Source of the DNA: Aquimarina sp. BL5
GTDB lineage: Bacteria > Bacteroidota > Bacteroidia > Flavobacteriales > Flavobacteriaceae
DNA length: 64,000 nucleotides
Direction of reading: 5' to 3'
Assembly (NCBI RefSeq): GCF_003443675.1
Contig: NZ_CP031963.1
Coordinates: 5,928,501-5,992,500 of the forward strand
In this document: one piece after another, positions 1-64,000 of the stretch
Numbering within the stretch: the first letter of the stretch is position 1
Layout: every line of letters starts with the position of its first letter
The notes under the pieces: model-generated
What the model was told of the DNA's origin: nothing
The model's input: the letters and a program-made list of their open reading frames with translations, nothing else
Databases searched by the model: none
Program-made: the position numbers and the translations under genes

Positions 1-74
1 GGAAGCTTTCATATTACAGTGAGATCGGTAATGGAGCAAATTTTAACATTAGCACTAAAAAACCTCAACCATGA
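1..74 (+). CDS. Sensor histidine kinase, C-terminal end only (partial)
   Basis: Reading frame 3 is open from the window edge to a TGA at 72-74 and encodes about 23 residues. They include SEIGNGANFNIS, which resembles the G2-box end of a HATPase_c domain (usually a G.GT.F.I pattern). The stop overlaps the ATG of the following response regulator as ATGA, the usual arrangement for a translationally coupled kinase-regulator pair. Only this tail is visible, so the sensor type is unknown. The assignment rests on the short motif plus the neighbour. Confidence 0.6.
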   Translation, partial: KLSYYSEIGNGANFNISTKKPQP

Positions 75-739
75 AAAAAGATATCATTAAACTAGCTATT
101 GCCGATGACGAAACATTATTTAGACAAGGAATCACTTTCATCCTAGATAAAGAAAGTAATATAGAAATTAATATTCAGGCGGAGAACGGCAATGACCTGA
201 TCAAACAATTAAACCTAACAAGAGATTTACCAGAGATCATTTTAATGGATCTTAAAATGCCAGATCTTAATGGGGTAGAAACCACGAAGATTGTCAAGAA
301 AAAGTTTCCTGAAATTAAAATCATCGCACTAACAAGTTATTATAGCAAACCTTTTATTACTAATATGATGCAGCAAGGAGCTGTTGCTTATCTTGCCAAA
401 AATGCTACACCTACCGAGGTTATAAGTACCATAAACCATGTAGCTGTAAAGGGTTTTTATTATGATGAAAATGTCATGAGTATTCTGGAAGAAGCTTCAT
501 TGAAGATGAATAAACAATCCAGAGATGATGAATACTTAACCAAACGAGAACGAGAGGTTCTAAAACTAATTTGTGAACAAAAAACTACAGCAGAAATCGG
601 AGAACAATTATTTATAAGCCCAAGAACAGTAGAAGGACATCGTAATAATTTATTAGTAAAAACGGGTTCTAAGAATATTGCAGGTCTAGTCATACACGCT
701 ATAGAGAACCAAATATTTGTAAGAAATCAACAAATATAA
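71..739 (+). CDS. NarL/FixJ-family two-component response regulator
   Basis: This 222-residue protein has an N-terminal receiver domain (about 8-125). The acidic pair D12/D13 and phospho-acceptor D60 (in LMDLKMPDLNG) are present, with T88 and K110 completing the conserved set. A LuxR-type helix-turn-helix follows at about 154-215 (LTKREREVLKLI, then TAEIGEQLFISPRTVEGH). It should bind DNA when phosphorylated by the kinase whose tail overlaps its start codon. Targets are not evident. A perfect 8-bp AT-rich hairpin at 823-842 downstream may help end the transcript. Confidence 0.95.
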   Translation: MKKDIIKLAIADDETLFRQGITFILDKESNIEINIQAENGNDLIKQLNLTRDLPEIILMDLKMPDLNGVETTKIVKKKFPEIKIIALTSYYSKPFITNMMQQGAVAYLAKNATPTEVISTINHVAVKGFYYDENVMSILEEASLKMNKQSRDDEYLTKREREVLKLICEQKTTAEIGEQLFISPRTVEGHRNNLLVKTGSKNIAGLVIHAIENQIFVRNQQI

Positions 740-1202
740 TAGGTATTAAAACTTTTGCGTAAGTATCGTCTTATTTGACTCTATGTGAGTTTTATTAAAT
801 AAAATAACATAAAAATTCCCCTTTAACATATTTTTATGTTAATAAGTGGTTTTAAAGGTTAAAACACGTTAAAGCACTTGACAAAATTGCCATTTGCCAT
901 ATATTAAAAGTGTTGATTTATTTAAACAAAAGAATAAATTAATGTTGCGGAAAATAGATTAATAATTAATCACATTTCCTACGAATTTGAAATTTTATAA
1001 AGCTATTGAATATGTTTGTTTCATATTCTTGATCTCTTAAATTAACTATTAGAGATTTCATTGTAAGCACTATTACCTTATAGCTTTTTTCAAAAATTTT
1101 TTTAGAATTATATATAAGTCGTTATAATTTTTAGTTATAAGAATTTTGATTTGAATATTTCAAATTCATTTAAAACTAATTTTTAATATTTAAAACTTAA
1201 TT
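740..1202. other. Intergenic gap, AT-rich, no gene seen
   Basis: This 463-bp stretch has no open frame of note on either strand. It contains a perfect AT-rich hairpin at 823-842 (TTAACATA, four-T loop, TATGTTAA) that could be a weak terminator for the regulator. The rest is low-complexity AT-rich DNA leading to the YtxH gene. I found no clear TAnnTTTG promoter box here. Confidence 0.5.
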
Positions 1203-1532
1203 ATGTCAAGTAGTAACAACACAATTATCGGATTAGCAACAGGAGCAGCACTCGGTGCAGTAACAGCACTATTATTTGCACCCGATACAGGAAAAAATAC
1301 CAGAAAGAAAATTAAAGTCAAGGTAAAAGACACAACGGATGATTTAGCAGAAAGAGCGAATACAATCTCCAACGAGATCACATCAAAATTTAATTCACAG
1401 AAAGCAGAATTTTCTAGAGAAATCGATGGTTTAGTGAGTGACATGAGCTTAAAAGCGGACGATGTGATAGTGACTTTAGAGAAAAAACTGGAAATGATGA
1501 GAAAAAGAAATGAAAAGATTAATGCTAACTAA
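1203..1532 (+). CDS. YtxH domain-containing protein
   Basis: This 109-residue protein starts with a glycine/alanine-rich hydrophobic segment (about 8-26, IIGLATGAALGAVTALLFAP). A basic stretch and a charged, probably coiled helical tail follow. The order of hydrophobic Gly-zipper-like segment, APxxG turn and amphipathic tail is typical of the YtxH family, small membrane-associated proteins often linked to general stress in Gram-positives. Their role in Bacteroidota is not established. The next gene starts 75 bp downstream on the same strand. Confidence 0.8.
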   Translation: MSSSNNTIIGLATGAALGAVTALLFAPDTGKNTRKKIKVKVKDTTDDLAERANTISNEITSKFNSQKAEFSREIDGLVSDMSLKADDVIVTLEKKLEMMRKRNEKINAN

Positions 1533-1607
1533 CGGCTCATTAAACGTCGTTGATATTTAAATAAAACTAAATAAAAGTTAGTAATTAATAATTTCAAAAA
1601 TATAAAC

Positions 1608-2081
1608 ATGAAAATTTTAAATAAAATACCATTTGTAGCCTTATTATTCACCTTTGCATTTGCAACTGCACAAGAGCATAATATGGAGGTAACTAAAGAA
1701 ACAATTGTAAAAACTTATGAATTAGAGAGAGGAAATACAACCATTCCTTACGAAATCACCATCTGGAACAAAGAAATAGATCCTATTAAATTAGAAAAAG
1801 AAGACAAATATAAATTGAATCAAGATAGAGTAGACACACAAGAAAGAATTACTAAGGTGATTACGATTGACGATCAGGTTGATAATTCTTTTGATAATAC
1901 TATTCAGATTTCATACTTAAAAGATGCAGATAAAGATTTTAAAATGATGCCTACTGACGAGGGATTTGTAATTATGGTAAAAGGTGAAGAGCTAAGATAT
2001 TCTGTAGAAAATAAAGATTATGAGGTAAAAACTATTAATAAAAATTTCTTTATGATCGAGCAACCATCAGATTCTAAATAG
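1608..2081 (+). CDS. Small exported protein of unknown function
   Basis: This 157-residue protein has a clear signal peptide (about 1-21, ending in FATAQ), so it is exported to the periplasm or beyond. The mature part is highly charged and mainly predicted beta/alpha, with no motif I recognise. It contains paired strands such as YELERGNTTIPYEITIW and no cysteines. A strong bidirectional hairpin terminator lies just downstream at 2115-2164. Function unknown. Confidence 0.7.
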   Translation: MKILNKIPFVALLFTFAFATAQEHNMEVTKETIVKTYELERGNTTIPYEITIWNKEIDPIKLEKEDKYKLNQDRVDTQERITKVITIDDQVDNSFDNTIQISYLKDADKDFKMMPTDEGFVIMVKGEELRYSVENKDYEVKTINKNFFMIEQPSDSK

Positions 2082-2114
2082 GATTGCCTATATGATGGAT
2101 AAAATATAAATTTC

Positions 2115-2164
2115 GAATTCGGGTCACATTTAAATTAGTTTTAAATGTTGACCCGAATTTTTTT
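2115..2164. terminator. Bidirectional intrinsic terminator
   Basis: Inverted repeat: AATTCGGGTCA at 2116-2126 pairs with the arm around 2149-2159, and inner TTTAAA arms extend the stem. A T run follows on the plus strand. It sits between convergent genes and overlaps the last codons of the minus-strand methyltransferase gene. Confidence 0.85.
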
Positions 2165-3334
2165 ACATACTAAAACTATTTTCTCGTCTAGAAGGTTTGT
2201 TGTAAAAAATAAATAAGTTTCACCACCTTCTTTAATCTTAAACTTTTTACGAATAGCAGAAACAGTTTCAGGAAAATTACGTGTGGTGATATTGGCTTTT
2301 GTAATTTTTTCTTTTTTAATAATTTGTTTCTGATAGGGTAGTACCGAAATCACTTCAAATTTTCTTCCGGGAAATTCTATGTTCTGATCCGAAGTATATA
2401 AATGAGAATGATTATGGAGTTTTTCTAGTTCATAAGCCTTTGAGATACTACAAAAACCTCCTGCTTTCATAATGGCAGCATTAGGTTCGTAAATATATTT
2501 TTTTGGTAAAGAAAGTTTTGGTAAAAAATTACTTTCTTCCTTTAATGAAAAGGAAAATGGTATATTTTTATCTTTTACCAGATTGATCGTGTGGATGATA
2601 GTGTCTTTTTTAGTTTCCTTTTCCAGAATCCAAAGCAGTTCCTTTACTTCATTATTTAGTGCAACTACGTGGATTTCTTTTACGAACTGCAATGATTTTA
2701 GTCCAGAATGGATGTCAAGCAGCGGAGAAGTTTTAATAAGAATATTTTTGCTTTTTGAAAATAATAAATCCAGATTGGATGGTACATTTGGTAGGCAATC
2801 TTCCAGAAAGAAAACTTTTCCTTTACTATCGTGTCTTCTAGATGGATCGATGTAAATCCAATCGATTTCTTCATTGTTTTTTAGGATTTTCAATCCATCA
2901 CCAGCATGTGTTTCTATATTATTGGCGCCTAAAACCTGAAAATTATGAGATGTAATTTCGCTTAATAATGGATGTAACTCACAATGAATAACACGCTTTA
3001 CTTTTTTAGAAAAATAATAATCATCAATTCCGAAACCACCTGTAAGGTCTATTAATGTATCACAAGAAACTAACTCACTTTTATAAATCGCCGTAGCCTC
3101 AGATGAGGTTTGTTCTAAATTAAGGGTAGGAGGATAATAAATACCTTTTGTTTGATGCCATAGAGGTAATTTATTTTTAGCTTTTAATCTTCCGCTGATC
3201 TGTTGCGCCAATTCCTGAACAGTTATATGTTCAAAAGGGCTTCCTGAGAGTATCAACTTTGTCAGATCTATGTTCTCGTCAGATTTTTTAAAGATATATT
3301 CTTGTATTTCTGTATGTAGGATTTCGGTGTTCAA
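2141..3334 (-). CDS. Class I SAM-dependent methyltransferase with THUMP-like domain
   Basis: This 397-residue protein carries a Rossmann methyltransferase core. SAM-binding motif I is LIDLTGGFGIDD (94-105), an acidic residue follows in CELHP, and the catalytic-type motif is IDPSRR (162-167), close to the DPPY/DPSR type of RNA or protein N/C-methyltransferases. The C-terminal third matches the THUMP-like module that accompanies this family in Bacteroidota. The substrate is probably RNA, inferred from the domain only. The start is TTG; its first residues (NTEILHTEIQEYI) look family-like, so I keep it. Nothing indicates co-transcription with its upstream neighbour. Confidence 0.85.
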   Translation of the reverse strand: MNTEILHTEIQEYIFKKSDENIDLTKLILSGSPFEHITVQELAQQISGRLKAKNKLPLWHQTKGIYYPPTLNLEQTSSEATAIYKSELVSCDTLIDLTGGFGIDDYYFSKKVKRVIHCELHPLLSEITSHNFQVLGANNIETHAGDGLKILKNNEEIDWIYIDPSRRHDSKGKVFFLEDCLPNVPSNLDLLFSKSKNILIKTSPLLDIHSGLKSLQFVKEIHVVALNNEVKELLWILEKETKKDTIIHTINLVKDKNIPFSFSLKEESNFLPKLSLPKKYIYEPNAAIMKAGGFCSISKAYELEKLHNHSHLYTSDQNIEFPGRKFEVISVLPYQKQIIKKEKITKANITTRNFPETVSAIRKKFKIKEGGETYLFFTTNLLDEKIVLVCKKIRVNI

Positions 3335-3388
3335 TCTTTTGATGTCGGTATTAAATATTCTAGAGATACCAGTTTTTGAAATGTATTT

Positions 3389-3411
3389 GTCACACTGAGC
3401 TTGTCGAAGTG
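3389..3411. repeat. Short REP-like interspersed element (CACTTCGACAAGCTCAGTG type)
   Basis: On the minus strand this reads CACTTCGACAAGCTCAGTG followed by TGAC. It has imperfect dyad symmetry and is more GC-rich than its surroundings. From general knowledge, sequences of the form GTCA..CTGAGC..GTCGAAG are dispersed in many Bacteroidota genomes. Only one copy is in this window. It supplies the last six codons and the TGA of the GrpB-family gene. Confidence 0.6.
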
Positions 3412-3980
3412 TTTTCTATTAATTCTAAAGTTTCATTAATAAAATTTGTTTTTGATAAAACATAACCACCTCTATCATTTTTATGTTTTGCAGCTAATTT
3501 TATTTTTAGTTTTTCATATTCCATAGCCCTTTTGGGATGACTGATCAGATAATCTCTAAACTTTACTTGTTCCCACATTAGATTATTTTTTGGGCACATA
3601 TGGATATGAAAAATTTGCTCTTTAGTACCATCAAGTTTATACCCTTTTCCAAAACTCATATAAGCATCAAATAGCTCTCTTTTTGGCACTAAGAAATAAG
3701 TATATCCAATTTTTTTAAATTGTTTGATAATGGTATCATCAAAAAGTAATTCCTCTGGAGTTTCGATTATAATATCTATATAGGGTTTGGATTTGATAGT
3801 AGGAATCGAAGTACTTCCAAAATGTTCAATTTGTAGGATTGCTTCTGTTGATATAGTATCTAATATAAGTTGCTTTTCTTGCATGAAAACACCTTTCCAA
3901 GCTGGGTTATGGTCAACTAATTGGATTGGGAATAAAGTATTCCATTCTTCTTTGGTTAAATCATAGAGTGTTTTCTTCAT
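3390..3980 (-). CDS. GrpB family protein (UPF0157, nucleotidyltransferase-like)
   Basis: This 196-residue protein carries the family hallmark HFGSTSIPTIKSKPYIDI, the nucleotidyltransferase-fold GS motif with a following acidic residue. It also has the C-terminal KFRDYLISHP segment. GrpB proteins are mostly uncharacterised; a few relatives are annotated as dephospho-CoA kinase partners or N-acetyltransferase fusions, so no precise reaction can be given. The last six residues (TSTSSV) and the stop codon come from the short REP-like element at 3389-3411, so the native C-terminus may have been altered by its insertion. Confidence 0.85.
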   Translation of the reverse strand: MKKTLYDLTKEEWNTLFPIQLVDHNPAWKGVFMQEKQLILDTISTEAILQIEHFGSTSIPTIKSKPYIDIIIETPEELLFDDTIIKQFKKIGYTYFLVPKRELFDAYMSFGKGYKLDGTKEQIFHIHMCPKNNLMWEQVKFRDYLISHPKRAMEYEKLKIKLAAKHKNDRGGYVLSKTNFINETLELIENTSTSSV

Positions 3981-4009
3981 GTTTGAAGTATTTTGTATGT
4001 AATTGGTGA

Positions 4010-5098
4010 TTATAGTTCTTTAGTCAATTGTTTCACAATTTTATACTCGGATAAAAATTCTTTGGCAATTACCTTAATAGCCGTATAAAAGGGTACAGCT
4101 ACGATTAATCCACCAATCCCGAATAAGGCTCCAAAAATAAGAATAGCTAGGAAAATTTCTAAAGGATGTGATTTTACACTATTCCCAAAAATCAAAGGTT
4201 GATTTAGAAAATTATCAATCAATTGAATTACAATGTAACCAATCAAAATATATGTCAATTTTGGTAAAATTACAGATTGAAAATCATACCCTAAATTACT
4301 AGTTGTTGCTAATATCAATACTAAGGCTCCACCAAATAATGGACCTACATATGGGATGAGGTTAAAGATAGCTGCAATTAAAGCCACAGCAATCGCATTG
4401 TGGACTCCAAAAATTAATAACAGGATAGTGTATAATATAAATAGAATCAATATCTGAAGCAATAAACCAACGAAATAGCGAGATAATAGGTCCTTGATTT
4501 TAGTGAAAGCCCGCATAAACCTGGTTTCATTTTCTTTCTTTGCGAAAACAAGCAAGCTATTTTCTAATAATTTACTATCCTTCAGTAAAAAAAAAGAAAT
4601 AAATAATACTGAAAACAACCCAATCAATACTGCGCCAAAACCACTTAAGAAAGTATTGATAGCATCTGGTATTGCCTTAAGGTCAAAAAATTGCATCAAA
4701 TCCGTTTGCTTTATCAATTCTATGAAGTTTAGTTTTTCGACATTAAAGTAATCACTGATCTCCTGATTTAAACGGTCGAGATCATCACCAACTTCATTAA
4801 TGTCGATGGATCCAATCAGTTGTCCTTGTTCTGTAACAATAGGAACGAATAATAAAAACAAACTAAGAAACAATCCAATCGTAATGAATAAGGCAAACAT
4901 TACGGCAAGAGTATTATTAAACTTTAATCTTCTTTTTAAGAATTGTACTAACGGTCTTCCCATCAATGAAATAACAGCTGCAAAGGTGATATAAAGTAAG
5001 ATGGACTGTATTTTATATAAAAACCAGAGTAACACCAGCACACCAACAAGGATTGCTATTGCTCTCAGAATACCATAAGCGATTGTTTTAGAACTCAT
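4010..5098 (-). CDS. AI-2E family transporter (PerM/TqsA-like permease)
   Basis: This 362-residue integral membrane protein shows the pattern of the AI-2E/UPF0118 family: two N-terminal helices, a soluble loop (about 80-150), then a cluster of helices containing the family-like segment NLIPYVGPLFGG and a late QPLIFGNSVKSHPLEIF segment. Members export small molecules or act as Na+/H+-type antiporters; the substrate here is unknown. A TTG two codons upstream (5104) is also open, but the ATG at 5098 is the likelier start. The upstream region holds the ten-copy heptamer repeat (5152-5221). Confidence 0.88.
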   Translation of the reverse strand: MSSKTIAYGILRAIAILVGVLVLLWFLYKIQSILLYITFAAVISLMGRPLVQFLKRRLKFNNTLAVMFALFITIGLFLSLFLLFVPIVTEQGQLIGSIDINEVGDDLDRLNQEISDYFNVEKLNFIELIKQTDLMQFFDLKAIPDAINTFLSGFGAVLIGLFSVLFISFFLLKDSKLLENSLLVFAKKENETRFMRAFTKIKDLLSRYFVGLLLQILILFILYTILLLIFGVHNAIAVALIAAIFNLIPYVGPLFGGALVLILATTSNLGYDFQSVILPKLTYILIGYIVIQLIDNFLNQPLIFGNSVKSHPLEIFLAILIFGALFGIGGLIVAVPFYTAIKVIAKEFLSEYKIVKQLTKEL

Positions 5099-5151
5099 AA
5101 GCAACTATTTTTTGTAGAAATCTTAGTTTTTAAAATTTAAATAATAATTTT

Positions 5152-5221
5152 CATCAACCATCAACCATCAACCATCAACCATCAACCATCAACCATCAAC
5201 CATCAACCATCAACCATCAAC
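5152..5221. repeat. Heptanucleotide tandem repeat (CATCAAC) x 10
   Basis: Ten perfect back-to-back copies of CATCAAC occupy 70 bp. The repeat lies between two minus-strand genes. It encodes the last residues and the TGA stop (5203-5205) of the TrmH-family gene, and its remainder forms the leader of the AI-2E permease gene. The unit is not a multiple of three. Because the stop lies inside the repeat, copy changes on the far side would not alter the protein. Confidence 0.95.
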
Positions 5222-5721
5222 TGTTTGGTAATTTCATATAGCGCAATTCCAGTAGCTGTAGCGACATTCATACTGCTATTAGTACCATACATATTTATGT
5301 GTATACTTTTTGTTGTTTTAGTTAATGCCTCTTCAGAAATACCTTGACTTTCATCCCCTATAATAAGGGCAATTTTATCATTGGCAGAAAAATCTATTTC
5401 TGATACTGGAACACTATTTTTTGTAATTTCTAATCCGATGATCTTATATCCTTCAGATTGTAATTTATCTATAACTGGTAGAATCTGATCTTCTTGTTCG
5501 TAAGGGATCATCTCATGAGTAGCTCTAGCGGTACGTTGCATTCGTTTGCTAATCACTGTGATGTCTTCTCCACAGAAATATATTTTTTCGATTCCAAAAC
5601 TATCGGCAATTCTAAAAATACTACCAATATTTGCAGGAGCATTAACGCGGTCACAAACCAAAGTGATAGGAAATTGTTTTTTGACAAAAAGAGTGTTCTC
5701 GTGATGTAATTGCGCTGTCAT
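5203..5721 (-). CDS. TrmH-family (SpoU) RNA 2'-O-methyltransferase
   Basis: This 172-residue single-domain SPOUT enzyme has all three SpoU motifs. Motif 1 is NIGSIFRIAD (31-40) with the catalytic Arg at 37, motif 2 is ALIIGDESQGIS (118-129), and motif 3 is MYGTNSSMNVATATGIALYE (144-163), which forms the trefoil knot that binds SAM. It probably methylates a ribose in tRNA or rRNA; the lack of an N-terminal substrate-binding domain resembles TrmL/TrmH-like stand-alone enzymes. The last four residues (MVDG) are read from the heptamer repeat. It lies 4 bp downstream of the DUF4159 gene, so co-transcription is likely. Confidence 0.9.
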   Translation of the reverse strand: MTAQLHHENTLFVKKQFPITLVCDRVNAPANIGSIFRIADSFGIEKIYFCGEDITVISKRMQRTARATHEMIPYEQEDQILPVIDKLQSEGYKIIGLEITKNSVPVSEIDFSANDKIALIIGDESQGISEEALTKTTKSIHINMYGTNSSMNVATATGIALYEITKQLMVDG

Positions 5722-5725
5722 TTAT

Positions 5726-6376
5726 TTAATTCTCAAAAGCATACTTGATTATATTCGCCCCCATTTTTAGTGCTTTTTGACGAACTTCTTCTGGATCATT
5801 ATGAATTTCCGGGTTTTCCCAACCATCACCCAGATCACTTTCGAAGGTAAATAACAATACCAACCTTCCTTTGTGAGTAATTCCTAATGCTTGTGGACGT
5901 TCTCCGTCATGTTCATGTATTTTTGGCAACCCTTTTGGGAATTTATATTTCGAAGAAAAAATAGGATGAGAAACAGGTAGCTCTACTAACTCTTTATCAG
6001 GAAATATTTTAATCAATTCTTTTTTGACATAAGGCTCCATACCGTAATTATCATCAATATGCAAAAAACCACCGCTTAATAAGTAGTTTCTCAAATTCTC
6101 TGCATCTTGTTCTGTAAAAAAAACATTTCCGTGACCAGTCATATGGATATACGGATACTGAAAAATGTCTACACTTTCAGGTTTTACAGTTTTAGGTTTA
6201 GGACTCATCGCTGTGCGAATATTTTGGTTGCAGTAGCTAATTAGATTAGGTAATGCAGTAGGATTACTATACCAATCACCACCACCATTATATTGTAATA
6301 CTGCAATATCCTGAGCTGCTATGGTTCCAGAAAATAATAAGAGGCAAATAAAACCTGTAAGTTTTGTGATCATCAT
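5726..6376 (-). CDS. DUF4159 domain-containing exported protein
   Basis: This 216-residue protein has an N-terminal signal peptide (about 1-21, ending AAQ). The DUF4159 domain follows, recognisable by YNGGGDWYSNPTALPNL, the TGHGNVFF segment, GGFLHIDDNYGM and the LPVSHPIF turn. The fold is probably class I glutamine-amidotransferase-like, but no catalytic Cys is obvious. Its biochemical role is unknown. Two adjacent ATGs (6376, 6373) could start it. It is divergent from the DUF1223 gene with only 40 bp between the starts. Confidence 0.88.
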   Translation of the reverse strand: MMITKLTGFICLLLFSGTIAAQDIAVLQYNGGGDWYSNPTALPNLISYCNQNIRTAMSPKPKTVKPESVDIFQYPYIHMTGHGNVFFTEQDAENLRNYLLSGGFLHIDDNYGMEPYVKKELIKIFPDKELVELPVSHPIFSSKYKFPKGLPKIHEHDGERPQALGITHKGRLVLLFTFESDLGDGWENPEIHNDPEEVRQKALKMGANIIKYAFEN

Positions 6377-6416
6377 CGTCTAAATAATAGACTTTAAAAG
6401 TACTAAAATAAACGAG

Positions 6417-7136
6417 ATGATAAGAAACCTTTTTATACTATTAACGATCACAATTTCCGGATTGATTACTGCTCAGGATAATCGTGAAGCAATTGTGGTA
6501 ATGGAATTATTTACCTCACAGGGGTGTAGCAGTTGTCCTCCAGCTGATGAATTACTCGATACTATTAAAGATAAATATAAAGATGATAATGTTTTTGTTT
6601 TATCCTATCATGTGGATTACTGGAACCGATTAGGTTGGAGAGATCCTTTCAGTGATGAAACATTTAGCGATTACCAAAGGGATTATGCTATACAATTTAA
6701 TAGCCGATCTATTTATACACCGCAATTAGTAGTTAATGGCAGTGAGCATTTTACAGGATCTAATAGTACTAAAGCATTAGCAGCGATAAGAAACTATTCA
6801 AAATCTAAAACTACCAATACTATAAAACTTACTGATTTGAAAAAAGAAGATGATCAGATTGTAATGGGATATAATATAAAAGGTTTGACATTTGATCAAG
6901 TTACTTTTGCATTAGTCATATCAGAACGAACAACAAAAATCAGTAGAGGAGAGAATCGAAACAGAACCCTTAAAAACGCTAATATTGTTGTTGATCGTTT
7001 GGTTAAAGAAGAAGAATCTGGGTTGATCACTTTATCTATTCCTGATTGGATAGGTAATAGCGATGAATTATCTATCATCGCCTATACACAAAATGACAAA
7101 TTAAAGACTACTGGAGCCACCAAAATAAATATCTAA
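6417..7136 (+). CDS. DUF1223 domain-containing protein (thioredoxin-fold, secreted)
   Basis: This 239-residue protein has a signal peptide (about 1-20, ending TAQ). The thioredoxin-like N-terminus carries LFTSQGCSSCPPAD with a CxxC pair (C37, C40). The DUF1223 pattern continues with the FVLSYHVDYWNRLGWRDPF segment and the YTPQLVVNG segment, the cis-Pro region of the fold. A disulfide oxidoreductase role in the periplasm is inferred from the fold; no substrate is known. A very strong terminator (7156-7200) follows directly. Confidence 0.9.
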   Translation: MIRNLFILLTITISGLITAQDNREAIVVMELFTSQGCSSCPPADELLDTIKDKYKDDNVFVLSYHVDYWNRLGWRDPFSDETFSDYQRDYAIQFNSRSIYTPQLVVNGSEHFTGSNSTKALAAIRNYSKSKTTNTIKLTDLKKEDDQIVMGYNIKGLTFDQVTFALVISERTTKISRGENRNRTLKNANIVVDRLVKEEESGLITLSIPDWIGNSDELSIIAYTQNDKLKTTGATKINI

Positions 7137-7155
7137 TTAAATTTCCCAAGTGTTT

Positions 7156-7200
7156 AAACTAAAAAAAACACAACAATCATTGTTGTGTTTTTTTTAGTTT
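7156..7200 (+). terminator. Intrinsic terminator (perfect 21-bp stem)
   Basis: AAACTAAAAAAAACACAACAA at 7156-7176 is exactly complementary to 7180-7200 across a three-base loop. The descending arm contains the T run. It closes the DUF1223 transcript. Confidence 0.95.
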
Positions 7201-7432
7201 ATAGTTTGTCTCTTCCTAAAATAGCGTTACACAAAAATGTTAGTTCATTTTTATCTATTACTACTATTGTGCAATACGCTTTAAACTACTGTGTCCCTAT
7301 TTTTAATAATGGTCATATAATTTTATACAAAAAAGTATATTAATTCGTTAAGCTAATGAATAGAGCATGAATTTTAGCAACAACACTTAAGCTTATTCAG
7401 GATTTTATAAATGCTTTCAAAAAATAACCACT

Positions 7433-9097
7433 ATGAAAACTTATAAGACAACAAATTTGAGAAAGTCAATTGCATTGCTATTTTTTATAGTATGTCAAAT
7501 TTCATTAGTAGCACAAACAGTAAACTATACAGAATCCACCAATATTATTGCAAATCCTGAAAGAGGTTTACAAAAATATTCTATAACCTCTAGTGACTAT
7601 GCAATCACATCTGGAGCAAATAATTTACCTGTTTCTACATTGAATAGCTGGAAAAGTAGTTCGGATAAAGTGACTGTCGTGTATCGATATTTTCTTCTAG
7701 ATGCTTTTTTGAATTCAGATATTAACACTACTTTTTTGAATAACATACAAAACGATTTTGATAATGTAAGGGAAGCAGGCTTTAAAATTATAGTACGTTT
7801 TTCTTATTCTAATGCCCAAGGAACAGATGCGCAACAGCCTATAAAATCTCAAATACTAACTCACATCTCTCAACTATCACCAATATTAAATGCTAACAAA
7901 GATGTCATTTTTTCTCATCAAGCAGGTTTTATCGGTACTTGGGGAGAATGGTATTATACCAATTCGACAGAATTTGGTACAGATGGTAACATCTCTACAG
8001 CGCAATGGGCCAATCGTAAGGAAATTATTGATGCCATGTTAACCGCTACGCCTATAGAAGTTCCGATTCAAGTTCGATATGCAGGAATTAAAACCAACAT
8101 GTACGGGGTTTCGCAACTAACCGAACAAACTGCTTATAAAAATACTGCTAATGCCAGAATCGGTTTCTTTAATGATGCTTTTCTGAATGATTGGGGTGAT
8201 CAAGGAACGTATTCTATATCCAGTCAATGTGAGAATCCTATAGGTACAACGGATTACAATTATATCTCGAATGAAACCAAGTATTTACCTATGACAGGAG
8301 AAACTAATGGATTGAGTCCTTGCGATAATGGTTTTAGAACCACGGGAGAAAATGCTATAAATGAATTAGATTTAACTAATTGGACGACTATTAATAGAGA
8401 TTACTATACACCTTTTTGGGATCAGGTAATTAGCTCAAATCACTATAACGATATTTTAAAAAACGTAGGCTATAGATTTGTGTTAAATTCATCTACAGTA
8501 ACATTAGATGATACAGGTTTTGATTTGACTTTGAGTATATCCAATACTGGTTTTGCAAGACCTTTTAAACAAAGAAACGTTTATCTAGTTATAAAGAATA
8601 CCGCCACAAATGCCATTACAAAAGAATTAATCAATACGGATATTAGAACCTGGGAAACTACTGTTTCCATTACTCAAAATTTCGATTTTCAATTATCTGG
8701 AACATTTCAATTATATCTTTGGATGCCTGATAATGAAACTTTATTAGAAACAAATCCCGATTATAGTATACAATTTGCTAATTCAGGTACTTGGGATTCC
8801 GTAACAGGATATAATGATTTACTGCAAACCATAAATTTAACGACACTTAGCATTGCAGATTTCTCACTTAATGAATACCTATTTATGTACCCAAATCCAG
8901 CATCGGATTTTATTACAATTCAATTAAAAAACTCTGATAAAGAAAAAGTTAAAATCTATAATACTGTTGGAAAAGTAGTTAAAGAAGTGTTGATTTCTAA
9001 TAATCATAAATTGGACATTTCTAAATTACCTAATGGAGTATACTTTATATGTTTAGATAACAATAAATTATCAACTTATAAATTTGTAAAGCAATAA
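7433..9097 (+). CDS. DUF4874/DUF4832 protein with T9SS type A sorting domain
   Basis: This 554-residue secreted protein starts with a signal peptide (about 1-28). The DUF4874 part follows (NPERGLQKYS, GFKIIVRFSYS, HQAGFIGTWGEWYYT), a TIM-barrel-like fold reminiscent of glycoside hydrolases. The DUF4832 beta domain comes next (LNLVIKN-type strands after RPFKQRNVYLV). The C-terminal 75 residues are a classical T9SS sorting domain: MYPNPASDFITI, VKIYNTVGKVVKE, LPNGVYFI and a basic end. It is therefore exported by SecYEG and then T9SS to the cell surface or medium. The carbohydrate-active role is inferred from fold only. It has its own transcript, as it follows a strong terminator. Confidence 0.9.
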   Translation: MKTYKTTNLRKSIALLFFIVCQISLVAQTVNYTESTNIIANPERGLQKYSITSSDYAITSGANNLPVSTLNSWKSSSDKVTVVYRYFLLDAFLNSDINTTFLNNIQNDFDNVREAGFKIIVRFSYSNAQGTDAQQPIKSQILTHISQLSPILNANKDVIFSHQAGFIGTWGEWYYTNSTEFGTDGNISTAQWANRKEIIDAMLTATPIEVPIQVRYAGIKTNMYGVSQLTEQTAYKNTANARIGFFNDAFLNDWGDQGTYSISSQCENPIGTTDYNYISNETKYLPMTGETNGLSPCDNGFRTTGENAINELDLTNWTTINRDYYTPFWDQVISSNHYNDILKNVGYRFVLNSSTVTLDDTGFDLTLSISNTGFARPFKQRNVYLVIKNTATNAITKELINTDIRTWETTVSITQNFDFQLSGTFQLYLWMPDNETLLETNPDYSIQFANSGTWDSVTGYNDLLQTINLTTLSIADFSLNEYLFMYPNPASDFITIQLKNSDKEKVKIYNTVGKVVKEVLISNNHKLDISKLPNGVYFICLDNNKLSTYKFVKQ

Positions 9098-9374
9098 TGT
9101 AAGAGAAGAAATAATGTGTTGATTAAAAGTCTATTTTATATAAGTTAACCGGAAACACTTATAAAAACTATAAATGACATAAATATCCCTCATTATTATA
9201 CTCAAAAAGGAATTTTTGGTGCTTGACACCCATAATATCCTATTAATATTTGAACAGCGTATTTTTTAAAAAGCGAATCGGAATATTATAAATAATTATT
9301 TCCTTCTACATTCGCTATCTTAGCGTATCATCCCACGGTGACAATCAATCATATTCACACATAAATCATTCATC

Positions 9375-11204
9375 ATGGCTAAAAAACGTACATGGAAATT
9401 TTGGACCTCAAGAACTTTACTTATCATTTTGGTTTTGGGATTACTTTGGCTTGTTAATCTTATCTGGTTTCGACCTTTTAATATCAATCATTTTTATGAC
9501 AAAGTATTTTTAGAACTGGCTTTAGATAGCCCTGAACTTACCACTTCGATGGGAATTCCTGTTATCTATGACTGGTCTAAGGATGAATTAGATGATATTT
9601 CTGATGCGAAGCAATGGGAAACTTTCAATAAAATGAAAGAAGACTATAAAACTTTACAAAGTTATGATTTTGAAAACCAATCAGAACCGAATCAATTGAA
9701 CACTAAGATTTTAGGATTTTATCTGGAAGGGTTAGTGGATGGTGAGCAATTTTTCTATCACGATTATCCTGTTAATCAAATGGGAGGTATACAGAGTTCA
9801 TTACCAAGCTTGATGGAAAATTCGCATAAGCTTAGAGATAAAAGCGATGCCGAAGCGTATATCACACGATTATCTCTTTTTGATACTAAGTTTGATCAAT
9901 TAATAGAGAGCTTAAAGATAAGAGAGGATAAAGGTGTTATTCCTCCAAAGTTTGTTACGGATCGTGTATTAGACGAAATGAAAGGTTTTATTGGTGAGAA
10001 AAAATCAAACATTCTATATACTAATTTCGAAACTAAAATTGACAAATTAGAAGAGCTGTCTCAAGAAGAAAAAGATACTCTAAAAAAACGAGTCGAAGAG
10101 GAAATAGAAACGACTGTTTTTGGGGCTTATAAAAAACTCATTGCGTATTTCGAACAGCTTAAAGGAAAGGCTAAAACAGATGATGGAGTTTGGAAATTAC
10201 CGGAAGGAGAAGCGTATTATAGATATCAGTTAAAGCAGCGTACCACGACAGATCTTGATCCCGAAGAAGTGCATCAAATTGGATTATCAGAAGTAGCTAG
10301 GATAAAAAGTGAAATGCAAGAAATTCTTTCTGCAGAAGGATATATTGACTCTACAAAAACGTTGGGTGCTATCATCCAGGAATTAAATAAAGAAGAACGT
10401 TTTCTTTTTCCAAATAATGATGAAGGAAGACAAATGGTACTCGATGAATATGATCGTATACTATCCGAAATTAGTGCAGGTCTTGACGATGCATTCGATA
10501 TAAGACCAAAAGCTGGTCTTGAGGTAAAACGAGTTCCGGAATTTAAAGAAGAAGGATCAGCGGGTGCATATTATAACAGACCCGCTATGGACGGTTCTCG
10601 TGGAGGTGTATTTTATGCAAACCTTAGAAACGTTCACGAATCTGTAAAATTTGGGATGAAAACACTAGCCTATCACGAAGGAGTGCCGGGGCATCATTTT
10701 CAAATTGCGATTCAATCAGAACTAGAAGGAGTTCCCATTTTTAGAACTATAGGTCTTTTTACATCCTACATAGAAGGATGGGCGTTGTATTCCGAACAAT
10801 TGGCTTGGGAGTTAGGTTTTTATAAAAATGACCCTTTTGGAAATTTAGGAAGGTTACAGGCAGAGATGTTTAGAGCGGTTCGACTTGTCGTAGATACAGG
10901 TATTCATCATAAAAAATGGACAAGAGAACAAGCAATTAATTATATGGTACAAAATACAGGGATGACCACAACAGAGGTTACTACAGAAATTGAACGATAT
11001 ATTGTTTGGCCGGGACAAGCCTGTGCATATAAGATTGGGATGCTTAAAATATTAGAACTTAGAGAAAAAGCAAAGAAAAAGCTAGGCGATCGTTTTGACT
11101 TAAGAGATTTTCACAATGCGGTTTTGAAAAACGGAGCAGTTCCCTTGGATATTTTAGAAGAGATTATTGATGCATATATTGAGAGCGTTCAAAAGAAAAA
11201 ATGA
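9375..11204 (+). CDS. DUF885 family zinc metallopeptidase-like protein
   Basis: This 609-residue protein has an N-terminal membrane anchor (about 13-31). A long helical body ends in the family's zinc motif HEGVPGHH (434-441) and the downstream glutamate in YIEGWALYSEQLA, as in M32/M3-like gluzincins. DUF885 proteins are annotated as X-Pro or carboxypeptidase-like enzymes, but substrates are largely unknown. The C-terminal WPGQACAYKIGMLKI segment is also characteristic. The length is normal for the family. The SnoaL-like gene follows after 40 bp and may share its transcript. Confidence 0.92.
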   Translation: MAKKRTWKFWTSRTLLIILVLGLLWLVNLIWFRPFNINHFYDKVFLELALDSPELTTSMGIPVIYDWSKDELDDISDAKQWETFNKMKEDYKTLQSYDFENQSEPNQLNTKILGFYLEGLVDGEQFFYHDYPVNQMGGIQSSLPSLMENSHKLRDKSDAEAYITRLSLFDTKFDQLIESLKIREDKGVIPPKFVTDRVLDEMKGFIGEKKSNILYTNFETKIDKLEELSQEEKDTLKKRVEEEIETTVFGAYKKLIAYFEQLKGKAKTDDGVWKLPEGEAYYRYQLKQRTTTDLDPEEVHQIGLSEVARIKSEMQEILSAEGYIDSTKTLGAIIQELNKEERFLFPNNDEGRQMVLDEYDRILSEISAGLDDAFDIRPKAGLEVKRVPEFKEEGSAGAYYNRPAMDGSRGGVFYANLRNVHESVKFGMKTLAYHEGVPGHHFQIAIQSELEGVPIFRTIGLFTSYIEGWALYSEQLAWELGFYKNDPFGNLGRLQAEMFRAVRLVVDTGIHHKKWTREQAINYMVQNTGMTTTEVTTEIERYIVWPGQACAYKIGMLKILELREKAKKKLGDRFDLRDFHNAVLKNGAVPLDILEEIIDAYIESVQKKK

Positions 11205-11244
11205 TAGTTTGGACTATGTGAAAAATAAATTATAATTAAAGTTT

Positions 11245-11622
11245 ATGAACCTAGCAGAAAATAAAAAGAAGGCTATCGCTTTTTATAAAATGGCATATGA
11301 AGGGAACCCTAGAGAGGCCGTGCAAAAATATCTTGGTAATCAGTATATCCAGCACAATCCTGATGTAGCTGATGGCATCGAAGGTTTCGTTTCCTATTTT
11401 GAAAGGATGCAAAAGGAGTATCCCGATAAATCAATTGAATTTGTAAGGTGCATTGCAGAGGGAAATTTGGTGTCTCTTCATACGCATCAGACTTGGCCTG
11501 GAAATGATGAATACGTTACTATGGACTTTTTTCGTTTTGATGCGCAGGGGAAAATATGCGAGCATTGGGATGCAATACAACAGATTCCAAGAAAATCAGC
11601 CAATACTAATAAAATGTATTAA
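11245..11622 (+). CDS. SnoaL-like / NTF2-fold protein
   Basis: This 125-residue protein has the NTF2-like cone fold. The N-terminal helix KKKAIAFYKMAYEGNP is followed by YIQHNPDVADG, the VSLHTHQTWPGNDEY strand pair, and FFRFDAQGKICEHWDAIQQIP, the usual end of the family. It matches predicted SnoaL-like aldol-ketol isomerase relatives, which bind small hydrophobic molecules. No specific reaction can be assigned. It lies between the DUF885 and DJ-1 genes on the same strand. Confidence 0.88.
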   Translation: MNLAENKKKAIAFYKMAYEGNPREAVQKYLGNQYIQHNPDVADGIEGFVSYFERMQKEYPDKSIEFVRCIAEGNLVSLHTHQTWPGNDEYVTMDFFRFDAQGKICEHWDAIQQIPRKSANTNKMY

Positions 11623-11669
11623 TATCAAAGAGTTGATGTCAATCTTTTAGATAACAATAAGCTGGAAAG

Positions 11670-12251
11670 ATGAGAATAGCCTATATACTTTTTGATGAAA
11701 TAACGCTTTTAGATTTTATAGGGATTTATGATCCAATAAAAAACATAAAAACAAAAAAACACATCGAACATTTAGATTGGGATTTATGTGCAACAAACAC
11801 AACCATTAAGGATAGTTTTGGGTTAGAAATTGTAGTTGATAAAATAAAACCTGATTTGTCTGATTATGATATGGTAATAGTTCCTGGAGGTTTTGGAACC
11901 AGAGCATTACAATACGATAAAGAATTTATAGATTGGTTACAAACAGCAAATGGAGTTAAGTATTTAGTTTCAATTTGTACGGGAAGTTTGTTATTAGGAG
12001 CTGCAGGATTTCTCAAAGGAAAAATGGCAACAACAAATTTTAATGAATATCAATCACTAGAGAAATATTGCGATACAGTTTTGGATAGTAGAATTGTAGA
12101 TGATAATAATGTAATTACAGCTGGAGCAGTAGCTTCATCCTTAGATCTTGGATTGTACATATGTAAAAAGTTGATTGGAGATGAGAAAGCTGAAGATATA
12201 AGAAAAGTAATGGATTATCATCCAAAAGAATTCAAAATTACAATACATTAG
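11670..12251 (+). CDS. DJ-1/PfpI family protein
   Basis: This 193-residue protein belongs to the class I glutamine amidotransferase-like DJ-1/PfpI superfamily. VIVPGGFG (70-77) precedes the nucleophile elbow SICTGSLLLGAAG with C103, followed by the AVASSLDLGLYI stretch typical of the transcriptional-regulator-like (ThiJ, isonitrile-hydratase-like) subgroup. No AraC-type DNA-binding domain is attached. Possible roles are glyoxalase III-like, isonitrile hydratase or protein repair; sequence alone does not decide. Confidence 0.88.
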   Translation: MRIAYILFDEITLLDFIGIYDPIKNIKTKKHIEHLDWDLCATNTTIKDSFGLEIVVDKIKPDLSDYDMVIVPGGFGTRALQYDKEFIDWLQTANGVKYLVSICTGSLLLGAAGFLKGKMATTNFNEYQSLEKYCDTVLDSRIVDDNNVITAGAVASSLDLGLYICKKLIGDEKAEDIRKVMDYHPKEFKITIH

Positions 12252-12304
12252 CGAATAATAATTTGATAAGATTCTTTGCACCAAAAAAAACACAAATTAC
12301 ATAT

Positions 12305-13072
12305 ATGGCTAAATTACCAAAACAGTATCAATTTTTAGATGTATCCGATTATGGGAGATCTCCAGGACATTGGATCGCTGATTCATTGAAAAATACGAGA
12401 TTGACACCCATTCATGTGACTACTTTGTTTATTGTTTCAGGTATTATGGCAATTGTTTGTATGTTATATTCATATAATGCTGCAGCCGCACTTTTCTTGA
12501 TTTTAAAGTCTATTTTGGATGCTGCAGATGGTGAATTGGCAAGAATAAAATGCACGCCTTCTTATACAGGTCGTTATTATGATTCCATAGCTGATATTAT
12601 TTTAAACTTTTTATTTTTACTTACGTTTTGGTATATCACAGATAGTTCTATTATTCTTATGTTATTCGCCTTTATTGGAATTCAATTACAAGGAACAGTT
12701 TATAATTATTATTATGTGATCTTAAGAAATACTGTAAAAGGAGATGCTACTAGTAGAGTATTTGAAGATACAGCGCCTACAGCAATGGAAGGAGAGAAAC
12801 AACGTACGGTAAATATCTTTTATAGAATTTATGATATCCTTTATATAGTTTTTGATAAAACAATATACTTTCTTGATAAGGATGCAAATAATAGCAAGCC
12901 TTTTCCAAAATGGTTTATGACATTGATATCTGTTTTTGGTCTTGGGTTTCAGTTATTGTTTATGGCAATAATGCTATTACTTGATTTAGAAAAATACGTA
13001 ATACCTTTTTTTATAGGATACTCGATTTTAATACTTGTTTTCATTGGGATTCGAAGATTTGTTTTGAAATGA
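12305..13072 (+). CDS. CDP-alcohol phosphatidyltransferase family protein
   Basis: This 255-residue membrane enzyme carries the complete family signature in DAADGELARIKCTPSYTG plus RYYDSIADI, i.e. DG(x)2AR(x)8G(x)3D(x)3D, which binds the metal and CDP-alcohol. Several transmembrane helices follow. It should join a CDP-activated lipid to an alcohol, or the reverse, at the inner membrane; the acceptor is unknown. A TTG at 12263 is open in frame, but the ATG at 12305 (MAKLPKQYQFLDVSDYG) looks like the natural start. Confidence 0.88.
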   Translation: MAKLPKQYQFLDVSDYGRSPGHWIADSLKNTRLTPIHVTTLFIVSGIMAIVCMLYSYNAAAALFLILKSILDAADGELARIKCTPSYTGRYYDSIADIILNFLFLLTFWYITDSSIILMLFAFIGIQLQGTVYNYYYVILRNTVKGDATSRVFEDTAPTAMEGEKQRTVNIFYRIYDILYIVFDKTIYFLDKDANNSKPFPKWFMTLISVFGLGFQLLFMAIMLLLDLEKYVIPFFIGYSILILVFIGIRRFVLK

Positions 13073-13129
13073 ATATTATCTTTTGAAGAGGAGTACTTAC
13101 TCGTTTTTATAACAAATAAAATAGCTACC

Positions 13130-13867
13130 TTGATTAAATATCTAACATTTTCTGATTTAGATGATCGTCTTATAGGTCAATACAGAAACGGAATAAACTT
13201 GGCCTTCCCTGATGTTATTCTAAATTCTCAAGTCACTAAAAAGTATTGGAGTAGGCTAGAGAAGTACTTTCCGCAGACCCAATTATTCATAGTGAGTGAC
13301 GATAATAATTTAATCGGTTTTATGAATGCGATACCATTATTTTGGGATCAACCATTAAGTGAATTGCCTAATGAAGGATGGGATTGGCTATTGAAAAAGG
13401 GAATCAATGATTTCGAAAATGAAATAGAGCCAAATAGCTTGGGAGGGTTGCAAATTATAGTTGCTAAGGGCTATCTCAGAAAAGGATATAGTAAGTTATT
13501 AATTGAAAATGGTAAAAAAGTTAAAGAAAATTTAGGGTTTAAGAATTTTATAATTCCCATACGACCTATTCTAAAATATAAGTATCCTGAGATGAAGATG
13601 AAGGATTATATGAATTTAAAGGAGAATGGTGAAATTATGGATCCTTGGATAAGAACTCATATGAAAAGTGGAGCAGAGATTATTAAGGTTTGTGAAAACT
13701 CTATGAATATAATCGGTGATATTAATTTCTGGGAAGGCCTATTGAAGAAAGAAATCAATAGATCAGGCGGATACAGAGTACAGGAAGCTCTGAATTTAGT
13801 GACTATCAATATAGAAGATGATTTCGGAGAATATAGAGAAGAAAATATTTGGATCAGTTATATGTAG
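13130..13867 (+). CDS. Probable GNAT-like N-acetyltransferase
   Basis: This 245-residue soluble protein uses a TTG start, with no ATG until far downstream. It shows the order of an acetyltransferase fold: LFIVSDDNNLIGFMNAIP as strands 2-4, then LQIIVAKGYLRKGYSKLLIENGKK. The second stretch fits the beta4 strand and the R/Q-x-x-G-x-G/A acetyl-CoA loop (here LRKGYS). The substrate is unknown and the match is moderate. The gene ends before a strong bidirectional terminator. Confidence 0.6.
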   Translation: MIKYLTFSDLDDRLIGQYRNGINLAFPDVILNSQVTKKYWSRLEKYFPQTQLFIVSDDNNLIGFMNAIPLFWDQPLSELPNEGWDWLLKKGINDFENEIEPNSLGGLQIIVAKGYLRKGYSKLLIENGKKVKENLGFKNFIIPIRPILKYKYPEMKMKDYMNLKENGEIMDPWIRTHMKSGAEIIKVCENSMNIIGDINFWEGLLKKEINRSGGYRVQEALNLVTINIEDDFGEYREENIWISYM

Positions 13868-13896
13868 ATTTACTTTAATACTAAAACTTAGAATCT

Positions 13897-13932
13897 AAAA
13901 AGAGCATTATCATTGTTGATAATGCTCTTTTT
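13897..13932. terminator. Bidirectional intrinsic terminator
   Basis: Perfect 16-bp stem: AAAAAGAGCATTATCA (13897-13912), TTGT loop, complementary arm 13917-13932. A and T runs on the two sides serve both converging genes. Confidence 0.95.
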
Positions 13933-13951
13933 AATTAGTATAATTTAAAGC

Positions 13952-16015
13952 TTATTTGATCACTAATTTCTTAGTAACTGATGTGCCATTTTGATCTAAT
14001 TTCACGATATAAATACCAGTATTTAGATCTGATACATTTAAACGAGTATCATTTAAAGTTTTAGAAATAACTTGTTTCCCTAACATATCAAAAATGCTAA
14101 CATTAACAGTAGTATTTGATTTTGTAGTAATATTTACAAAACCTGTATTTGTTGGGTTAGGAGATATAGCGAAGTTATTTGTAGGTTCATCAAATGAATC
14201 AACCGATAGTGTACTTGCATTATCATTAGCAGCACCAGGAGTACCTAGATCACCACTACCAAATGAAGTAATAGCTTCGGCCCAATTAGCACCATCATCA
14301 TTAGCGGTACTATTTAAATCGTTAATGGATAATTCCATACTCGCTCCTGTAGGATCAGGAAACGTAGCGCCATTATCCCAAATAACCTGATCTATAATTG
14401 TAGAACTACATTCTATAATAAGCCCATCTGTGGAATTTCCTAGAGAAACTACATCATAAGTATAATCCGGTGTAATTCCTCCATTTGGAGTTGCTTCATT
14501 AGCTAACAACACATATCCCATTGCTGGAACAACTACTGATGATGCTATAACATGTGTTTCTGTAGTAGAAGTTTCATCTTTAATGATCCAACTTTGTATA
14601 TCAATTGGACTTCCTGTGGTATTATATAGCTCAAAATATTCTCCATTAGGATCATTTCCAGCAGCTGATGGGTTTTGCATCACTTCTGTAATGATAATAT
14701 CACCAACGTTTGCACATGTCGCAACCGGAGATACTGTACCACTTAATCCAATGGTTTCATCCATTGCTACGCCAGTTGAAGATACTGTAATGTCTCCTGT
14801 ATATGAATTAGCAGTAAGACCAGATACCATTCTTACGAAAATTTCAGTATTATTTACAGTTCCCGTAGTTGGCATAATAGAAACAGAAGATCCAAAACCA
14901 GTTCCTGTAGTTAGCGAAACTTCAAAATTCATTGGTGCAGTTACAGTAATGTCATTAGTAAGGAATAAACCTTCTACATTAAAACTGTCTTCAGCAGAAG
15001 GACCTGCTCCTTCAAAATATGAAAAATCACCAATAAATCCAGTAATTGTAAATTGAGGATCAGCCGGAGAAACAGTTCCGCTTAATGCCACAGTTTGATC
15101 AGCGGCTCCTGTAGATGATGCAGTAGCATCTCCCATATAAGAATTAGATGTTAAACCAGCCGCTAAACGTACAAAAATTGTAGTAGTTGCGATTGTTCCC
15201 ATGTTAGGAGTAATTGCAACGGAAGATCCAAAACCAGTTCCTGTAGTTAGTGATACTTCAAAATTCATTGGAGCAGTTACTGTAAGATCTGTGGTTAAGT
15301 TTAAAGCAGAAACTGTAAACGTACCCTCATTAGAAGGACCATTTGCTTCAAAATAATCTAACCCTGAAACTGCACCACCAACATTTATTGTAGGTGTTGT
15401 AGACACAGTAGTTGTATATGTACCGATACCACCGATAAGTGTTTCAAATGTATCTGCGCCACCTTGACAAGTTCCAAGATTGTTTAAAGTTCTTACTCCA
15501 GGTATCGTCCAGTTTACTTCTATAAAGCCAGCATCAGGCCCTGTTCCATCAACTCGTTTAGCATAAGAATCCGCATATTCCCAAGTAGCACCAGTTCCAT
15601 CTGTACCATCTACACCGTATTGATCTACCGTTGCACCAGAACTATTTAATATAATTCTAACTCTATCATCTCCATTAAGGTTTATAGTATTAGAGGTAAT
15701 AATATTAGCAGTAGCCAATGAGGGGAATTCTGAAGTAATACTAGTTGCGCTTCCCGTAGTAGTGATATAAACAAACCCGTCTGTTACTGTTCCAAGTCCA
15801 GAAAGATCCTGAGTGTTTCCCCAAGTTGTACCAGCATTAATTTGATTTTCTAAAGAGTATAAAGAAAAATCAACCATTCCGTCAGCATAAATCTCTAATA
15901 ATTTCGGATTTCCTCCAGAACAATCTCCATCCACAATAGCAGTTATTATGGGGTTTTGACCATAAGAAGCTAAAGAGAGTGTAATAGTAAAAAGTAAAAA
16001 ATAAAGTTTTTTCAT
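13952..16015 (-). CDS. Lamin-tail-domain T9SS cargo protein with Ig-like repeats
   Basis: This 687-residue secreted protein has a signal peptide (1-19, SYGQ). An N-terminal lamin-tail-like domain (PKLLEIYADGMVDFSLYSL) comes first. Two beta-sandwich repeats of 112 residues follow, sharing TVTAPMNFEVSLTTGTGFGS; the DNA copies near 14921 and 15257 are nearly alike. A canonical LTD domain comes next (IITEVMQNPSAAGNDPNGEYFELYNT). The C-terminus is a T9SS type A sorting domain (FAISPNPTNTGFVNI, FDMLGKQV, LNTGIYIVKL). LTD domains occur in surface nucleases and adhesins, but no nuclease domain is present here, so an adhesive or structural surface role is inferred. Confidence 0.9.
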   Translation of the reverse strand: MKKLYFLLFTITLSLASYGQNPIITAIVDGDCSGGNPKLLEIYADGMVDFSLYSLENQINAGTTWGNTQDLSGLGTVTDGFVYITTTGSATSITSEFPSLATANIITSNTINLNGDDRVRIILNSSGATVDQYGVDGTDGTGATWEYADSYAKRVDGTGPDAGFIEVNWTIPGVRTLNNLGTCQGGADTFETLIGGIGTYTTTVSTTPTINVGGAVSGLDYFEANGPSNEGTFTVSALNLTTDLTVTAPMNFEVSLTTGTGFGSSVAITPNMGTIATTTIFVRLAAGLTSNSYMGDATASSTGAADQTVALSGTVSPADPQFTITGFIGDFSYFEGAGPSAEDSFNVEGLFLTNDITVTAPMNFEVSLTTGTGFGSSVSIMPTTGTVNNTEIFVRMVSGLTANSYTGDITVSSTGVAMDETIGLSGTVSPVATCANVGDIIITEVMQNPSAAGNDPNGEYFELYNTTGSPIDIQSWIIKDETSTTETHVIASSVVVPAMGYVLLANEATPNGGITPDYTYDVVSLGNSTDGLIIECSSTIIDQVIWDNGATFPDPTGASMELSINDLNSTANDDGANWAEAITSFGSGDLGTPGAANDNASTLSVDSFDEPTNNFAISPNPTNTGFVNITTKSNTTVNVSIFDMLGKQVISKTLNDTRLNVSDLNTGIYIVKLDQNGTSVTKKLVIK

Positions 16016-16467
16016 AATAGTAATTATAATTGAGTGAAAATTGAGCGTTAAATATACGAAGAAATAAGAAGGGTAAAACCATAGGTTTTAGTAATTTATC
16101 AACCTTAATTATTACGTAACAATAATTTTACTTTTGTAAGCTAAAGTTAATAGTTTATTCGGAAGAAACATCGATTGCTAAGGAAACACCTTAAAAATAA
16201 TTAATTGACTTAATTGATGTAAAAAGGCATTAAAATTATTCTTAGAAACCACCAATTGGTAATCCATTAATATCTTGCACTGAAATAATGAATTCATTGA
16301 TAAACTTTAGACAGATAATGGTATTAACTGATGTAACTGAGGGGCAGGTTCTGTAGTGTCATCAATTTACGAATAACCATCAAAAGGCGTAAAGATACAT
16401 GTTAAGGGCCTAATTTTTAATACTCTATTTTTATTGGTAATAATGATAAAGACACCAAATTATCTCA
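16016..16467. other. Intergenic gap with no gene seen
   Basis: The region is 452 bp between two minus-strand genes. A lone TACTTTTG box at 16129-16136 on the plus strand resembles a -7 element but leads to no plus-strand gene. There is no ORF of note and no strong hairpin. It may hold promoter sequences for the lamin-tail gene or a decayed remnant; I cannot say. Confidence 0.4.
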
Positions 16468-17172
16468 TTACGAGTTCAGAAAAGCAATACTATGAACAGC
16501 AACAATAGCAGCAGTTTCTGTTCTCAGTCTAGTTTCTCCTAAAGTAACTGGTTTATAACCAGTTTTTATTGCCTTTTCAATCTCTTTAGTAGAAAAATCA
16601 CCTTCAGGACCAATTAATATGGTAGTACTGTTTTTTAGGATCAATATATCTTTTAATGATTGCTTTTTTGTTTCCTCACAATGTGCCATAAGCAATTGAT
16701 CCTTGTTTTCTTTTTGAATAAAATCCGAAAATGAAATGGCAGGATTCAATTTTGGTAAATAATTTTGTAAAGACTGTTTCATTGCACTTTGTAAAATACG
16801 TTCAAAACGTTCTAGTTTTACAACTTTTCTCTCACTATGATCACAAATGATTGGTGTGATTTCATCAATTCCAATTTCGGTGGCTTTTTCCAAAAACCAT
16901 TCATATCGATCGTTCATTTTAGTTGGTGCAACTGCAAGATGTAATCGATAGTTTTTAGGAGTTTTGAGTTCTTTATGTTCTAGTTGTATAATACATTTAT
17001 TAGGGCTAGAAAAAGTTATTACTCCTTTGCAAAGTAACCCTGATCCATTTGTGATCTGCAGAGTGTCACCTTCCTTTTTTCGTAATACTTTAGAAATATG
17101 TTTACTTTCTTCTCTAGAGAACTCGAATTCATCAATAGTTTCTGTAATATCTTTGCTATAGAATAATTGCAT
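16468..17172 (-). CDS. rsmE: 16S rRNA (uracil1498-N3)-methyltransferase
   Basis: This 234-residue SPOUT enzyme methylates N3 of U1498 in the 16S rRNA of the 30S subunit. The N-terminal PUA-like domain includes HISKVLRKKEGD. The knot carries LIGPEGDFS (187-195) and LGETRLRTETAA (211-222), both diagnostic of RsmE. The mid-protein KATEIGIDEITPI segment is also family-typical. Length is normal. It lies 91 bp downstream of tsaD on the same strand. Confidence 0.96.
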   Translation of the reverse strand: MQLFYSKDITETIDEFEFSREESKHISKVLRKKEGDTLQITNGSGLLCKGVITFSSPNKCIIQLEHKELKTPKNYRLHLAVAPTKMNDRYEWFLEKATEIGIDEITPIICDHSERKVVKLERFERILQSAMKQSLQNYLPKLNPAISFSDFIQKENKDQLLMAHCEETKKQSLKDILILKNSTTILIGPEGDFSTKEIEKAIKTGYKPVTLGETRLRTETAAIVAVHSIAFLNS

Positions 17173-17263
17173 ATTATAATAGACGATTACTAATTGTATA
17201 TTGGATTAAAACTAGTTAAGTAGTATCATTTCAGTTTTCTGCTACTTAATACTTACTACTAAA

Positions 17264-18286
17264 TTAAAACTTAATTCTGGCCTTGGCCACAACACTCATA
17301 TCAGTAAAATCTTTTTTAAGATATTTTAGATACCCAACGATCCCGATCATGGCGGCATTATCCGTGGTGTATTCAAATTTTGGTACAAAAGTCTTCCAAC
17401 CATATTTATGTTCTCCTTCTTTCAATGCTTTTCGGATCCCAGAGTTGGCAGAAACACCACCACCAATGGCAATAGATTTTATTCCAGTCTCTTTGGATGC
17501 TTTTTTTAGCTTATCAATTAAGATATTAATAATTGTATATTGAATAGATGCACAAACATCTTCTAGGTTTTCATTAATAAAATTAGGATTTTCCTTTACC
17601 TGCTTTTGAACAAAATATAACACTCCAGTTTTAAGTCCGCTAAAACTAAAATTCAATCCATCAACACGTGGTTTTGTGAATGGAAATGCCTTAGGGTTTC
17701 CGGATTGTGCATATTTATCGACTAAAGGTCCACCAGGATAAGGAAGGCCTAATATTTTTGCACTTTTATCAAAGGCTTCTCCTACGGCATCATCGATAGT
17801 TTCTCCAATAATTTCCATATCAAAATGGTCATTGACTTTTACGATCTGGGTGTGACCACCGCTAATCGTCAAAGCAAGGAATGGAAAATCAGGTTTTTCA
17901 AATTCGTCTTCATCTATAAAATGTGCCAGAATATGTGCCTGCATGTGATTAACATCAATTAGAGGAATGTCCAATGCTAATGCTAATGACTTGGCAAATG
18001 AAGTACCAACGAGCAAAGATCCCATTAAACCAGGACCGCTTGTAAAGGCAATAGCACTTAGGTCAGAGGTGTCAATATTCGCTTGTTTTATAGCTTGATC
18101 AATTACAGGGACAATGTTTTGTTGATGTGCTCTAGAAGCTAATTCAGGAACTACTCCGCCGTATTGTTCGTGAATTTTTTGGGTGGCTACAACATTTGAT
18201 AATACTCTACCGTTGCATAATATGGAGGCAGAGGTATCATCGCAAGAAGATTCAATACCTAAGATGTATACATTTTGTGAGCTCAT
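17264..18286 (-). CDS. tsaD: tRNA N6-adenosine threonylcarbamoyltransferase
   Basis: This 340-residue ASKHA-fold protein forms t6A37 in ANN-decoding tRNAs by transferring the threonylcarbamoyl group. Visible hallmarks are IESSCDDTSA (11-20), VVPELASRAH, GPGLMGSLLVG, and metal ligands H114 and H118 in HMQAHILAH. NFSFSGLKTG, AIGGGVSANSGIR and the C-terminal TDNAAMIG follow. A -7-like box lies upstream on the minus strand (18325-18332). It is divergent from tamB, with 81 bp between the two starts. Confidence 0.97.
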   Translation of the reverse strand: MSSQNVYILGIESSCDDTSASILCNGRVLSNVVATQKIHEQYGGVVPELASRAHQQNIVPVIDQAIKQANIDTSDLSAIAFTSGPGLMGSLLVGTSFAKSLALALDIPLIDVNHMQAHILAHFIDEDEFEKPDFPFLALTISGGHTQIVKVNDHFDMEIIGETIDDAVGEAFDKSAKILGLPYPGGPLVDKYAQSGNPKAFPFTKPRVDGLNFSFSGLKTGVLYFVQKQVKENPNFINENLEDVCASIQYTIINILIDKLKKASKETGIKSIAIGGGVSANSGIRKALKEGEHKYGWKTFVPKFEYTTDNAAMIGIVGYLKYLKKDFTDMSVVAKARIKF

Positions 18287-18324
18287 TATGAGGAAAAGGG
18301 CATAGAAATTGTTAATATTGTCTG

Positions 18325-18352
18325 CAAAGTTAAAACAATAAAACGTATCAAA
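18325..18352 (-). promoter_or_regulatory. Probable Bacteroidota-type promoter for tsaD
   Basis: On the minus strand, a TTTG (18349-18352) is followed after 16 bases by TAACTTTG (18325-18332). The latter matches the TAnnTTTG -7 consensus exactly and ends 38 bp before the tsaD start codon. The spacer is a little shorter than the usual 17-23. Confidence 0.55.
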
Positions 18353-18367
18353 AAATTCGGGAAAATA

Positions 18368-21300
18368 TTGAAGAGGGTTTTACTTACCCTTATTTCGCTA
18401 TTTGTACTACTGGTGATCTTATTTTCCATTCCTGCAGTTCAAACTTTTTTTGGTAGAAAAATCACAACGTATCTTAATAAAGAATATGGCGTAGATATAA
18501 ACATAGGTCGCGTAGGACTTACATATTCGGGAGATGTTAATCTTAAAGAAATTTTTGTAAAAGATCATCATCAGGATACTTTGTTATATGCTAAAAGTAT
18601 CGCTACTTCAATTCTGAATATTAGAGAAATTACTAAGGGTCAGCCGGAACTAGGAGATGTTGCTATAAATGATCTCACATTTAGAATGAAAATGTACAAG
18701 GATGAGAGTAGTGATAACTTAATGACGTTTATCAGAAAATTTAATACAGGTAAAACTTCTACATCGAATACAAAGTTTTTATTGACTACTGGAAATGTTA
18801 CTATGGAGGATAGTAAGTTTAGTTATATAGATGAAAATCTAAACACCCCCAGAATTGTTGTACTAAGGGATATTACTTTAGAAGCAGAAAGCTTAAAAGT
18901 GGATGGAGAAGATTTCTATATTACAACCAATATGCTTTCATTCAAAGACCATAGAGGGCTGAATGTTTCTAATCTAAAAACTGGATTTTCGATTACACCT
19001 ACCGAAATGAAATTTCGTGAGTTGTTAATAGAAACTGTCGATTCTAAAATCGAAGGAGAAATTGTGTTTTCGTATGAAAGGGGAGGGCTCGTAGATTTTG
19101 AGAATAGTGTCAATATTGATGCTGATTTTACAAAAGCGACTATTTCTACGAATGATTTAATACCTTTTTATAAAGAATTTGGTAACGACGAAGATCTGAT
19201 TATTAAAAATACGAACGTAAAAGGTACGCTTAATGATTTTAAAGTACTAAACTCAAACATTACAGGATTAGATCGGTCTATAATTCAAGGAGATATTAGA
19301 ATACGAAATGCAGTAACAAATGCATCAAAATTTCGATTAGATGGTGATTTAAAGAACTTAACGACTAACTATTATGACCTTGTTAATTTATTACCAGGAA
19401 TTTTAGGAGAGTCTTTGCCAAAACAACTATATCAATTAGGAAGTGTAAAAGGTGTAGGTACTACGATTGTAACTATTAAGGATGTCGATGTAGACATGAA
19501 TTTCTATTCTCAATTAGGAAAGATCAATGCGTTTGTTTTACTAGGAAATCTTGATAATGTAAAAGAAGCAACTTACAATGGGAATGTGATTTCTAATAAT
19601 TTTAATATAGGACAATTATTAGGTAAATCAAGATTAGGAAATGCGGCTTTCGATATTCATGTTGATGGAAGTGGGTTTACTTTGAAAAATCTTGATACGA
19701 AATTAGAAGGAGATATAAGAAAGTTAGAATTTAATGGATATTCTTACACTAACTTAAATGTATTCGGGAATCTAAAAGATCCGGTTTTTGATGGGAAACT
19801 AATTTCTGATGACCCCAATGTAAAATTCACTTTCAACGGAGTAGCTGATTTATCAAAGGAAATCAATAATTATGATTTTACAGCAAATGTGGATCATATT
19901 GATTTAAAACAGCTAAATATTTTTACCAGAGATAGTATGTCTATCTTTAATGGTGACGTAATGATGAAAATGAAAGGAACCGGAATTAATGACGCTTTTG
20001 GTACAATTTCTTTCGAAAAAACATTATACAAAAACCCAAATGCAAGTTATTACTTTGACGATTTTGAGATCACTTCTAGTTTTGACAATCAGAACGTAAG
20101 AACTATAACTGTGAATAGTCCCGACATTATTGATGGGAGTGTTAAAGGAGTTTTTAGATTCGAGAATGTATATGATTTGTTTCGTAATTCTATAGGTAGT
20201 TTATATGCAAATTTTGAACCTACCGAGATCACTGATAATGAATTCATGGAATTTAATTTCAAAATTTATAATAAAATTGTGGATGTATTTTTTCCAGAAA
20301 TTGAATTCGCACCTAATACATTTATCAAAGGTAAAGTAGAAAGTAACGATTCTGAATTTAAGTTAACTTTCAAGTCTCCGTCGATTAAGGCATTTGATAA
20401 CTTAATGAAAGAAGTAGATATACAAGTTGATAATAAGAACCCCTTATTTAATACTTATGTAGCTATTGATAGTATCGATACGAAGTATTATGATGTATCC
20501 GAATTTAGTTTGATTAATGTGACGTTAAAAGATACGTTATTTATGCGATCAGAGTTTAAAGGAGGCAAGAATAATGTGGATGATTACAACTTGGAGTTTT
20601 ATCATACGATTAATGAAGATAATAATTCTGTTCTAGGATTTAAAAAATCTGACTTTACTTTTAAAGGATATACCTGGTATGCAAATCCCAATAGAAGTAA
20701 AAATAGTAATAAAATAGTTTTTGATAATAATTTTCAAAATATTGATATTCGATCCATCCTTCTAAGGCACGAAGAAGAACAAATAAGTGTTTCTGGTGTT
20801 ATGGAAGGTAAAAGTAATAAAGATATCAAAGCAACCTTCGAGGATGTAGATTTAAACAAAATTACACCCTATATAGAGAACCTAAAATTATCAGGGATAG
20901 TAGATGGAGATTTAACGATACTTCAGGACAAGGGAGTCTATTTTCCAAGTTCCACAGTAATTATTAATGATTTGGCTGTAAATGATTCAGATTTAGGTGA
21001 GCTTAGGGTGAATGTTTCTGGTAATGAGTCGCTTACTCAATACAATGTAAATACCAGGTTGGTGAATAAGAACGATCAAAAAATACTTTCTGCAATAGGA
21101 TCCATTGATGTTTCTAATAATAATCCAGATATGAATATAGATGTAAGTTTGGATCAGTTAGATATGTCTGGATTTAGTGCTTTGGGTGGAATTGTGATAT
21201 CAGACCTTAGAGGATTGGTAACAGGTAATGCAAAGGTGACTGGGAATTACGTAAATCCTTCTATCGATGGAGTTTTAAAATTAAATCAAGCGGGGTTAAA

Positions 21301-22795
21301 AATTCCATACCTAAACGTGGACCTTGATTTTGATAACGATTCCAGAATTATCTTAAACGAACAGCGTTTTAACTTTGATGATATAGATATTACAGATACA
21401 AAATATGATACCAGAGGAATTTTAGGAGGATTCATCGGACATCAGCGCTTTTCTAAATGGGAATTGGGACTCAAGCTAACTGCTAATGAAAGATTATTGG
21501 TATTGGATACAGAAGAGGATGAAGAGTCCTTGTATTATGGAACAGGTTTCATTAGTGGAGATGCAACAATTGAAGGACCTACGGACGGTTTAGTTATTAA
21601 TGTGAATGCCACGACAGAAAAAGGAACTGTTTTTAAAATCCCATTAAATGAATCCGAATCGATTGGTGATAACTCCTATATCCATTTTTTAACCCTAGAA
21701 GAAAAGAAAGCACGTTTAGAAGGTAAAGAAATCATACTAAAAGAAATCAAAGGGTTAGAACTTAATTTTGATCTCGATGTAAATGATAACGCTTTGGTAG
21801 AAGTAGTTGTAGATAAAAAAACAGGTAGTTCTTTAAAAGGGCGTGGTGCAGGTACATTGCTTATTGAGATAAATACGAACGGTAAGTTTAATATGTGGGG
21901 GGATTTTGTAGCATATGAAGGAAGTTATAATTTTAGATATGGCGCATTAGTTGGTAAAGATTTTACAGTAAGATCAGGAGGGAGTATCAACTGGGATGGT
22001 AGTCCAACTAGAGCGAAACTTAATTTAAGTGCCGTATATAAAACCGAAGCGAATCCTGCAGTATTATTAGAGAATGCTACGGTCAATCGAAAAATTCCAG
22101 TAGAAGTAGTAGTTGATTTAAATGGAGAATTAATACAACCTGATCTTAACTTCAATATAGAATTACCAAATCTAAGCTCTGTTGCTAAGAGTGAATTAGA
22201 ATATCAATTAGAAGACCAAGCAACAAAAGAACTACAGGCCTTATCATTAGTTACCCAAGGGCAGTTTTATAGTGGAAATTTAGATCCGACTTTTATAACA
22301 GGAAATCTAGTGGAGCGTGCAGCAGGATTGGTAAATGGTATATTTTCTGGTGATGATGATAAGTTTAGAGTTGGTGTGAACTATGTTCAGGGAAATAGAA
22401 ACATTGATCAAGAGGCTGCAGACCAATTTGGAGTTACGGTATCGACTCAGATCAATAATAAAATTCTTATTAATGGTAGAGTAGGAGTTCCTATAGGTGG
22501 CGTAAGTGAATCTGTAGTAACAGGTGATGTAGAAGTAGAATATTTGTTTAATGAAGAGGGAACATTGAAAGGAAAGATTTTTAATCGTCAGAATGAGATT
22601 CAGTTTATTGGAGAGTCTCAAGGATATAAACAAGGTTTGGGACTATCTTACTCGGTGGATTTCAATAATTTCAATGAACTTTGGCAAAAGGTTTTTAATT
22701 CTAAAAAGGAAAAAGATACTTTGGTTGTAAAAACTCAGGATACAACCAAAATAGACACGCCAGAATTCATTAATTTTACGGACAAGAATAAGTAA
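18368..22795 (+). CDS. tamB: TamB-like translocation/lipid-transport AsmA-family protein
   Basis: This 1475-residue protein has one N-terminal membrane anchor (about 3-22). An extended all-beta body of repeating short strands follows (the beta-taco of AsmA-like bridge proteins). The C-terminal DUF490 region includes GRGAGTLLIEINTNGKF, NMWGDFVAYEGSYNFRYG, ELEYQLEDQATKELQALSL and a final strand pair ending in GLSYSVDF. TamB spans the periplasm and supports outer-membrane assembly or phospholipid transport; Bacteroidota forms are about this size. The start is TTG. No TamA gene is visible here. pfkA follows after 25 bp. Confidence 0.92.
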   Translation: MKRVLLTLISLFVLLVILFSIPAVQTFFGRKITTYLNKEYGVDINIGRVGLTYSGDVNLKEIFVKDHHQDTLLYAKSIATSILNIREITKGQPELGDVAINDLTFRMKMYKDESSDNLMTFIRKFNTGKTSTSNTKFLLTTGNVTMEDSKFSYIDENLNTPRIVVLRDITLEAESLKVDGEDFYITTNMLSFKDHRGLNVSNLKTGFSITPTEMKFRELLIETVDSKIEGEIVFSYERGGLVDFENSVNIDADFTKATISTNDLIPFYKEFGNDEDLIIKNTNVKGTLNDFKVLNSNITGLDRSIIQGDIRIRNAVTNASKFRLDGDLKNLTTNYYDLVNLLPGILGESLPKQLYQLGSVKGVGTTIVTIKDVDVDMNFYSQLGKINAFVLLGNLDNVKEATYNGNVISNNFNIGQLLGKSRLGNAAFDIHVDGSGFTLKNLDTKLEGDIRKLEFNGYSYTNLNVFGNLKDPVFDGKLISDDPNVKFTFNGVADLSKEINNYDFTANVDHIDLKQLNIFTRDSMSIFNGDVMMKMKGTGINDAFGTISFEKTLYKNPNASYYFDDFEITSSFDNQNVRTITVNSPDIIDGSVKGVFRFENVYDLFRNSIGSLYANFEPTEITDNEFMEFNFKIYNKIVDVFFPEIEFAPNTFIKGKVESNDSEFKLTFKSPSIKAFDNLMKEVDIQVDNKNPLFNTYVAIDSIDTKYYDVSEFSLINVTLKDTLFMRSEFKGGKNNVDDYNLEFYHTINEDNNSVLGFKKSDFTFKGYTWYANPNRSKNSNKIVFDNNFQNIDIRSILLRHEEEQISVSGVMEGKSNKDIKATFEDVDLNKITPYIENLKLSGIVDGDLTILQDKGVYFPSSTVIINDLAVNDSDLGELRVNVSGNESLTQYNVNTRLVNKNDQKILSAIGSIDVSNNNPDMNIDVSLDQLDMSGFSALGGIVISDLRGLVTGNAKVTGNYVNPSIDGVLKLNQAGLKIPYLNVDLDFDNDSRIILNEQRFNFDDIDITDTKYDTRGILGGFIGHQRFSKWELGLKLTANERLLVLDTEEDEESLYYGTGFISGDATIEGPTDGLVINVNATTEKGTVFKIPLNESESIGDNSYIHFLTLEEKKARLEGKEIILKEIKGLELNFDLDVNDNALVEVVVDKKTGSSLKGRGAGTLLIEINTNGKFNMWGDFVAYEGSYNFRYGALVGKDFTVRSGGSINWDGSPTRAKLNLSAVYKTEANPAVLLENATVNRKIPVEVVVDLNGELIQPDLNFNIELPNLSSVAKSELEYQLEDQATKELQALSLVTQGQFYSGNLDPTFITGNLVERAAGLVNGIFSGDDDKFRVGVNYVQGNRNIDQEAADQFGVTVSTQINNKILINGRVGVPIGGVSESVVTGDVEVEYLFNEEGTLKGKIFNRQNEIQFIGESQGYKQGLGLSYSVDFNNFNELWQKVFNSKKEKDTLVVKTQDTTKIDTPEFINFTDKNK

Positions 22796-22820
22796 TTTGA
22801 TTAAATTTTACACGCAATAA

Positions 22821-23807
22821 ATGGCTAGACAAATTAAAACTATCGGAGTAATGACATCTGGCGGGGATTCTCCTGGGATGAATGCCGCTATACGTGCAGT
22901 TGCTCGTTCCTGTTCATATTACAATGTAAAATGTATTGGTTTTTATCGGGGCTATCAAGGAATGATAGAAAATGATTACTGTGAGCTGAATGCTAGAAGT
23001 GTGCGTAATATAATAAGTGCAGGAGGGACAATCCTTAAATCAGCTCGATCTAAAGAGTTTATGACAGTAGAAGGAAGAAAAAAAGCAGCAGAAAATCTTA
23101 AAAAAAATGAAGTCGACGCCATGATATTAATTGGTGGAGATGGTACTTTTAGAGGTGGTGAAATATTTAGTAAAGAGCACGATATTCCTATTATAGGTGT
23201 TCCTGGAACCATTGATAATGATATTGCAGGTACTAATTTTACAATAGGGTATGATACTGCGCTTAATACTGTTGTAGAATCGATTGATAAGATTAGAGAT
23301 ACCGCTAGTTCCCATGATCGCTTGTTTTTTATAGAAGTGATGGGACGCGATGCTGGATTTATAGCGTTAAATAGTGGAGTAGGAGCTGGAGCAGAGGAAA
23401 TACTAATTCCAGAAGAAGATCTTGGATTAGATAGGTTGTTAGAGTCTTTAAAACGAAGTAAACGTTCTGGTAAATCTTCGAGTATTGTAGTTGTTTGTGA
23501 AGGTGATAAAATTGGAAAGAATGTATATGAACTTGCAGATTATGTTACTGATAATTTACCTGATTATGATGTAAGAGTAACTGTTCTAGGGCATATGCAG
23601 CGGGGAGGTTCTCCTTCTTGTTTTGATAGGACATTGGCAAGTCGACTTTGTGTAAAGGCGGTAGAATTGTTGTTAGACGGAGAGGAGAATGTAATGGTTG
23701 GAGTACTTAACAATAAGATCGTAGCAACTAATTTTGATGAAGGATTAAAAGAAGATCATAGTATAAATAAAGAATTACTCCGTATTTCGGATATTCTTTC
23801 AGTATAG
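22821..23807 (+). CDS. pfkA: ATP-dependent 6-phosphofructokinase
   Basis: This 328-residue glycolytic enzyme phosphorylates fructose 6-phosphate. The family order is clear: TSGGDSPGMNAAIRA (12-26), ATP site GGDGTF (105-110), catalytic PGTIDND (128-134), and MGRDAGFIA for the sugar phosphate. The Gly in GGDGT, rather than the Asp of GGDDT enzymes, indicates ATP rather than pyrophosphate as donor. It lies 25 bp after tamB and 5 bp before mgsA, suggesting one transcript. Confidence 0.97.
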   Translation: MARQIKTIGVMTSGGDSPGMNAAIRAVARSCSYYNVKCIGFYRGYQGMIENDYCELNARSVRNIISAGGTILKSARSKEFMTVEGRKKAAENLKKNEVDAMILIGGDGTFRGGEIFSKEHDIPIIGVPGTIDNDIAGTNFTIGYDTALNTVVESIDKIRDTASSHDRLFFIEVMGRDAGFIALNSGVGAGAEEILIPEEDLGLDRLLESLKRSKRSGKSSSIVVVCEGDKIGKNVYELADYVTDNLPDYDVRVTVLGHMQRGGSPSCFDRTLASRLCVKAVELLLDGEENVMVGVLNNKIVATNFDEGLKEDHSINKELLRISDILSV

Positions 23808-23812
23808 ATATA

Positions 23813-24178
23813 ATGATTACAATAGCAATTATAGCACACGATGGTAAGAAAGCAGAAATGGTTCAGTTTCTGAATGAGCATCAAGAAATCTTACAATCTA
23901 AGAATATATCACTTATTTCTACAGGAACGACTGGGGAGAAAGCAAAACGAGCTGGTTTTGATGTAGAAGCACTACTATCGGGCCCTCTAGGAGGAGATGC
24001 GCAAATTGCAGCAGGTGTTGCTGAAAAAAGAGTGGATATGGTTATTTTTTTTAGAGACCCATTAGCAAAACATCCTCACGAACCTGATATTTTTATGTTG
24101 ATGAGGTTATGTGATGTTTATGATGTGCCCTTAGCGACTAATCCCGCAACTGCGCAATTGTTGCTCAAAGGGTTGTAA
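23813..24178 (+). CDS. mgsA: Methylglyoxal synthase
   Basis: This 121-residue enzyme converts dihydroxyacetone phosphate to methylglyoxal and phosphate, a bypass of lower glycolysis. The residues known to matter are present: H9-D10 (IAHDGKK), the phosphate loop STGTTG (36-41), SGPLGGD with D62, and HPHEPD with H89 and D92. It is shorter than the E. coli enzyme (152 residues), lacking the extended ends. It starts 5 bp after pfkA, so the enzyme making the triose-phosphate precursor and its overflow valve appear to be translated from one message. Confidence 0.95.
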   Translation: MITIAIIAHDGKKAEMVQFLNEHQEILQSKNISLISTGTTGEKAKRAGFDVEALLSGPLGGDAQIAAGVAEKRVDMVIFFRDPLAKHPHEPDIFMLMRLCDVYDVPLATNPATAQLLLKGL

Positions 24179-24181
24179 AAA

Positions 24182-24742
24182 CTACTGAGATAAATTATGA
24201 ATACACTGTTCCCTAATTTTCCATATCTCACTAAATGAAAAATTAAGCTTTTTCGATAGAATCCATTCATGGATGAAATCTTGATGGTATTTCACTTTAT
24301 AGCTTCCTACCTGATTTGGTTGTATGTTTTTTTCCATCATAACATCATTTCTAATTCTTTCAAAATCCGATGAATTTGAGGTAGCATCAATTGTTACGTC
24401 CTTATATCTTAAATAACAATGTGCTTCTGGAATATATTTCAGATTATTACTTCGAAGTGCATTTCCTATTTTAGGAGTATTAGTAACATTCATTTTGTAC
24501 ACTCCGATAATGAGCTCAATATCATTCATTCCATTTAAATCGGCAATCGTTTTTAACAAAGCGTGTTTAGAGCTACAAGTTCCTTTGTTTTCCGTAATAA
24601 CTAATGAATTATCAGTTCTATTGGAGTTTCTGCCATAAGGTATATTTTTTACATAGGTAATGAGTTCAGACCAAGAGGTGATTCCTTTTTCTGTAATTAT
24701 TTTGGATAAACTATCTTCTGAACTAATTGTAAAGTCAAGCAT
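24182..24742 (-). CDS. Transglutaminase-like conserved protein
   Basis: This 186-residue cytosolic protein (no signal peptide) has the elements of a transglutaminase/papain-like fold: GTCSSKHALLKTIA with C56 at a helix start, EAHCYLRY with H108, and DVTIDAT with D119. These form a plausible Cys-His-Asp triad in the right order and spacing. I do not know a named function; similar proteins are listed as hypothetical in Flavobacteria. It is the downstream neighbour of ridA, but a terminator separates them. It converges with mgsA, with only 3 bp between the stops. Confidence 0.65.
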   Translation of the reverse strand: MLDFTISSEDSLSKIITEKGITSWSELITYVKNIPYGRNSNRTDNSLVITENKGTCSSKHALLKTIADLNGMNDIELIIGVYKMNVTNTPKIGNALRSNNLKYIPEAHCYLRYKDVTIDATSNSSDFERIRNDVMMEKNIQPNQVGSYKVKYHQDFIHEWILSKKLNFSFSEIWKIREQCIHNLSQ

Positions 24743-24752
24743 GATTAAAAAT

Positions 24753-24784
24753 AAAAAAACTCAAGTAAAATTTACTTGAGTTTT
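24753..24784. terminator. Intrinsic terminator after ridA
   Basis: AAAACTCAAGTAAA (24756-24769) is complementary to the arm at 24771-24784, giving a short-loop hairpin. A/T runs lie on both sides. It sits downstream of the minus-strand ridA gene and just upstream of the transglutaminase-like gene. Confidence 0.85.
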
Positions 24785-24809
24785 ATAGTGTGTTTTTTTA
24801 AATGATAAC

Positions 24810-25190
24810 TTATTTAACAGCAATCACAGAGATTTCTACATTTACAAATTTTGGTAAAGCAGCAACTGCTACCGTTTCTCTAGCTGGCGCAGTGTCTTCA
24901 TCAAAATAGTTTCCGTATATTTCATTTACTTTTGAAAAATTATTCATATCACTCAAGAAAATAGTAGTTTTAATAACATTTTCGAAAGTCATGTTTACTT
25001 CGTCCAAAATTGCCTTAAGATTTTGCATCACTTGTTCAGCTTCCGTTTTTATATCATCCATAACTAGTTCACCAGTTTCTGGATTGATAGCAATTTGTCC
25101 AGAAGTGTATAGTGTATTTCCGTTAAGAATAGCTTGATTGTAAGGTCCTATTGGAGCTGGAGCTTTAGAAGTAGTTATAATTTTTTTCAT
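24810..25190 (-). CDS. ridA: 2-iminobutanoate/2-iminopropanoate deaminase
   Basis: This 126-residue RidA/YjgF family protein hydrolyses reactive enamine/imine intermediates from PLP enzymes such as threonine dehydratase. Diagnostic stretches are KAPAPIGPYNQAI, LYTSGQIAINPETG, the TTIFLSDMNNF segment, and APARETVAVAALP with the catalytic Arg, followed by NVEISVIAVK. Length is normal. It lies about 110 bp downstream of lptD on the same strand. Confidence 0.96.
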   Translation of the reverse strand: MKKIITTSKAPAPIGPYNQAILNGNTLYTSGQIAINPETGELVMDDIKTEAEQVMQNLKAILDEVNMTFENVIKTTIFLSDMNNFSKVNEIYGNYFDEDTAPARETVAVAALPKFVNVEISVIAVK

Positions 25191-25303
25191 GATGTGTAAA
25201 AAGTATTATTGTTTATTTGATTTTGTAAACTAATTATAAATTCTTCAGCCTCTCTTCCTAAGCCTTCTTTAGAGGTGTAGAGGTATTGAAGAGTAAAACT
25301 ATA

Positions 25304-28084
25304 TTACAGCTGTCTGTCTGGTTCTCGTCTTTTATCGTACTTAATATCGCTAAGAACTGAAGATTTGATTCCAATAAAAAAGTTCCAAGATGTTCGGTCA
25401 CTAAAGGGTATCCAGTTAAAACTCATATTCCAGCTATCCAGATCTCTTTGGAATCTGAGGTTGGTATATGTAAATCCAGGATTTTTAAGGTCATATCCAG
25501 AGGATACACCCACAGACCATTTAGGAGCTAATTCTACATCACCTGAGAACATAATGGAATGAGAGGATATTTCGTTTTGTCGGGCATTATTGCTATAATT
25601 AACCGTATAGGATAAACGCAGAGACCAAGGGATTTTATAATTATAATTTTGAACATCCTTTTGTTCTCGATTGTTATCGTTTTGTCGATAGGTTTGCTCT
25701 TCTCTAAAATCTGTTCCTCCACCAAATAGGTTGTCTGGCCTACCACCATTTCTTAAGGTTTGGTTGCTTAAAGGATCATCATCGGATTTTCCTTTTTCAA
25801 AATCTTTACTAGAGAACGAGTATCCAAAATTAGCGCTAGCTCGTGTTAACCTAAATAAACTACCTCCATTATTAATGTTCCAAACATCAATTTTACGATT
25901 GTTATTGTCTAATGCATAGGGATCTAACTCCGCACTAAAGTTGATGTCTAATTTATTCTGAACGATAGGAATATTTCCAGTTATTGATAGAGGACTAATT
26001 TGAAGTGAGTCACCGGCAATATTATAGGCTGTTCGAAAATTTAAATTATTTAATAGCACCACTTTTTTTGGCTCAGTAGCAGTGGTATCCCTGCTTCTTA
26101 CTTTTGCTTCTAAATTATTACTTAAAGAAAAACCTATACTACTCGAAAAAGTATTACTTGGTGCGCCAAAGAAGCCACCTTCAAAACGCGAATATTCAAC
26201 CACTTCGGTTTCATCAATATCTGGCGTGCTCAGATTATCAGAGATAGTATATTCATCATAGAACTCATTAAAAGCTGGATTGATACTATAGCTTATGGCA
26301 GGTCTCATTGTATGACGAATAGCTTGTATTTTCTTGTCTTTTTTAAAGTTAAATGTACCATAAATAGTAGTTCCTAAACTAGTAGAGAAATTATAAGTTC
26401 TGTATGCATCAAAACCAGTAATAGTATCTCTTACTACTTCACCTACACCATCATTAGCATCTGGATCGTAACTTTGATCGATTGTTTCAAACACCCAATT
26501 CTCTTGAAAGCTAGTTCCCATAGTAGCACTTAAATATCGAAAGATCTTAAAATTGGTGCTAATAGGAATTGTGTGTTGCATTCCTATACTTGCTCCTTTA
26601 AACATATCAGCTGTAAAAAGCTCTTCATCCGTAGTCTGAATTCTATTTTCTCCTCTAAAGTTATATTGGGTATTGATATTTTGAATGATTCCTTTTTTAA
26701 CGCCAACTTTTGGAGCAAAAGGAAATATTCGTGATACACTAGCATTTACATTAGGCAAAGAAAGATTAACTATTCCTGTTTGAGTATTAGAATTATGATT
26801 GGCGGCTAAATTAACATTTACTTGTGGATCTCCTTGAAACGTTTTAGCATAGGAAACAGAAGAAGTAAGCTGATTGTTTAAGAAATTACCAGTATTTAAC
26901 TGATTTGTAGATTGCTGAAAAAAGTCACTACTTCCGAAGTTTACCGATGCAGAAAACCTGGAGTTAGGGTTTGATTTTGCATCCTGATTATGGGTCCACT
27001 GAATATTATATGTAGTAGTTCTTGCAAAATCAGGAAAACCTCGTTCACTAGTTAGATTATTTTCAAACCTAAACCTAAGATTACCTCTATATTTATAACG
27101 TACTGCATATGCAGATTCTGTTAAGAGCGTATAACTACCATTTGTATAGTAATCCCCCGTTATTGTTAAATCGGCAAAGTCACTTAGCGCAAAGTAGTAC
27201 CCACCATTCTGGAGAAAATATCCTCTGTTATTTTCATCTCCATAACTAGGAATGATAAAGCCAGAAGTTCTGTCTTCCTCCAAAGGAAAATACCCAAAAG
27301 GTAGACCAAGAGGTGTAGGAACGTCTGCGATAAACATATTAACAAGTCCAGTTACAATCTTCTTTTTAGGTACTAGTTTTATTCGTCTGGCATAAAAGTA
27401 ATAATCTGCGTTATCTACATCCTCTGCAGTAGTGAATTTTACATTACTCATATATATTACAGAGTCATTTACTCTTTTAGACACTTCTCCTTTAACGTTC
27501 ATTTCACCTTGTTTGGTTCGAGAATTGTAAATAAGAGCTTTTTCTGTGTCAAAATTAAAACGAATAGAATCCGGTTCTACTATATTCTGAGCTTGTTTAA
27601 AAACAGGAGTCTGAGAATAGTCACCAACAGAATCCTTAATACCGTAGGCATATACTTCATTCTTAGCATTATCAACGATGATAAGTCCTGCGTTAATCTG
27701 CATTTCGCCATATATAATTTCGGCTTCATTATAGAGATACATTTTGTTTTCTCTACGACTAAGTCTCATATAATCAGTAGATTTATATTTTACTTTATCC
27801 GTCAATAATTGTGGTGGTTCTACAATGGTATCTTTCTTGGTGGTGTCTTGATCTTTCTCATTCTCCAGTATTTCTGATTTTGGATCTACAGTGTTCTTAG
27901 GTATAGAAAGAGTATCCTTTTGAACCGGAACTGGTTTCTTAGTGGTTTTATCAAACTCTTGTGCAGTTGTATAACAAATACAAAATAGTGAAAAACTTAG
28001 TGAATAAAGTATGTTACGTACCGTTGTTTGCAATGGTTTAAATCCTATTTTTGTAAAACTATGGCTTAGTTTTTGAAGTGCCAA
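25304..28084 (-). CDS. lptD: LPS-assembly outer-membrane protein LptD-like
   Basis: This 926-residue protein has a signal peptide, a proline/lysine-rich linker and an OstA-like beta-taco domain (about 100-260, with EIIYGEMQINAGLIIVDN). The LptD barrel follows, starting at PLGLPFGYFPLEEDRTSGFIIPSYGD and continuing in alternating beta strands to the C-terminus. It would insert lipopolysaccharide into the outer leaflet. The open frame begins at a TTG (28084) that overlaps a TAATTTTG box on the minus strand; a TTG at 28033 would give a cleaner signal peptide (QTTVRNILYSL...TTAQ), so the start is uncertain. The cysteines of enteric LptD are absent. Confidence 0.88.
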   Translation of the reverse strand: MALQKLSHSFTKIGFKPLQTTVRNILYSLSFSLFCICYTTAQEFDKTTKKPVPVQKDTLSIPKNTVDPKSEILENEKDQDTTKKDTIVEPPQLLTDKVKYKSTDYMRLSRRENKMYLYNEAEIIYGEMQINAGLIIVDNAKNEVYAYGIKDSVGDYSQTPVFKQAQNIVEPDSIRFNFDTEKALIYNSRTKQGEMNVKGEVSKRVNDSVIYMSNVKFTTAEDVDNADYYFYARRIKLVPKKKIVTGLVNMFIADVPTPLGLPFGYFPLEEDRTSGFIIPSYGDENNRGYFLQNGGYYFALSDFADLTITGDYYTNGSYTLLTESAYAVRYKYRGNLRFRFENNLTSERGFPDFARTTTYNIQWTHNQDAKSNPNSRFSASVNFGSSDFFQQSTNQLNTGNFLNNQLTSSVSYAKTFQGDPQVNVNLAANHNSNTQTGIVNLSLPNVNASVSRIFPFAPKVGVKKGIIQNINTQYNFRGENRIQTTDEELFTADMFKGASIGMQHTIPISTNFKIFRYLSATMGTSFQENWVFETIDQSYDPDANDGVGEVVRDTITGFDAYRTYNFSTSLGTTIYGTFNFKKDKKIQAIRHTMRPAISYSINPAFNEFYDEYTISDNLSTPDIDETEVVEYSRFEGGFFGAPSNTFSSSIGFSLSNNLEAKVRSRDTTATEPKKVVLLNNLNFRTAYNIAGDSLQISPLSITGNIPIVQNKLDINFSAELDPYALDNNNRKIDVWNINNGGSLFRLTRASANFGYSFSSKDFEKGKSDDDPLSNQTLRNGGRPDNLFGGGTDFREEQTYRQNDNNREQKDVQNYNYKIPWSLRLSYTVNYSNNARQNEISSHSIMFSGDVELAPKWSVGVSSGYDLKNPGFTYTNLRFQRDLDSWNMSFNWIPFSDRTSWNFFIGIKSSVLSDIKYDKRREPDRQL

Positions 28085-28267
28085 AATTACATATATTTTT
28101 TATGTAGAGATTGTAATTGGTGAAAAAATAAATATTTATATCAAATACAGGGCTCTAACGTTATTATAAATAAAACTTGTATTGTAATTTCTAAGATCAT
28201 AACCTTATGATTTTAGAATTATTATACTAAATACGGAAACAATTAGGTAATGTTTCAAGCTAAGTGA

Positions 28268-28275
28268 TAATTTTG
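28268..28275 (+). promoter_or_regulatory. -7 promoter element for the amidase gene
   Basis: TAATTTTG matches the Bacteroidota -7 consensus TAnnTTTG exactly and ends 7 bp before the ATG, implying a very short or leaderless message. No convincing -33 TTTG was found at normal spacing. Confidence 0.4.
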
Positions 28276-28282
28276 TGTAAAT

Positions 28283-29416
28283 ATGAAAAAGAAAATAATA
28301 TATAGCTCCTTGTCGATTGTATTGATTTTTATACTATCTGCATTTTCTGTATCAGTAGCGGAGGATAATAGTAAGGATAAGTTTGTGGTGGTTTTAGATG
28401 CTGGACATGGTGGACATGACCCTGGAAATAGAGGTAATGGTTATAAAGAAAAGGATATTTCACTTAAAGTAGTGTTAGCAGTTGGAGCAGCTTTAGAAAA
28501 AGATGATAGATTTAAGGTGGTTTATACGAGGAAGACCGATGAATTTATCGAATTACACGAAAGAGGAAAAATAGCAAATAAAGCGAAAGCTGATTTGTTT
28601 GTATCTGTACATTGTAATTCTCATCATTCTCAAGCGTATGGAACGGAGACGTTTGTACTTGGTTTACATGCTAACGATGAAAACTTTAATGTAGCAAAAA
28701 ATGAAAACTCTGTTATCTTAATGGAAGATAATTACGAGGCAAACTATGATGGGTTTGACCCGAATTCTCCAGAATCTATTATTGGATTAACATTAATGCA
28801 AGAAGAATATCTTGATCAAAGTCTTACGTTAGCAAGTTTTGTGCAGAATCGATTCAATAGAACATTAAAAAGAAAAAGTAGAGGAGTAAAACAAGCTGGT
28901 TTTGTTGTATTACATCAAACATATATGCCAAGCGTACTTATAGAATTAGGATTTCTTACGAATAATAAAGAAGGTAAATATCTTAATTCTAAAAAAGGCC
29001 AGGAAGAAATGGCTAAATCCATAATCAAATCAATTGTAGATTATAAAGAGAGTCTGGATGCAGCATATTATGTTCCAGAACCTGAAATCCCAGAAACGGT
29101 TAATAATGATTCTATCACGCGAATAGTGGGAGAACAGTTGTATGAGAATATAACTTTTAAGGTCCAAATTGCAGCGGGTTCTAATGACATTGAGCTCGAT
29201 CCGAAAAACTTTAACGGATTGGATCAATTATCTAAAGTTCAGTTTGGTGAATTGCATAAGTATTATTTCGGAAATACCTCTAATTATAATTTAATCAAGG
29301 AGTTAAAAACAGTAGCTGTCGATAAAGGGTATACCTCTTGTTTTGTGGTAGCATTTAAGGATAATCAGTTAATTCCACTTACAGAAGCGTTAAAAACTGA
29401 TACTTCTTCGAATTAA
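28283..29416 (+). CDS. N-acetylmuramoyl-L-alanine amidase (Amidase_3)
   Basis: This 377-residue exported protein cleaves the amide between MurNAc and the stem peptide. After a signal peptide (1-26) comes the Amidase_3 domain: zinc ligand H42 in LDAGHGGHDPG, E56 in GYKEKDIS, H110 in SVHCNSHH, and the catalytic glutamate in LIELGFLTN. The C-terminal 130 residues, after PEPEIPETV, resemble a SPOR-like module (FKVQIAAGS). The MCE gene follows after 86 bp, a common pair in Bacteroidota. Confidence 0.93.
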   Translation: MKKKIIYSSLSIVLIFILSAFSVSVAEDNSKDKFVVVLDAGHGGHDPGNRGNGYKEKDISLKVVLAVGAALEKDDRFKVVYTRKTDEFIELHERGKIANKAKADLFVSVHCNSHHSQAYGTETFVLGLHANDENFNVAKNENSVILMEDNYEANYDGFDPNSPESIIGLTLMQEEYLDQSLTLASFVQNRFNRTLKRKSRGVKQAGFVVLHQTYMPSVLIELGFLTNNKEGKYLNSKKGQEEMAKSIIKSIVDYKESLDAAYYVPEPEIPETVNNDSITRIVGEQLYENITFKVQIAAGSNDIELDPKNFNGLDQLSKVQFGELHKYYFGNTSNYNLIKELKTVAVDKGYTSCFVVAFKDNQLIPLTEALKTDTSSN

Positions 29417-29474
29417 TCTAAATAAATACTGATAATTCGTTCGTTAATAATCTTTAGAAGTATTTTTTTTATTC

Positions 29475-29482
29475 TAAATTTG
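29475..29482 (+). promoter_or_regulatory. -7 promoter element for the MCE gene
   Basis: TAAATTTG matches TAnnTTTG and lies 20 bp before the TTG start of the MCE gene. No clear -33 partner, so this is tentative. Confidence 0.35.
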
Positions 29483-29502
29483 TGTCCTAAACATATGCTA
29501 TT

Positions 29503-30453
29503 TTGAAATTTACTCGCGAAGTTAAAACAGGAATTTTAGCACTGTCTGCTATAGCACTTTTGATTTTTGGTTATAGTTTTTTAAAAGGTAAAAACCTTTT
29601 GAATGATGATAGGACTTTTTATGCTATATATGATAATGTAGAAGGTTTAATACCTTCTTCCGCTGTTACCATAAATGGCTTAGTAGTTGGTAAAGTGATC
29701 TCTATCGGTTTTGCTGACACTAAAGGGAAACTATTGGTCAAGTTCAATGTTAATAGTAATTTTTCTTTTTCTAAAAATAGCTTAGCAAAGGTGTACGGAG
29801 GAGGTTTGATTGGAGGTAAAAGCCTTGCCATAGAACCTATTTATGAACAAGGATTAGAAGCAAAAGATCAAGATACGCTTCCGGGAAAAGTAGAAGCGGG
29901 CCTTTTGGAATTGGTAAATGAACAGTTAACACCGCTTCAGCTGAAATTAGAATCAGCAATAAAAGACGCGGATACGTTATTAACTTCAGTAAATGAAATT
30001 TTATCTCTTGATAATAAAAATAATCTGAACTCTATATTTAAAGACTTAAGTATTACCGTTAGAAACTTTAAGGGAGCCTCTGGAGCGTTGAACAATATTT
30101 TGTCAGGTAATGAGGGGAAACTAAACAGTACGCTTGCTAACCTCGATGAAATGTCAACGAATCTTAACCAATTCTCGGATTCCCTATCCAAGGTTAACAT
30201 AGGTAAGCTGGTTAATGATTTAGACAGTGTTTTGGCTAATTTCGAAAAAATCTCTAAAGATCTAGAAGTTGGAAATGGAACTGCAGGTAAGCTACTCAAG
30301 GATGATAAATTATATGGTAATTTAGAAAAAGCCAGCAAAGAACTAGAATTATTACTACAGGATCTTCGATTGAACCCCACACGATATGTGAATGTCTCTG
30401 TCTTTGGGAAAAAGAATAAACCTTACGTAAAACCTACAGATTCAATAAATTAA
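29503..30453 (+). CDS. MlaD/MCE family lipid-transport protein
   Basis: This 316-residue inner-membrane-anchored protein has one N-terminal helix (about 10-27). A single MCE domain follows (about 37-115, with VEGLIPSSAVTINGLVVGKV and YGGGLIGGKSLAIEP). A long helical C-terminal tail of repeated Asn/Leu/Asp-rich segments (LATLDEMS-like coils) comes last. MCE proteins form hexameric rings that bind phospholipids in the periplasm for MlaFEDB-type transport. No MlaE or MlaF gene is in the window. The start is TTG. Confidence 0.93.
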   Translation: MKFTREVKTGILALSAIALLIFGYSFLKGKNLLNDDRTFYAIYDNVEGLIPSSAVTINGLVVGKVISIGFADTKGKLLVKFNVNSNFSFSKNSLAKVYGGGLIGGKSLAIEPIYEQGLEAKDQDTLPGKVEAGLLELVNEQLTPLQLKLESAIKDADTLLTSVNEILSLDNKNNLNSIFKDLSITVRNFKGASGALNNILSGNEGKLNSTLANLDEMSTNLNQFSDSLSKVNIGKLVNDLDSVLANFEKISKDLEVGNGTAGKLLKDDKLYGNLEKASKELELLLQDLRLNPTRYVNVSVFGKKNKPYVKPTDSIN

Positions 30454-30466
30454 CTACTACCAAACT

Positions 30467-31786
30467 ATGCAATATATTCCTAATATCATATTTATAATTG
30501 CTTTAATAGCAGGAATTGGATATTTCACCAAGAACATCCGTAAAGTCATTCGGAATATTCGATTGGGTAAAGATGTAGATCGAACTGATAACAAAAAAGA
30601 GCGCTTCAATAATATGGCACGTATTGCTCTTGGCCAATCTAAGATGGTAAGAAGACCTATTTCGGGGATATTACATGTTGTAGTCTATTTAGGATTTATT
30701 ATTATTAATATAGAAGTGCTAGAGATTATTATAGATGGTATTTTAGGGACACATAGAATATTTGCTTTTTTAGGAGGTTTTTATGATTTCCTAATTGGTT
30801 CTTTTGAAATTTTAGCGCTTTTAGTATTAGTGAGTGTATTTATATTCTGGATAAGAAGAAATGTTATTAATATTAAGCGTTTTAAGACTTTAAAAGGTTG
30901 GCCTAAGAATGATGGTAATATTATTCTGTATTTTGAGGTCGTATTAATGACGCTGTTTCTTACCATGAATGCTGCGGATTTCCAATTACAAAGTTTAGGG
31001 GCAGAGCATTACATAAAAGCTGGAGCCTATCCAGTAAGTCAATATATAACACCATTATTTAACGGAATATCAGAAGCAAGCTTGATTCTTGTTGAAAGAG
31101 CCGCTTGGTGGATGCATATTATAGGAATTTTAATATTTCTAAACTATTTATATTTCTCTAAACATTTACATATCCTTTTAGCATTTCCTAATACATATTA
31201 TGGGGATCTAAAGCCTAAAGGACAAATGGATAACCTAGAAGCGGTTACCAAGGAGGTGATGCTTATGATGGATCCTAATGCAGATCCGTTTGCGGCTCCT
31301 GCGGAGGGTGAAACCGAAACTGAACCAGAAAAATTTGGTGCTTCTGATGTAACAGATCTAAACTGGGTACAATTACTTAATTCATATACTTGTACAGAGT
31401 GTGGACGTTGTACTAGCGAATGTCCCGCAAACCAGACAGGTAAGAAGCTTTCGCCTCGTAAAATAATGATGGACACCAGAGATCGTCTTCAGGAAGTAGG
31501 AGATAATATTGATAAGAATGGTAGTTTTGTTGATGATGGTAAGCAATTGTTAAACGATTATATTACCACAGAAGAATTATGGGCTTGTACAAGTTGTAAT
31601 GCTTGTGTAGAAGCATGCCCGGTGAGTATTAGTCCATTATCAATTATTTTAGATATGAGAAGATATTTGGTAATGGAACAAAGTGCAGCACCGACAGACC
31701 TTAATAATATGATGTCTAATATAGAAAATAATGGAGCTCCTTGGCCATTTAACCAAATGGATAGATTAAACTGGAGTCAGGAATAA
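30467..31786 (+). CDS. Membrane 4Fe-4S oxidoreductase subunit (Hdr/NarI-GlpC like)
   Basis: This 439-residue protein combines a multi-helix membrane domain (about 1-245, NarI/HdrE-like, with several His residues suited to haem b) and a soluble ferredoxin-like domain. That domain has two CxxCxxCxxxC clusters, at C309/312/315/319 (CTECGRCTSECP) and C374/377/380/384 (CTSCNACVEACP). This is the electron-transfer half of a heterodisulfide-reductase-like complex; the cysteine-rich CCG half is encoded two genes downstream. It probably passes electrons between a flavoprotein and the quinone pool; the actual donor is unknown. Confidence 0.88.
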   Translation: MQYIPNIIFIIALIAGIGYFTKNIRKVIRNIRLGKDVDRTDNKKERFNNMARIALGQSKMVRRPISGILHVVVYLGFIIINIEVLEIIIDGILGTHRIFAFLGGFYDFLIGSFEILALLVLVSVFIFWIRRNVINIKRFKTLKGWPKNDGNIILYFEVVLMTLFLTMNAADFQLQSLGAEHYIKAGAYPVSQYITPLFNGISEASLILVERAAWWMHIIGILIFLNYLYFSKHLHILLAFPNTYYGDLKPKGQMDNLEAVTKEVMLMMDPNADPFAAPAEGETETEPEKFGASDVTDLNWVQLLNSYTCTECGRCTSECPANQTGKKLSPRKIMMDTRDRLQEVGDNIDKNGSFVDDGKQLLNDYITTEELWACTSCNACVEACPVSISPLSIILDMRRYLVMEQSAAPTDLNNMMSNIENNGAPWPFNQMDRLNWSQE

Positions 31787-31854
31787 AAAATTATAATATT
31801 ATTAACCATAACTATTAACCATAAACTTTAAAAATTTAAGAGAATTTAGAAATT

Positions 31855-32301
31855 ATGAAGAAGGAAGAAGTAGAGAAACTATTGCACGATAAGATAGAAG
31901 CAGGAGAGCATATCAGTCCTGTTTTACCAGAAGGGATTAAAAACTATCTTATTGATATTGATGGAACAATTACAGAAGATGTTCCTAATGAAGAGCCAGA
32001 GAGAATGGCTACTTGTGCGCCATTCCCGGATGCATTAATTACATTAAACAAATGGCATGAAGAAGGACATATTATATGTTTTTTTACATCTAGAACAGAA
32101 GATCATAGAGAAGTTACAGAGACTTGGTTAAATAAGCATGGATTTAAGTATCATAGTCTTTTAATGGGTAAACCAAGAGGAGGAAACTATCATTGGATTG
32201 ATAATCACTTGGTAAAAGCTACTCGTTATACTGGGAAATTTACAGAACTGGTAGAGAGAGTAGTAACCATCGAAGTTTTTGACGACGGAAAACACGATTA
32301 A
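31855..32301 (+). CDS. HAD-like phosphatase (BT0820-type)
   Basis: This 148-residue protein has HAD motif I LIDIDGTITED with D34 and D36, motif II FFTSRTE, and a late GKPRGGNYHWIDN segment that supplies the lysine and the final acidic residue. It lacks a cap domain. Similar Bacteroidota proteins often carry the label phosphoheptose isomerase, but the HAD motifs argue for a phosphatase. It sits between the two Fe-S oxidoreductase genes (68 bp and 64 bp gaps), so it may act in the same pathway; the substrate is unknown. Confidence 0.8.
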   Translation: MKKEEVEKLLHDKIEAGEHISPVLPEGIKNYLIDIDGTITEDVPNEEPERMATCAPFPDALITLNKWHEEGHIICFFTSRTEDHREVTETWLNKHGFKYHSLLMGKPRGGNYHWIDNHLVKATRYTGKFTELVERVVTIEVFDDGKHD

Positions 32302-32365
32302 ATATGAATTTTTGTTTTGAATAATTTTTCAAACGGAAATCATAATATATAAATAGTAAATACAT

Positions 32366-33157
32366 ATGAGTGAAACAGTAAAGGTGCCAACAATGGCAGA
32401 GTATATGGCTGAAGGAAAAAAACCAGAAGTTTTATTTTGGGTAGGCTGTGCTGGTAGTTTTGATGACAGAGCCAAGAAAATTACTAAGGCTTTTGTAAAA
32501 TTACTTCATAGTGCCAATGTAGACTTTGCTGTATTAGGTACGGAGGAAAGTTGTACTGGTGATCCTGCTAAAAGATCAGGTAATGAATTCTTGTTCCAGA
32601 TGCAGGCAGTTACTAATATTGAAGTAATGAACGCTTATGAAATAAAGAAAGTAGTTACGGCTTGTCCTCATTGTTTCAATACATTAAAAAATGAATATCC
32701 TGTATTAGGAGGAGATTATGAAGTAATGCATCATACACAATTTCTTAAGTCTTTGTTAGATGAAGGAAGATTAACTGTACAAGGCGGAAAGTTTAAAGGA
32801 AAACGTATTACTTTTCACGATCCTTGTTACTTAGGAAGAGCAAATAATGTATATGAGGCGCCTAGAGATCTACTTAGAAAATTGGAAGTGGAGCTTATAG
32901 AGATGAAGCGTTGCAAGCGTAATGGGTTATGCTGTGGAGCTGGAGGAGCACAAATGTTCAAGGAACCAGAACCAGGTAATAAGGATGTTAATATCGAAAG
33001 AACTGAAGATGCTCTGGAAACAAAACCTGATATTATTGCAGCTGGTTGTCCTTTTTGTAATACTATGATGACTGATGGTGTTAAAAATAAAGAGAAAGAA
33101 GATAGTATTGATGTAATGGATGTGGCAGAATTAATTGCAAATGCTCAAGATTTATAA
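32366..33157 (+). CDS. CCG-domain (Fe-S)-binding protein, HdrB/GlpC-like
   Basis: This 263-residue soluble protein has two cysteine-rich CCG modules. The first has WVGCAGSFDDRAKK and ACPHCFNTL. The second has CKRNGLCCGAGGAQMF and AGCPFCNTMM. Such domains bind a noncubane or cubane Fe-S cluster in HdrB/GlpC/LutA proteins. Together with the membrane ferredoxin subunit encoded upstream it would form one oxidoreductase. A terminator (33190-33226) ends the transcript. Confidence 0.9.
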   Translation: MSETVKVPTMAEYMAEGKKPEVLFWVGCAGSFDDRAKKITKAFVKLLHSANVDFAVLGTEESCTGDPAKRSGNEFLFQMQAVTNIEVMNAYEIKKVVTACPHCFNTLKNEYPVLGGDYEVMHHTQFLKSLLDEGRLTVQGGKFKGKRITFHDPCYLGRANNVYEAPRDLLRKLEVELIEMKRCKRNGLCCGAGGAQMFKEPEPGNKDVNIERTEDALETKPDIIAAGCPFCNTMMTDGVKNKEKEDSIDVMDVAELIANAQDL

Positions 33158-33189
33158 AAGTATTTTTTAATAAATGAAATGCAATAATT

Positions 33190-33226
33190 AAAGAGTTGAT
33201 ATGTTTGTTCATATTAACTCTTTTTT
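33190..33226 (+). terminator. Intrinsic terminator
   Basis: AAAGAGTTGATATG (33190-33203) pairs with 33210-33223 (one G-U pair), followed by a T run. It ends the Fe-S oxidoreductase transcript. Confidence 0.85.
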
Positions 33227-33279
33227 GTTGCAACAATTAGAAATAGTTTTTGTTATTTTAGAGAATAAAAAGAAAGCGG

Positions 33280-33765
33280 ATGTTAGTAGATTTTAATGAG
33301 CTGCCTGATACTTCGAGAATTTGGATATATCAGGCCAATAGATCCTTTACTTCGGAGGAGTTAGAAGAGATAAAAAAAAGGTTAGATACTTTTATAACAC
33401 AATGGACTGCACACGGTGCAGATCTTAAGGCAGGATATGATATAAAATATAAAAGGTTTATTAGCATTGCTCTAGATCAAGATGCGAATGCAGCTACCGG
33501 GTGTTCTATAGATGCTTCTGTACATTTCATCCAGAAATTAGAAAGCGATTATAATGTCGACTTGATGGATAAAATGAATGTTTCTTATAAGCAAGGGGAG
33601 TTTGTAGCATATAAATCGCTTACGGATTTTAGAAAAATGGCAAAAAACCGATCTGTATCTCCTAATACTATTGTGTTTAATAATCTGGTAACTAATATAG
33701 CCGAATATAAGACAGATTGGGAAGTCCCTGCTAAAGAAAGTTGGCATAACCGTTTTTTAAATTAG
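33280..33765 (+). CDS. Conserved protein of unknown function
   Basis: This 161-residue soluble protein begins with DFNELPDTSRIWIYQANR. It contains a central FISIALDQDANAATGCSIDASVHFIQKLE segment that suggests a ligand- or active-site loop (Cys in TGCSID). Homologues are sometimes named ABC transporter ATPase, but no Walker A, signature or Walker B motif is present, so that name is unsupported. It is 8 bp upstream of the GH3/beta-lactamase gene, an arrangement that suggests co-expression. Confidence 0.75.
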   Translation: MLVDFNELPDTSRIWIYQANRSFTSEELEEIKKRLDTFITQWTAHGADLKAGYDIKYKRFISIALDQDANAATGCSIDASVHFIQKLESDYNVDLMDKMNVSYKQGEFVAYKSLTDFRKMAKNRSVSPNTIVFNNLVTNIAEYKTDWEVPAKESWHNRFLN

Positions 33766-33773
33766 TTTTTTTT

Positions 33774-36700
33774 GTGCGATATACTTTTAGAAAATACTTT
33801 TCCTGTATAATTTTTATTTTCACCTTATCAGTTTATTCCCAGCAGTCTGATGTTTTAAAGATAGAAGATTCGATTAATGGAGGTCAATCTGATTCTCTTA
33901 CTATTGAATTAAAAATTGATATAGCTTCATTAAGCCCTCTTATTGTTAAAGATGAATATGCTGCCCAAAGATTGTGGGTAGATAGTATTTATAATAGAAT
34001 GACACTAAAGGAAAAAATTGGACAGCTATTCATGGTTGATGTTTTTTCTTTAAAACCAAAGAAAGAGACGGACAAAATAAAAAAGCTGATAGAAGAATTT
34101 CATATTGGTGGAATTATTTTCTCAAAAGGAGGGCCGCAGCGTCAGGCTAAACTAAATAATGAGTACCAAGAACTTTCTAAAGTACCTTTGCTTATTGGAA
34201 TGGATGCAGAATGGGGATTAGCTATGCGACTGGATTCTACCAAAGCTTTTCCATGGAATATGACTTTAGGGGCCATACAGAATAATGATTTAATAGAAGA
34301 GACGGGTCGACAAATAGCTAAACACTGTAAACGATTAGGTGTTCATATTAATTTTGCACCCGTTGTTGACATGAATACAAATCCAAAAAACCCAATTATA
34401 GGGAATCGTTCTTTTGGTGAAGACAAAGATAATGTTACAGAAAAGGCATTAGCTTTTATGAAAGGAATGCAAAAAGAAGGTGTTCTGGCAAGTGCAAAAC
34501 ATTTTCCTGGTCACGGAGATACGGATAGTGACTCTCATAAAACATTACCAACTATTAATTTTGATCAAAAAAGAATAGATAGTATAGAACTATATCCATA
34601 TCGTAAACTAATTGCTGACGGATTGTCCAGTGTGATGGTCGCACATCTTAATATTCCCAGTTTAGAACCCCGATCAGGATATCCATCTTCAATTTCTGAG
34701 AACGTAGTTACTAATATTTTGCAAGACAGTCTTGGTTTCGAAGGGCTGATTATTACAGATGCATTGAATATGAAAGGAGCTTCTGATTTTAAAGCCCCTG
34801 GCGATATTGATCTTGCAGCTTTGAAGGCAGGAAATGATATTCTTTTAATATCAGAAGATGTTCCACTAGCTTCTCAGAAAATTGTATCCGCCTACTATGC
34901 AGGTGAAATTACGGAGGAACGCTTATCGCACTCCGTTAAAAAAATACTGCTAGCAAAATATAAGGCAGGACTTCATGAATATAAACCTGTAAAAACTGAG
35001 TACCTTAACGAAGAGCTTAATAGCATTGCCAATGAGGTTTTGCATCATAAACTGGTAGAGAATTCTTTAACTTTAGTCAAAAATGATAGAGCAATATTAC
35101 CGGTCAAGAATTTAGATCTTAAAAAAGTAGCATATGTTTCTTTAGGAGATGATTCTGGAGAAGTCTTTTTAGAAGCGCTGAATAAGTATACTAAAGTAGA
35201 TTGGGTAAAAGGTAATCAGCTGTCTGATATATTAGATCAGTTGCGAAACTATAATTATGTCATTGTTGGTCTACACAAATCAAACGATAATCCTTGGAAA
35301 GACTATAAATTAAAGGATAAAGAATTGGTATGGTTATATGAAATAGCAAGACTAAATAATACGGTGCTAAGTATTTTTTCTCGTCCTTACGCAATGTTAG
35401 ATCTTCAAACGACCACAAACTTTGAAGGTATTTTAATGGCGTATCAAAATAGTGCTGTTGCCCAACAAAAAGCGGCTCAATTGCTTTTTGGAGCTATAGA
35501 AGCAAAAGGAAAACTTCCGGTAAGTCTTGGCGTAGATTTTCCTTTAGGAACAGGGTTTGAAACAAGATCTTTAAAACGCCTTACGTATGGTATACCCGAA
35601 ACAGTTGGTATGAACTCTCATAAGTTAGCGCGTATAGATTCAATAGTGGATATTGCATTAAAAGAAAAAATGACGCCTGGTTTACAACTAATGGTCGCGA
35701 GAAAAGGTAAAGTGATTTTCAATAAAAATTATGGATACCATACCTATTCGAAATCCCGAAAAGTTAAAAGCTCAGATATTTATGACTTAGCATCTTTAAC
35801 GAAGATTCTTTCTTCATTACCATTAACAATGGAATTAAAAGATAAAGGTATTTTGTCTTTAGATACTAGAGTAGGAGAGATGCTACCTTCGTTTAGTGAT
35901 TCTAATAAAAAAGATATTACAGTAAGATCCATGTTGTCGCATTATGCGCGATTAAGGGCTTGGATTCCTTTTTATTTAAAAACACTTGATTCTGTTACTA
36001 CACTACCTGATAAGAAATACTATAGAAATAAACCTTCTGATGATTTTAATATCAAAGTGACGGGTAACTTGTATTTAAGAAGTGATATGAAGGATTCTCT
36101 AATGCTGAGAATAAGAGATAGTGAATTAAGAAATAGGCTTAGTTATAAATACAGTGACCTTCCGTATTACTTAATGAAATCCTTTATCGAAGAACATTAT
36201 GGAAATAATTTAGACGCTTTGACTCAACAACATTTTTATCGTGCTATGGGAGCCAGTAATATGGGGTATTTACCTTTAAATAGGTTTGATAAAAAACAAA
36301 TCGTTCCTACCGAAAATGATCAAGCATACAGAAAAGAGATTATTCATGGGTATGTTCACGATCAGGGAGCAGCTATGTTTGGTGGTATTGGAGGTCATGC
36401 AGGATTATTTGCGAATGCTAATGATGTTACGAAGATGATGCAAATGTATCTTAATAAAGGGTATTATGGCGGAAAGCAGTTTATCAGTAGTGCTACTATT
36501 GCAGAGTTTAATACCTGTACATATTGCGATAAAAGAGTAAGAAGAGGTGTGGGTTTTGATAAACCTCAGTTAGGTGATGTTGGACCTACCTGCGGTTGTA
36601 TATCAATGAATAGTTACGGGCATAGTGGTTTTACCGGGACGTTTACCTGGGCAGATCCTGATGAAGAAATAATCTACGTATTTCTAAGTAATCGGACATT

Positions 36701-36785
36701 TCCTGATTCTGCGAATCGAAAATTGATCTCCAATGATATTCGATCAGAGATTCAGAGATTGATATATGAAGCAATAAATTATTAA
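33774..36785 (+). CDS. Glycoside hydrolase family 3 / serine beta-lactamase-like fusion
   Basis: This 1003-residue exported protein uses a GTG start and has a signal peptide (about 1-23, VYSQ). A GH3 N-terminal barrel (about 55-400) follows with the NagZ-type loop KHFPGHGDTDSDSHKTLP and the nucleophile region GLIITDALNMKGAS. A GH3 C-terminal domain (about 430-600) comes next. A class C beta-lactamase-like domain ends the protein, with S674 and K677 in ASLTK and a later YSD (SYKYSDLPYY). The likely role is cleaving N-acetylglucosamine from cell-wall muropeptides, with the second domain acting as a D-Ala peptidase/esterase. Both roles are inferred from family. Confidence 0.9.
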   Translation: MRYTFRKYFSCIIFIFTLSVYSQQSDVLKIEDSINGGQSDSLTIELKIDIASLSPLIVKDEYAAQRLWVDSIYNRMTLKEKIGQLFMVDVFSLKPKKETDKIKKLIEEFHIGGIIFSKGGPQRQAKLNNEYQELSKVPLLIGMDAEWGLAMRLDSTKAFPWNMTLGAIQNNDLIEETGRQIAKHCKRLGVHINFAPVVDMNTNPKNPIIGNRSFGEDKDNVTEKALAFMKGMQKEGVLASAKHFPGHGDTDSDSHKTLPTINFDQKRIDSIELYPYRKLIADGLSSVMVAHLNIPSLEPRSGYPSSISENVVTNILQDSLGFEGLIITDALNMKGASDFKAPGDIDLAALKAGNDILLISEDVPLASQKIVSAYYAGEITEERLSHSVKKILLAKYKAGLHEYKPVKTEYLNEELNSIANEVLHHKLVENSLTLVKNDRAILPVKNLDLKKVAYVSLGDDSGEVFLEALNKYTKVDWVKGNQLSDILDQLRNYNYVIVGLHKSNDNPWKDYKLKDKELVWLYEIARLNNTVLSIFSRPYAMLDLQTTTNFEGILMAYQNSAVAQQKAAQLLFGAIEAKGKLPVSLGVDFPLGTGFETRSLKRLTYGIPETVGMNSHKLARIDSIVDIALKEKMTPGLQLMVARKGKVIFNKNYGYHTYSKSRKVKSSDIYDLASLTKILSSLPLTMELKDKGILSLDTRVGEMLPSFSDSNKKDITVRSMLSHYARLRAWIPFYLKTLDSVTTLPDKKYYRNKPSDDFNIKVTGNLYLRSDMKDSLMLRIRDSELRNRLSYKYSDLPYYLMKSFIEEHYGNNLDALTQQHFYRAMGASNMGYLPLNRFDKKQIVPTENDQAYRKEIIHGYVHDQGAAMFGGIGGHAGLFANANDVTKMMQMYLNKGYYGGKQFISSATIAEFNTCTYCDKRVRRGVGFDKPQLGDVGPTCGCISMNSYGHSGFTGTFTWADPDEEIIYVFLSNRTFPDSANRKLISNDIRSEIQRLIYEAINY

Positions 36786-36829
36786 GAACATCTATTGTAT
36801 TGTAGGTTATAGTCTAAAAATTAAATAAA

Positions 36830-37732
36830 ATGAACACAAAGGTTTCAGAAAACGAATCATTATTTTCTAGAATAGTAGCAGGATGCATGAATTGGGGTGA
36901 ATGGGGAGCAAATCTAACCATTGACCAATCTCAAAAACTAATCGAAGATTGTATCGCTATTGGTGTAACAACCTTTGATCATGCTGATATTTATGGACAT
37001 TATACTACAGAAACATTATTTGGTAATGCCATCAAAGGCAAAAGTTCGATAAGAAAACAAATACAATTGATTACTAAATGTGGTATTCGATTAGTAACTC
37101 CTAATCGACCTGAAAATAATATAAAATCTTATAAGACAACCAAAAAATATATCATAGAATCTGTAGAACAATCATTGGTGAATTTACAAACAGATTATAT
37201 AGATATGTTGTTGATTCATAGACCAAGTCCTTTAATGAATCCGTCAGAGATAGCAGAAACTTTTGAAATGCTAAAATCAAGTGGTAAAGTATTGAGTTTT
37301 GGAGTCTCTAATTTTACTACTTCTCAGTTTGAAATGTTAAACGCATTTTTTCCGCTACAAACCAATCAAATAGAAATTTCACCATTACAACTATCGCCAT
37401 TTATTGATGGATCTTTGGATCAGTGTATAAAGCATGAAATAAAACCCATGGCATATTCTACACTTGCTGGAGGGAAGTTTTTTTCGAAACAACCAGAGGA
37501 AAGTGTTGTTAGAATCAATGAAGTAGTGAATCGTTTAATACAAAAATATGATGTTCCTGCTGATCAGATATTAACCGCTTGGCTATTAAAACATCCTTCC
37601 GGAATAGTACCGGTAATGGGATCCACAAAAATAAGCCGTATTCAGTCTGCCGTAAATTCGTTATCACTTCAGATTACAGATGAAGAATGGTTTGAAATAT
37701 GGGAAGCTTCTGCAGGAGAAGAAGTTGCTTAG
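36830..37732 (+). CDS. Aldo/keto reductase family oxidoreductase
   Basis: This 300-residue TIM-barrel protein resembles the YdhF subgroup. FDHADIYGHY provides the catalytic Asp/Tyr region, ITKCGIR the Lys, and LLIHRPSP the His. The GVSNFTTSQFEML, PMAYSTLAGGKFF and VPVMGSTKISRI segments form the NADPH site. It reduces carbonyls with NADPH; the physiological substrate is unknown. It is the last gene before the 394-bp gap that precedes the pilus-like operon. Confidence 0.94.
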   Translation: MNTKVSENESLFSRIVAGCMNWGEWGANLTIDQSQKLIEDCIAIGVTTFDHADIYGHYTTETLFGNAIKGKSSIRKQIQLITKCGIRLVTPNRPENNIKSYKTTKKYIIESVEQSLVNLQTDYIDMLLIHRPSPLMNPSEIAETFEMLKSSGKVLSFGVSNFTTSQFEMLNAFFPLQTNQIEISPLQLSPFIDGSLDQCIKHEIKPMAYSTLAGGKFFSKQPEESVVRINEVVNRLIQKYDVPADQILTAWLLKHPSGIVPVMGSTKISRIQSAVNSLSLQITDEEWFEIWEASAGEEVA

Positions 37733-37982
37733 TTATATTTCTTTTTAGAAACTCAAAAGCAGGTTTCAGCTTTAAACTTTGTTATTATAAAAATTAAATA
37801 CTAAGTCTTTTTGGTAAGAAGTTGATTTTTATACACCATATATTGGTCTAATTAGGAAAAAATATAAAAAAGTCAAGAATAGAGGGTAACAAAATAATCA
37901 TTCAAGACACATGTATATAGTAATAGTTTAGTTTGATGATTATGGTAGGCATTTTATTCAGATTAACTTTACTCAAAAATCA

Positions 37983-38021
37983 ATGACTACGGTTGCGTAG
38001 GGGTATGTGTGCCGTGGTCAT
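37983..38021 (+). promoter_or_regulatory. Structured leader or terminator with two exclusive hairpins
   Basis: ATGACTACGG (37983-37992) pairs with CCGTGGTCAT (38012-38021), with one G-U, and T-rich sequence follows (GTTTTTATGTTTT). The inner CTACG (37987-37991) can instead pair with CGTAG (37996-38000) through a GTTG loop. The two pairings share bases and cannot coexist. It may simply be the terminator of the aldo/keto reductase gene. No named riboswitch class is recognisable. Confidence 0.45.
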
Positions 38022-38069
38022 GTTTTTATGTTTTATCTGTATATGTTTGATTATCAAAAAACTGCATTT

Positions 38070-38104
38070 TTTGTTCTTTTTTTCGGATGAAAGTAGTTTA
38101 TTTG
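38070..38104 (+). promoter_or_regulatory. Probable promoter of the pilus-like operon
   Basis: A TTTG (38070-38073) lies 23 bp before TTTATTTG (38097-38104), a one-mismatch -7 box. The text running from it, TTTGCAAACCCTAAA (38101-38115), reappears exactly before the major prepilin gene (42059-42073). The ATG at 38127 follows 22 bp later. Confidence 0.5.
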
Positions 38105-38126
38105 CAAACCCTAAAATTTACCCAAA

Positions 38127-38846
38127 ATGAAATTATTATTTACACTGATTTTGCTATTCGGATCTACCCAGTATATCAACAAGGATATAACTAGAAAGGT
38201 TATTTCTGATGATGATTATAATTATACATTCTACGTTTCTAATAAGAATACATTAAGTTATCAAGATTTTAAAGAATATCATTGGTATAAAAGTGGAAAA
38301 ATTCATTCCTCTTTTGGAGGTGGTGATGGCCAAATTTTACACGGACACTATAATAAAACCTATAGAGGTAATGGAATTGCGGAACAAGGGGATTTTTATT
38401 ATGGCCTTAAGAATGATACCTGGAGGAACTGGTATGAAAATGGAAAAATAAAAAATATATCAAATTGGCAAAAAGGATTTCTTTCAGGAACTTATAATGA
38501 GTTTACAGAATCTGGTGTTTTATTAGTTAGTGGAAAATATAAAAACAATAAAAAGCATGGTAGGTGGATTAGTCATAATACCAATGATACGCTTTATTTC
38601 AAAAAAGGAGAAAAAGTAATTAAAGAAGCCGCTGAAGAAGAAATTGAGGATGATAAGAAGAAGGGTGTTATAGTAAAGACCAAAGACTTTTTTAAAGATA
38701 TTTTCAAGAAGAAAACACCTGAAGAAAAAGAGAAAGCTAAGAAGGAAAAAGAGATCCGAAAGCAAAAGAAAGAAATAGAGAAAAAACGTAAAGAGTTAGC
38801 AAAAAAGAAAGAAGCTAGTAAAAAGAACACTCCAAAAAAACAATAA
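38127..38846 (+). CDS. MORN/YwqK-type repeat protein with basic tail
   Basis: This 239-residue protein begins with a short hydrophobic stretch (about 2-14). MORN-variant repeats follow (EYHWYKSGKIH, GLKNDTWRNWYENGKIKN, GFLSGTYNEFTESGVLL, NKKHGRWISHN). The last 70 residues are an extremely Lys/Glu-rich helix (PEEKEKAKKEKEIRKQKKEIE type). The repeats form beta-hairpin ladders for protein or membrane contact. Databases often call this family an antitoxin; nothing here supports that. It leads the pilus-like operon, 4 bp before the next gene. Confidence 0.75.
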   Translation: MKLLFTLILLFGSTQYINKDITRKVISDDDYNYTFYVSNKNTLSYQDFKEYHWYKSGKIHSSFGGGDGQILHGHYNKTYRGNGIAEQGDFYYGLKNDTWRNWYENGKIKNISNWQKGFLSGTYNEFTESGVLLVSGKYKNNKKHGRWISHNTNDTLYFKKGEKVIKEAAEEEIEDDKKKGVIVKTKDFFKDIFKKKTPEEKEKAKKEKEIRKQKKEIEKKRKELAKKKEASKKNTPKKQ

Positions 38847-38850
38847 GTAA

Positions 38851-40083
38851 ATGCTAAAAGCGGGTTCTTTATTATATGCTATTTACGTTTGTCTGATTAT
38901 TGCTATTCTCAGTGGTGGACTTATATACGTCTTCACAATCAATAAAACTCTAGCAACCAGACAATCTGTAAAAGAACAGCTTATAGATCGTTGTTCTTCT
39001 TGTTTTGATTACTTTTTGTCGAATTCCACATCATTGGGTAAAACAAATACGCAACAAGTCGATTTATTTAATGATGGATTAATATGCGAATTCACAAAAG
39101 AAAGATGGGGGATGTATTCTAAATTATTGGGAAAGGCTTTTTTCAAAAAAGATACAATTGATAGAAATTATATAATTGGAGAAGTTGTTGATTCGAATCC
39201 ATTAGCACTATATCTATGTGATTTTGGAGAGGAACTTAAAATTTCAGGGATTACTAAGATCAAGGGAAATGTAAGACTCCCAAAAAAAAGATATAAAGTG
39301 GTAAATATTTTAGGTAATCAACAAGCCAATAATCCAAAACTGGAAGGGAATATTACCGTTTCTTCTCAAAATTTACCTAAAATAATTTCTCCCAAATTAG
39401 AATACCCAAATAACACTATAGAAACGACCTTGTCCAAGTTAAAGGAAAACCAACCAATCTTTCGCGGATTCGACCAGAAAACCGCTATAGTTTATTTGGA
39501 CAAAGGAGAATCATTGGATAGATTGAATATAAAAGGCAATTTTATTATTAAATCTTTAGATACCATTCGTATTGATGATACAACAAAAATTGAAGATGTT
39601 ATTATTCAAGCACCAAAAGTAGTGCTGGAAGAAGGTTTTGAAGGAAGTTTACAAATTTATGCAGATAAAGGAGTTGAAATAGAATCGGATGTCAAATTAA
39701 GATATCCATCTTGTATTGTAATAGAGGCTTCTACAAGAGACTATAAAAAGAAAATTAACATAGCCGAAGATGTAGAGATTTATGGTGGAATTGTAATCAA
39801 TGGATCGAGTTTTAGAGAAAAGCAAAATAACTTTGTTTCCATTGATGAAAACTCTTTAGTTGTAGGAGATGTTTACTGTAATGGTATCATGGAATTAAAG
39901 GGGAGTATTATAGGTTCTTTGTATACACATAAGTTACAATTAGAAACTAGAAGTTCTAAGTATGCTGATGTTATCTTAAACGGTGTAATCGATGCTACAG
40001 AATTACCAAATAACTTTGTAAGATTACCATTATTTGGAAATACGGGAGAAAATAGACTTGAAAGAATTAAAAACATACAATAA
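38851..40083 (+). CDS. Pilin-like N-terminus fused to bactofilin-like beta-helix (GspK/PilX position)
   Basis: This 410-residue protein begins KAGSLLYAIYVCLIIAILSG, a pilin-style N-terminal helix without Glu5, as in GspK/PilX. After about 100 residues with a CSSC pair, the rest is made of short regular strands reminiscent of a polymer-forming beta-helix, e.g. VVLEEGFEGSLQIYADKGVEI, INIAEDVEIYGGIVI and VVGDVYCNGIMELKGSIIGSL. Its place before the minor prepilins is where GspK or PilX-like genes lie. The combination with a bactofilin-like body is unusual. Function is inferred: tip or assembly-platform component. Its end overlaps the next gene. Confidence 0.6.
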   Translation: MLKAGSLLYAIYVCLIIAILSGGLIYVFTINKTLATRQSVKEQLIDRCSSCFDYFLSNSTSLGKTNTQQVDLFNDGLICEFTKERWGMYSKLLGKAFFKKDTIDRNYIIGEVVDSNPLALYLCDFGEELKISGITKIKGNVRLPKKRYKVVNILGNQQANNPKLEGNITVSSQNLPKIISPKLEYPNNTIETTLSKLKENQPIFRGFDQKTAIVYLDKGESLDRLNIKGNFIIKSLDTIRIDDTTKIEDVIIQAPKVVLEEGFEGSLQIYADKGVEIESDVKLRYPSCIVIEASTRDYKKKINIAEDVEIYGGIVINGSSFREKQNNFVSIDENSLVVGDVYCNGIMELKGSIIGSLYTHKLQLETRSSKYADVILNGVIDATELPNNFVRLPLFGNTGENRLERIKNIQ

Positions 40084-40426
40084 ATATTTCCTTAAAGGAA
40101 GTTCATTAATTGAATCGGTAATAGCCATTTCGATTATAGCTACTTGTTTATTAGTAGCGATTAGGTTGTATGCTGCCGTTTTAAATAGCAGCTCGTCTTT
40201 GAGTTCTTATAAAATAAAATTTAAAGTAGCAGAATTATATAATGACGCTAAAATAACTAGTGATTTTGATGATGAATTATATGAATTTGAAACATATTCC
40301 ATTCAAAAGAAAGTTGAAGATTTTCAAAGTAAAAAGGAGTTGAAGAATGTAAAATATATAGTACGAACAGCTTCAGATACTATTGTATATAACTATTTGT
40401 TAGCCAATAAAAAAAGCAATGAGTAA
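40034..40426 (+). CDS. Minor type IV prepilin-like protein (GspI/PilV-like)
   Basis: This 130-residue protein has a prepilin signature: leader ending in LKG, cleavage before SSLIESVIAISIIATCLL, with Glu at mature position 5 and a long hydrophobic helix. The short C-terminal globular part includes repeated charged segments. The ATG at 40034 lies inside the previous gene (50-bp overlap). A TTG at 40058 would reduce the overlap and still give a short leader. It overlaps the next prepilin gene by 8 bp. Confidence 0.82.
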   Translation: MEIREKIDLKELKTYNKYFLKGSSLIESVIAISIIATCLLVAIRLYAAVLNSSSSLSSYKIKFKVAELYNDAKITSDFDDELYEFETYSIQKKVEDFQSKKELKNVKYIVRTASDTIVYNYLLANKKSNE

Positions 40427-40883
40427 GGTAAGAGCATTTACCATTTTAGAAATGTTAATTAACCTGACTATTATGTCAATCATAATGGGGTTAATATATT
40501 TTGCATATGCCTCATTTGTAAAACAGGTAATAAATTACCAAGTTTCTATAGATGAACAAAATGAATTGACAACAAGTTATGTACAACTAAGAACCGATTT
40601 TTTTAATGCAGAGAGGATTGTAAAATCTTATAAAGGATTTAAAGTGATTCCTTATAATAATAAAGAAATAGAATATAAAATTACTGATAAATATCTTATT
40701 AGAAGACAAGTTCATATGCTAGATACCTTGTCTATAAATAAGCTTACGATTTCGTCTGATTTTAATATCATTACGAAAGAAGATCTTATTACTAAAATGA
40801 TCGTAGAAACGACATTATTTAATGAACCAATAGAGTTTGTAATTGCTAAAGATTATGCTCCTAATCTTAAACTGAAATTGTAA
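40419..40883 (+). CDS. Minor type IV prepilin-like protein (GspJ/PilW-like)
   Basis: This 154-residue protein has leader MSKVRA, then the FTILEMLINLTIMSIIMGLIYF helix in which Glu is mature residue 5. Position -1 is Ala instead of the usual Gly, also accepted by prepilin peptidases. The globular part (QLRTDFFNAERIVKSYKG) has the disulfide-free GspJ-like layout. Its stop overlaps the gspF start by one base (TAATG), so the genes are translationally coupled. Confidence 0.85.
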   Translation: MSKVRAFTILEMLINLTIMSIIMGLIYFAYASFVKQVINYQVSIDEQNELTTSYVQLRTDFFNAERIVKSYKGFKVIPYNNKEIEYKITDKYLIRRQVHMLDTLSINKLTISSDFNIITKEDLITKMIVETTLFNEPIEFVIAKDYAPNLKLKL

Positions 40884-42025
40884 TGGGAATTGATATAAGT
40901 AAAATTCATAAAAACACTAATGTTAAGACAGATAATAAATCATCATCTGTTGGAGATTTTTTTAGTCAAGAATTGAGTTTTTCCAAAAAAATCGGAGCAA
41001 AGGAAAAAGTAGTGTTGTATAAGGATTTATCTACACTGCTTAATGCAGGTGTAGATTTCAAAACAGCACTTGAAATATTAGCGAATCAGCAGAAAAAGAA
41101 ATACCTAAAAGAATTGATTTTGGAATTAAAATCCAAAATTGTAAAAGGAAAAAGCTTTTATGAGGCTCTAGAAGATACAGGGCTTTTTTCTTCATACGAG
41201 TATTTCAGTATCAAGATAGGTGAGGAGACTAAAAAATTAGATACTGTTCTGTTGGAGCTACATAAATATTTTAAACGTCAGATTAAATTAAGAAAACAAA
41301 TTATCTCAGTGATTACATATCCGTCATTTGTTTTAGTATTGACTGTTGGTGTTCTATACTTTATGTTGACCTATGTAGTTCCAATGTTTAAATCCGTATT
41401 TAATCAATTCGATGGAGATCTTCCAGCATTGACAGAAAATATTATTGTATTGTCGGAAAAGTTCCCGACCATATTTGTAGGCATATTGGTTGTTGTTATA
41501 ACTAGTATGTTTTTATTTAAAATATATGGACAGAATCCTTCATTTAGAAATATAAAATCAAAAATCATTTTAAAAATTCCTTTTTTTGGAAAACTAGTTA
41601 AGATGGTATATCTGGCAAGGTATTGTCAGTTTTTAGATTTACTATTGACTTCAAAAACTTCATTAACCGAATCGTTGGATATGGTGAAAAAGATGATTGG
41701 TTTTTATCCAATAGAATCATCAATTGATCCTATTAGGAATGACGTAATTAAAGGAATCCCTTTTGCGGCGGCTATGAAAAAACATAAGATTTATGAATAT
41801 AAATTAATTTCTATGGTAGAAGTGGCAGAAGAAATTAATGAATTAGACACTATGTTTTCTAGACTGGCGGATGAATATGATGAAGAAGTAGAGCATAAGA
41901 CTAAAATGATCGGAGTAGTCTTAGAACCATTGATAATTATTGTCATTGGTCTAATCGTTGGTTTAATAATGGTAGCAATGTATGCACCAATGTTTGATCT
42001 GAGTAAAATAATAAATGGAAATTAA
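40883..42025 (+). CDS. gspF: Inner-membrane platform protein GspF/PilC
   Basis: This 380-residue polytopic protein has two T2SSF domains (about 32-155 and 235-360), each a four-helix bundle (KDLSTLLNAGVDFKTALEIL and YLARYCQFLDLLLTSKTSLTESL). They are joined by helices around 140-180 (VITYPSFVLVLTVGVLYFML) and followed by a final membrane helix (PLIIIVIGLIVGLIMVAMY). It is the rotor or platform that couples ATPase motion to pilin polymerisation. The start overlaps the preceding stop by one base. Confidence 0.96.
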   Translation: MGIDISKIHKNTNVKTDNKSSSVGDFFSQELSFSKKIGAKEKVVLYKDLSTLLNAGVDFKTALEILANQQKKKYLKELILELKSKIVKGKSFYEALEDTGLFSSYEYFSIKIGEETKKLDTVLLELHKYFKRQIKLRKQIISVITYPSFVLVLTVGVLYFMLTYVVPMFKSVFNQFDGDLPALTENIIVLSEKFPTIFVGILVVVITSMFLFKIYGQNPSFRNIKSKIILKIPFFGKLVKMVYLARYCQFLDLLLTSKTSLTESLDMVKKMIGFYPIESSIDPIRNDVIKGIPFAAAMKKHKIYEYKLISMVEVAEEINELDTMFSRLADEYDEEVEHKTKMIGVVLEPLIIIVIGLIVGLIMVAMYAPMFDLSKIINGN

Positions 42026-42036
42026 AAAATTTAGAT

Positions 42037-42062
42037 TTTGTTAACACAATTTAATACTTTTG
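42037..42062 (+). promoter_or_regulatory. Likely internal promoter for the major prepilin
   Basis: TACTTTTG (42055-42062) matches TAnnTTTG exactly. The following CAAACCCTAAA extends a 15-base identity with the operon promoter region (38101-38115). A TTTG at 42037-42040 is a possible -33 box, but the 14-bp spacer is short. This 57-bp gap is the widest between any two genes of the machine. Confidence 0.5.
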
Positions 42063-42082
42063 CAAACCCTAAATCGATCTTA

Positions 42083-42523
42083 ATGAACTCATTAAGATTA
42101 CATAAAAAACCTATGAAACGCAAAAACAACTGGTATGCTGCGGCATATTCTATGACAGAGATATTGATTGTACTTTGTATTATCGGTATTTTACTCTTAA
42201 TGGTACTTCCTAGTCAGACTTCTGTAATTACACAAGCTAAATCTATAGAAGCACAGAGTATGTTAAACCATTTATATGGATTAGAGAAAAACTACTTTTT
42301 TAGACATTCTAAATATACAGCTGATTTTGATGAACTAGGTTTTGAACCTGCACTAACTATTGAACAGGGTGGGCAAGCAGTGTATAGAATTGAAATCATA
42401 GAAGCTACTACGAACTCATTCAAGGCTTCCGCTACTTCTTTATCTGATTTTGATGATGATGGTAATTATAACACCTGGGAGATCGATCAGAAAAAGACAT
42501 TGAAAGAAACAGTTAAAGATTAA
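42083..42523 (+). CDS. gspG: Major prepilin-like protein (GspG/PilA)
   Basis: The protein has 146 residues from the ATG at 42083; an ATG at 42113 and a TTG at 42038 are also open, and the promoter box argues against the TTG. Numbering from 42113, the leader MKRKNNWYAAA is cleaved before YSMTEILIVLCIIGILLLMV, with Glu at mature position 5. A C-terminal loop, DFDDDGNYNTWE (112-123), has the spacing of an EF-hand calcium loop. Calcium binding also stabilises GspG-type pilins, though at other residues. It carries its own likely promoter, fitting an abundant structural subunit. Confidence 0.88.
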   Translation: MNSLRLHKKPMKRKNNWYAAAYSMTEILIVLCIIGILLLMVLPSQTSVITQAKSIEAQSMLNHLYGLEKNYFFRHSKYTADFDELGFEPALTIEQGGQAVYRIEIIEATTNSFKASATSLSDFDDDGNYNTWEIDQKKTLKETVKD

Positions 42524-42527
42524 CTCG

Positions 42528-43016
42528 TTGGATACTGTTATTCTAATAATCATAATACTATTACTTACGTTGGTATTTATTCAAGACTTAAAGCTTAGAG
42601 CTATTCATATATTATTGCCAATTTTTATTTTAATTTTTGGGTTGATATCTTATTTTAATAATGGATATAGTCCAATTGGTCTGGTATATAGTTTGGCTTT
42701 TCTGATCATTACCTTTGGTGGTTTGTATTTGTATTTATCTGCTAAAAATAGAAGACTGACCAATCCTTTCAAGAAGAATATGGGATTAGGAGATGTGTTA
42801 TTCTTTGTTGCTGTAATTCCTTTTTTCTCTTCTTACAATTATATCTTGTTTTTTATAACTGGGATGTTGTTTTCGATACTAGGGTTTTTAGTGATCAAAC
42901 TAGTTGTTAAAACTGATTTAGTACCCTTAGCGGGACTATTAGCATTGTATTTAATTCTACTCAAAGTCGGAAGTTATATTTCAGGTTTTGATGTTTTCTT
43001 TACTAATTTTTTATGA
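42528..43016 (+). CDS. Prepilin peptidase, peptidase domain only
   Basis: This 162-residue membrane protein starts at TTG. It has the two catalytic aspartates of type IV prepilin peptidases: D20 in FIQDLKLRAI and D89 in MGLGDVLFF, the GxGD motif. Several transmembrane helices surround them. The N-terminal methyltransferase domain of PilD/GspO is missing, so it resembles TadV/FlaK-type minimal peptidases; whether mature pilins are N-methylated is open. It starts 5 bp after the major prepilin stop and overlaps the ATPase start by 4 bp. Confidence 0.88.
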   Translation: MDTVILIIIILLLTLVFIQDLKLRAIHILLPIFILIFGLISYFNNGYSPIGLVYSLAFLIITFGGLYLYLSAKNRRLTNPFKKNMGLGDVLFFVAVIPFFSSYNYILFFITGMLFSILGFLVIKLVVKTDLVPLAGLLALYLILLKVGSYISGFDVFFTNFL

Positions 43017-44443
43017 ATATGGATATAGCTAAAGAAATTACATTGACCACGGAGGAGCAACAAATTATTAATACAGATTTGGCTCATAATTACCAGATTG
43101 TTCCGAAAGAAGATAAAGGAAATAGTACTAGTTTTTATATATCCGAAACAGTTGCAAAAGACCCTATTAAGGAGGAGTTAGAATTAATCATGGGTAAAAA
43201 GGTAGAATTATACCCGGTTTCTGCTGATACCATTAATAGAGCCTTGATTTTATATTATAGAACAGGTAATACTAATAATACTCAAAACACCGCTAAATCA
43301 GAAAATTTCAGATCAACATCTCAAGATTTTTTAGAAGAACTGATTTTCGAAGCAAAAGCAATAGGAAGTAGTGATATTCATTTTGAAGTATTTAAAGATG
43401 AAGCTAGAATTCGTTATCGCATCGATGGAAAACTTACTGAGAAATATAAAATAGAAAAAGAAAATTACCTCGAATTAGTTAATAAGATTAAGATCAAATC
43501 AAATCTTGATATTACTGAGAAAAGATTACCACAAGATGGTCGTATTAACTACGATGAATTTGATATTAGGGTTTCTATTCTACCCACATTACATGGCGAA
43601 AAAATTGTGATGCGTATTCTAGGAAGAGATACAGCGCATCTTAGTATGGACAAGCTAGGAATGGAGCAGAAAGAAAAAGAACTGTATCAAGAAGCACTAA
43701 AAGCATCTAAAGGAATTATACTGATTAGTGGTCCGACAGGTTCTGGTAAAACAACTACTTTATATGCTAGTTTAAAAGAATTAAATAAAATTACCAGTAA
43801 CATAGTCACGGTAGAAGACCCAATTGAATATACGTTAAAAGGAATTAATCAAGTACAGCTTAGAGAAGATATTGGATTAACGTTTACCAGTGCACTTAAG
43901 ACATTCCTAAGACAAGACCCTGATATTATTATGCTAGGTGAGATCAGAGACGGAGCTACTGCGGAGATGGCAATTAGGGCAAGTCTAACAGGACATTTAG
44001 TATTATCTACGATTCATACCAATTCTGCTTTAGGAACAATTTCCAGGTTAATTGATATGGGAGTACCAGCCTTTCTTATTGCAGAAACACTAAAAATCTC
44101 TGTAGCGCAGCGATTGGTAAGAAAATTATGTGATTCTTGTAAAGAACATTCGGTTTTACAAGGCGATGAATATAAGAATGATGCTTTTATTGGTCTAGAA
44201 GAGCATTGGGTTGCTAAAGGATGTGAACATTGTCATTATACAGGCTATAAGGGAAGAACGGCAATTTATGAGATCATACCTATTGATAATGTATTAACTC
44301 AAGAAATAAAGAAAAATTCAACAAATCTGGAAGAATCCATTTCAGGTTATGCAGAATCGAACTTGTCGGGGAAAGCAATTCGATTAGTAAAAAATGGAAT
44401 AACATCAATTGAGGAGGTATACTCAATTATTATAGAAAAATAA
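43013..44443 (+). CDS. gspE: GspE/PilB-family assembly ATPase
   Basis: This 476-residue hexameric ATPase has an N-terminal adaptor (about 1-90, shorter than in PilB), then the N2 domain starting SSDIHFEVFKDEARIRYRIDG. Walker A is GPTGSGKTT (240-248), the Asp box is TVEDPIEY, Walker B is DPDIIMLGEIRD (302-313), and the His box is HTNSAL. A zinc tetracysteine is at C373, C376, C404 and C407. The presence of the tetracysteine marks an assembly ATPase, not a PilT retraction ATPase. It overlaps the peptidase gene by four bases; ATG at 43019 is an alternative start. Confidence 0.97.
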   Translation: MNMDIAKEITLTTEEQQIINTDLAHNYQIVPKEDKGNSTSFYISETVAKDPIKEELELIMGKKVELYPVSADTINRALILYYRTGNTNNTQNTAKSENFRSTSQDFLEELIFEAKAIGSSDIHFEVFKDEARIRYRIDGKLTEKYKIEKENYLELVNKIKIKSNLDITEKRLPQDGRINYDEFDIRVSILPTLHGEKIVMRILGRDTAHLSMDKLGMEQKEKELYQEALKASKGIILISGPTGSGKTTTLYASLKELNKITSNIVTVEDPIEYTLKGINQVQLREDIGLTFTSALKTFLRQDPDIIMLGEIRDGATAEMAIRASLTGHLVLSTIHTNSALGTISRLIDMGVPAFLIAETLKISVAQRLVRKLCDSCKEHSVLQGDEYKNDAFIGLEEHWVAKGCEHCHYTGYKGRTAIYEIIPIDNVLTQEIKKNSTNLEESISGYAESNLSGKAIRLVKNGITSIEEVYSIIIEK

Positions 44444-44446
44444 AGA

Positions 44447-46369
44447 ATGATAAGGAAAATACTATTAATTAGCTGCCTCCTAGCTATCAATGTGTTGTGT
44501 GCTCAGAATACGCAAATGACGATTGAAGAAAAATTAGAAGAAATAGCCAAAACAAAGACTGGTTTAGAAGAAATCACCCAAATGGACGTTTCTGGCTTAA
44601 CCCTTTTTGAGATTATAACCTCATTAGGAGAAGAGCATAAACTTAATGTCGTCGCAGACCCAGGATTAAGTCAAATGGTGGTCAGTAACTTTTTTGATGT
44701 AAAAGTTAAAGACGTTTTTCTTTTTCTAATCAGAAAATATGATCTGGAAGTAGAGTTTATGAATAATATCATTGTTTTTAAACAACGAGAAATAATTAAA
44801 GAAATACCAAAGCCAAAGCCTAAAAAAGAGTTAGATATCAGGTATAATAAACAAAATGATTTTCTATCTGTAAAACTTAAAAATGATTCTTTACCAGCTG
44901 TAGCAGCAAAGATTACAGAATTAGCGAATAAGAATATAGTTTTGGCGCCAGATGTTAAAAACATGAATGTTTCGGCCTATATTATTAATCGCCCTTTTGA
45001 TCAAGTAGTTGATATGATTGCTAAATCTAATCAGCTGATTGCAGAAAAAGATGATAATGGTTTTTATTTTTTATCAAAGGATATAGAAATTCAAGATTCT
45101 GAAAATAAAGGCAATAGAAACAGTAGGAGAAGAAGATCATCTTCTAGGGCTTCTACTAAAAATGTGGTCGGAGATCTAGAAATTACATTAAATGATAATG
45201 GATATTTAAATATAAAAGCATTTGATGCAAGTGCCACTGAAATCATATCAAGAGCGGCAGAATTATTAAAATTGGGTTATACCATGTATGACAAACCTGA
45301 TGAAATAGTAACGACTATTTTCTCTGAAGAAATTGATTTTGATAGCTTATTAAAGCATATGTTTAGAGGGAAAAAATTTGCTGTTAACAAATCAGATGAA
45401 TTTTACTTAATAGGAAAAGAAACAACAGCTGGTTTAAGAGCAACAGAGTTAATCCAATTAGAGAATAGAACTATTGAATCTGTTTTAGCTACATTACCTA
45501 AATCCTTAACTCAGGATGTAGAAATTCAGGAATTCGTAGAGCTTAATGGAATGCTGGTGTCAGGATCAAAACCTGTAATCATCGAATTACAACAAGTTAT
45601 TAGAAAATTAGATAAAGTTGTACCGTTAGTACAGATAGAAGTACTTGTTGTTCAGTATAATAAATCCTATGATATACAGACTGGATTACAAGCAATTCTT
45701 GGCGATGGATCCGAAGAAGTAGTAACGCAAGGAGTCATTTTTCCTAGTACAGATGTTACTGTAAATTCAGGGACTATAAATCAATTGATAGATGCTTTTA
45801 ATGGATTAGGAATTATTAACATTGGTAAAGTAACTAAAAACTTCTATGCCAATCTAAGCGCTTTAGAAAACAATTCTATTGTTAACCTAAAATCTACACC
45901 GAAGATAGCCACATTAAGCGGACACGAAGCGAGTATTTCTATAGGAGAAACCGATTATTATTTTGAGCAAACCAACAGATTGATTAATACAGGAGTCAAT
46001 GATAATATTCTACAATCTGGTCAATGGAAACCAACGGAAGCAAATTTAAGTGTAAACATAAAACCTTTTGTCTCTCTTGATGAGCACGTAACTCTAGAGG
46101 TTTCTGTAGAAAAAAGTGCCTTTTTGGGTAGAGCAGGAGAGAACGCACCACCTAGTAAGTCTACACAGAAATTCGAATCACTGATTAGAGTTCGGAATAA
46201 CGAAATGATATTGTTAGGAGGATTGGATGAATTAGAGAGAGAGAATTCTGGTAGTGGTACTCCAGTACTATCTAGAATACCAATTATCAAATGGTTTTTT
46301 AGTAGTAAAAGAAAGGCCAGAGATAAATCTAAATTACACGTTTTTATTAAGCCAACCGTAATCTACTAA
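44447..46369 (+). CDS. gspD: Outer-membrane secretin GspD/PilQ-like
   Basis: This 640-residue protein has a signal peptide (1-19, LCAQ). N-terminal N0/N1-like modules follow (about 40-110 and 130-210, with LFEIITSLGEEHKLNVVADPG). An Arg/Ser-rich linker (NRNSRRRRSSSRAS) comes next, then another module. The secretin barrel (about 395-640) carries PLVQIEVLVVQ, SIVNLKSTPKIATLSGHEAS and TPVLSRIPIIKWFFSSK, the classical secretin end. It would form the outer-membrane gate for the pilus or pseudopilus. It starts 3 bp after gspE and ends in a one-base overlap with the next gene. No S-domain is apparent at the end. Confidence 0.94.
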   Translation: MIRKILLISCLLAINVLCAQNTQMTIEEKLEEIAKTKTGLEEITQMDVSGLTLFEIITSLGEEHKLNVVADPGLSQMVVSNFFDVKVKDVFLFLIRKYDLEVEFMNNIIVFKQREIIKEIPKPKPKKELDIRYNKQNDFLSVKLKNDSLPAVAAKITELANKNIVLAPDVKNMNVSAYIINRPFDQVVDMIAKSNQLIAEKDDNGFYFLSKDIEIQDSENKGNRNSRRRRSSSRASTKNVVGDLEITLNDNGYLNIKAFDASATEIISRAAELLKLGYTMYDKPDEIVTTIFSEEIDFDSLLKHMFRGKKFAVNKSDEFYLIGKETTAGLRATELIQLENRTIESVLATLPKSLTQDVEIQEFVELNGMLVSGSKPVIIELQQVIRKLDKVVPLVQIEVLVVQYNKSYDIQTGLQAILGDGSEEVVTQGVIFPSTDVTVNSGTINQLIDAFNGLGIINIGKVTKNFYANLSALENNSIVNLKSTPKIATLSGHEASISIGETDYYFEQTNRLINTGVNDNILQSGQWKPTEANLSVNIKPFVSLDEHVTLEVSVEKSAFLGRAGENAPPSKSTQKFESLIRVRNNEMILLGGLDELERENSGSGTPVLSRIPIIKWFFSSKRKARDKSKLHVFIKPTVIY

Positions 46370-47562
46370 TGATCGTTAAACTTCTAAATAATATCCTTTC
46401 AGGAAACAGAATTCAATCTGTTCAGATCCATTTGGATGCTGATCAGAAAGAGTATAGTTTGGTTGAAATTCAGAAGAAAAATAATAACCTGGCTATTATA
46501 GAACGATATACTACCCAGAGTTTTGAAGAATTAATAACAAAAATCTCTAAAAACAAAGCTGTTATACTCTCAATTACAGGTATGGGAGTATTGTCTAAGA
46601 GGGTAAAAAATGATATAGGATACCAATCAAAAATAATATTCAATGCAGATCCCAATGATTTCTATTGGAGTGAGTATAGACAAGAAGAAGAAATTTTTGT
46701 TTCTGTAGCCAGAACAAAAATCGTGGATACGGAGATAGAATTATTCGATAAAGCTCAGATCTCAATAGTTGATTTTACTATTGGTCCTTTTGTTATGACT
46801 TCATTGAGTCCTCTTATGGAAGAAAAGGAGGTACATACAAAAAATACAATCTTACACTTTAGTAAAGAGTATTCGTTAGTAAATTTTGAAAAAAGAGAAG
46901 AACAAGGCATTCTTGAGTATTCGATTGGCGATGAAACCCTGTCTAATATGGATATCCTTTGTTTTGCAAATGCACTTAATAATTTATACCCAAATGATGC
47001 TATTAGTTCTGAAGCTAATACAATGTCTTCCAGAAAGGAAGAATTCGCCTTTAAGAAAGCATTTAATATTTTAGGAATTTTTACGCTTTCATTTTTCCTA
47101 GTCTCATTATTGATAAGCTATCTTTTACTAGGTCATTATCAGGAAGCACATCATAAAATACAGGTTGAATTAGGTCAGCAAAATGTGGCCTATTCTAAAT
47201 TAGTTTCATTAGAAAAGGACAAAGAGAATAAAGAGGCGATACTTAAGCAATCTGGCCTTAGTGATAGTAATTTTCTTAGTTTTTATATTGCTGAAATCAC
47301 TAAAAATGTTCCATCAGAGATTAATTTAAAGATGTTAAATATTTTTCCAACTACTTCTAAAATAAAAGCAGAACAACGAATCAACTTTAGTAATAACCTT
47401 ATAGAATTAGAAGGAACAGCTTCTTCTAATGCAGAGTTTACGTCCTGGATAAAAGAACTTAAAAGAGAACCTTGGATCAATAACTTAGAGATTATTGATT
47501 TTCAAAGAGAGAACAGAACGAATTCATTTAAAATCAAATTAATACTGAAATTCGATGTTTGA
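46369..47562 (+). CDS. PilM-PilN fusion / GspL-like platform protein
   Basis: This 397-residue protein has a cytoplasmic N-terminal part (about 1-225) that occupies the place of PilM or the actin-like GspL domain. Its sequence is divergent and no ATP-binding motif is clear. One membrane helix (232-254) is followed by a periplasmic coiled coil and a ferredoxin-like PilN domain (about 300-397, FYIAEITKNVPSEINLKML and ELEGTASSNAEFTSWIKEL). The architecture equals GspL. Start and stop overlap both neighbours (1 bp, 8 bp). Confidence 0.75.
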   Translation: MIVKLLNNILSGNRIQSVQIHLDADQKEYSLVEIQKKNNNLAIIERYTTQSFEELITKISKNKAVILSITGMGVLSKRVKNDIGYQSKIIFNADPNDFYWSEYRQEEEIFVSVARTKIVDTEIELFDKAQISIVDFTIGPFVMTSLSPLMEEKEVHTKNTILHFSKEYSLVNFEKREEQGILEYSIGDETLSNMDILCFANALNNLYPNDAISSEANTMSSRKEEFAFKKAFNILGIFTLSFFLVSLLISYLLLGHYQEAHHKIQVELGQQNVAYSKLVSLEKDKENKEAILKQSGLSDSNFLSFYIAEITKNVPSEINLKMLNIFPTTSKIKAEQRINFSNNLIELEGTASSNAEFTSWIKELKREPWINNLEIIDFQRENRTNSFKIKLILKFDV

Positions 47563-48082
47563 AAACCTATCATATAAAAAGAAGTTTTTTGCTTTACTAG
47601 CCTTGATGTTGGTTTTAGGTATAACCGCATATAAACGATCCTTTAGCATGACGCTAGATGCTGCTCAATTATTAGAAGAATCTAAACAGAAGTTAGAGAA
47701 AGTAAGTAACTCTCAGCAACGTATTACTAACTTGATTGCAGAAGTTTCATATTTAGACAAGCTAATAGGTAAGGAGGTGGCAAATCCGGATATAGTTCAG
47801 CAGGAAATTCTAAATACATTTACAGAAATAAATACGAATACCCAATTAGTAAAACTGGAAGCAATCCATAAAGCCAGTGATGAATATTTTAATATTTATA
47901 CGAATCGATTGATTCTAACTGGGAATTATGGTGATCTCCTAAAAACGACCTATAACTACGAAAAAGCTTTTGATTTTTCTAGGGTGGTAAGCCTCCAGTT
48001 TTATATTGAAAAAGAACCAAGAACACGAAGAAAAAAATTATTTGAACAAATTATATTTCAGAATTATGAAAAAATACGTTAG
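47555..48082 (+). CDS. PilO/GspM-like alignment protein
   Basis: This 175-residue protein has a short cytoplasmic N-terminus and one membrane helix (about 11-26). A periplasmic coiled coil follows (AAQLLEESKQKLEKVSNSQQRI), then a small alpha/beta domain (TNTQLVKLEAIHKASDEYFNI, LTGNYGDLLKTTYNYEKAFDFSRVVSLQFYI). This topology and position match PilO or GspM, the partner of PilN/GspL. The -GNYGDLLK- strand is typical of the PilO ferredoxin-like fold. It overlaps both neighbouring genes. Confidence 0.82.
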   Translation: MFENLSYKKKFFALLALMLVLGITAYKRSFSMTLDAAQLLEESKQKLEKVSNSQQRITNLIAEVSYLDKLIGKEVANPDIVQQEILNTFTEINTNTQLVKLEAIHKASDEYFNIYTNRLILTGNYGDLLKTTYNYEKAFDFSRVVSLQFYIEKEPRTRRKKLFEQIIFQNYEKIR

Positions 48083-49037
48083 TTATATAACCATAGTATG
48101 TATAAGCTTTTTTATAGGCTGTGATGATATTATTGAAGACGATATTACCAATGATTTAGTGACAATTACTGCGCCAGAGGATATGGAACAGATCGAAGGG
48201 AATTCGGTACAGTTTAGATGGAATGGAATTGATGGAGCGGACGAGTATCGAATACAAATCAACAATAAAATTTCAAACAGTGTTATCTTAGATTCTCTTG
48301 TTAATACTACTCTTTTTAATTATACTATGAATCCAGGATCATATTTATGGAGAGTAAGAGGAGAAAATTTTGCGTATCAGACTGCATATTCTTTTAATTC
48401 GGATTTTACTGTAATTCCGTCGATAGACCTTTCTGATCAAGTGGTAACGTTAGAGAGCCCTCTTAATGAAGAATTTCTGAATAATACAGATATTACTTTT
48501 TCATGGCAACCAATTAGTACGGCTACTTCTTATAAGATTAAGATTTCGAAAATAGAGGGAAGTATAGAAACTCTTATTTTCGATAATGAAGGTAATGATA
48601 TTAATAGTACATCTATAACTATAGGAAATTCTGTGATACCAGAAGACGCTAGATATAAATGGGAAATACAGGCTATAAATGCTTCAAGTATGACCATGTT
48701 TTTTTCGAATTTCTTTTCTATAGATACTCAGAATCCTCCAGAACCAGTTTTGACAGAGCCTACTACAGGTCAGACCGGTTCTGTAAATCAGGAAATCAGT
48801 TTTAAATGGACGTATACGGATACAGGAGCGATAACATCGGGAATTACGAGTAAAATCCAGATAGCTACTGATGATAGTTTTAACAACGTTATAGAAACAA
48901 ATTCTAATCCACTAACTACGAACGAGTATACATTTACTTTTACAGTAGCAGACACTTATTTTTGGAAAGTAAAGGGAGAAGATGATGCAGGAAATTCAGG
49001 TGAGTTTAGTGAAGCAAATCAAATAATTATTAATTAA
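48066..49037 (+). CDS. Lipoprotein with fibronectin type III repeats
   Basis: The protein has 323 residues from the ATG at 48066. That start gives a signal peptide with lipobox FFIGC (Cys at 19), followed by acidic DDIIEDDIT, suggesting outer-membrane placement. An in-frame ATG at 48006 lies deeper in the previous gene and lacks a signal. Three FN3-like beta sandwiches follow (FRWNGIDGADEYRIQIN, FSWQPISTATSYKIKI, FKWTYTDTGAITSGI). It sits between the PilO-like and PilP-like genes, coupled by overlaps to both, so it is probably part of the machine, perhaps a pilotin-like or surface subunit. Confidence 0.8.
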   Translation: MKKYVSYITIVCISFFIGCDDIIEDDITNDLVTITAPEDMEQIEGNSVQFRWNGIDGADEYRIQINNKISNSVILDSLVNTTLFNYTMNPGSYLWRVRGENFAYQTAYSFNSDFTVIPSIDLSDQVVTLESPLNEEFLNNTDITFSWQPISTATSYKIKISKIEGSIETLIFDNEGNDINSTSITIGNSVIPEDARYKWEIQAINASSMTMFFSNFFSIDTQNPPEPVLTEPTTGQTGSVNQEISFKWTYTDTGAITSGITSKIQIATDDSFNNVIETNSNPLTTNEYTFTFTVADTYFWKVKGEDDAGNSGEFSEANQIIIN

Positions 49038-49525
49038 TGCAAAAGAAAAAGATTAATAAAGCTTTGATTATTGCAGTTGCTCTGATTTGGGGAGTGGTTA
49101 TTTATAAGTTTGCCGCTCCATATTTTTTAACCAATGATATGGTAGTTACAGCAGATGCTCTTGTTAGTCCGCCCAAAATATTCTTAAGAAAGAAGGATAC
49201 TTTTAATCTAAATATACCAGATAGGGATCCTTTTTTAGGGAAAATAATAAGTAAAAGAAAGACTACAGTATCTGTTCCCTCTAGATCTCAAAAGAAGTCA
49301 CGATCTAAAACAGTTGTAGCCAAGAATTGGCCCAGAATTGAATACTTAGGTTTTATAAAATCAAAGGAGAGTAAGTCCCGATTAGGATTGTTACGAGTAA
49401 ATGGTGTTTTAAAAAGAGTGCGTAATGGAGCTGATATACAAGGCGTGAAAGTCAAAACTATTTCTCAAGATAAGATAACCCTTCAATTCCAAAAAGACAT
49501 CAAAGATTTCCTGAAATCCAATTAA
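49037..49525 (+). CDS. PilP/GspC-like inner-membrane connector
   Basis: This 162-residue protein has an N-terminal anchor (about 8-26) and a proline/charged linker. The DRDPFLGKI motif (residues after FNLNIP) is characteristic of PilP/GspC-type linkers. A small beta domain follows (RIEYLGFIKSKESKSRLGLLRVNG and VKTISQDKITLQF), the homology-region fold that contacts the secretin N0 domain. It is the last gene of the operon, starting one base inside the preceding stop (TAATG), and a terminator follows at 49595-49633. Confidence 0.8.
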   Translation: MQKKKINKALIIAVALIWGVVIYKFAAPYFLTNDMVVTADALVSPPKIFLRKKDTFNLNIPDRDPFLGKIISKRKTTVSVPSRSQKKSRSKTVVAKNWPRIEYLGFIKSKESKSRLGLLRVNGVLKRVRNGADIQGVKVKTISQDKITLQFQKDIKDFLKSN

Positions 49526-49934
49526 TAGATTATTGTTTTTTTGCTGAATGTAATGGAAAATACTTAGTATATATTTCATAATATATATACTATTAAAAAG
49601 GCTTTGATACGCTAAGATGTGTCAAGGCTTTTTCTGTAATATAGTTTTTTTGAAAAAAAATGAATTTTCACGGTAACATTTGAATTGTTAAAGACACAAA
49701 CTTATAGAGAAAAGTAAAATACTTTATTATCTCTTTAATATTGGGATGATAAAATATTACTAATTAATGATAATAAACTGGGAGATATTAATTTATAGGG
49801 TTTTGGAAGAATTTTTGGAAGAATCGTATGTTTTTAAGCAAATTATTAATAAACAATTAAATGTTAAAAAGTTTACGGTTTTAGCTTACTATTTTGATTT
49901 CTTTAACATATATTTGCCCTCCCAAAATAAAAAA
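49526..49934. other. Intergenic gap after the pilus-like operon
   Basis: The gap contains the operon terminator (49595-49633). An open frame from 49767 runs into the next gene, but its first 56 codons look non-coding, so I count it as leader DNA of the OmpH-like gene. Otherwise AT-rich without visible features. Confidence 0.5.
49595..49633 (+). terminator. Intrinsic terminator of the pilus-like operon
   Basis: AAAAAG plus CTTTGATAC (49595-49610, one bulged G) pairs with 49619-49633 (GTGTCAAGGCTTTTT), 15 pairs including G-U. The T run lies in the descending arm. Confidence 0.8.
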
Positions 49935-50456
49935 ATGACCATCTTGAAAAAAAATTACACTACTCTGTTGGTAATTTGCAATATCTTGCTTTTAATTACC
50001 ATATTCACTTTATTTTCATTTTGTTTTTTAAGTAGATCCGAATCAAACATTGTCTATGTTGACAATGTTACATTGTTTAATGGATTTAATATGTCCAAAG
50101 ACCTTGGAAAGATCAATAATGAGAAAATTACAAAACAAAAGAAAAAATTAGATAGTCTGTATACCATCTATTCAATCTTCAAAGAACAGAAGAATACAGA
50201 AAAAGCTACATCACTAGAAATTCAGTTGCGATCGGAGGATCAGGAATTAAGAAAAATCAACGAATATTTTTCTAATGATGTGAGCCAACAAGTCTGGAAC
50301 CGATTAAATCAATACATAAAGGAATACGGAGAAGCAAATGAATATAAAATCATCCTAGGAACTCAAGGTAATGGTAACATTATGTTTGCTGAGGATGGAA
50401 TCGATATTACAGAAAAAATATTAGAATACGCTAATAATAAATACGAAGGGAATTAA
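49935..50456 (+). CDS. OmpH-like (Skp family) coiled-coil protein
   Basis: The protein has 174 residues from the ATG at 49935, which gives a proper N-terminal membrane anchor (about 10-31). An upstream ATG at 49767 only adds a non-typical extension. The rest is a hairpin of helices framed by short strands (NIVYVDNVTLFNGFNM at the start, KIILGTQGNGNIMFAEDGIDIT at the end), the OmpH/Skp chaperone pattern. An anchored Skp-like protein next to large surface-protein genes could chaperone them across the periplasm; this is inference from context. Confidence 0.72.
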   Translation: MTILKKNYTTLLVICNILLLITIFTLFSFCFLSRSESNIVYVDNVTLFNGFNMSKDLGKINNEKITKQKKKLDSLYTIYSIFKEQKNTEKATSLEIQLRSEDQELRKINEYFSNDVSQQVWNRLNQYIKEYGEANEYKIILGTQGNGNIMFAEDGIDITEKILEYANNKYEGN

Positions 50457-50506
50457 AAAATATTGGAATTAATAGTTGCGTATGTACGCCAGTTAAAAGA
50501 GAATTT

Positions 50507-51910
50507 ATGAGAATGATAACTACTAAATTGTTTGCGGTATTTGTATTTACATCAATTACCACTTTTGCACAAAATAACACAACAAATGAAGGGGTGAACT
50601 CTGGAGAACAAGGGGATAATAATAGTTTTTTTGGAGTAAATTCTGGACGTAATAATACAGCTAATAATAATAGCTTTTTCGGTGCAAACTCGGGTCAGAG
50701 CAACACTATAGGACAAACAAATGTTTTTGTAGGGAGAAATTCTGGTCGTAATAATATAGAAGGAAGTAATAATGTTTTTACAGGTAATGCGGCTGGATTC
50801 AATAATGCTTCTGGAAATTTTAATACATTTTTAGGAACCTTTGCCGGTAGGGAGAACATCGAAGGAAGAAGAAATGTTTTTATAGGTGGAAATGCTGGAA
50901 GAAATTCTATAGGGAATGCAAATATCCTTATTGGATATAGAGCTGGTTTTAATGAAACTGGAAACAATAAATTAATTATTGAAAATTCGGATTCAGATAC
51001 TCCTTTAATCTACGGAGATTTCGCTACAGATCAATTGGGAATTAATACCAATACCATTCCTGAGGGGTATAATTTTGCTGTGGGTGGTGGTGCTAGTATT
51101 AGTGAAGATCTTGACGCTAATAGTGTTACGATAGGAGTAAGTGAAATTGCTGACAGTAATTGGAGACGACTCCAAATTGGTCGGGAAATTGAACCAGGTA
51201 GAAGAAATTTTAATTTTGTAGTTTCTCCGAATTCAGAAACCACAGAATATTTAGCGTTTGGTATAAGTGATAAAAATAAAATAAGTAGGCAAAGTAATTA
51301 TTTTAGAGATGATTTTTCCAGAATTTCCTATATGAGTAATAGGAATCAATATTTTTTCACATTAGATCATAATGATAGAGAAGGGCAAAATCAGGCAGCG
51401 ATACAAATGCCTCTGGAAAACTCTAAAATTGTAATTGCTGGATTTGGAGATTATTTAGAAGATCAAGGACATAAATTAATTGTAAAAGACGGTACTGCAT
51501 TGATTGAAAATGCTATTTATACAAATGGACGAATAGCCATCGGTACTACAGAAGATGATCCAGGGTATGCGCTTACAGTAAAAGGAAAAGTGCACGTTCA
51601 AGAAGTAAAGGTTGACCTTTTGGGGGTTCTTGCACCGGATTATGTATTCTATGAAGACTACAAATTAAAAACTTTAGAACAAGTTGAAGATTATATTGAT
51701 CAAGAAGGACACTTGCCTAATATTCCATCTGCATCAGAAATGGAAAAAGAAGGTGTGAACCTTAAAGAGATGAATATGAAATTGCTGGAGAAAGTCGAAG
51801 AACTTACGTTATATACTATTGCACAAGAAAAAGCAATAAGAGAACAGCGAGAAGCAAATAATACATTAGAAAAACGTTTGCAAAAATTGGAGGAGCTACT
51901 AAAGCAATAA
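50507..51910 (+). CDS. YadA-head-repeat / tail-fibre-like surface protein
   Basis: This 467-residue secreted protein has a signal peptide (about 1-21). It contains eight head repeats of about 16 residues on the pattern N-x-F-x-G-x-x-(S/A)-G (NSFFGVNSGRNN, NVFTGNAAGFNN, NTFLGTFAG, NVFIGGNAG), forming a trimeric beta roll. A middle beta region follows. The C-terminus is typical of Bacteroidota tail-fibre-like proteins: DYVFYEDYKLKTLEQVEDYI, EGHLPNIPSASEMEKEG, and a trimeric coiled coil to the end. It has neither a YadA membrane anchor nor a T9SS domain, so its export route past the periplasm is unclear. Confidence 0.85.
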   Translation: MRMITTKLFAVFVFTSITTFAQNNTTNEGVNSGEQGDNNSFFGVNSGRNNTANNNSFFGANSGQSNTIGQTNVFVGRNSGRNNIEGSNNVFTGNAAGFNNASGNFNTFLGTFAGRENIEGRRNVFIGGNAGRNSIGNANILIGYRAGFNETGNNKLIIENSDSDTPLIYGDFATDQLGINTNTIPEGYNFAVGGGASISEDLDANSVTIGVSEIADSNWRRLQIGREIEPGRRNFNFVVSPNSETTEYLAFGISDKNKISRQSNYFRDDFSRISYMSNRNQYFFTLDHNDREGQNQAAIQMPLENSKIVIAGFGDYLEDQGHKLIVKDGTALIENAIYTNGRIAIGTTEDDPGYALTVKGKVHVQEVKVDLLGVLAPDYVFYEDYKLKTLEQVEDYIDQEGHLPNIPSASEMEKEGVNLKEMNMKLLEKVEELTLYTIAQEKAIREQREANNTLEKRLQKLEELLKQ

Positions 51911-51942
51911 TCTCAAATATTTAAATCACAATTTTTAGAATT

Positions 51943-52536
51943 ATGATATTCAAAAAGGAATATATCTTCTTTTTGATTGGGATTCTTTTGTTTGTATCCT
52001 GCCAAAAAGAAAAGATAACACCAGTATCAGATAACGAATATAAGCTGTTTAATTTGGAACAAGCTGGTTGGAAATCTAAATCTGTTTCGCATTTATTTTC
52101 GGAAATAGAATACAAGGCAACATTGGTTCCATTACAATATTATATTCTAAAAAATGAAGGAAGCGACAACTTACAAAAAGTCGATTCCATTTATGAGTCT
52201 CTTAAAAATGAGCGAATTATAGAAGTAGAGTTTCAACAAGAAAAAGAAGATGACTTACTGAAAGAGATATATACAAACAGAGATTATGAAAGCTCAGTAA
52301 AGTATATGTCCTTTTATATAGAGAAAGATTTTAAGGTAGTCACGCAAAAAGGCGATACAGTCAATTGTTCTGGAGTTACGTTTGAGCGTAATTTCAAAGT
52401 TGCACCCTTTAAAAGATTGCTGCTCCATTTTGGTAATATTCCAGAACAAGAAAATATTAAACTGATATATAACGATAATTTATTCGGTAACGGATTAATG
52501 AAGTTTAATTTTAAAGAAACACCTATTAAGTTGTAA
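51943..52536 (+). CDS. Lipoprotein of unknown function
   Basis: This 197-residue protein has lipobox LLFVSC (Cys20), followed by QKEK, which suggests anchoring in the inner leaflet or periplasmic side rather than surface export. The mature domain mixes strands and helices (YILKNEGSDNLQKVDSIYESLKNE, FYIEKDFKVVTQKGDTVNCSGVTFERN). No family is recognised. It lies in the same orientation between the head-repeat protein and the giant SpvB-like protein, and may share their transcript. Confidence 0.7.
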   Translation: MIFKKEYIFFLIGILLFVSCQKEKITPVSDNEYKLFNLEQAGWKSKSVSHLFSEIEYKATLVPLQYYILKNEGSDNLQKVDSIYESLKNERIIEVEFQQEKEDDLLKEIYTNRDYESSVKYMSFYIEKDFKVVTQKGDTVNCSGVTFERNFKVAPFKRLLLHFGNIPEQENIKLIYNDNLFGNGLMKFNFKETPIKL

Positions 52537-52733
52537 TACAGTGTGTTGTTTTTAGCAAAAACGAATAAGTACATATTTTTTTAAAAAAGCTCAAAAATAG
52601 AGGTAACATTTTGTCTATTAATGGCATTAAATATATACAACAATGATAATTGTTGGAATGAGATAGATAAAATGATCCTTGTTAGAGATATTTTGATATT
52701 AAATAACAAAAATTATAACACAGACTAAGTGAT

Positions 52734-55700
52734 ATGATCAATACAATACGAAAGAGTAGGGTAACAAAGGTAATTGCAAGTTATTTGGCAATCCAGATGA
52801 TAATTCAGATGGCACAGCCTATGCAATTATTTGCATTGACTAGTGGGCCATCACAACCAGAGTTTAATTCATTTACACCTATTGGGACTTCTGATATGGT
52901 GAATTTGTCTTCTGGGAATTTTAATTATAATATCCCGATTATGGATGTGGGTGGATATCCATTAAACTTAGCGTATGATTCTGGTGTAACGATGGATCAG
53001 GAAGCTTCTTGGACAGGATTAGGTTGGAACCTTAATATAGGTCAGATTAATAGACAGGTACGTGGTATTCCGGATGATTTCAAAGGGGATTTGATGGAAT
53101 ATGAGAATAACATGAAACCTAATGTTACGGTGGGTATTCATACAGCACTGGATCCACAGGTTTTTGGTATAGAAAAACCAGATGGTGTTGCTAAACCTCC
53201 AAAACCCTCGCCTGATGAAGACCCTGTACCAACTATTAGTATCGGAATGGGGATTAATTATAATAATTATACTGGAATTTCTTTTAAACCATCATTCGGA
53301 TTGAACTTTCAACTTACGGATAATGTGAAGGTTGGGTTTGAGGCATCAAGCTCTGCAACAGATGGCGCTACGATAGCTCCTAATGTGAGTGCTAAAGGGG
53401 GTAGCAAATCAATTTTTAAAGGTGCAGTAGGAGGAACCCTTAATGCAGGAGTATCTTACAATTCTAATCGAGGGTTGACTTCTTTTAATATGTCAGCAAG
53501 TATTGATACAAAACCTTTTAAGGTTGGTGAAAATACTAAAGGTAAGGATGCCGAGAATTCATTTTCTACTAGCGGTTCAGGTAGTATTTCTTTTACAAAT
53601 CCAACTTGGACTCCACGCAAACGAACTGCGTTTACAGATATCAATGGTACGGTAGCAGTTTCTGTTGGTGGAGATATATGGGGATTAGATGGAGAATTTG
53701 AGCTTTCTGCAATGGGATCTGTACAAAAAATTAAGGATCCAATTAGAACTGAAAAAGCATATGGATATGAATTTACCGGGTTCGCAGAAACGAATGATAT
53801 CCTTGATTATAATAGAGAAAAAGAGCAGTTAATAGGTAAAAACACACTAGCATTGCCTACAACTACTTATACATATGATTTATATAGCGTTCAGGGCCAA
53901 GGTGCGGGAGGAATGTTTAGACCTTTTCGTTCTCAGGTAGGACAAATTAACGATGAGTTTATACAAGACGAAAGCGATAGCTTTAGTCTTGGAGTAGAAA
54001 TAGAACCAGGAACTGGACAACATGTAGGGGTTAATTTTACAACAGCTCCTTCAGAAAGTCATACAGGTATTTGGAATACAAAAGCATTAAAGCATTTTAA
54101 ACAAGAAAGGGAAGATACTAGAAAAGGCGATGAAAAATTAGATTATGAGCCTGTATATTTTAAATATATCGGAGAACCACGTGTAGATGCAGATCAACAA
54201 TTATTTACTGATTTAGGAGGATATGATCCAGTTATGTTTAAAATAGGTGGAAGTAAAAAAAGTTTTAATAAATATGCTGATAACCAGTTTCTAAAAAAAA
54301 CATATAATGCTGATCTAACGCAAGGAGAATATGCTCCTCTACCCAGTTTTTCTTCTAAGTTCAAAAGGCAAACTAGGGATGTACGAAATCAGAATGTTCA
54401 AAAACTCACTAAAAAAGAACTTAAGGGTTTTTATAAAAAAGAATATTACAATCAAAGAGTTAATACGAATGCTGCTGCACATCATACGGCAGAGATTAGA
54501 GTACAAAACGCAGATGGTTCTACCTATGTATTTGGAGAAACTGCTTATAATAAAGTAAAAGAGGAAGTTACTTTTACTACAGATAGTAATACGTATAACT
54601 GTGCAACCGGATTAGTAACTTATAATCAGGGAGAGAATTCTACAGGAAATAGCAGTGGTATCGATAACTTTTTTAGTGGTACAAAAACACCTGCCTATGC
54701 ACATACGTATCTATTGTCATCTGTGTTATCATCAGATTATGAGGATCTTAGCGGTGATGGCCCTACGGATGATGATTTAGGAGCATACACTAATTTTATC
54801 TATACGAATAAAGAGGATGCCTACAAATGGAGAGTTCCTTATAGTAAAGCTCCGAGGCAAGCTTCCTATGATGCAGGTCTTAATACGAGTAGGTCTGATC
54901 AAAAAGGAAATTACATTTATGGAGAAAAAGAAATAAAATATATTGATAAAATTGTAACAAAAACTCACGTAGCAATTTTTGAATTGTCGCCACGTAAAGA
55001 TGCTAGAGGAGCTGCAGGAAAAGATGGGGGAATTCCTTCTTCAGGAAGTCAACAAATGTATAAAATTAATAAAATCCGATTATACTCTAAACCAGAGGCT
55101 ATAGCAGCAAATATTTTGGATAATGATACAGAGAATGATTTACCGATTACTGCAATTAAAACAGCTCATTTTGTATATGATTACTCCCAGTGTAAAAATA
55201 TAGAGAACAATCATGGAGAGACTCCAGATGAACCTCATGAGTTAAGTAATCAGGGTGGTAAATTGACTTTGCAAAAGGTGTATTTTACCTATAGAGAATC
55301 TGAAATGGGAAAATATACTCCCTATACTTTTAATTATGGAACGGGCGAGTATGTAGATGGGAAATGGGTTCAGGATACCAAGTCAAATCCTGATTATAAC
55401 ATGAAATCGTATGACATATGGGGTAATTATAAGCCTAATATTGATGGAGGGTGTAGTACGATAGATCCAATTACAGCTCCAGAATTTCCTTATGTGCAAC
55501 AAGAAGATCAGCCTCTACAGAATTCATATGCATCTGCCTGGACATTAACATCTATTGATTTACCATCGGGAGGGCGAATGGAAATGGAATATGAAACAGA
55601 TGATTATCAGTATGTTCAGGACAGAAAAGCGATGCAAATGTTTAAAGTAGTTGGGGCTGGAGAAAATGCTACTTCTTCTGATCCAGAATCAAATCATAAA

Positions 55701-58700
55701 CTCTATAAAACAAACGGTATACTTAGCGACAACGAAGCCAAATATTTATATGTAAAATTGCCAAAAGAAACAGAAGATATTTCTAATGAACAGTTTAGGG
55801 AAAAATATTTAGTGGGAATAGAAGGGAAACCAGTATACTTTCGATTTTTAATGAATATGACCAAATCAGCAGCTTCATCCAATAACAATAATAATTATGA
55901 CTATGTAACGGGGTATTTTGAAATTGATGGAGAAGCAGAAGTATTTAAAGTAAATAATGATGTTTACGCTGGAATACCGATGAAAAAAGTACTGTTAGAA
56001 GGAGGAATAGAAGGAAGAATCAGAAAAGTAAACCCTATTTCTAAGGCTGGCTGGTATTTTGGAAGACAATATCTTAATGGACTGATCTATGGACTTAATA
56101 TGGATCAACGATCAGAAAATTTAGAATCCATTGCCAAAAATTTAATAACCAGTGTTGCCGCAATGAAAGATTTAATAACTGGTCCTAATAAAAAACTTCG
56201 TAGCAACGAATATTTATGTGCGCAGCGTTTTATTCCTGCAAAATCTTGGATCCGTTTAGGATCGCCAGAGAATAAGTTAGGAGGCGGTGTCCGTGTAAAA
56301 CAATTGGTAATGAAAGACCAATGGAGTAAGATGGTAGACCCTACTATAAATGATAGTAATCAACTAAAATTATATAATAAGGAGTATGGGCAAACCTATA
56401 CTTATGAATTAGAAGACGGGAGTTCCAGTGGAGTTGCTACATATGAACCTAATCAGAGTAAGGAGAATCCATTTGTAGAACCTTTTTACAATAAAGCAGA
56501 ACGCTTAGTGGCTCCACGTGAAGTAAATTATGTGGAGAAGCCATTTGGAGAAGCATATTTCCCATCAGCTTCAGTAAATTATAGTAGAATAACGGTAAGT
56601 AATTTGCAACGTGATGGAATTAAAAAGCATGCAACAGGAAGAGTAGTTTCGGAATATTTTACTTCCAGAGATTATCCAACGAAAGTAGATTACACAGATA
56701 TTAGTGCTGATATGGTGACCAATCAAAATGACTTTTTAAAGAATATGTTGAAAGGTATTCTTGGAGCACCTATTAGTATGGAAACAAAATACACTCTCTC
56801 TCAAGGCTTTACGGTTCATACGAATGATATGAATGGTAAGATGAGATCTCAGAAAGTATATGCAGAAAATGGAGATGTTACAAGAACCCCTAATGCCGAA
56901 GAAAAACCAATTTCATCTGTGACGTATGTTTACAGCACAGAAGAGGGTGATGATACAAAGCTTAACAATAAATTACCAGTGATCCATAAAAATGGAGAAA
57001 TTAGTAATGATCGACAAATTGGGGTTGATTATGATGTGATTAATGATTTTAGGGAAAGTTATTCTAAATCTCAGACACTTGGCTTTAAAGGGAATATTGT
57101 AGTACTACAAATAGGGCCACTTCCTGTACCGGTACCTATGGTAGTTCCATCCAAAACAACAATAGAGAATGTTGCTCATGCAGCTATTACTACCAAAGCA
57201 ATTCATACAACTGCAGTATTAAAAGAAAAGATTGCAATGGATCTTGGGTCTAAAGTCTCTACAGTTAATGAAGCTTGGGATGCAGAAACAGGGCAAGTAT
57301 TATTGACTCGTACAGTGAATGAATTTGATGATGAATACTTTAATTTTAATTTCCCAGCATATTGGTCTTATGATGGGATGTCACAAGCTTCTAAGAATAT
57401 AGGGATAACAGGAACATTAATAAACTCAGGACAATTCTTTACAATCAATGATGCTAAAAAATATTTCACTTTAGGAGATGAAATCATAGCTTCTTATGGA
57501 TTTGATTATACAGAGCGCCTGTGGGTTGTTGGATTTGATAATGCAGGTAATGGAGTTCTTTTAATGGATCGAAACGGAGGTGTTGTGAATAAGTCTGATG
57601 GCGTAAATATTGATCAGCCTATTCAATTTAAAATCGTACGATCTGGACATCGCAATCAGCAAATGGCAAATATGGGGGCCATTACTATGATGAAAAACCC
57701 AATTAAAGATAGTAGCGGAAATTATGTAGAAAAAATAGATACAACTACTTTTTCTATGGATGCTAATACACCAGCTTCCGATAACTTACGAATTGTTAAT
57801 TCTAGTGCTGTTGCGTATAAAGATTTCTGGAACTGTCAGTGCGAAAGTCAATTACCTTTTATAGCAAAAGCTTTAGAAGATAAAACAGAACTAGAAGATG
57901 TGTCTCAAGAAGATTATCCTTTTGCGCCAGTACAGTTTAATCCGTACCTATATAATGCTAAAGGCGAGTGGAGAGCAGAACGATCTTTTGCATATTTAAC
58001 CGAAAGGACTGATGTAAATGAAGGGAACACATCTTCTGTAAATACTAGAAGAGAAGGATATTTTAAAGAATTTACCCCTTATTATGCAAAAACAACCGAA
58101 GGAGATTGGCAAAAATCTGACAATGCTGATAAAGATTGGACATTTGCTAGTCAAGTAACTCAATATGGTCCTTATGGAGTAGAATTAGAAAATAGAGATG
58201 CACTAAATAGATATTCATCTGCACAATATGGATATAATTTCACCTTACCTACTGCCGTAAGTTCTAATAGCCAATATCGGGATATGGGAATGGATAATTT
58301 TGAAGATTATGGATATCAGATTAATAGAGAACAATCAGGCCAGTTTGATTCTGAAGCTCACTTTAATTTTAAGAAAGCGGCAGATGACGACGGAAACCAA
58401 GGTATACGCATATCTGAAGAAATATCTCATACAGGAAGAACAAGTTTATTAGTGCCGGGTAATGAGAAGGCAGAATTGGTACGTCACCTGCAGGGAGAAC
58501 TAGAACCGGATACGGATTATGATGATGATGGTATTCTAAATCCAGATGATAAATGTCCTTATGATAAGGGTAGTAATATGGATTATGACGATGATGGTAT
58601 AGGCGATATATGTGATGATGATCCGGTGCCGATGATTACAATGGCTTCTATAACAGACGATAGAGTTGGAGTTGACTACAGAAGTACACATAATGGTGAT

Positions 58701-59141
58701 GGTAGGTATGAATATTGTTTAGCGAAAAGATCTCGTATTACAATACAGGGAAATCCAAATGATATAGTACCATTAGCTGTTTCTCTACTATATAATGACG
58801 ATAGAGGATGTGCAGCATTTGTAAATGGAGAAATTGCTGTTACCAATGAAGGTAATACGGTATATAAAGAACTAGAGGTACAATTAGATATTACGGGTAG
58901 GGCGATTATCAATTTTGATATTGCTGCCAGAAATAGGAAAAAACGTAGGAGGGATAATTATGCCAAGGCTGAATTATTTTTATTAAGCAAACAAGATGGA
59001 AGTCGAATTAGAGGGGATAAATACTCCGAAATTGTAATAGATGTCTTAGCGAATTTAATAAAATGCCCTGGAAACGTACCGGTCAATTATATAGATTATG
59101 ATGACTATACCTTAACCTGCGTGACCCCTTGTAGACTTTAG
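52734..59141 (+). CDS. Giant SpvB/RHS-like secreted protein with TSP3 repeats
   Basis: This 2135-residue protein has a hydrophobic signal-like N-terminus (about 8-34). The Bacteroidota SpvB/RHS-like opening comes next: PEFNSFTPIGTSDMVNLSSG, NYNIPIMDVGGYPLNLAYDSG, SWTGLGWNLNIG. Conserved mid-protein features include DYNMKSYDIWGNYKPN and SYASAWTLTSIDLPSGG. Near residues 1925-1965 two calcium-type TSP3 repeats occur (DYDDDGILNPDDKCP, DYDDDGIGDICDDD). The C-terminus is a separate beta domain with several Cys and has no RHS core, toxin or T9SS sorting motif. It probably forms a large shell- or fibre-like surface structure; the partner gene begins 35 bp downstream. Confidence 0.82.
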   Translation: MINTIRKSRVTKVIASYLAIQMIIQMAQPMQLFALTSGPSQPEFNSFTPIGTSDMVNLSSGNFNYNIPIMDVGGYPLNLAYDSGVTMDQEASWTGLGWNLNIGQINRQVRGIPDDFKGDLMEYENNMKPNVTVGIHTALDPQVFGIEKPDGVAKPPKPSPDEDPVPTISIGMGINYNNYTGISFKPSFGLNFQLTDNVKVGFEASSSATDGATIAPNVSAKGGSKSIFKGAVGGTLNAGVSYNSNRGLTSFNMSASIDTKPFKVGENTKGKDAENSFSTSGSGSISFTNPTWTPRKRTAFTDINGTVAVSVGGDIWGLDGEFELSAMGSVQKIKDPIRTEKAYGYEFTGFAETNDILDYNREKEQLIGKNTLALPTTTYTYDLYSVQGQGAGGMFRPFRSQVGQINDEFIQDESDSFSLGVEIEPGTGQHVGVNFTTAPSESHTGIWNTKALKHFKQEREDTRKGDEKLDYEPVYFKYIGEPRVDADQQLFTDLGGYDPVMFKIGGSKKSFNKYADNQFLKKTYNADLTQGEYAPLPSFSSKFKRQTRDVRNQNVQKLTKKELKGFYKKEYYNQRVNTNAAAHHTAEIRVQNADGSTYVFGETAYNKVKEEVTFTTDSNTYNCATGLVTYNQGENSTGNSSGIDNFFSGTKTPAYAHTYLLSSVLSSDYEDLSGDGPTDDDLGAYTNFIYTNKEDAYKWRVPYSKAPRQASYDAGLNTSRSDQKGNYIYGEKEIKYIDKIVTKTHVAIFELSPRKDARGAAGKDGGIPSSGSQQMYKINKIRLYSKPEAIAANILDNDTENDLPITAIKTAHFVYDYSQCKNIENNHGETPDEPHELSNQGGKLTLQKVYFTYRESEMGKYTPYTFNYGTGEYVDGKWVQDTKSNPDYNMKSYDIWGNYKPNIDGGCSTIDPITAPEFPYVQQEDQPLQNSYASAWTLTSIDLPSGGRMEMEYETDDYQYVQDRKAMQMFKVVGAGENATSSDPESNHKLYKTNGILSDNEAKYLYVKLPKETEDISNEQFREKYLVGIEGKPVYFRFLMNMTKSAASSNNNNNYDYVTGYFEIDGEAEVFKVNNDVYAGIPMKKVLLEGGIEGRIRKVNPISKAGWYFGRQYLNGLIYGLNMDQRSENLESIAKNLITSVAAMKDLITGPNKKLRSNEYLCAQRFIPAKSWIRLGSPENKLGGGVRVKQLVMKDQWSKMVDPTINDSNQLKLYNKEYGQTYTYELEDGSSSGVATYEPNQSKENPFVEPFYNKAERLVAPREVNYVEKPFGEAYFPSASVNYSRITVSNLQRDGIKKHATGRVVSEYFTSRDYPTKVDYTDISADMVTNQNDFLKNMLKGILGAPISMETKYTLSQGFTVHTNDMNGKMRSQKVYAENGDVTRTPNAEEKPISSVTYVYSTEEGDDTKLNNKLPVIHKNGEISNDRQIGVDYDVINDFRESYSKSQTLGFKGNIVVLQIGPLPVPVPMVVPSKTTIENVAHAAITTKAIHTTAVLKEKIAMDLGSKVSTVNEAWDAETGQVLLTRTVNEFDDEYFNFNFPAYWSYDGMSQASKNIGITGTLINSGQFFTINDAKKYFTLGDEIIASYGFDYTERLWVVGFDNAGNGVLLMDRNGGVVNKSDGVNIDQPIQFKIVRSGHRNQQMANMGAITMMKNPIKDSSGNYVEKIDTTTFSMDANTPASDNLRIVNSSAVAYKDFWNCQCESQLPFIAKALEDKTELEDVSQEDYPFAPVQFNPYLYNAKGEWRAERSFAYLTERTDVNEGNTSSVNTRREGYFKEFTPYYAKTTEGDWQKSDNADKDWTFASQVTQYGPYGVELENRDALNRYSSAQYGYNFTLPTAVSSNSQYRDMGMDNFEDYGYQINREQSGQFDSEAHFNFKKAADDDGNQGIRISEEISHTGRTSLLVPGNEKAELVRHLQGELEPDTDYDDDGILNPDDKCPYDKGSNMDYDDDGIGDICDDDPVPMITMASITDDRVGVDYRSTHNGDGRYEYCLAKRSRITIQGNPNDIVPLAVSLLYNDDRGCAAFVNGEIAVTNEGNTVYKELEVQLDITGRAIINFDIAARNRKKRRRDNYAKAELFLLSKQDGSRIRGDKYSEIVIDVLANLIKCPGNVPVNYIDYDDYTLTCVTPCRL

Positions 59142-59176
59142 ACTGCTGACTCAATTATAAAAAATAAAGTAGATAC

Positions 59177-62100
59177 ATGAAAAATCTAACATATATACAA
59201 ACAGTACTAATAAAACATTCTTTGATAGTGCTGTTCACAATCTTCTACGGTACCCAGTTATTAGCACAAGTATCTCCACAAGAACGTCAAGCGTTAATTG
59301 ATTTGTATAATGCTACGGATGGTGATAATTGGACCAGTACTATCAATGGAACAAATCCTTGGTTGGTAAATGATGCTAGTTCGTTGGTGAATACTTGGGG
59401 AGGTGTAACCGTAGAAGATAATAAGGTTATAGGAATATATCTTTTTGGAGGTGGAGTTGCGGGACAATTACCAAACTCTATAGGAGATTTAGTGCATTTA
59501 AGATCATTGGTTATTACAAGAAGTGGTGGGTTAACTGGAGGGATTCCATCTACTATTGGTAATTTAACACAATTAGAATCCATTAATTTAAGTTCCAATC
59601 AATTAACAGAACCGATTCCAGTTGAACTAGGAAATTTGACAAAGCTTACTGGCATAAATTTATATAGAAATCGAATTACGGGAACGATTCCTTCCTCACT
59701 GGGTAATCTGATTAATCTAATAGGTTTAACACTTGGAGAGAATGCTTTATCAGGTTCAATACCATCAGAATTAGGTAATTTAACAAATTTAACTGGTTTA
59801 AATCTATTTCAAAATCAACTTACTGGAACCATCCCTTCTTCAATTGGTAATCTTACAAATCTAACTTCCTTAGCGCTTGCTCGTAATGGTCTTACAGGAG
59901 GAATACCTATTAGTATTGTTAATTTAACAAAAATAACAGGGTTGGATTTAAGTTCTAATAAGCTTTCTGATCCCATTCCTCCTGAACTAGGAAACATGAC
60001 GAATTTAACAGGTCTTAATTTATATAGAAATAGAATTACGGGATCCATTCCTAAAGAGCTAGCAAATCTTACTAACTTGGTTGGTTTAACCTTAGGTGAA
60101 AATGCCTTAACCGGTTCTATACCTCCAGAATTGGGTAGTTTAACAAATCTTACTGGCTTAAATTTATTTCAAAATCAGCTTACAGGTTCTATTCCACCAG
60201 AATTAGGAAATTTACAAAACTTAGTGGGCTTAACGTTAGGTAGAAATAGTTTGACAGGGCCAATCCCTGCAGCTTTAGGAAATCTTACGAATCTTGAAAG
60301 CCTTGATTTAGGAACTAATAGACTAACAAGTATAGCTCCAGAATTAGGAAATCTAACCAAACTAAAAAGTCTGATACTTTATATCAATCAGATTACTAGC
60401 CCAATCCCTTCTGAAATAGGAAATCTTACCAATTTAGAAACCTTTACCGTAGAAAGAAATGCTATAACGGGTTCTATACCTTCCGAATTAGGAAATTTAA
60501 AAAAGTTAAAGTCCTTAAGTTTTAGCAGAAACCAACTAACTGGATCCATTCCAGAAAGTATAGGACAGCTAACAGATCTGCAAGGCTTAGGAGTTTCTTA
60601 TAATAATCTTTCAGGTAAAGTTCCTTCTGGTTTAGCCACTATTGTTTCCAATGGTGTTTTAAAGGGATTAGGGTTGGAAAGAAATAAATTTGTTTTCAGT
60701 GATTTCGAAGCAGAATTTCAGACATATAGAAATGATTTAACGAACTTTAATTATTTATTACAAGATAAAGTAGACGAGGTAGAAACACTTTCAGTATCTC
60801 AGAATGAAAGTATTACTTTAACTAGTTTGGCATTAACCAGCCCAAATAATAGTTATCAGTGGTTTAAAAATAATGTTGCCATTCCAGGAGCTACCAATAA
60901 AGATCTAGTAATTGCTAATGCCACAGATTCAGACGCAGGTGTATATCATTTTACAGCCACTAATAGCATAATAACAGATCTTACACTAACACGTAATTCT
61001 ATCACAGTAGAGATAGGTTGCGGAGTATCTGCTTCAGAGAAACAAGCATTAATAGATTTATATAATAGTACCGATGGAGTAAATTGGCGTTATAGTACTA
61101 ATTGGTTAACAGACGCTCCAGTTTGTGATTGGTATGGCGTTACTGTTAGTAACGGAAAAGTAACAAAACTAAGTCTAGCACTTAATGGAGTGGCGGGCCC
61201 ATTACCTAATAATTTTAGTGATTTAATTCATTTAGAAAGTGTCACTTTTGAGAGAAATGCACTTACTGGTACGATTCCTTCTTCTATAGGTAATATGACC
61301 AACCTTACCTTTTTACATTTAGGTTCCAACCAATTAACAGGAGAGATCCCGGCATCAATCGGTAATCTTACTAACTTAACCGCTTTAAGTTTATATAGAA
61401 ATGGCTTGACAGGTTCAATTCCTTCGGAATTAGGAAATCTTACCAATTTAGAAACCCTTCATTTGTTTAGTAATGGACTTACAGGAGTGATTCCAGCTTC
61501 TTTTGGTAATCTTACTAAGTTAAAAATCCTTATGTTATATATTAATAGGCTCGAGGGACCATTACCAAGCGAATTAGGTAATTTATCTGCGCTTGAAAAC
61601 TTAAGCTTTGAGCGAAATGTTATAACTGGACCGATCCCAACTTCTTTTGGAAATTTAATTTCTTTAAAGGAGTTAAACCTTGGGAATAATCAATTAAGTG
61701 GAAGTATACCGTCTGAATTAGGTAATTTATCTAGTCTTATAGGGTTAAGATTATTTTGGAATAGATTAGAAGGAGAAATTCCTTCAGAGCTTTCGAATAT
61801 TTCTAACTTAGAAATTATTAGTTTAACCAGAAATTTATTAAGTGGAGAAATTCCATCATCTTTAGGTGCTATTACAAGCCTAAAGTTATTGGATGTTAGT
61901 ATTAATAATATCACAGGTACAGTTCCAGCCTCTATTGGTCAATTAACAAACTTAAATCATTTAGGACTAACACAGAACAAACTTTCAGGAAGAATACCAC
62001 CAGAATTAAGGGCATTAGCTACTTCAGATGTTCTTAATGTACTAGGGCTTCAACAAAATAATTTTGTGTTTAGCGATTTTGAAACAGAATTTCAGACGTA

Positions 62101-64000
62101 TCAAAATGATTTAACGACTTTTAATTACTTATTACAAGATAAAGTAGACGAGGTAGAAACACTTTCAGTATCTCAAAATGAAAGTATTACCTTATCAAGC
62201 ACTGCATTAACCAGCCCAAATAATAGTTATCAGTGGTTTAAAAATAATGTTGCCATTCCAGGAGCTACAAATAAAGATCTAGTAATTGCTAATGCTACAG
62301 ATTCGGACGCAGGTGTATATCATTTTACAGCCACTAATAGCATAATAACAGATCTTACACTAACACGTAATTCTATCACAGTAGAGATAGGTTGTGGAGT
62401 ATCTGCTTCAGAGAAACAAGCATTAATAGATTTATATAATAGTACCGATGGAGTAAATTGGCGTTATAGTACTAATTGGTTAACAGACGCTCCAGTTTGT
62501 GATTGGTATGGCGTTACTGTTAGTAACGGGAAAGTGACAAAACTAAGTCTAGCACTTAATGGAGTAGCGGGTCCATTACCTAATAATTTTAGTGATTTAA
62601 TTCATTTAGAAAGTGTCACTTTCGAGAGAAATGCACTTACTGGTGCGATTCCTTCTTCTATAGGTAATATGACCAATCTTACCTTTTTACATTTAGGTTC
62701 CAACCAATTAACAGGAGAGATCCCGACATCAATCGGTAATCTTACTAACTTAACCGCTTTAAGTTTATATAGAAATGGCTTGACAGGTTCAATTCCTTCG
62801 GAATTAGGAAATCTTACCAATTTAGAAACCCTTCATTTGTTTAGTAATGGACTTACAGGAGTGATTCCAGCTTCTTTTGGTAATCTTACTAAGTTAAAAA
62901 TCCTTATGTTATATATTAATAGGCTCGAGGGACCATTACCAAGCGAATTAGGTAATTTATCTGCGCTTGAAAACTTAAGCTTTGAGCGAAATGTTATAAC
63001 TGGACCGATCCCAACTTCTTTTGGAAATTTAATTTCTTTAAAGGAGTTAAACCTTGGGAATAATCAATTAAGTGGAAGTATACCGTCTGAATTAGGTAAT
63101 TTATCTAGTCTTATAGGGTTAAGATTATTTTGGAATAGATTAGAAGGAGAAATTCCTTCAGAGCTTTCGAATATTTCTAACTTAGAAATTATTAGTTTAA
63201 CCAGAAACTTGTTAACTGGAGAAATCCCATCATCTTTAGGTACTATTACAAGCCTAAAGTTATTAGATGTTAGTATTAATAATATCACAGGTACAGTTCC
63301 AGCCTCCATTGGTCAATTAACAAACTTAAATCATTTAGGACTAACACAGAACAAACTTTCAGGAAGAATACCACCAGAATTAGAGTCATTAACTACTTCA
63401 GATGTTCTTAATGTACTAGGGCTTCAACAAAATAATTTTGTGTTTAGCGATTTCGAAACAGAATTTCAGACATATAAAAACGATTTAACGACTTTTAATT
63501 ACTTATTACAAGATAAAGTAGACGAGGTAGAAACACTTTCGGTTACAGAAAATGGCACGATTACATTAACAAGCACAGCATTAACGAGTCCTAACAATAG
63601 CTACCAATGGTATAGGGATGGAGTTTTAATTCCAGGAGCAATCAACAAAGATTTAGTAATTACTAATGCTAAAGAATCTGATGCTGGAATATATCACTTT
63701 ACAGCTACTAATAGTATAGTTACTGATCTTACTTTAGAGCGCAATCCGATAACATTAACAGTAGAAGAAAATATCTGCGGAGTTTCTGAATCAGAAAAGC
63801 AGGCATTATTAGATCTGTATAACGCTACCAATGGAGATAGTTGGAGTAATACATTAGCTAGTAATAAGCCTTGGGATGAAAATATATCTGTTTGCGACTG
63901 GTATGGAGTAACGGTTGTAGATGGTAAGGTAGTAGGGTTAAATTTGGAAAATAATGTAGTTAGTGGTACTATTCCTTCTTCGATTAGTAATTTGATATAC
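59177..64000 (+). CDS. Giant leucine-rich-repeat / Ig-like protein, 3' end outside window
   Basis: The frame is open for 1608 codons to the window edge. A signal peptide (about 1-31, LLAQ) is followed by the LRR cap ERQALIDLYNATDGDNWT. Plant-type 24-residue LRRs come next (LTGLNLFQNQLTGTIPSSIGNL pattern), then FSDFEAEFQTY and an Ig-like domain (SYQWFKNNVAIPGATNKDL ... DAGVYHF). This cap-LRR-Ig order repeats, with new caps at about 61020, 62394 and 63775, so at least four modules exist. Modules 2 and 3 are almost identical over 1374 bp. In related Bacteroidota proteins such LRRs can precede RHS regions; the unseen C-terminus could do the same (inference). Confidence 0.85.
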   Translation, partial: MKNLTYIQTVLIKHSLIVLFTIFYGTQLLAQVSPQERQALIDLYNATDGDNWTSTINGTNPWLVNDASSLVNTWGGVTVEDNKVIGIYLFGGGVAGQLPNSIGDLVHLRSLVITRSGGLTGGIPSTIGNLTQLESINLSSNQLTEPIPVELGNLTKLTGINLYRNRITGTIPSSLGNLINLIGLTLGENALSGSIPSELGNLTNLTGLNLFQNQLTGTIPSSIGNLTNLTSLALARNGLTGGIPISIVNLTKITGLDLSSNKLSDPIPPELGNMTNLTGLNLYRNRITGSIPKELANLTNLVGLTLGENALTGSIPPELGSLTNLTGLNLFQNQLTGSIPPELGNLQNLVGLTLGRNSLTGPIPAALGNLTNLESLDLGTNRLTSIAPELGNLTKLKSLILYINQITSPIPSEIGNLTNLETFTVERNAITGSIPSELGNLKKLKSLSFSRNQLTGSIPESIGQLTDLQGLGVSYNNLSGKVPSGLATIVSNGVLKGLGLERNKFVFSDFEAEFQTYRNDLTNFNYLLQDKVDEVETLSVSQNESITLTSLALTSPNNSYQWFKNNVAIPGATNKDLVIANATDSDAGVYHFTATNSIITDLTLTRNSITVEIGCGVSASEKQALIDLYNSTDGVNWRYSTNWLTDAPVCDWYGVTVSNGKVTKLSLALNGVAGPLPNNFSDLIHLESVTFERNALTGTIPSSIGNMTNLTFLHLGSNQLTGEIPASIGNLTNLTALSLYRNGLTGSIPSELGNLTNLETLHLFSNGLTGVIPASFGNLTKLKILMLYINRLEGPLPSELGNLSALENLSFERNVITGPIPTSFGNLISLKELNLGNNQLSGSIPSELGNLSSLIGLRLFWNRLEGEIPSELSNISNLEIISLTRNLLSGEIPSSLGAITSLKLLDVSINNITGTVPASIGQLTNLNHLGLTQNKLSGRIPPELRALATSDVLNVLGLQQNNFVFSDFETEFQTYQNDLTTFNYLLQDKVDEVETLSVSQNESITLSSTALTSPNNSYQWFKNNVAIPGATNKDLVIANATDSDAGVYHFTATNSIITDLTLTRNSITVEIGCGVSASEKQALIDLYNSTDGVNWRYSTNWLTDAPVCDWYGVTVSNGKVTKLSLALNGVAGPLPNNFSDLIHLESVTFERNALTGAIPSSIGNMTNLTFLHLGSNQLTGEIPTSIGNLTNLTALSLYRNGLTGSIPSELGNLTNLETLHLFSNGLTGVIPASFGNLTKLKILMLYINRLEGPLPSELGNLSALENLSFERNVITGPIPTSFGNLISLKELNLGNNQLSGSIPSELGNLSSLIGLRLFWNRLEGEIPSELSNISNLEIISLTRNLLTGEIPSSLGTITSLKLLDVSINNITGTVPASIGQLTNLNHLGLTQNKLSGRIPPELESLTTSDVLNVLGLQQNNFVFSDFETEFQTYKNDLTTFNYLLQDKVDEVETLSVTENGTITLTSTALTSPNNSYQWYRDGVLIPGAINKDLVITNAKESDAGIYHFTATNSIVTDLTLERNPITLTVEENICGVSESEKQALLDLYNATNGDSWSNTLASNKPWDENISVCDWYGVTVVDGKVVGLNLENNVVSGTIPSSISNLIY
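60781..63528 (+). repeat. Near-perfect 1374-bp tandem duplication (2 units) in the LRR gene
   Basis: Unit one is 60781-62154 and unit two 62155-63528. The same words recur at exactly 1374 bp (458 codons): the Ig start at 60781/62155/63529 and the cap at 61047/62421. Bases 61353-61833 equal 62727-63207 without mismatch, and 61021-61320 versus 62395-62694 shows 8 mismatches by eye. A third, more diverged partial copy continues past 63529, with a 9-bp insertion before its cap. Confidence 0.95.

Follow-up and report, generated by a model that had tools for sequence, protein, structure and literature searches.

In this study we describe 13 same-strand genes (38127-49525, plus strand) in the complete genome of Aquimarina sp. 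BL5 that probably code for a secretion machine related to type IVa pili and of the kind called 'T2SS' in Bacteroidota, with giant Rhs proteins as its main cargo. Positions are those of the window, the whole stretch of 64,000 nucleotides that was analysed. The machine itself is not new: Cytophaga hutchinsonii and Flavobacterium johnsoniae have a putative T2SS with this gene order. What appears to be new is the link to an Rhs cassette, which lies just outside the region noted in a first-pass annotation of this DNA. That annotation, which we find partly supported, ended at 49525 and left the function of the system open; it missed the adjoining cassette, the best functional clue. The unit of interest extends past 49525, with an OmpH/lipoprotein/Rhs cassette running from 49767 to beyond the window end.

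All 13 genes proposed at first pass were confirmed on the plus strand, with gaps of -50 to +87 bp between neighbours, the 87-bp gap upstream of the major pilin depending on the choice of start codon. Degenerate or split genes in relatives, which would have spoken against the system, were not seen: the genes are intact and conserved, so the operon is not a product of chance. The first gene encodes a MORN-like protein with a signal-like N-terminus (38127..38846; MORN_2 1.6e-4, below cut-off), and such a gene also comes first in most type A operons. It is followed by a GspK-like beta-solenoid protein without Glu5, the predicted tip pilin (38851..40083), by two minor pilins (40034..40426, with an uncertain TTG start, a prepilin-type motif and a weak N_methyl match of 0.046, below cut-off; 40419..40883, N_methyl 2.2e-4, below cut-off) and by the inner-membrane platform GspF/PilC (40883..42025; T2SSF 7.8e-43). 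Next come a GspG-like major pilin (42038..42523, likely ATG start at 42113; ComP_DUS 2e-4 and PilA-type 2.5e-9, both below cut-off), an A24 prepilin peptidase (42528..43016; Peptidase_A24 5.1e-6), the assembly ATPase PilB/GspE (43013..44443; T2SSE 2.3e-123, top PDB match PilB) and the secretin (44447..46369; Secretin 4.7e-34). The PilM-N-like protein (46369..47562) has a PilN match at its C-terminus (7.1e-6) and a putative PilM part. The PilO position is taken by a protein without a Pfam match (47555..48082), whose place and N-terminus are conserved in relatives, and the PilP/GspC position by the last gene (49037..49525; T2SSB 0.005, weak). Between them lies an FN3/Ig-like lipoprotein (48006..49037, likely start 48066; fn3 1.6e-4, below cut-off), the position of which is also kept in relatives.

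The T2SSF, T2SSE, Secretin, Peptidase_A24 and PilN matches bear out the proposal of a complete type IV filament machine. Equivalents of PilM-N, PilO and PilP had been proposed as well; the PilN match agrees with the first, and the names PilO and PilP follow from gene order, because a Pfam match is absent for PilO and weak for PilP. The extra MORN, beta-helix and FN3 genes noted at first pass are indeed part of the operon, the first and last with domain matches below cut-off, and the 'beta-helix' gene encodes itself a pilin-like protein. The flavobacterial promoter pattern was absent from all seven gaps examined and occurred five times in the whole window, against 5.7 in shuffles; at such a level nothing can be concluded on transcription units.

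The adjoining cassette, also on the plus strand, combines genes for a Skp/OmpH-like protein and a lipoprotein with genes for giant, two-part Rhs proteins. Its first gene encodes the Skp/OmpH-like periplasmic protein (49767..50456; OmpH 1.1e-10), which recurs next to Rhs genes with both operon types. A fibre-like protein without a Pfam match follows (50507..51910), bearing a conserved C-terminal 'EMN' domain (domain alignment A2); an earlier 'S74' label for it was dropped in favour of EMN-domain protein, the S74 domain not being among the matches. The cassette lipoprotein (51943..52536) is homologous to the lipoprotein of the type B cassette (hhalign probability 94, E 1.2e-7). Rhs protein 1 (52734..59141; 2135 aa) has a conserved N-terminal motif (family alignments A1 and A5) and no Pfam match of its own, and a relative (G010c) matches RHS_repeat at 7e-5. 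The profile of Rhs protein 1 found no match among PDB sequences, and the AF2 model of its residues 36-1170 was unusable (pLDDT 38.1), so that a shell fold is hypothetical. The last gene of the window encodes an LRR/Ig-repeat protein with a YD-like end (59177..64000), which continues past the window end to a full length of 3812 aa and is followed by a 244-aa protein and the DUF6443-RHS-core protein. Such cassettes were found with both operon types in several positions and orientations, once inside the operon.

The cassette proteins show the repeats, core and variable C-terminal tails of Rhs polymorphic toxins, with matches to RHS_repeat and TIGR03696. The Rhs-associated core was matched in all nine frames scanned (seven above cut-off), and the 16 distinct Rhs-core frames near operons fell into 16 mutually unrelated tail clusters. 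Among the tails, LHH nuclease and Ntox35 domains were above cut-off, and Tox-SHH was seen in one genome (G033). Repeats, core and variable toxin tails are likewise features of the Bacteroidetes Rhs toxins that Zhang et al. (2012) listed as 'T2SS/Sec-dependent' with a signal peptide as signature (PMC3482391). Their pathway table gave no signature neighbour genes (PMC3482391), whereas here the toxins are linked to a specific machine.

This link is seen across genomes. In the family sample of 249 Flavobacteriaceae genomes from 186 genera, class-1 or class-2 Rhs proteins were present in 53 of 54 secretin genomes and in 8 of 195 without a secretin (p 2.6e-44; the association statistics ignore tree kinship). 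Class 1 had been cleared of rows under 100 bits (40 to 36 genomes) and class 2 of rows in which the hit was the class-1 gene (55 to 45 genomes). Even in the sole Rhs-negative secretin genome (G621) an Rhs-like frame of 1509 aa adjoins the operon. The secretin had an Rhs gene within 40 kb in 44 of the 54 genomes, against 2.6 expected and a maximum of 11 in 100,000 simulations; in the other 10 the two were not linked within this distance. A class-wide sample gave a similar picture, with Rhs in 22/22 secretin genomes and 17/107 others (p 1.4e-14). A phylum-wide search, which reached many families beyond the class, found secretins in 180 of 392 genomes and was kept out of the statistics. Of 80 named loci, 32 had a giant Rhs protein, 14 an Rhs core only and 17 none within a full flank, while 17 without Rhs were truncated; a looser count of 50/80 was dropped, some 'RHS2' labels having matched a non-Rhs region. 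Since co-occurrence is near-constant and closeness usual, we suggest that the machine releases the Rhs proteins.

The Rhs proteins might instead leave the cell by the T9SS or another route, both gene sets merely sharing hosts and islands. TANFOR, another class of Bacteroidetes polymorphic toxins, has been hypothesised to use the T9SS (PMC7073777), and some genomes carry Rhs without a secretin (8/61 Rhs-positive genomes in the family sample and 17/39 in the class sample). We nevertheless hold this to be very unlikely. The class-2 Rhs N-terminus was rejected as a negative control because it also tracks the secretin, and NRPS condensation domains were used in its place; their link to the secretin was weak (17/47, odds ratio 2.5, p 0.011). 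Sharing of hosts and islands also sits poorly with the repeated adjacency of operon and Rhs genes in differing orientations. To our knowledge the T9SS is near-universal in Flavobacteriaceae, whereas Rhs tracks the secretin. Finally, the families listed for Rhs protein 1, for the LRR protein's C-terminal part and for the scanned Rhs frames include no C-terminal T9SS sorting domain, a result that covers domain-type signals. A sub-threshold match to the T9SS-associated SprB repeat was noted in one class-2 Rhs protein.

The class of the machine is debated, and our own score comparisons, made on sequence, are mixed. Pseudopilins, platform, a single ATPase, secretin and prepilin peptidase recall a canonical T2SS, and of the NCBIfam models GspD scores higher than PilQ on the secretin, and GspF higher than PilC on the platform. 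However, no NCBIfam T2SS model reached its curated cut-off (bits against cut-off: GspE 463.8/630.25, GspD 134.7/351.35, GspF 248.6/424, GspG 21.3/88.85). PilB- and PilQ-like sequences and the PilN domain recall type IVa pili, from which the system differs by lacking PilT. The absence of a retraction ATPase from the operon had been noted at first pass, and it holds genome-wide: the 6.01 Mb genome has one T2SSE match above cut-off and one secretin, and pilT_fam was above cut-off in 0/57 genomes. Together with the Rhs co-occurrence this supports the secretion role that had been favoured. In published trees the Cytophaga system groups with type IVa pili and not with T2SS (PMC6668835); Denise et al. 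(2019) placed the Cytophaga-type system in the same cluster and suggested an independent secretion system. The Cytophaga-type order minor pilins-F-G-O-E-D-MN-O-(x)-P is found in the window when compared by the gene numbers of PMC5553014 rather than by sequences: chu_3191-3202 of C. hutchinsonii and Fjoh_0611-0622 of F. johnsoniae likewise run from minor pilins, F, G, peptidase, E and D to PilM/N/O/P-like genes, one gene number being left unassigned at the place that the FN3 lipoprotein takes here (PMC5553014). As this order is known and 54 of the 249 family genomes carry the secretin, the description of the system as little known was overstated.

The product of 38851..40083 is modelled as a pilin with a beta-solenoid domain, and its predicted place is the filament tip. 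In this it resembles ComZ of Thermus thermophilus, a pilin that has a large beta-solenoid domain and for which a place at the tip of the pilus has been argued, although the two differ in structure (TM-score 0.2, rmsd 14.4). ComZ is a DNA-binding competence pilin. Its resemblance to the tip pilin, and the sequence kinship with PilB and PilQ, would suit a competence or adhesive pilus with coincidental Rhs neighbours or Rhs proteins as indirect users. Given that no PilT scored above cut-off in any of the 57 genomes and that the Rhs association is far beyond chance, such a pilus seems highly improbable.

A further reading follows the proposal made for C. hutchinsonii: an exporter of broad substrate range, or a machine for surface display, with Rhs and EMN-domain proteins as only part of its cargo. 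Cellulose use and adhesion are what the authors of PMC5553014 describe, their text reporting no Rhs link, and t2s mutants of C. hutchinsonii lost both with hardly altered extracellular protein profiles (PMC5553014). EMN-domain genes adjoin the operon, lie inside it in two genomes (G440 and G607), and all 21 genomes with at least four EMN copies are secretin-positive (21/21). However, EMN domains are also present in 67 of the 195 genomes without a secretin, and near-complete co-occurrence with Rhs is not expected of a general exporter, so that we regard this reading as rather unlikely.

We infer that the machine exports the Rhs proteins. Sec would bring the chains into the periplasm, where they might be held or docked by the cassette's Skp-like protein and lipoprotein. 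Driven by the single ATPase, a short filament with the minor pilins and the beta-solenoid tip pilin as its cap would grow and might push the Rhs cargo out through the secretin. Lacking PilT, the filament would not be actively withdrawn. The variable C-terminal tails would be the toxic parts, with neighbouring cells as their probable targets. Whether the Bacteroidota 'T2SS' is in general a separate type IVa-pilus-derived system dedicated to giant two-part Rhs toxins, with a beta-solenoid tip pilin and with a chaperone and a lipoprotein encoded in the cassette, and hence a route of toxin delivery, so far unrecognised, across the class Bacteroidia, is in our judgement evenly balanced. No direct cargo of this widespread machine has been identified to date, and it now gains a specific and testable candidate. 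For the Rhs toxins of Bacteroidota, which until now were assigned only to Sec by their signal peptide, the machine becomes a candidate outer-membrane exporter. If this proves true, toxin export by a converted type IV pilus would have arisen separately from the classical T2SS, and antagonism in marine and soil Bacteroidota would have a genomic marker.

By secretin, the closest named relatives of the window genome (positions 5928501-5992500 of a single 6.01 Mb contig) are Aquimarina, judged from the best matches among named genomes. The thirteen genes at 38127-49525, which the first-pass annotation had read as a complete operon for a type II secretion or type IV pilus-like machine, are all present, on a single strand and tightly spaced according to gene calls and a spacing count. 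Domain searches gave firm support for the platform protein, peptidase, ATPase (43013..44443), secretin (44447..46369) and PilN part, while family searches gave weak support for the pilins and PilP and none for PilO. In the whole genome a single such ATPase passes the cut-off and there is one secretin, hence no retraction motor was found. PilT was over the cut-off in none of 57 genomes, and in the same search three genomes that carry class-1 Rhs (one of two Rhs families told apart by their N-terminus) and lack the secretin had no such ATPase at all. In the prepilins of this machine (40034-42523) Ala mostly replaces Gly before the cleavage site. Upstream, at 33774-37732, lie a 1003-aa GH3/beta-lactamase-like protein, labelled by reading and not by family search, and an aldo/keto-reductase-like gene; only in the closest relatives are they found in this position.

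Machines of this kind have been published before. Wang et al. 2017 (PMC5553014), in the parts available to us, give the identical gene order for C. hutchinsonii and F. johnsoniae and describe C. hutchinsonii mutants with defects in cellulose use and adhesion and hardly altered extracellular proteins. According to the portions seen of Denise et al. 2019 (PMC6668835), the Cytophaga system groups with T4aP and possibly represents a secretion system that arose independently of T2SS; that text uses none of the words Rhs, polymorphic and effector. Our own sequence scores for kinship to T2SS or T4aP are mixed. The best PDB matches of the window machine are PilB and PilQ; the ATPase scores 468 with the PilB model and 464 with the GspE model, and the secretin and platform protein score higher with GspD than PilQ and with GspF than PilC, none of these scores reaching its model's cut-off.

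What appears new is the surroundings of the operon, not the machine itself. After a gap of 241 bp follows a cassette of an OmpH/Skp-like gene (49767..50456), a fibre-like EMN-domain protein (50507..51910), a lipoprotein (51943..52536; homologous between operon types A and B), a 2135-aa Rhs protein (52734..59141) and an LRR protein of 3812 aa whose end is YD-like. Past the window end come a protein of 244 aa and then a large one with DUF6443 and an RHS core, whose gene is in three frames in the window genome (L064:8361-19269) and in one frame in two compared genomes (G013 and G003); the split reflects either decay or an assembly error. The LRR/Ig-repeat protein (59177-64000 in the window) sits between the two Rhs genes, and its near-identical internal blocks suggest a recent duplication.

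Of the 37 genomes in our genus sample, 30 gave a secretin match, and 20 loci were mapped from 18 of these 30, the window genome being extra. Sixteen loci were type A (window-like, secretin ∼640 aa) and four type B (secretin ∼740 aa). All six type A loci with secretin identity of at least 77% carry the cassette; a relative at 73% showed none within the mapped stretch. Among nine type A loci at 61-63%, a giant Rhs lies downstream in G021 only (the contig of G023 stops at the operon); a further two carry Rhs-core frames upstream. In type B the cassette lies within the operon in G033, together with a transposase-like gene, and directly adjoins it at one G010 locus (G010c); no cassette was labelled at the remaining two. 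In the Aquimarina genome G010 the machine is present three times, once as type A and twice as type B (L031, L041, L042). From 487 confirmed loci in named genomes the 80 best by secretin similarity were taken, with flanks of up to 10 kb; they comprised 32 with a giant Rhs (including Aquimarina, Flavobacterium, Mesonia, Kordia, Flavivirga and Psychroserpens), 14 with a Rhs core or tail frame only, and, without Rhs, 17 fully flanked and 17 truncated loci. The position of the cassette relative to the operon varies. Across 115 secretin-bearing mapped loci (two read twice), a giant Rhs followed the operon on the same strand at 32 type A and 2 type B loci, preceded it on the opposite strand at 5 type A and 18 type B, showed both arrangements at 1 type A locus and another one at 2 type B loci; the remaining 48 type A and 7 type B loci had none labelled, where the short stretches may have missed it. 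Seven loci from Flavobacterium and others (L148, L161, L164, L167, L185, L187, L194) have short Rhs core-plus-tail frames upstream on the opposite strand, which look like displaced toxin tips.

Genome surveys tie the secretin to Rhs. In 249 family genomes (186 genera) the secretin occurs in 54, the class-1 N-terminus in 40 at E ≤ 1e-12 (36 of them with at least 100 bits) and class-2 in 55, or 45 without the rows that had picked up the class-1 gene itself. Either class is found in 61 genomes, 53 with the secretin and 8 without; one genome (G621) has the secretin alone and 187 lack all three (Fisher p 2.6e-44). In G621 a Rhs-like frame of 1509 aa adjoins the operon. Rhs lies within 40 kb of the secretin in 44 of 54 genomes and within 20 kb in 41; with 140 Rhs loci randomly placed and contig ends ignored, 2.6 linkages within 40 kb were expected, with a maximum of 11 in 100,000 simulations. 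Among the ten unlinked genomes, in G057 and G596 the contig with Rhs also bears the ATPase, whole or in part, and G591, like G621, has a Rhs-like frame adjoining the operon. As a control, NRPS condensation domains occur in 47 genomes, 17 with the secretin (odds ratio 2.5, p 0.011): a mild shared tendency is real, but far smaller than the Rhs link. In a class-wide sample of 129 genomes, where 20 of 22 secretin-positive ones lie outside the family, Rhs was present in 22/22 of these versus 17/107 others (p 1.4e-14), with linkage within 40 kb in 12/22 as judged by eye from coordinates.

The Rhs proteins resemble polymorphic toxins. There were 17 core-bearing frames with complete ends; two of these are the same gene, which leaves 16 distinct frames, and they fell into 16 tail clusters. 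The Rhs core was matched in all nine frames scanned, seven over the cut-off; their tails held an LHH nuclease and Ntox35 over the cut-off (one each), a glucosaminidase and a GIY-YIG below it (one each), and no domain in five, and the second Rhs of G033 ends in Tox-SHH. A 75-residue C-terminal domain, EMN, is common to the fibre-like proteins at 50507-51910 and at loci L100, L105, L126 and L132. It occurs in 107 of 249 family genomes, and all 21 with at least four listed copies are secretin-positive; in G440 and G607 EMN-domain genes lie between the ATPase and secretin genes. The EMN-domain proteins may be a second cargo of the machine, or a partner to it.

As to how such proteins are exported, Zhang et al. 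2012 (PMC3482391), in the part seen, classed Bacteroidetes RHS toxins as 'T2SS/Sec-dependent' by signal peptide, without signature neighbours listed there, and for the TANFOR class the accessible text of PMC7073777 hypothesises T9SS export. Family searches gave no T9SS tail in the giant proteins scanned and a sub-threshold SprB-repeat match in one class-2 Rhs. Among titles and abstract openings in a word search of open-access literature we found none linking Rhs to type II secretion or type IV pili in these bacteria, and earlier notice elsewhere is possible; an F. columnare paper with both words mentions them apart in the text seen. A role in Rhs export has no obvious fit with the C. hutchinsonii phenotypes, and the machine is absent from 8/61 (family) and 17/39 (class-wide) Rhs-positive genomes. 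From the co-occurrence, the linkage and the toxin-like Rhs proteins we infer that the machine serves as a dedicated or principal Rhs exporter. Since it might be doubted that a Rhs protein could pass a secretin, we propose that the chains would cross it chaperone-held and not fully folded.
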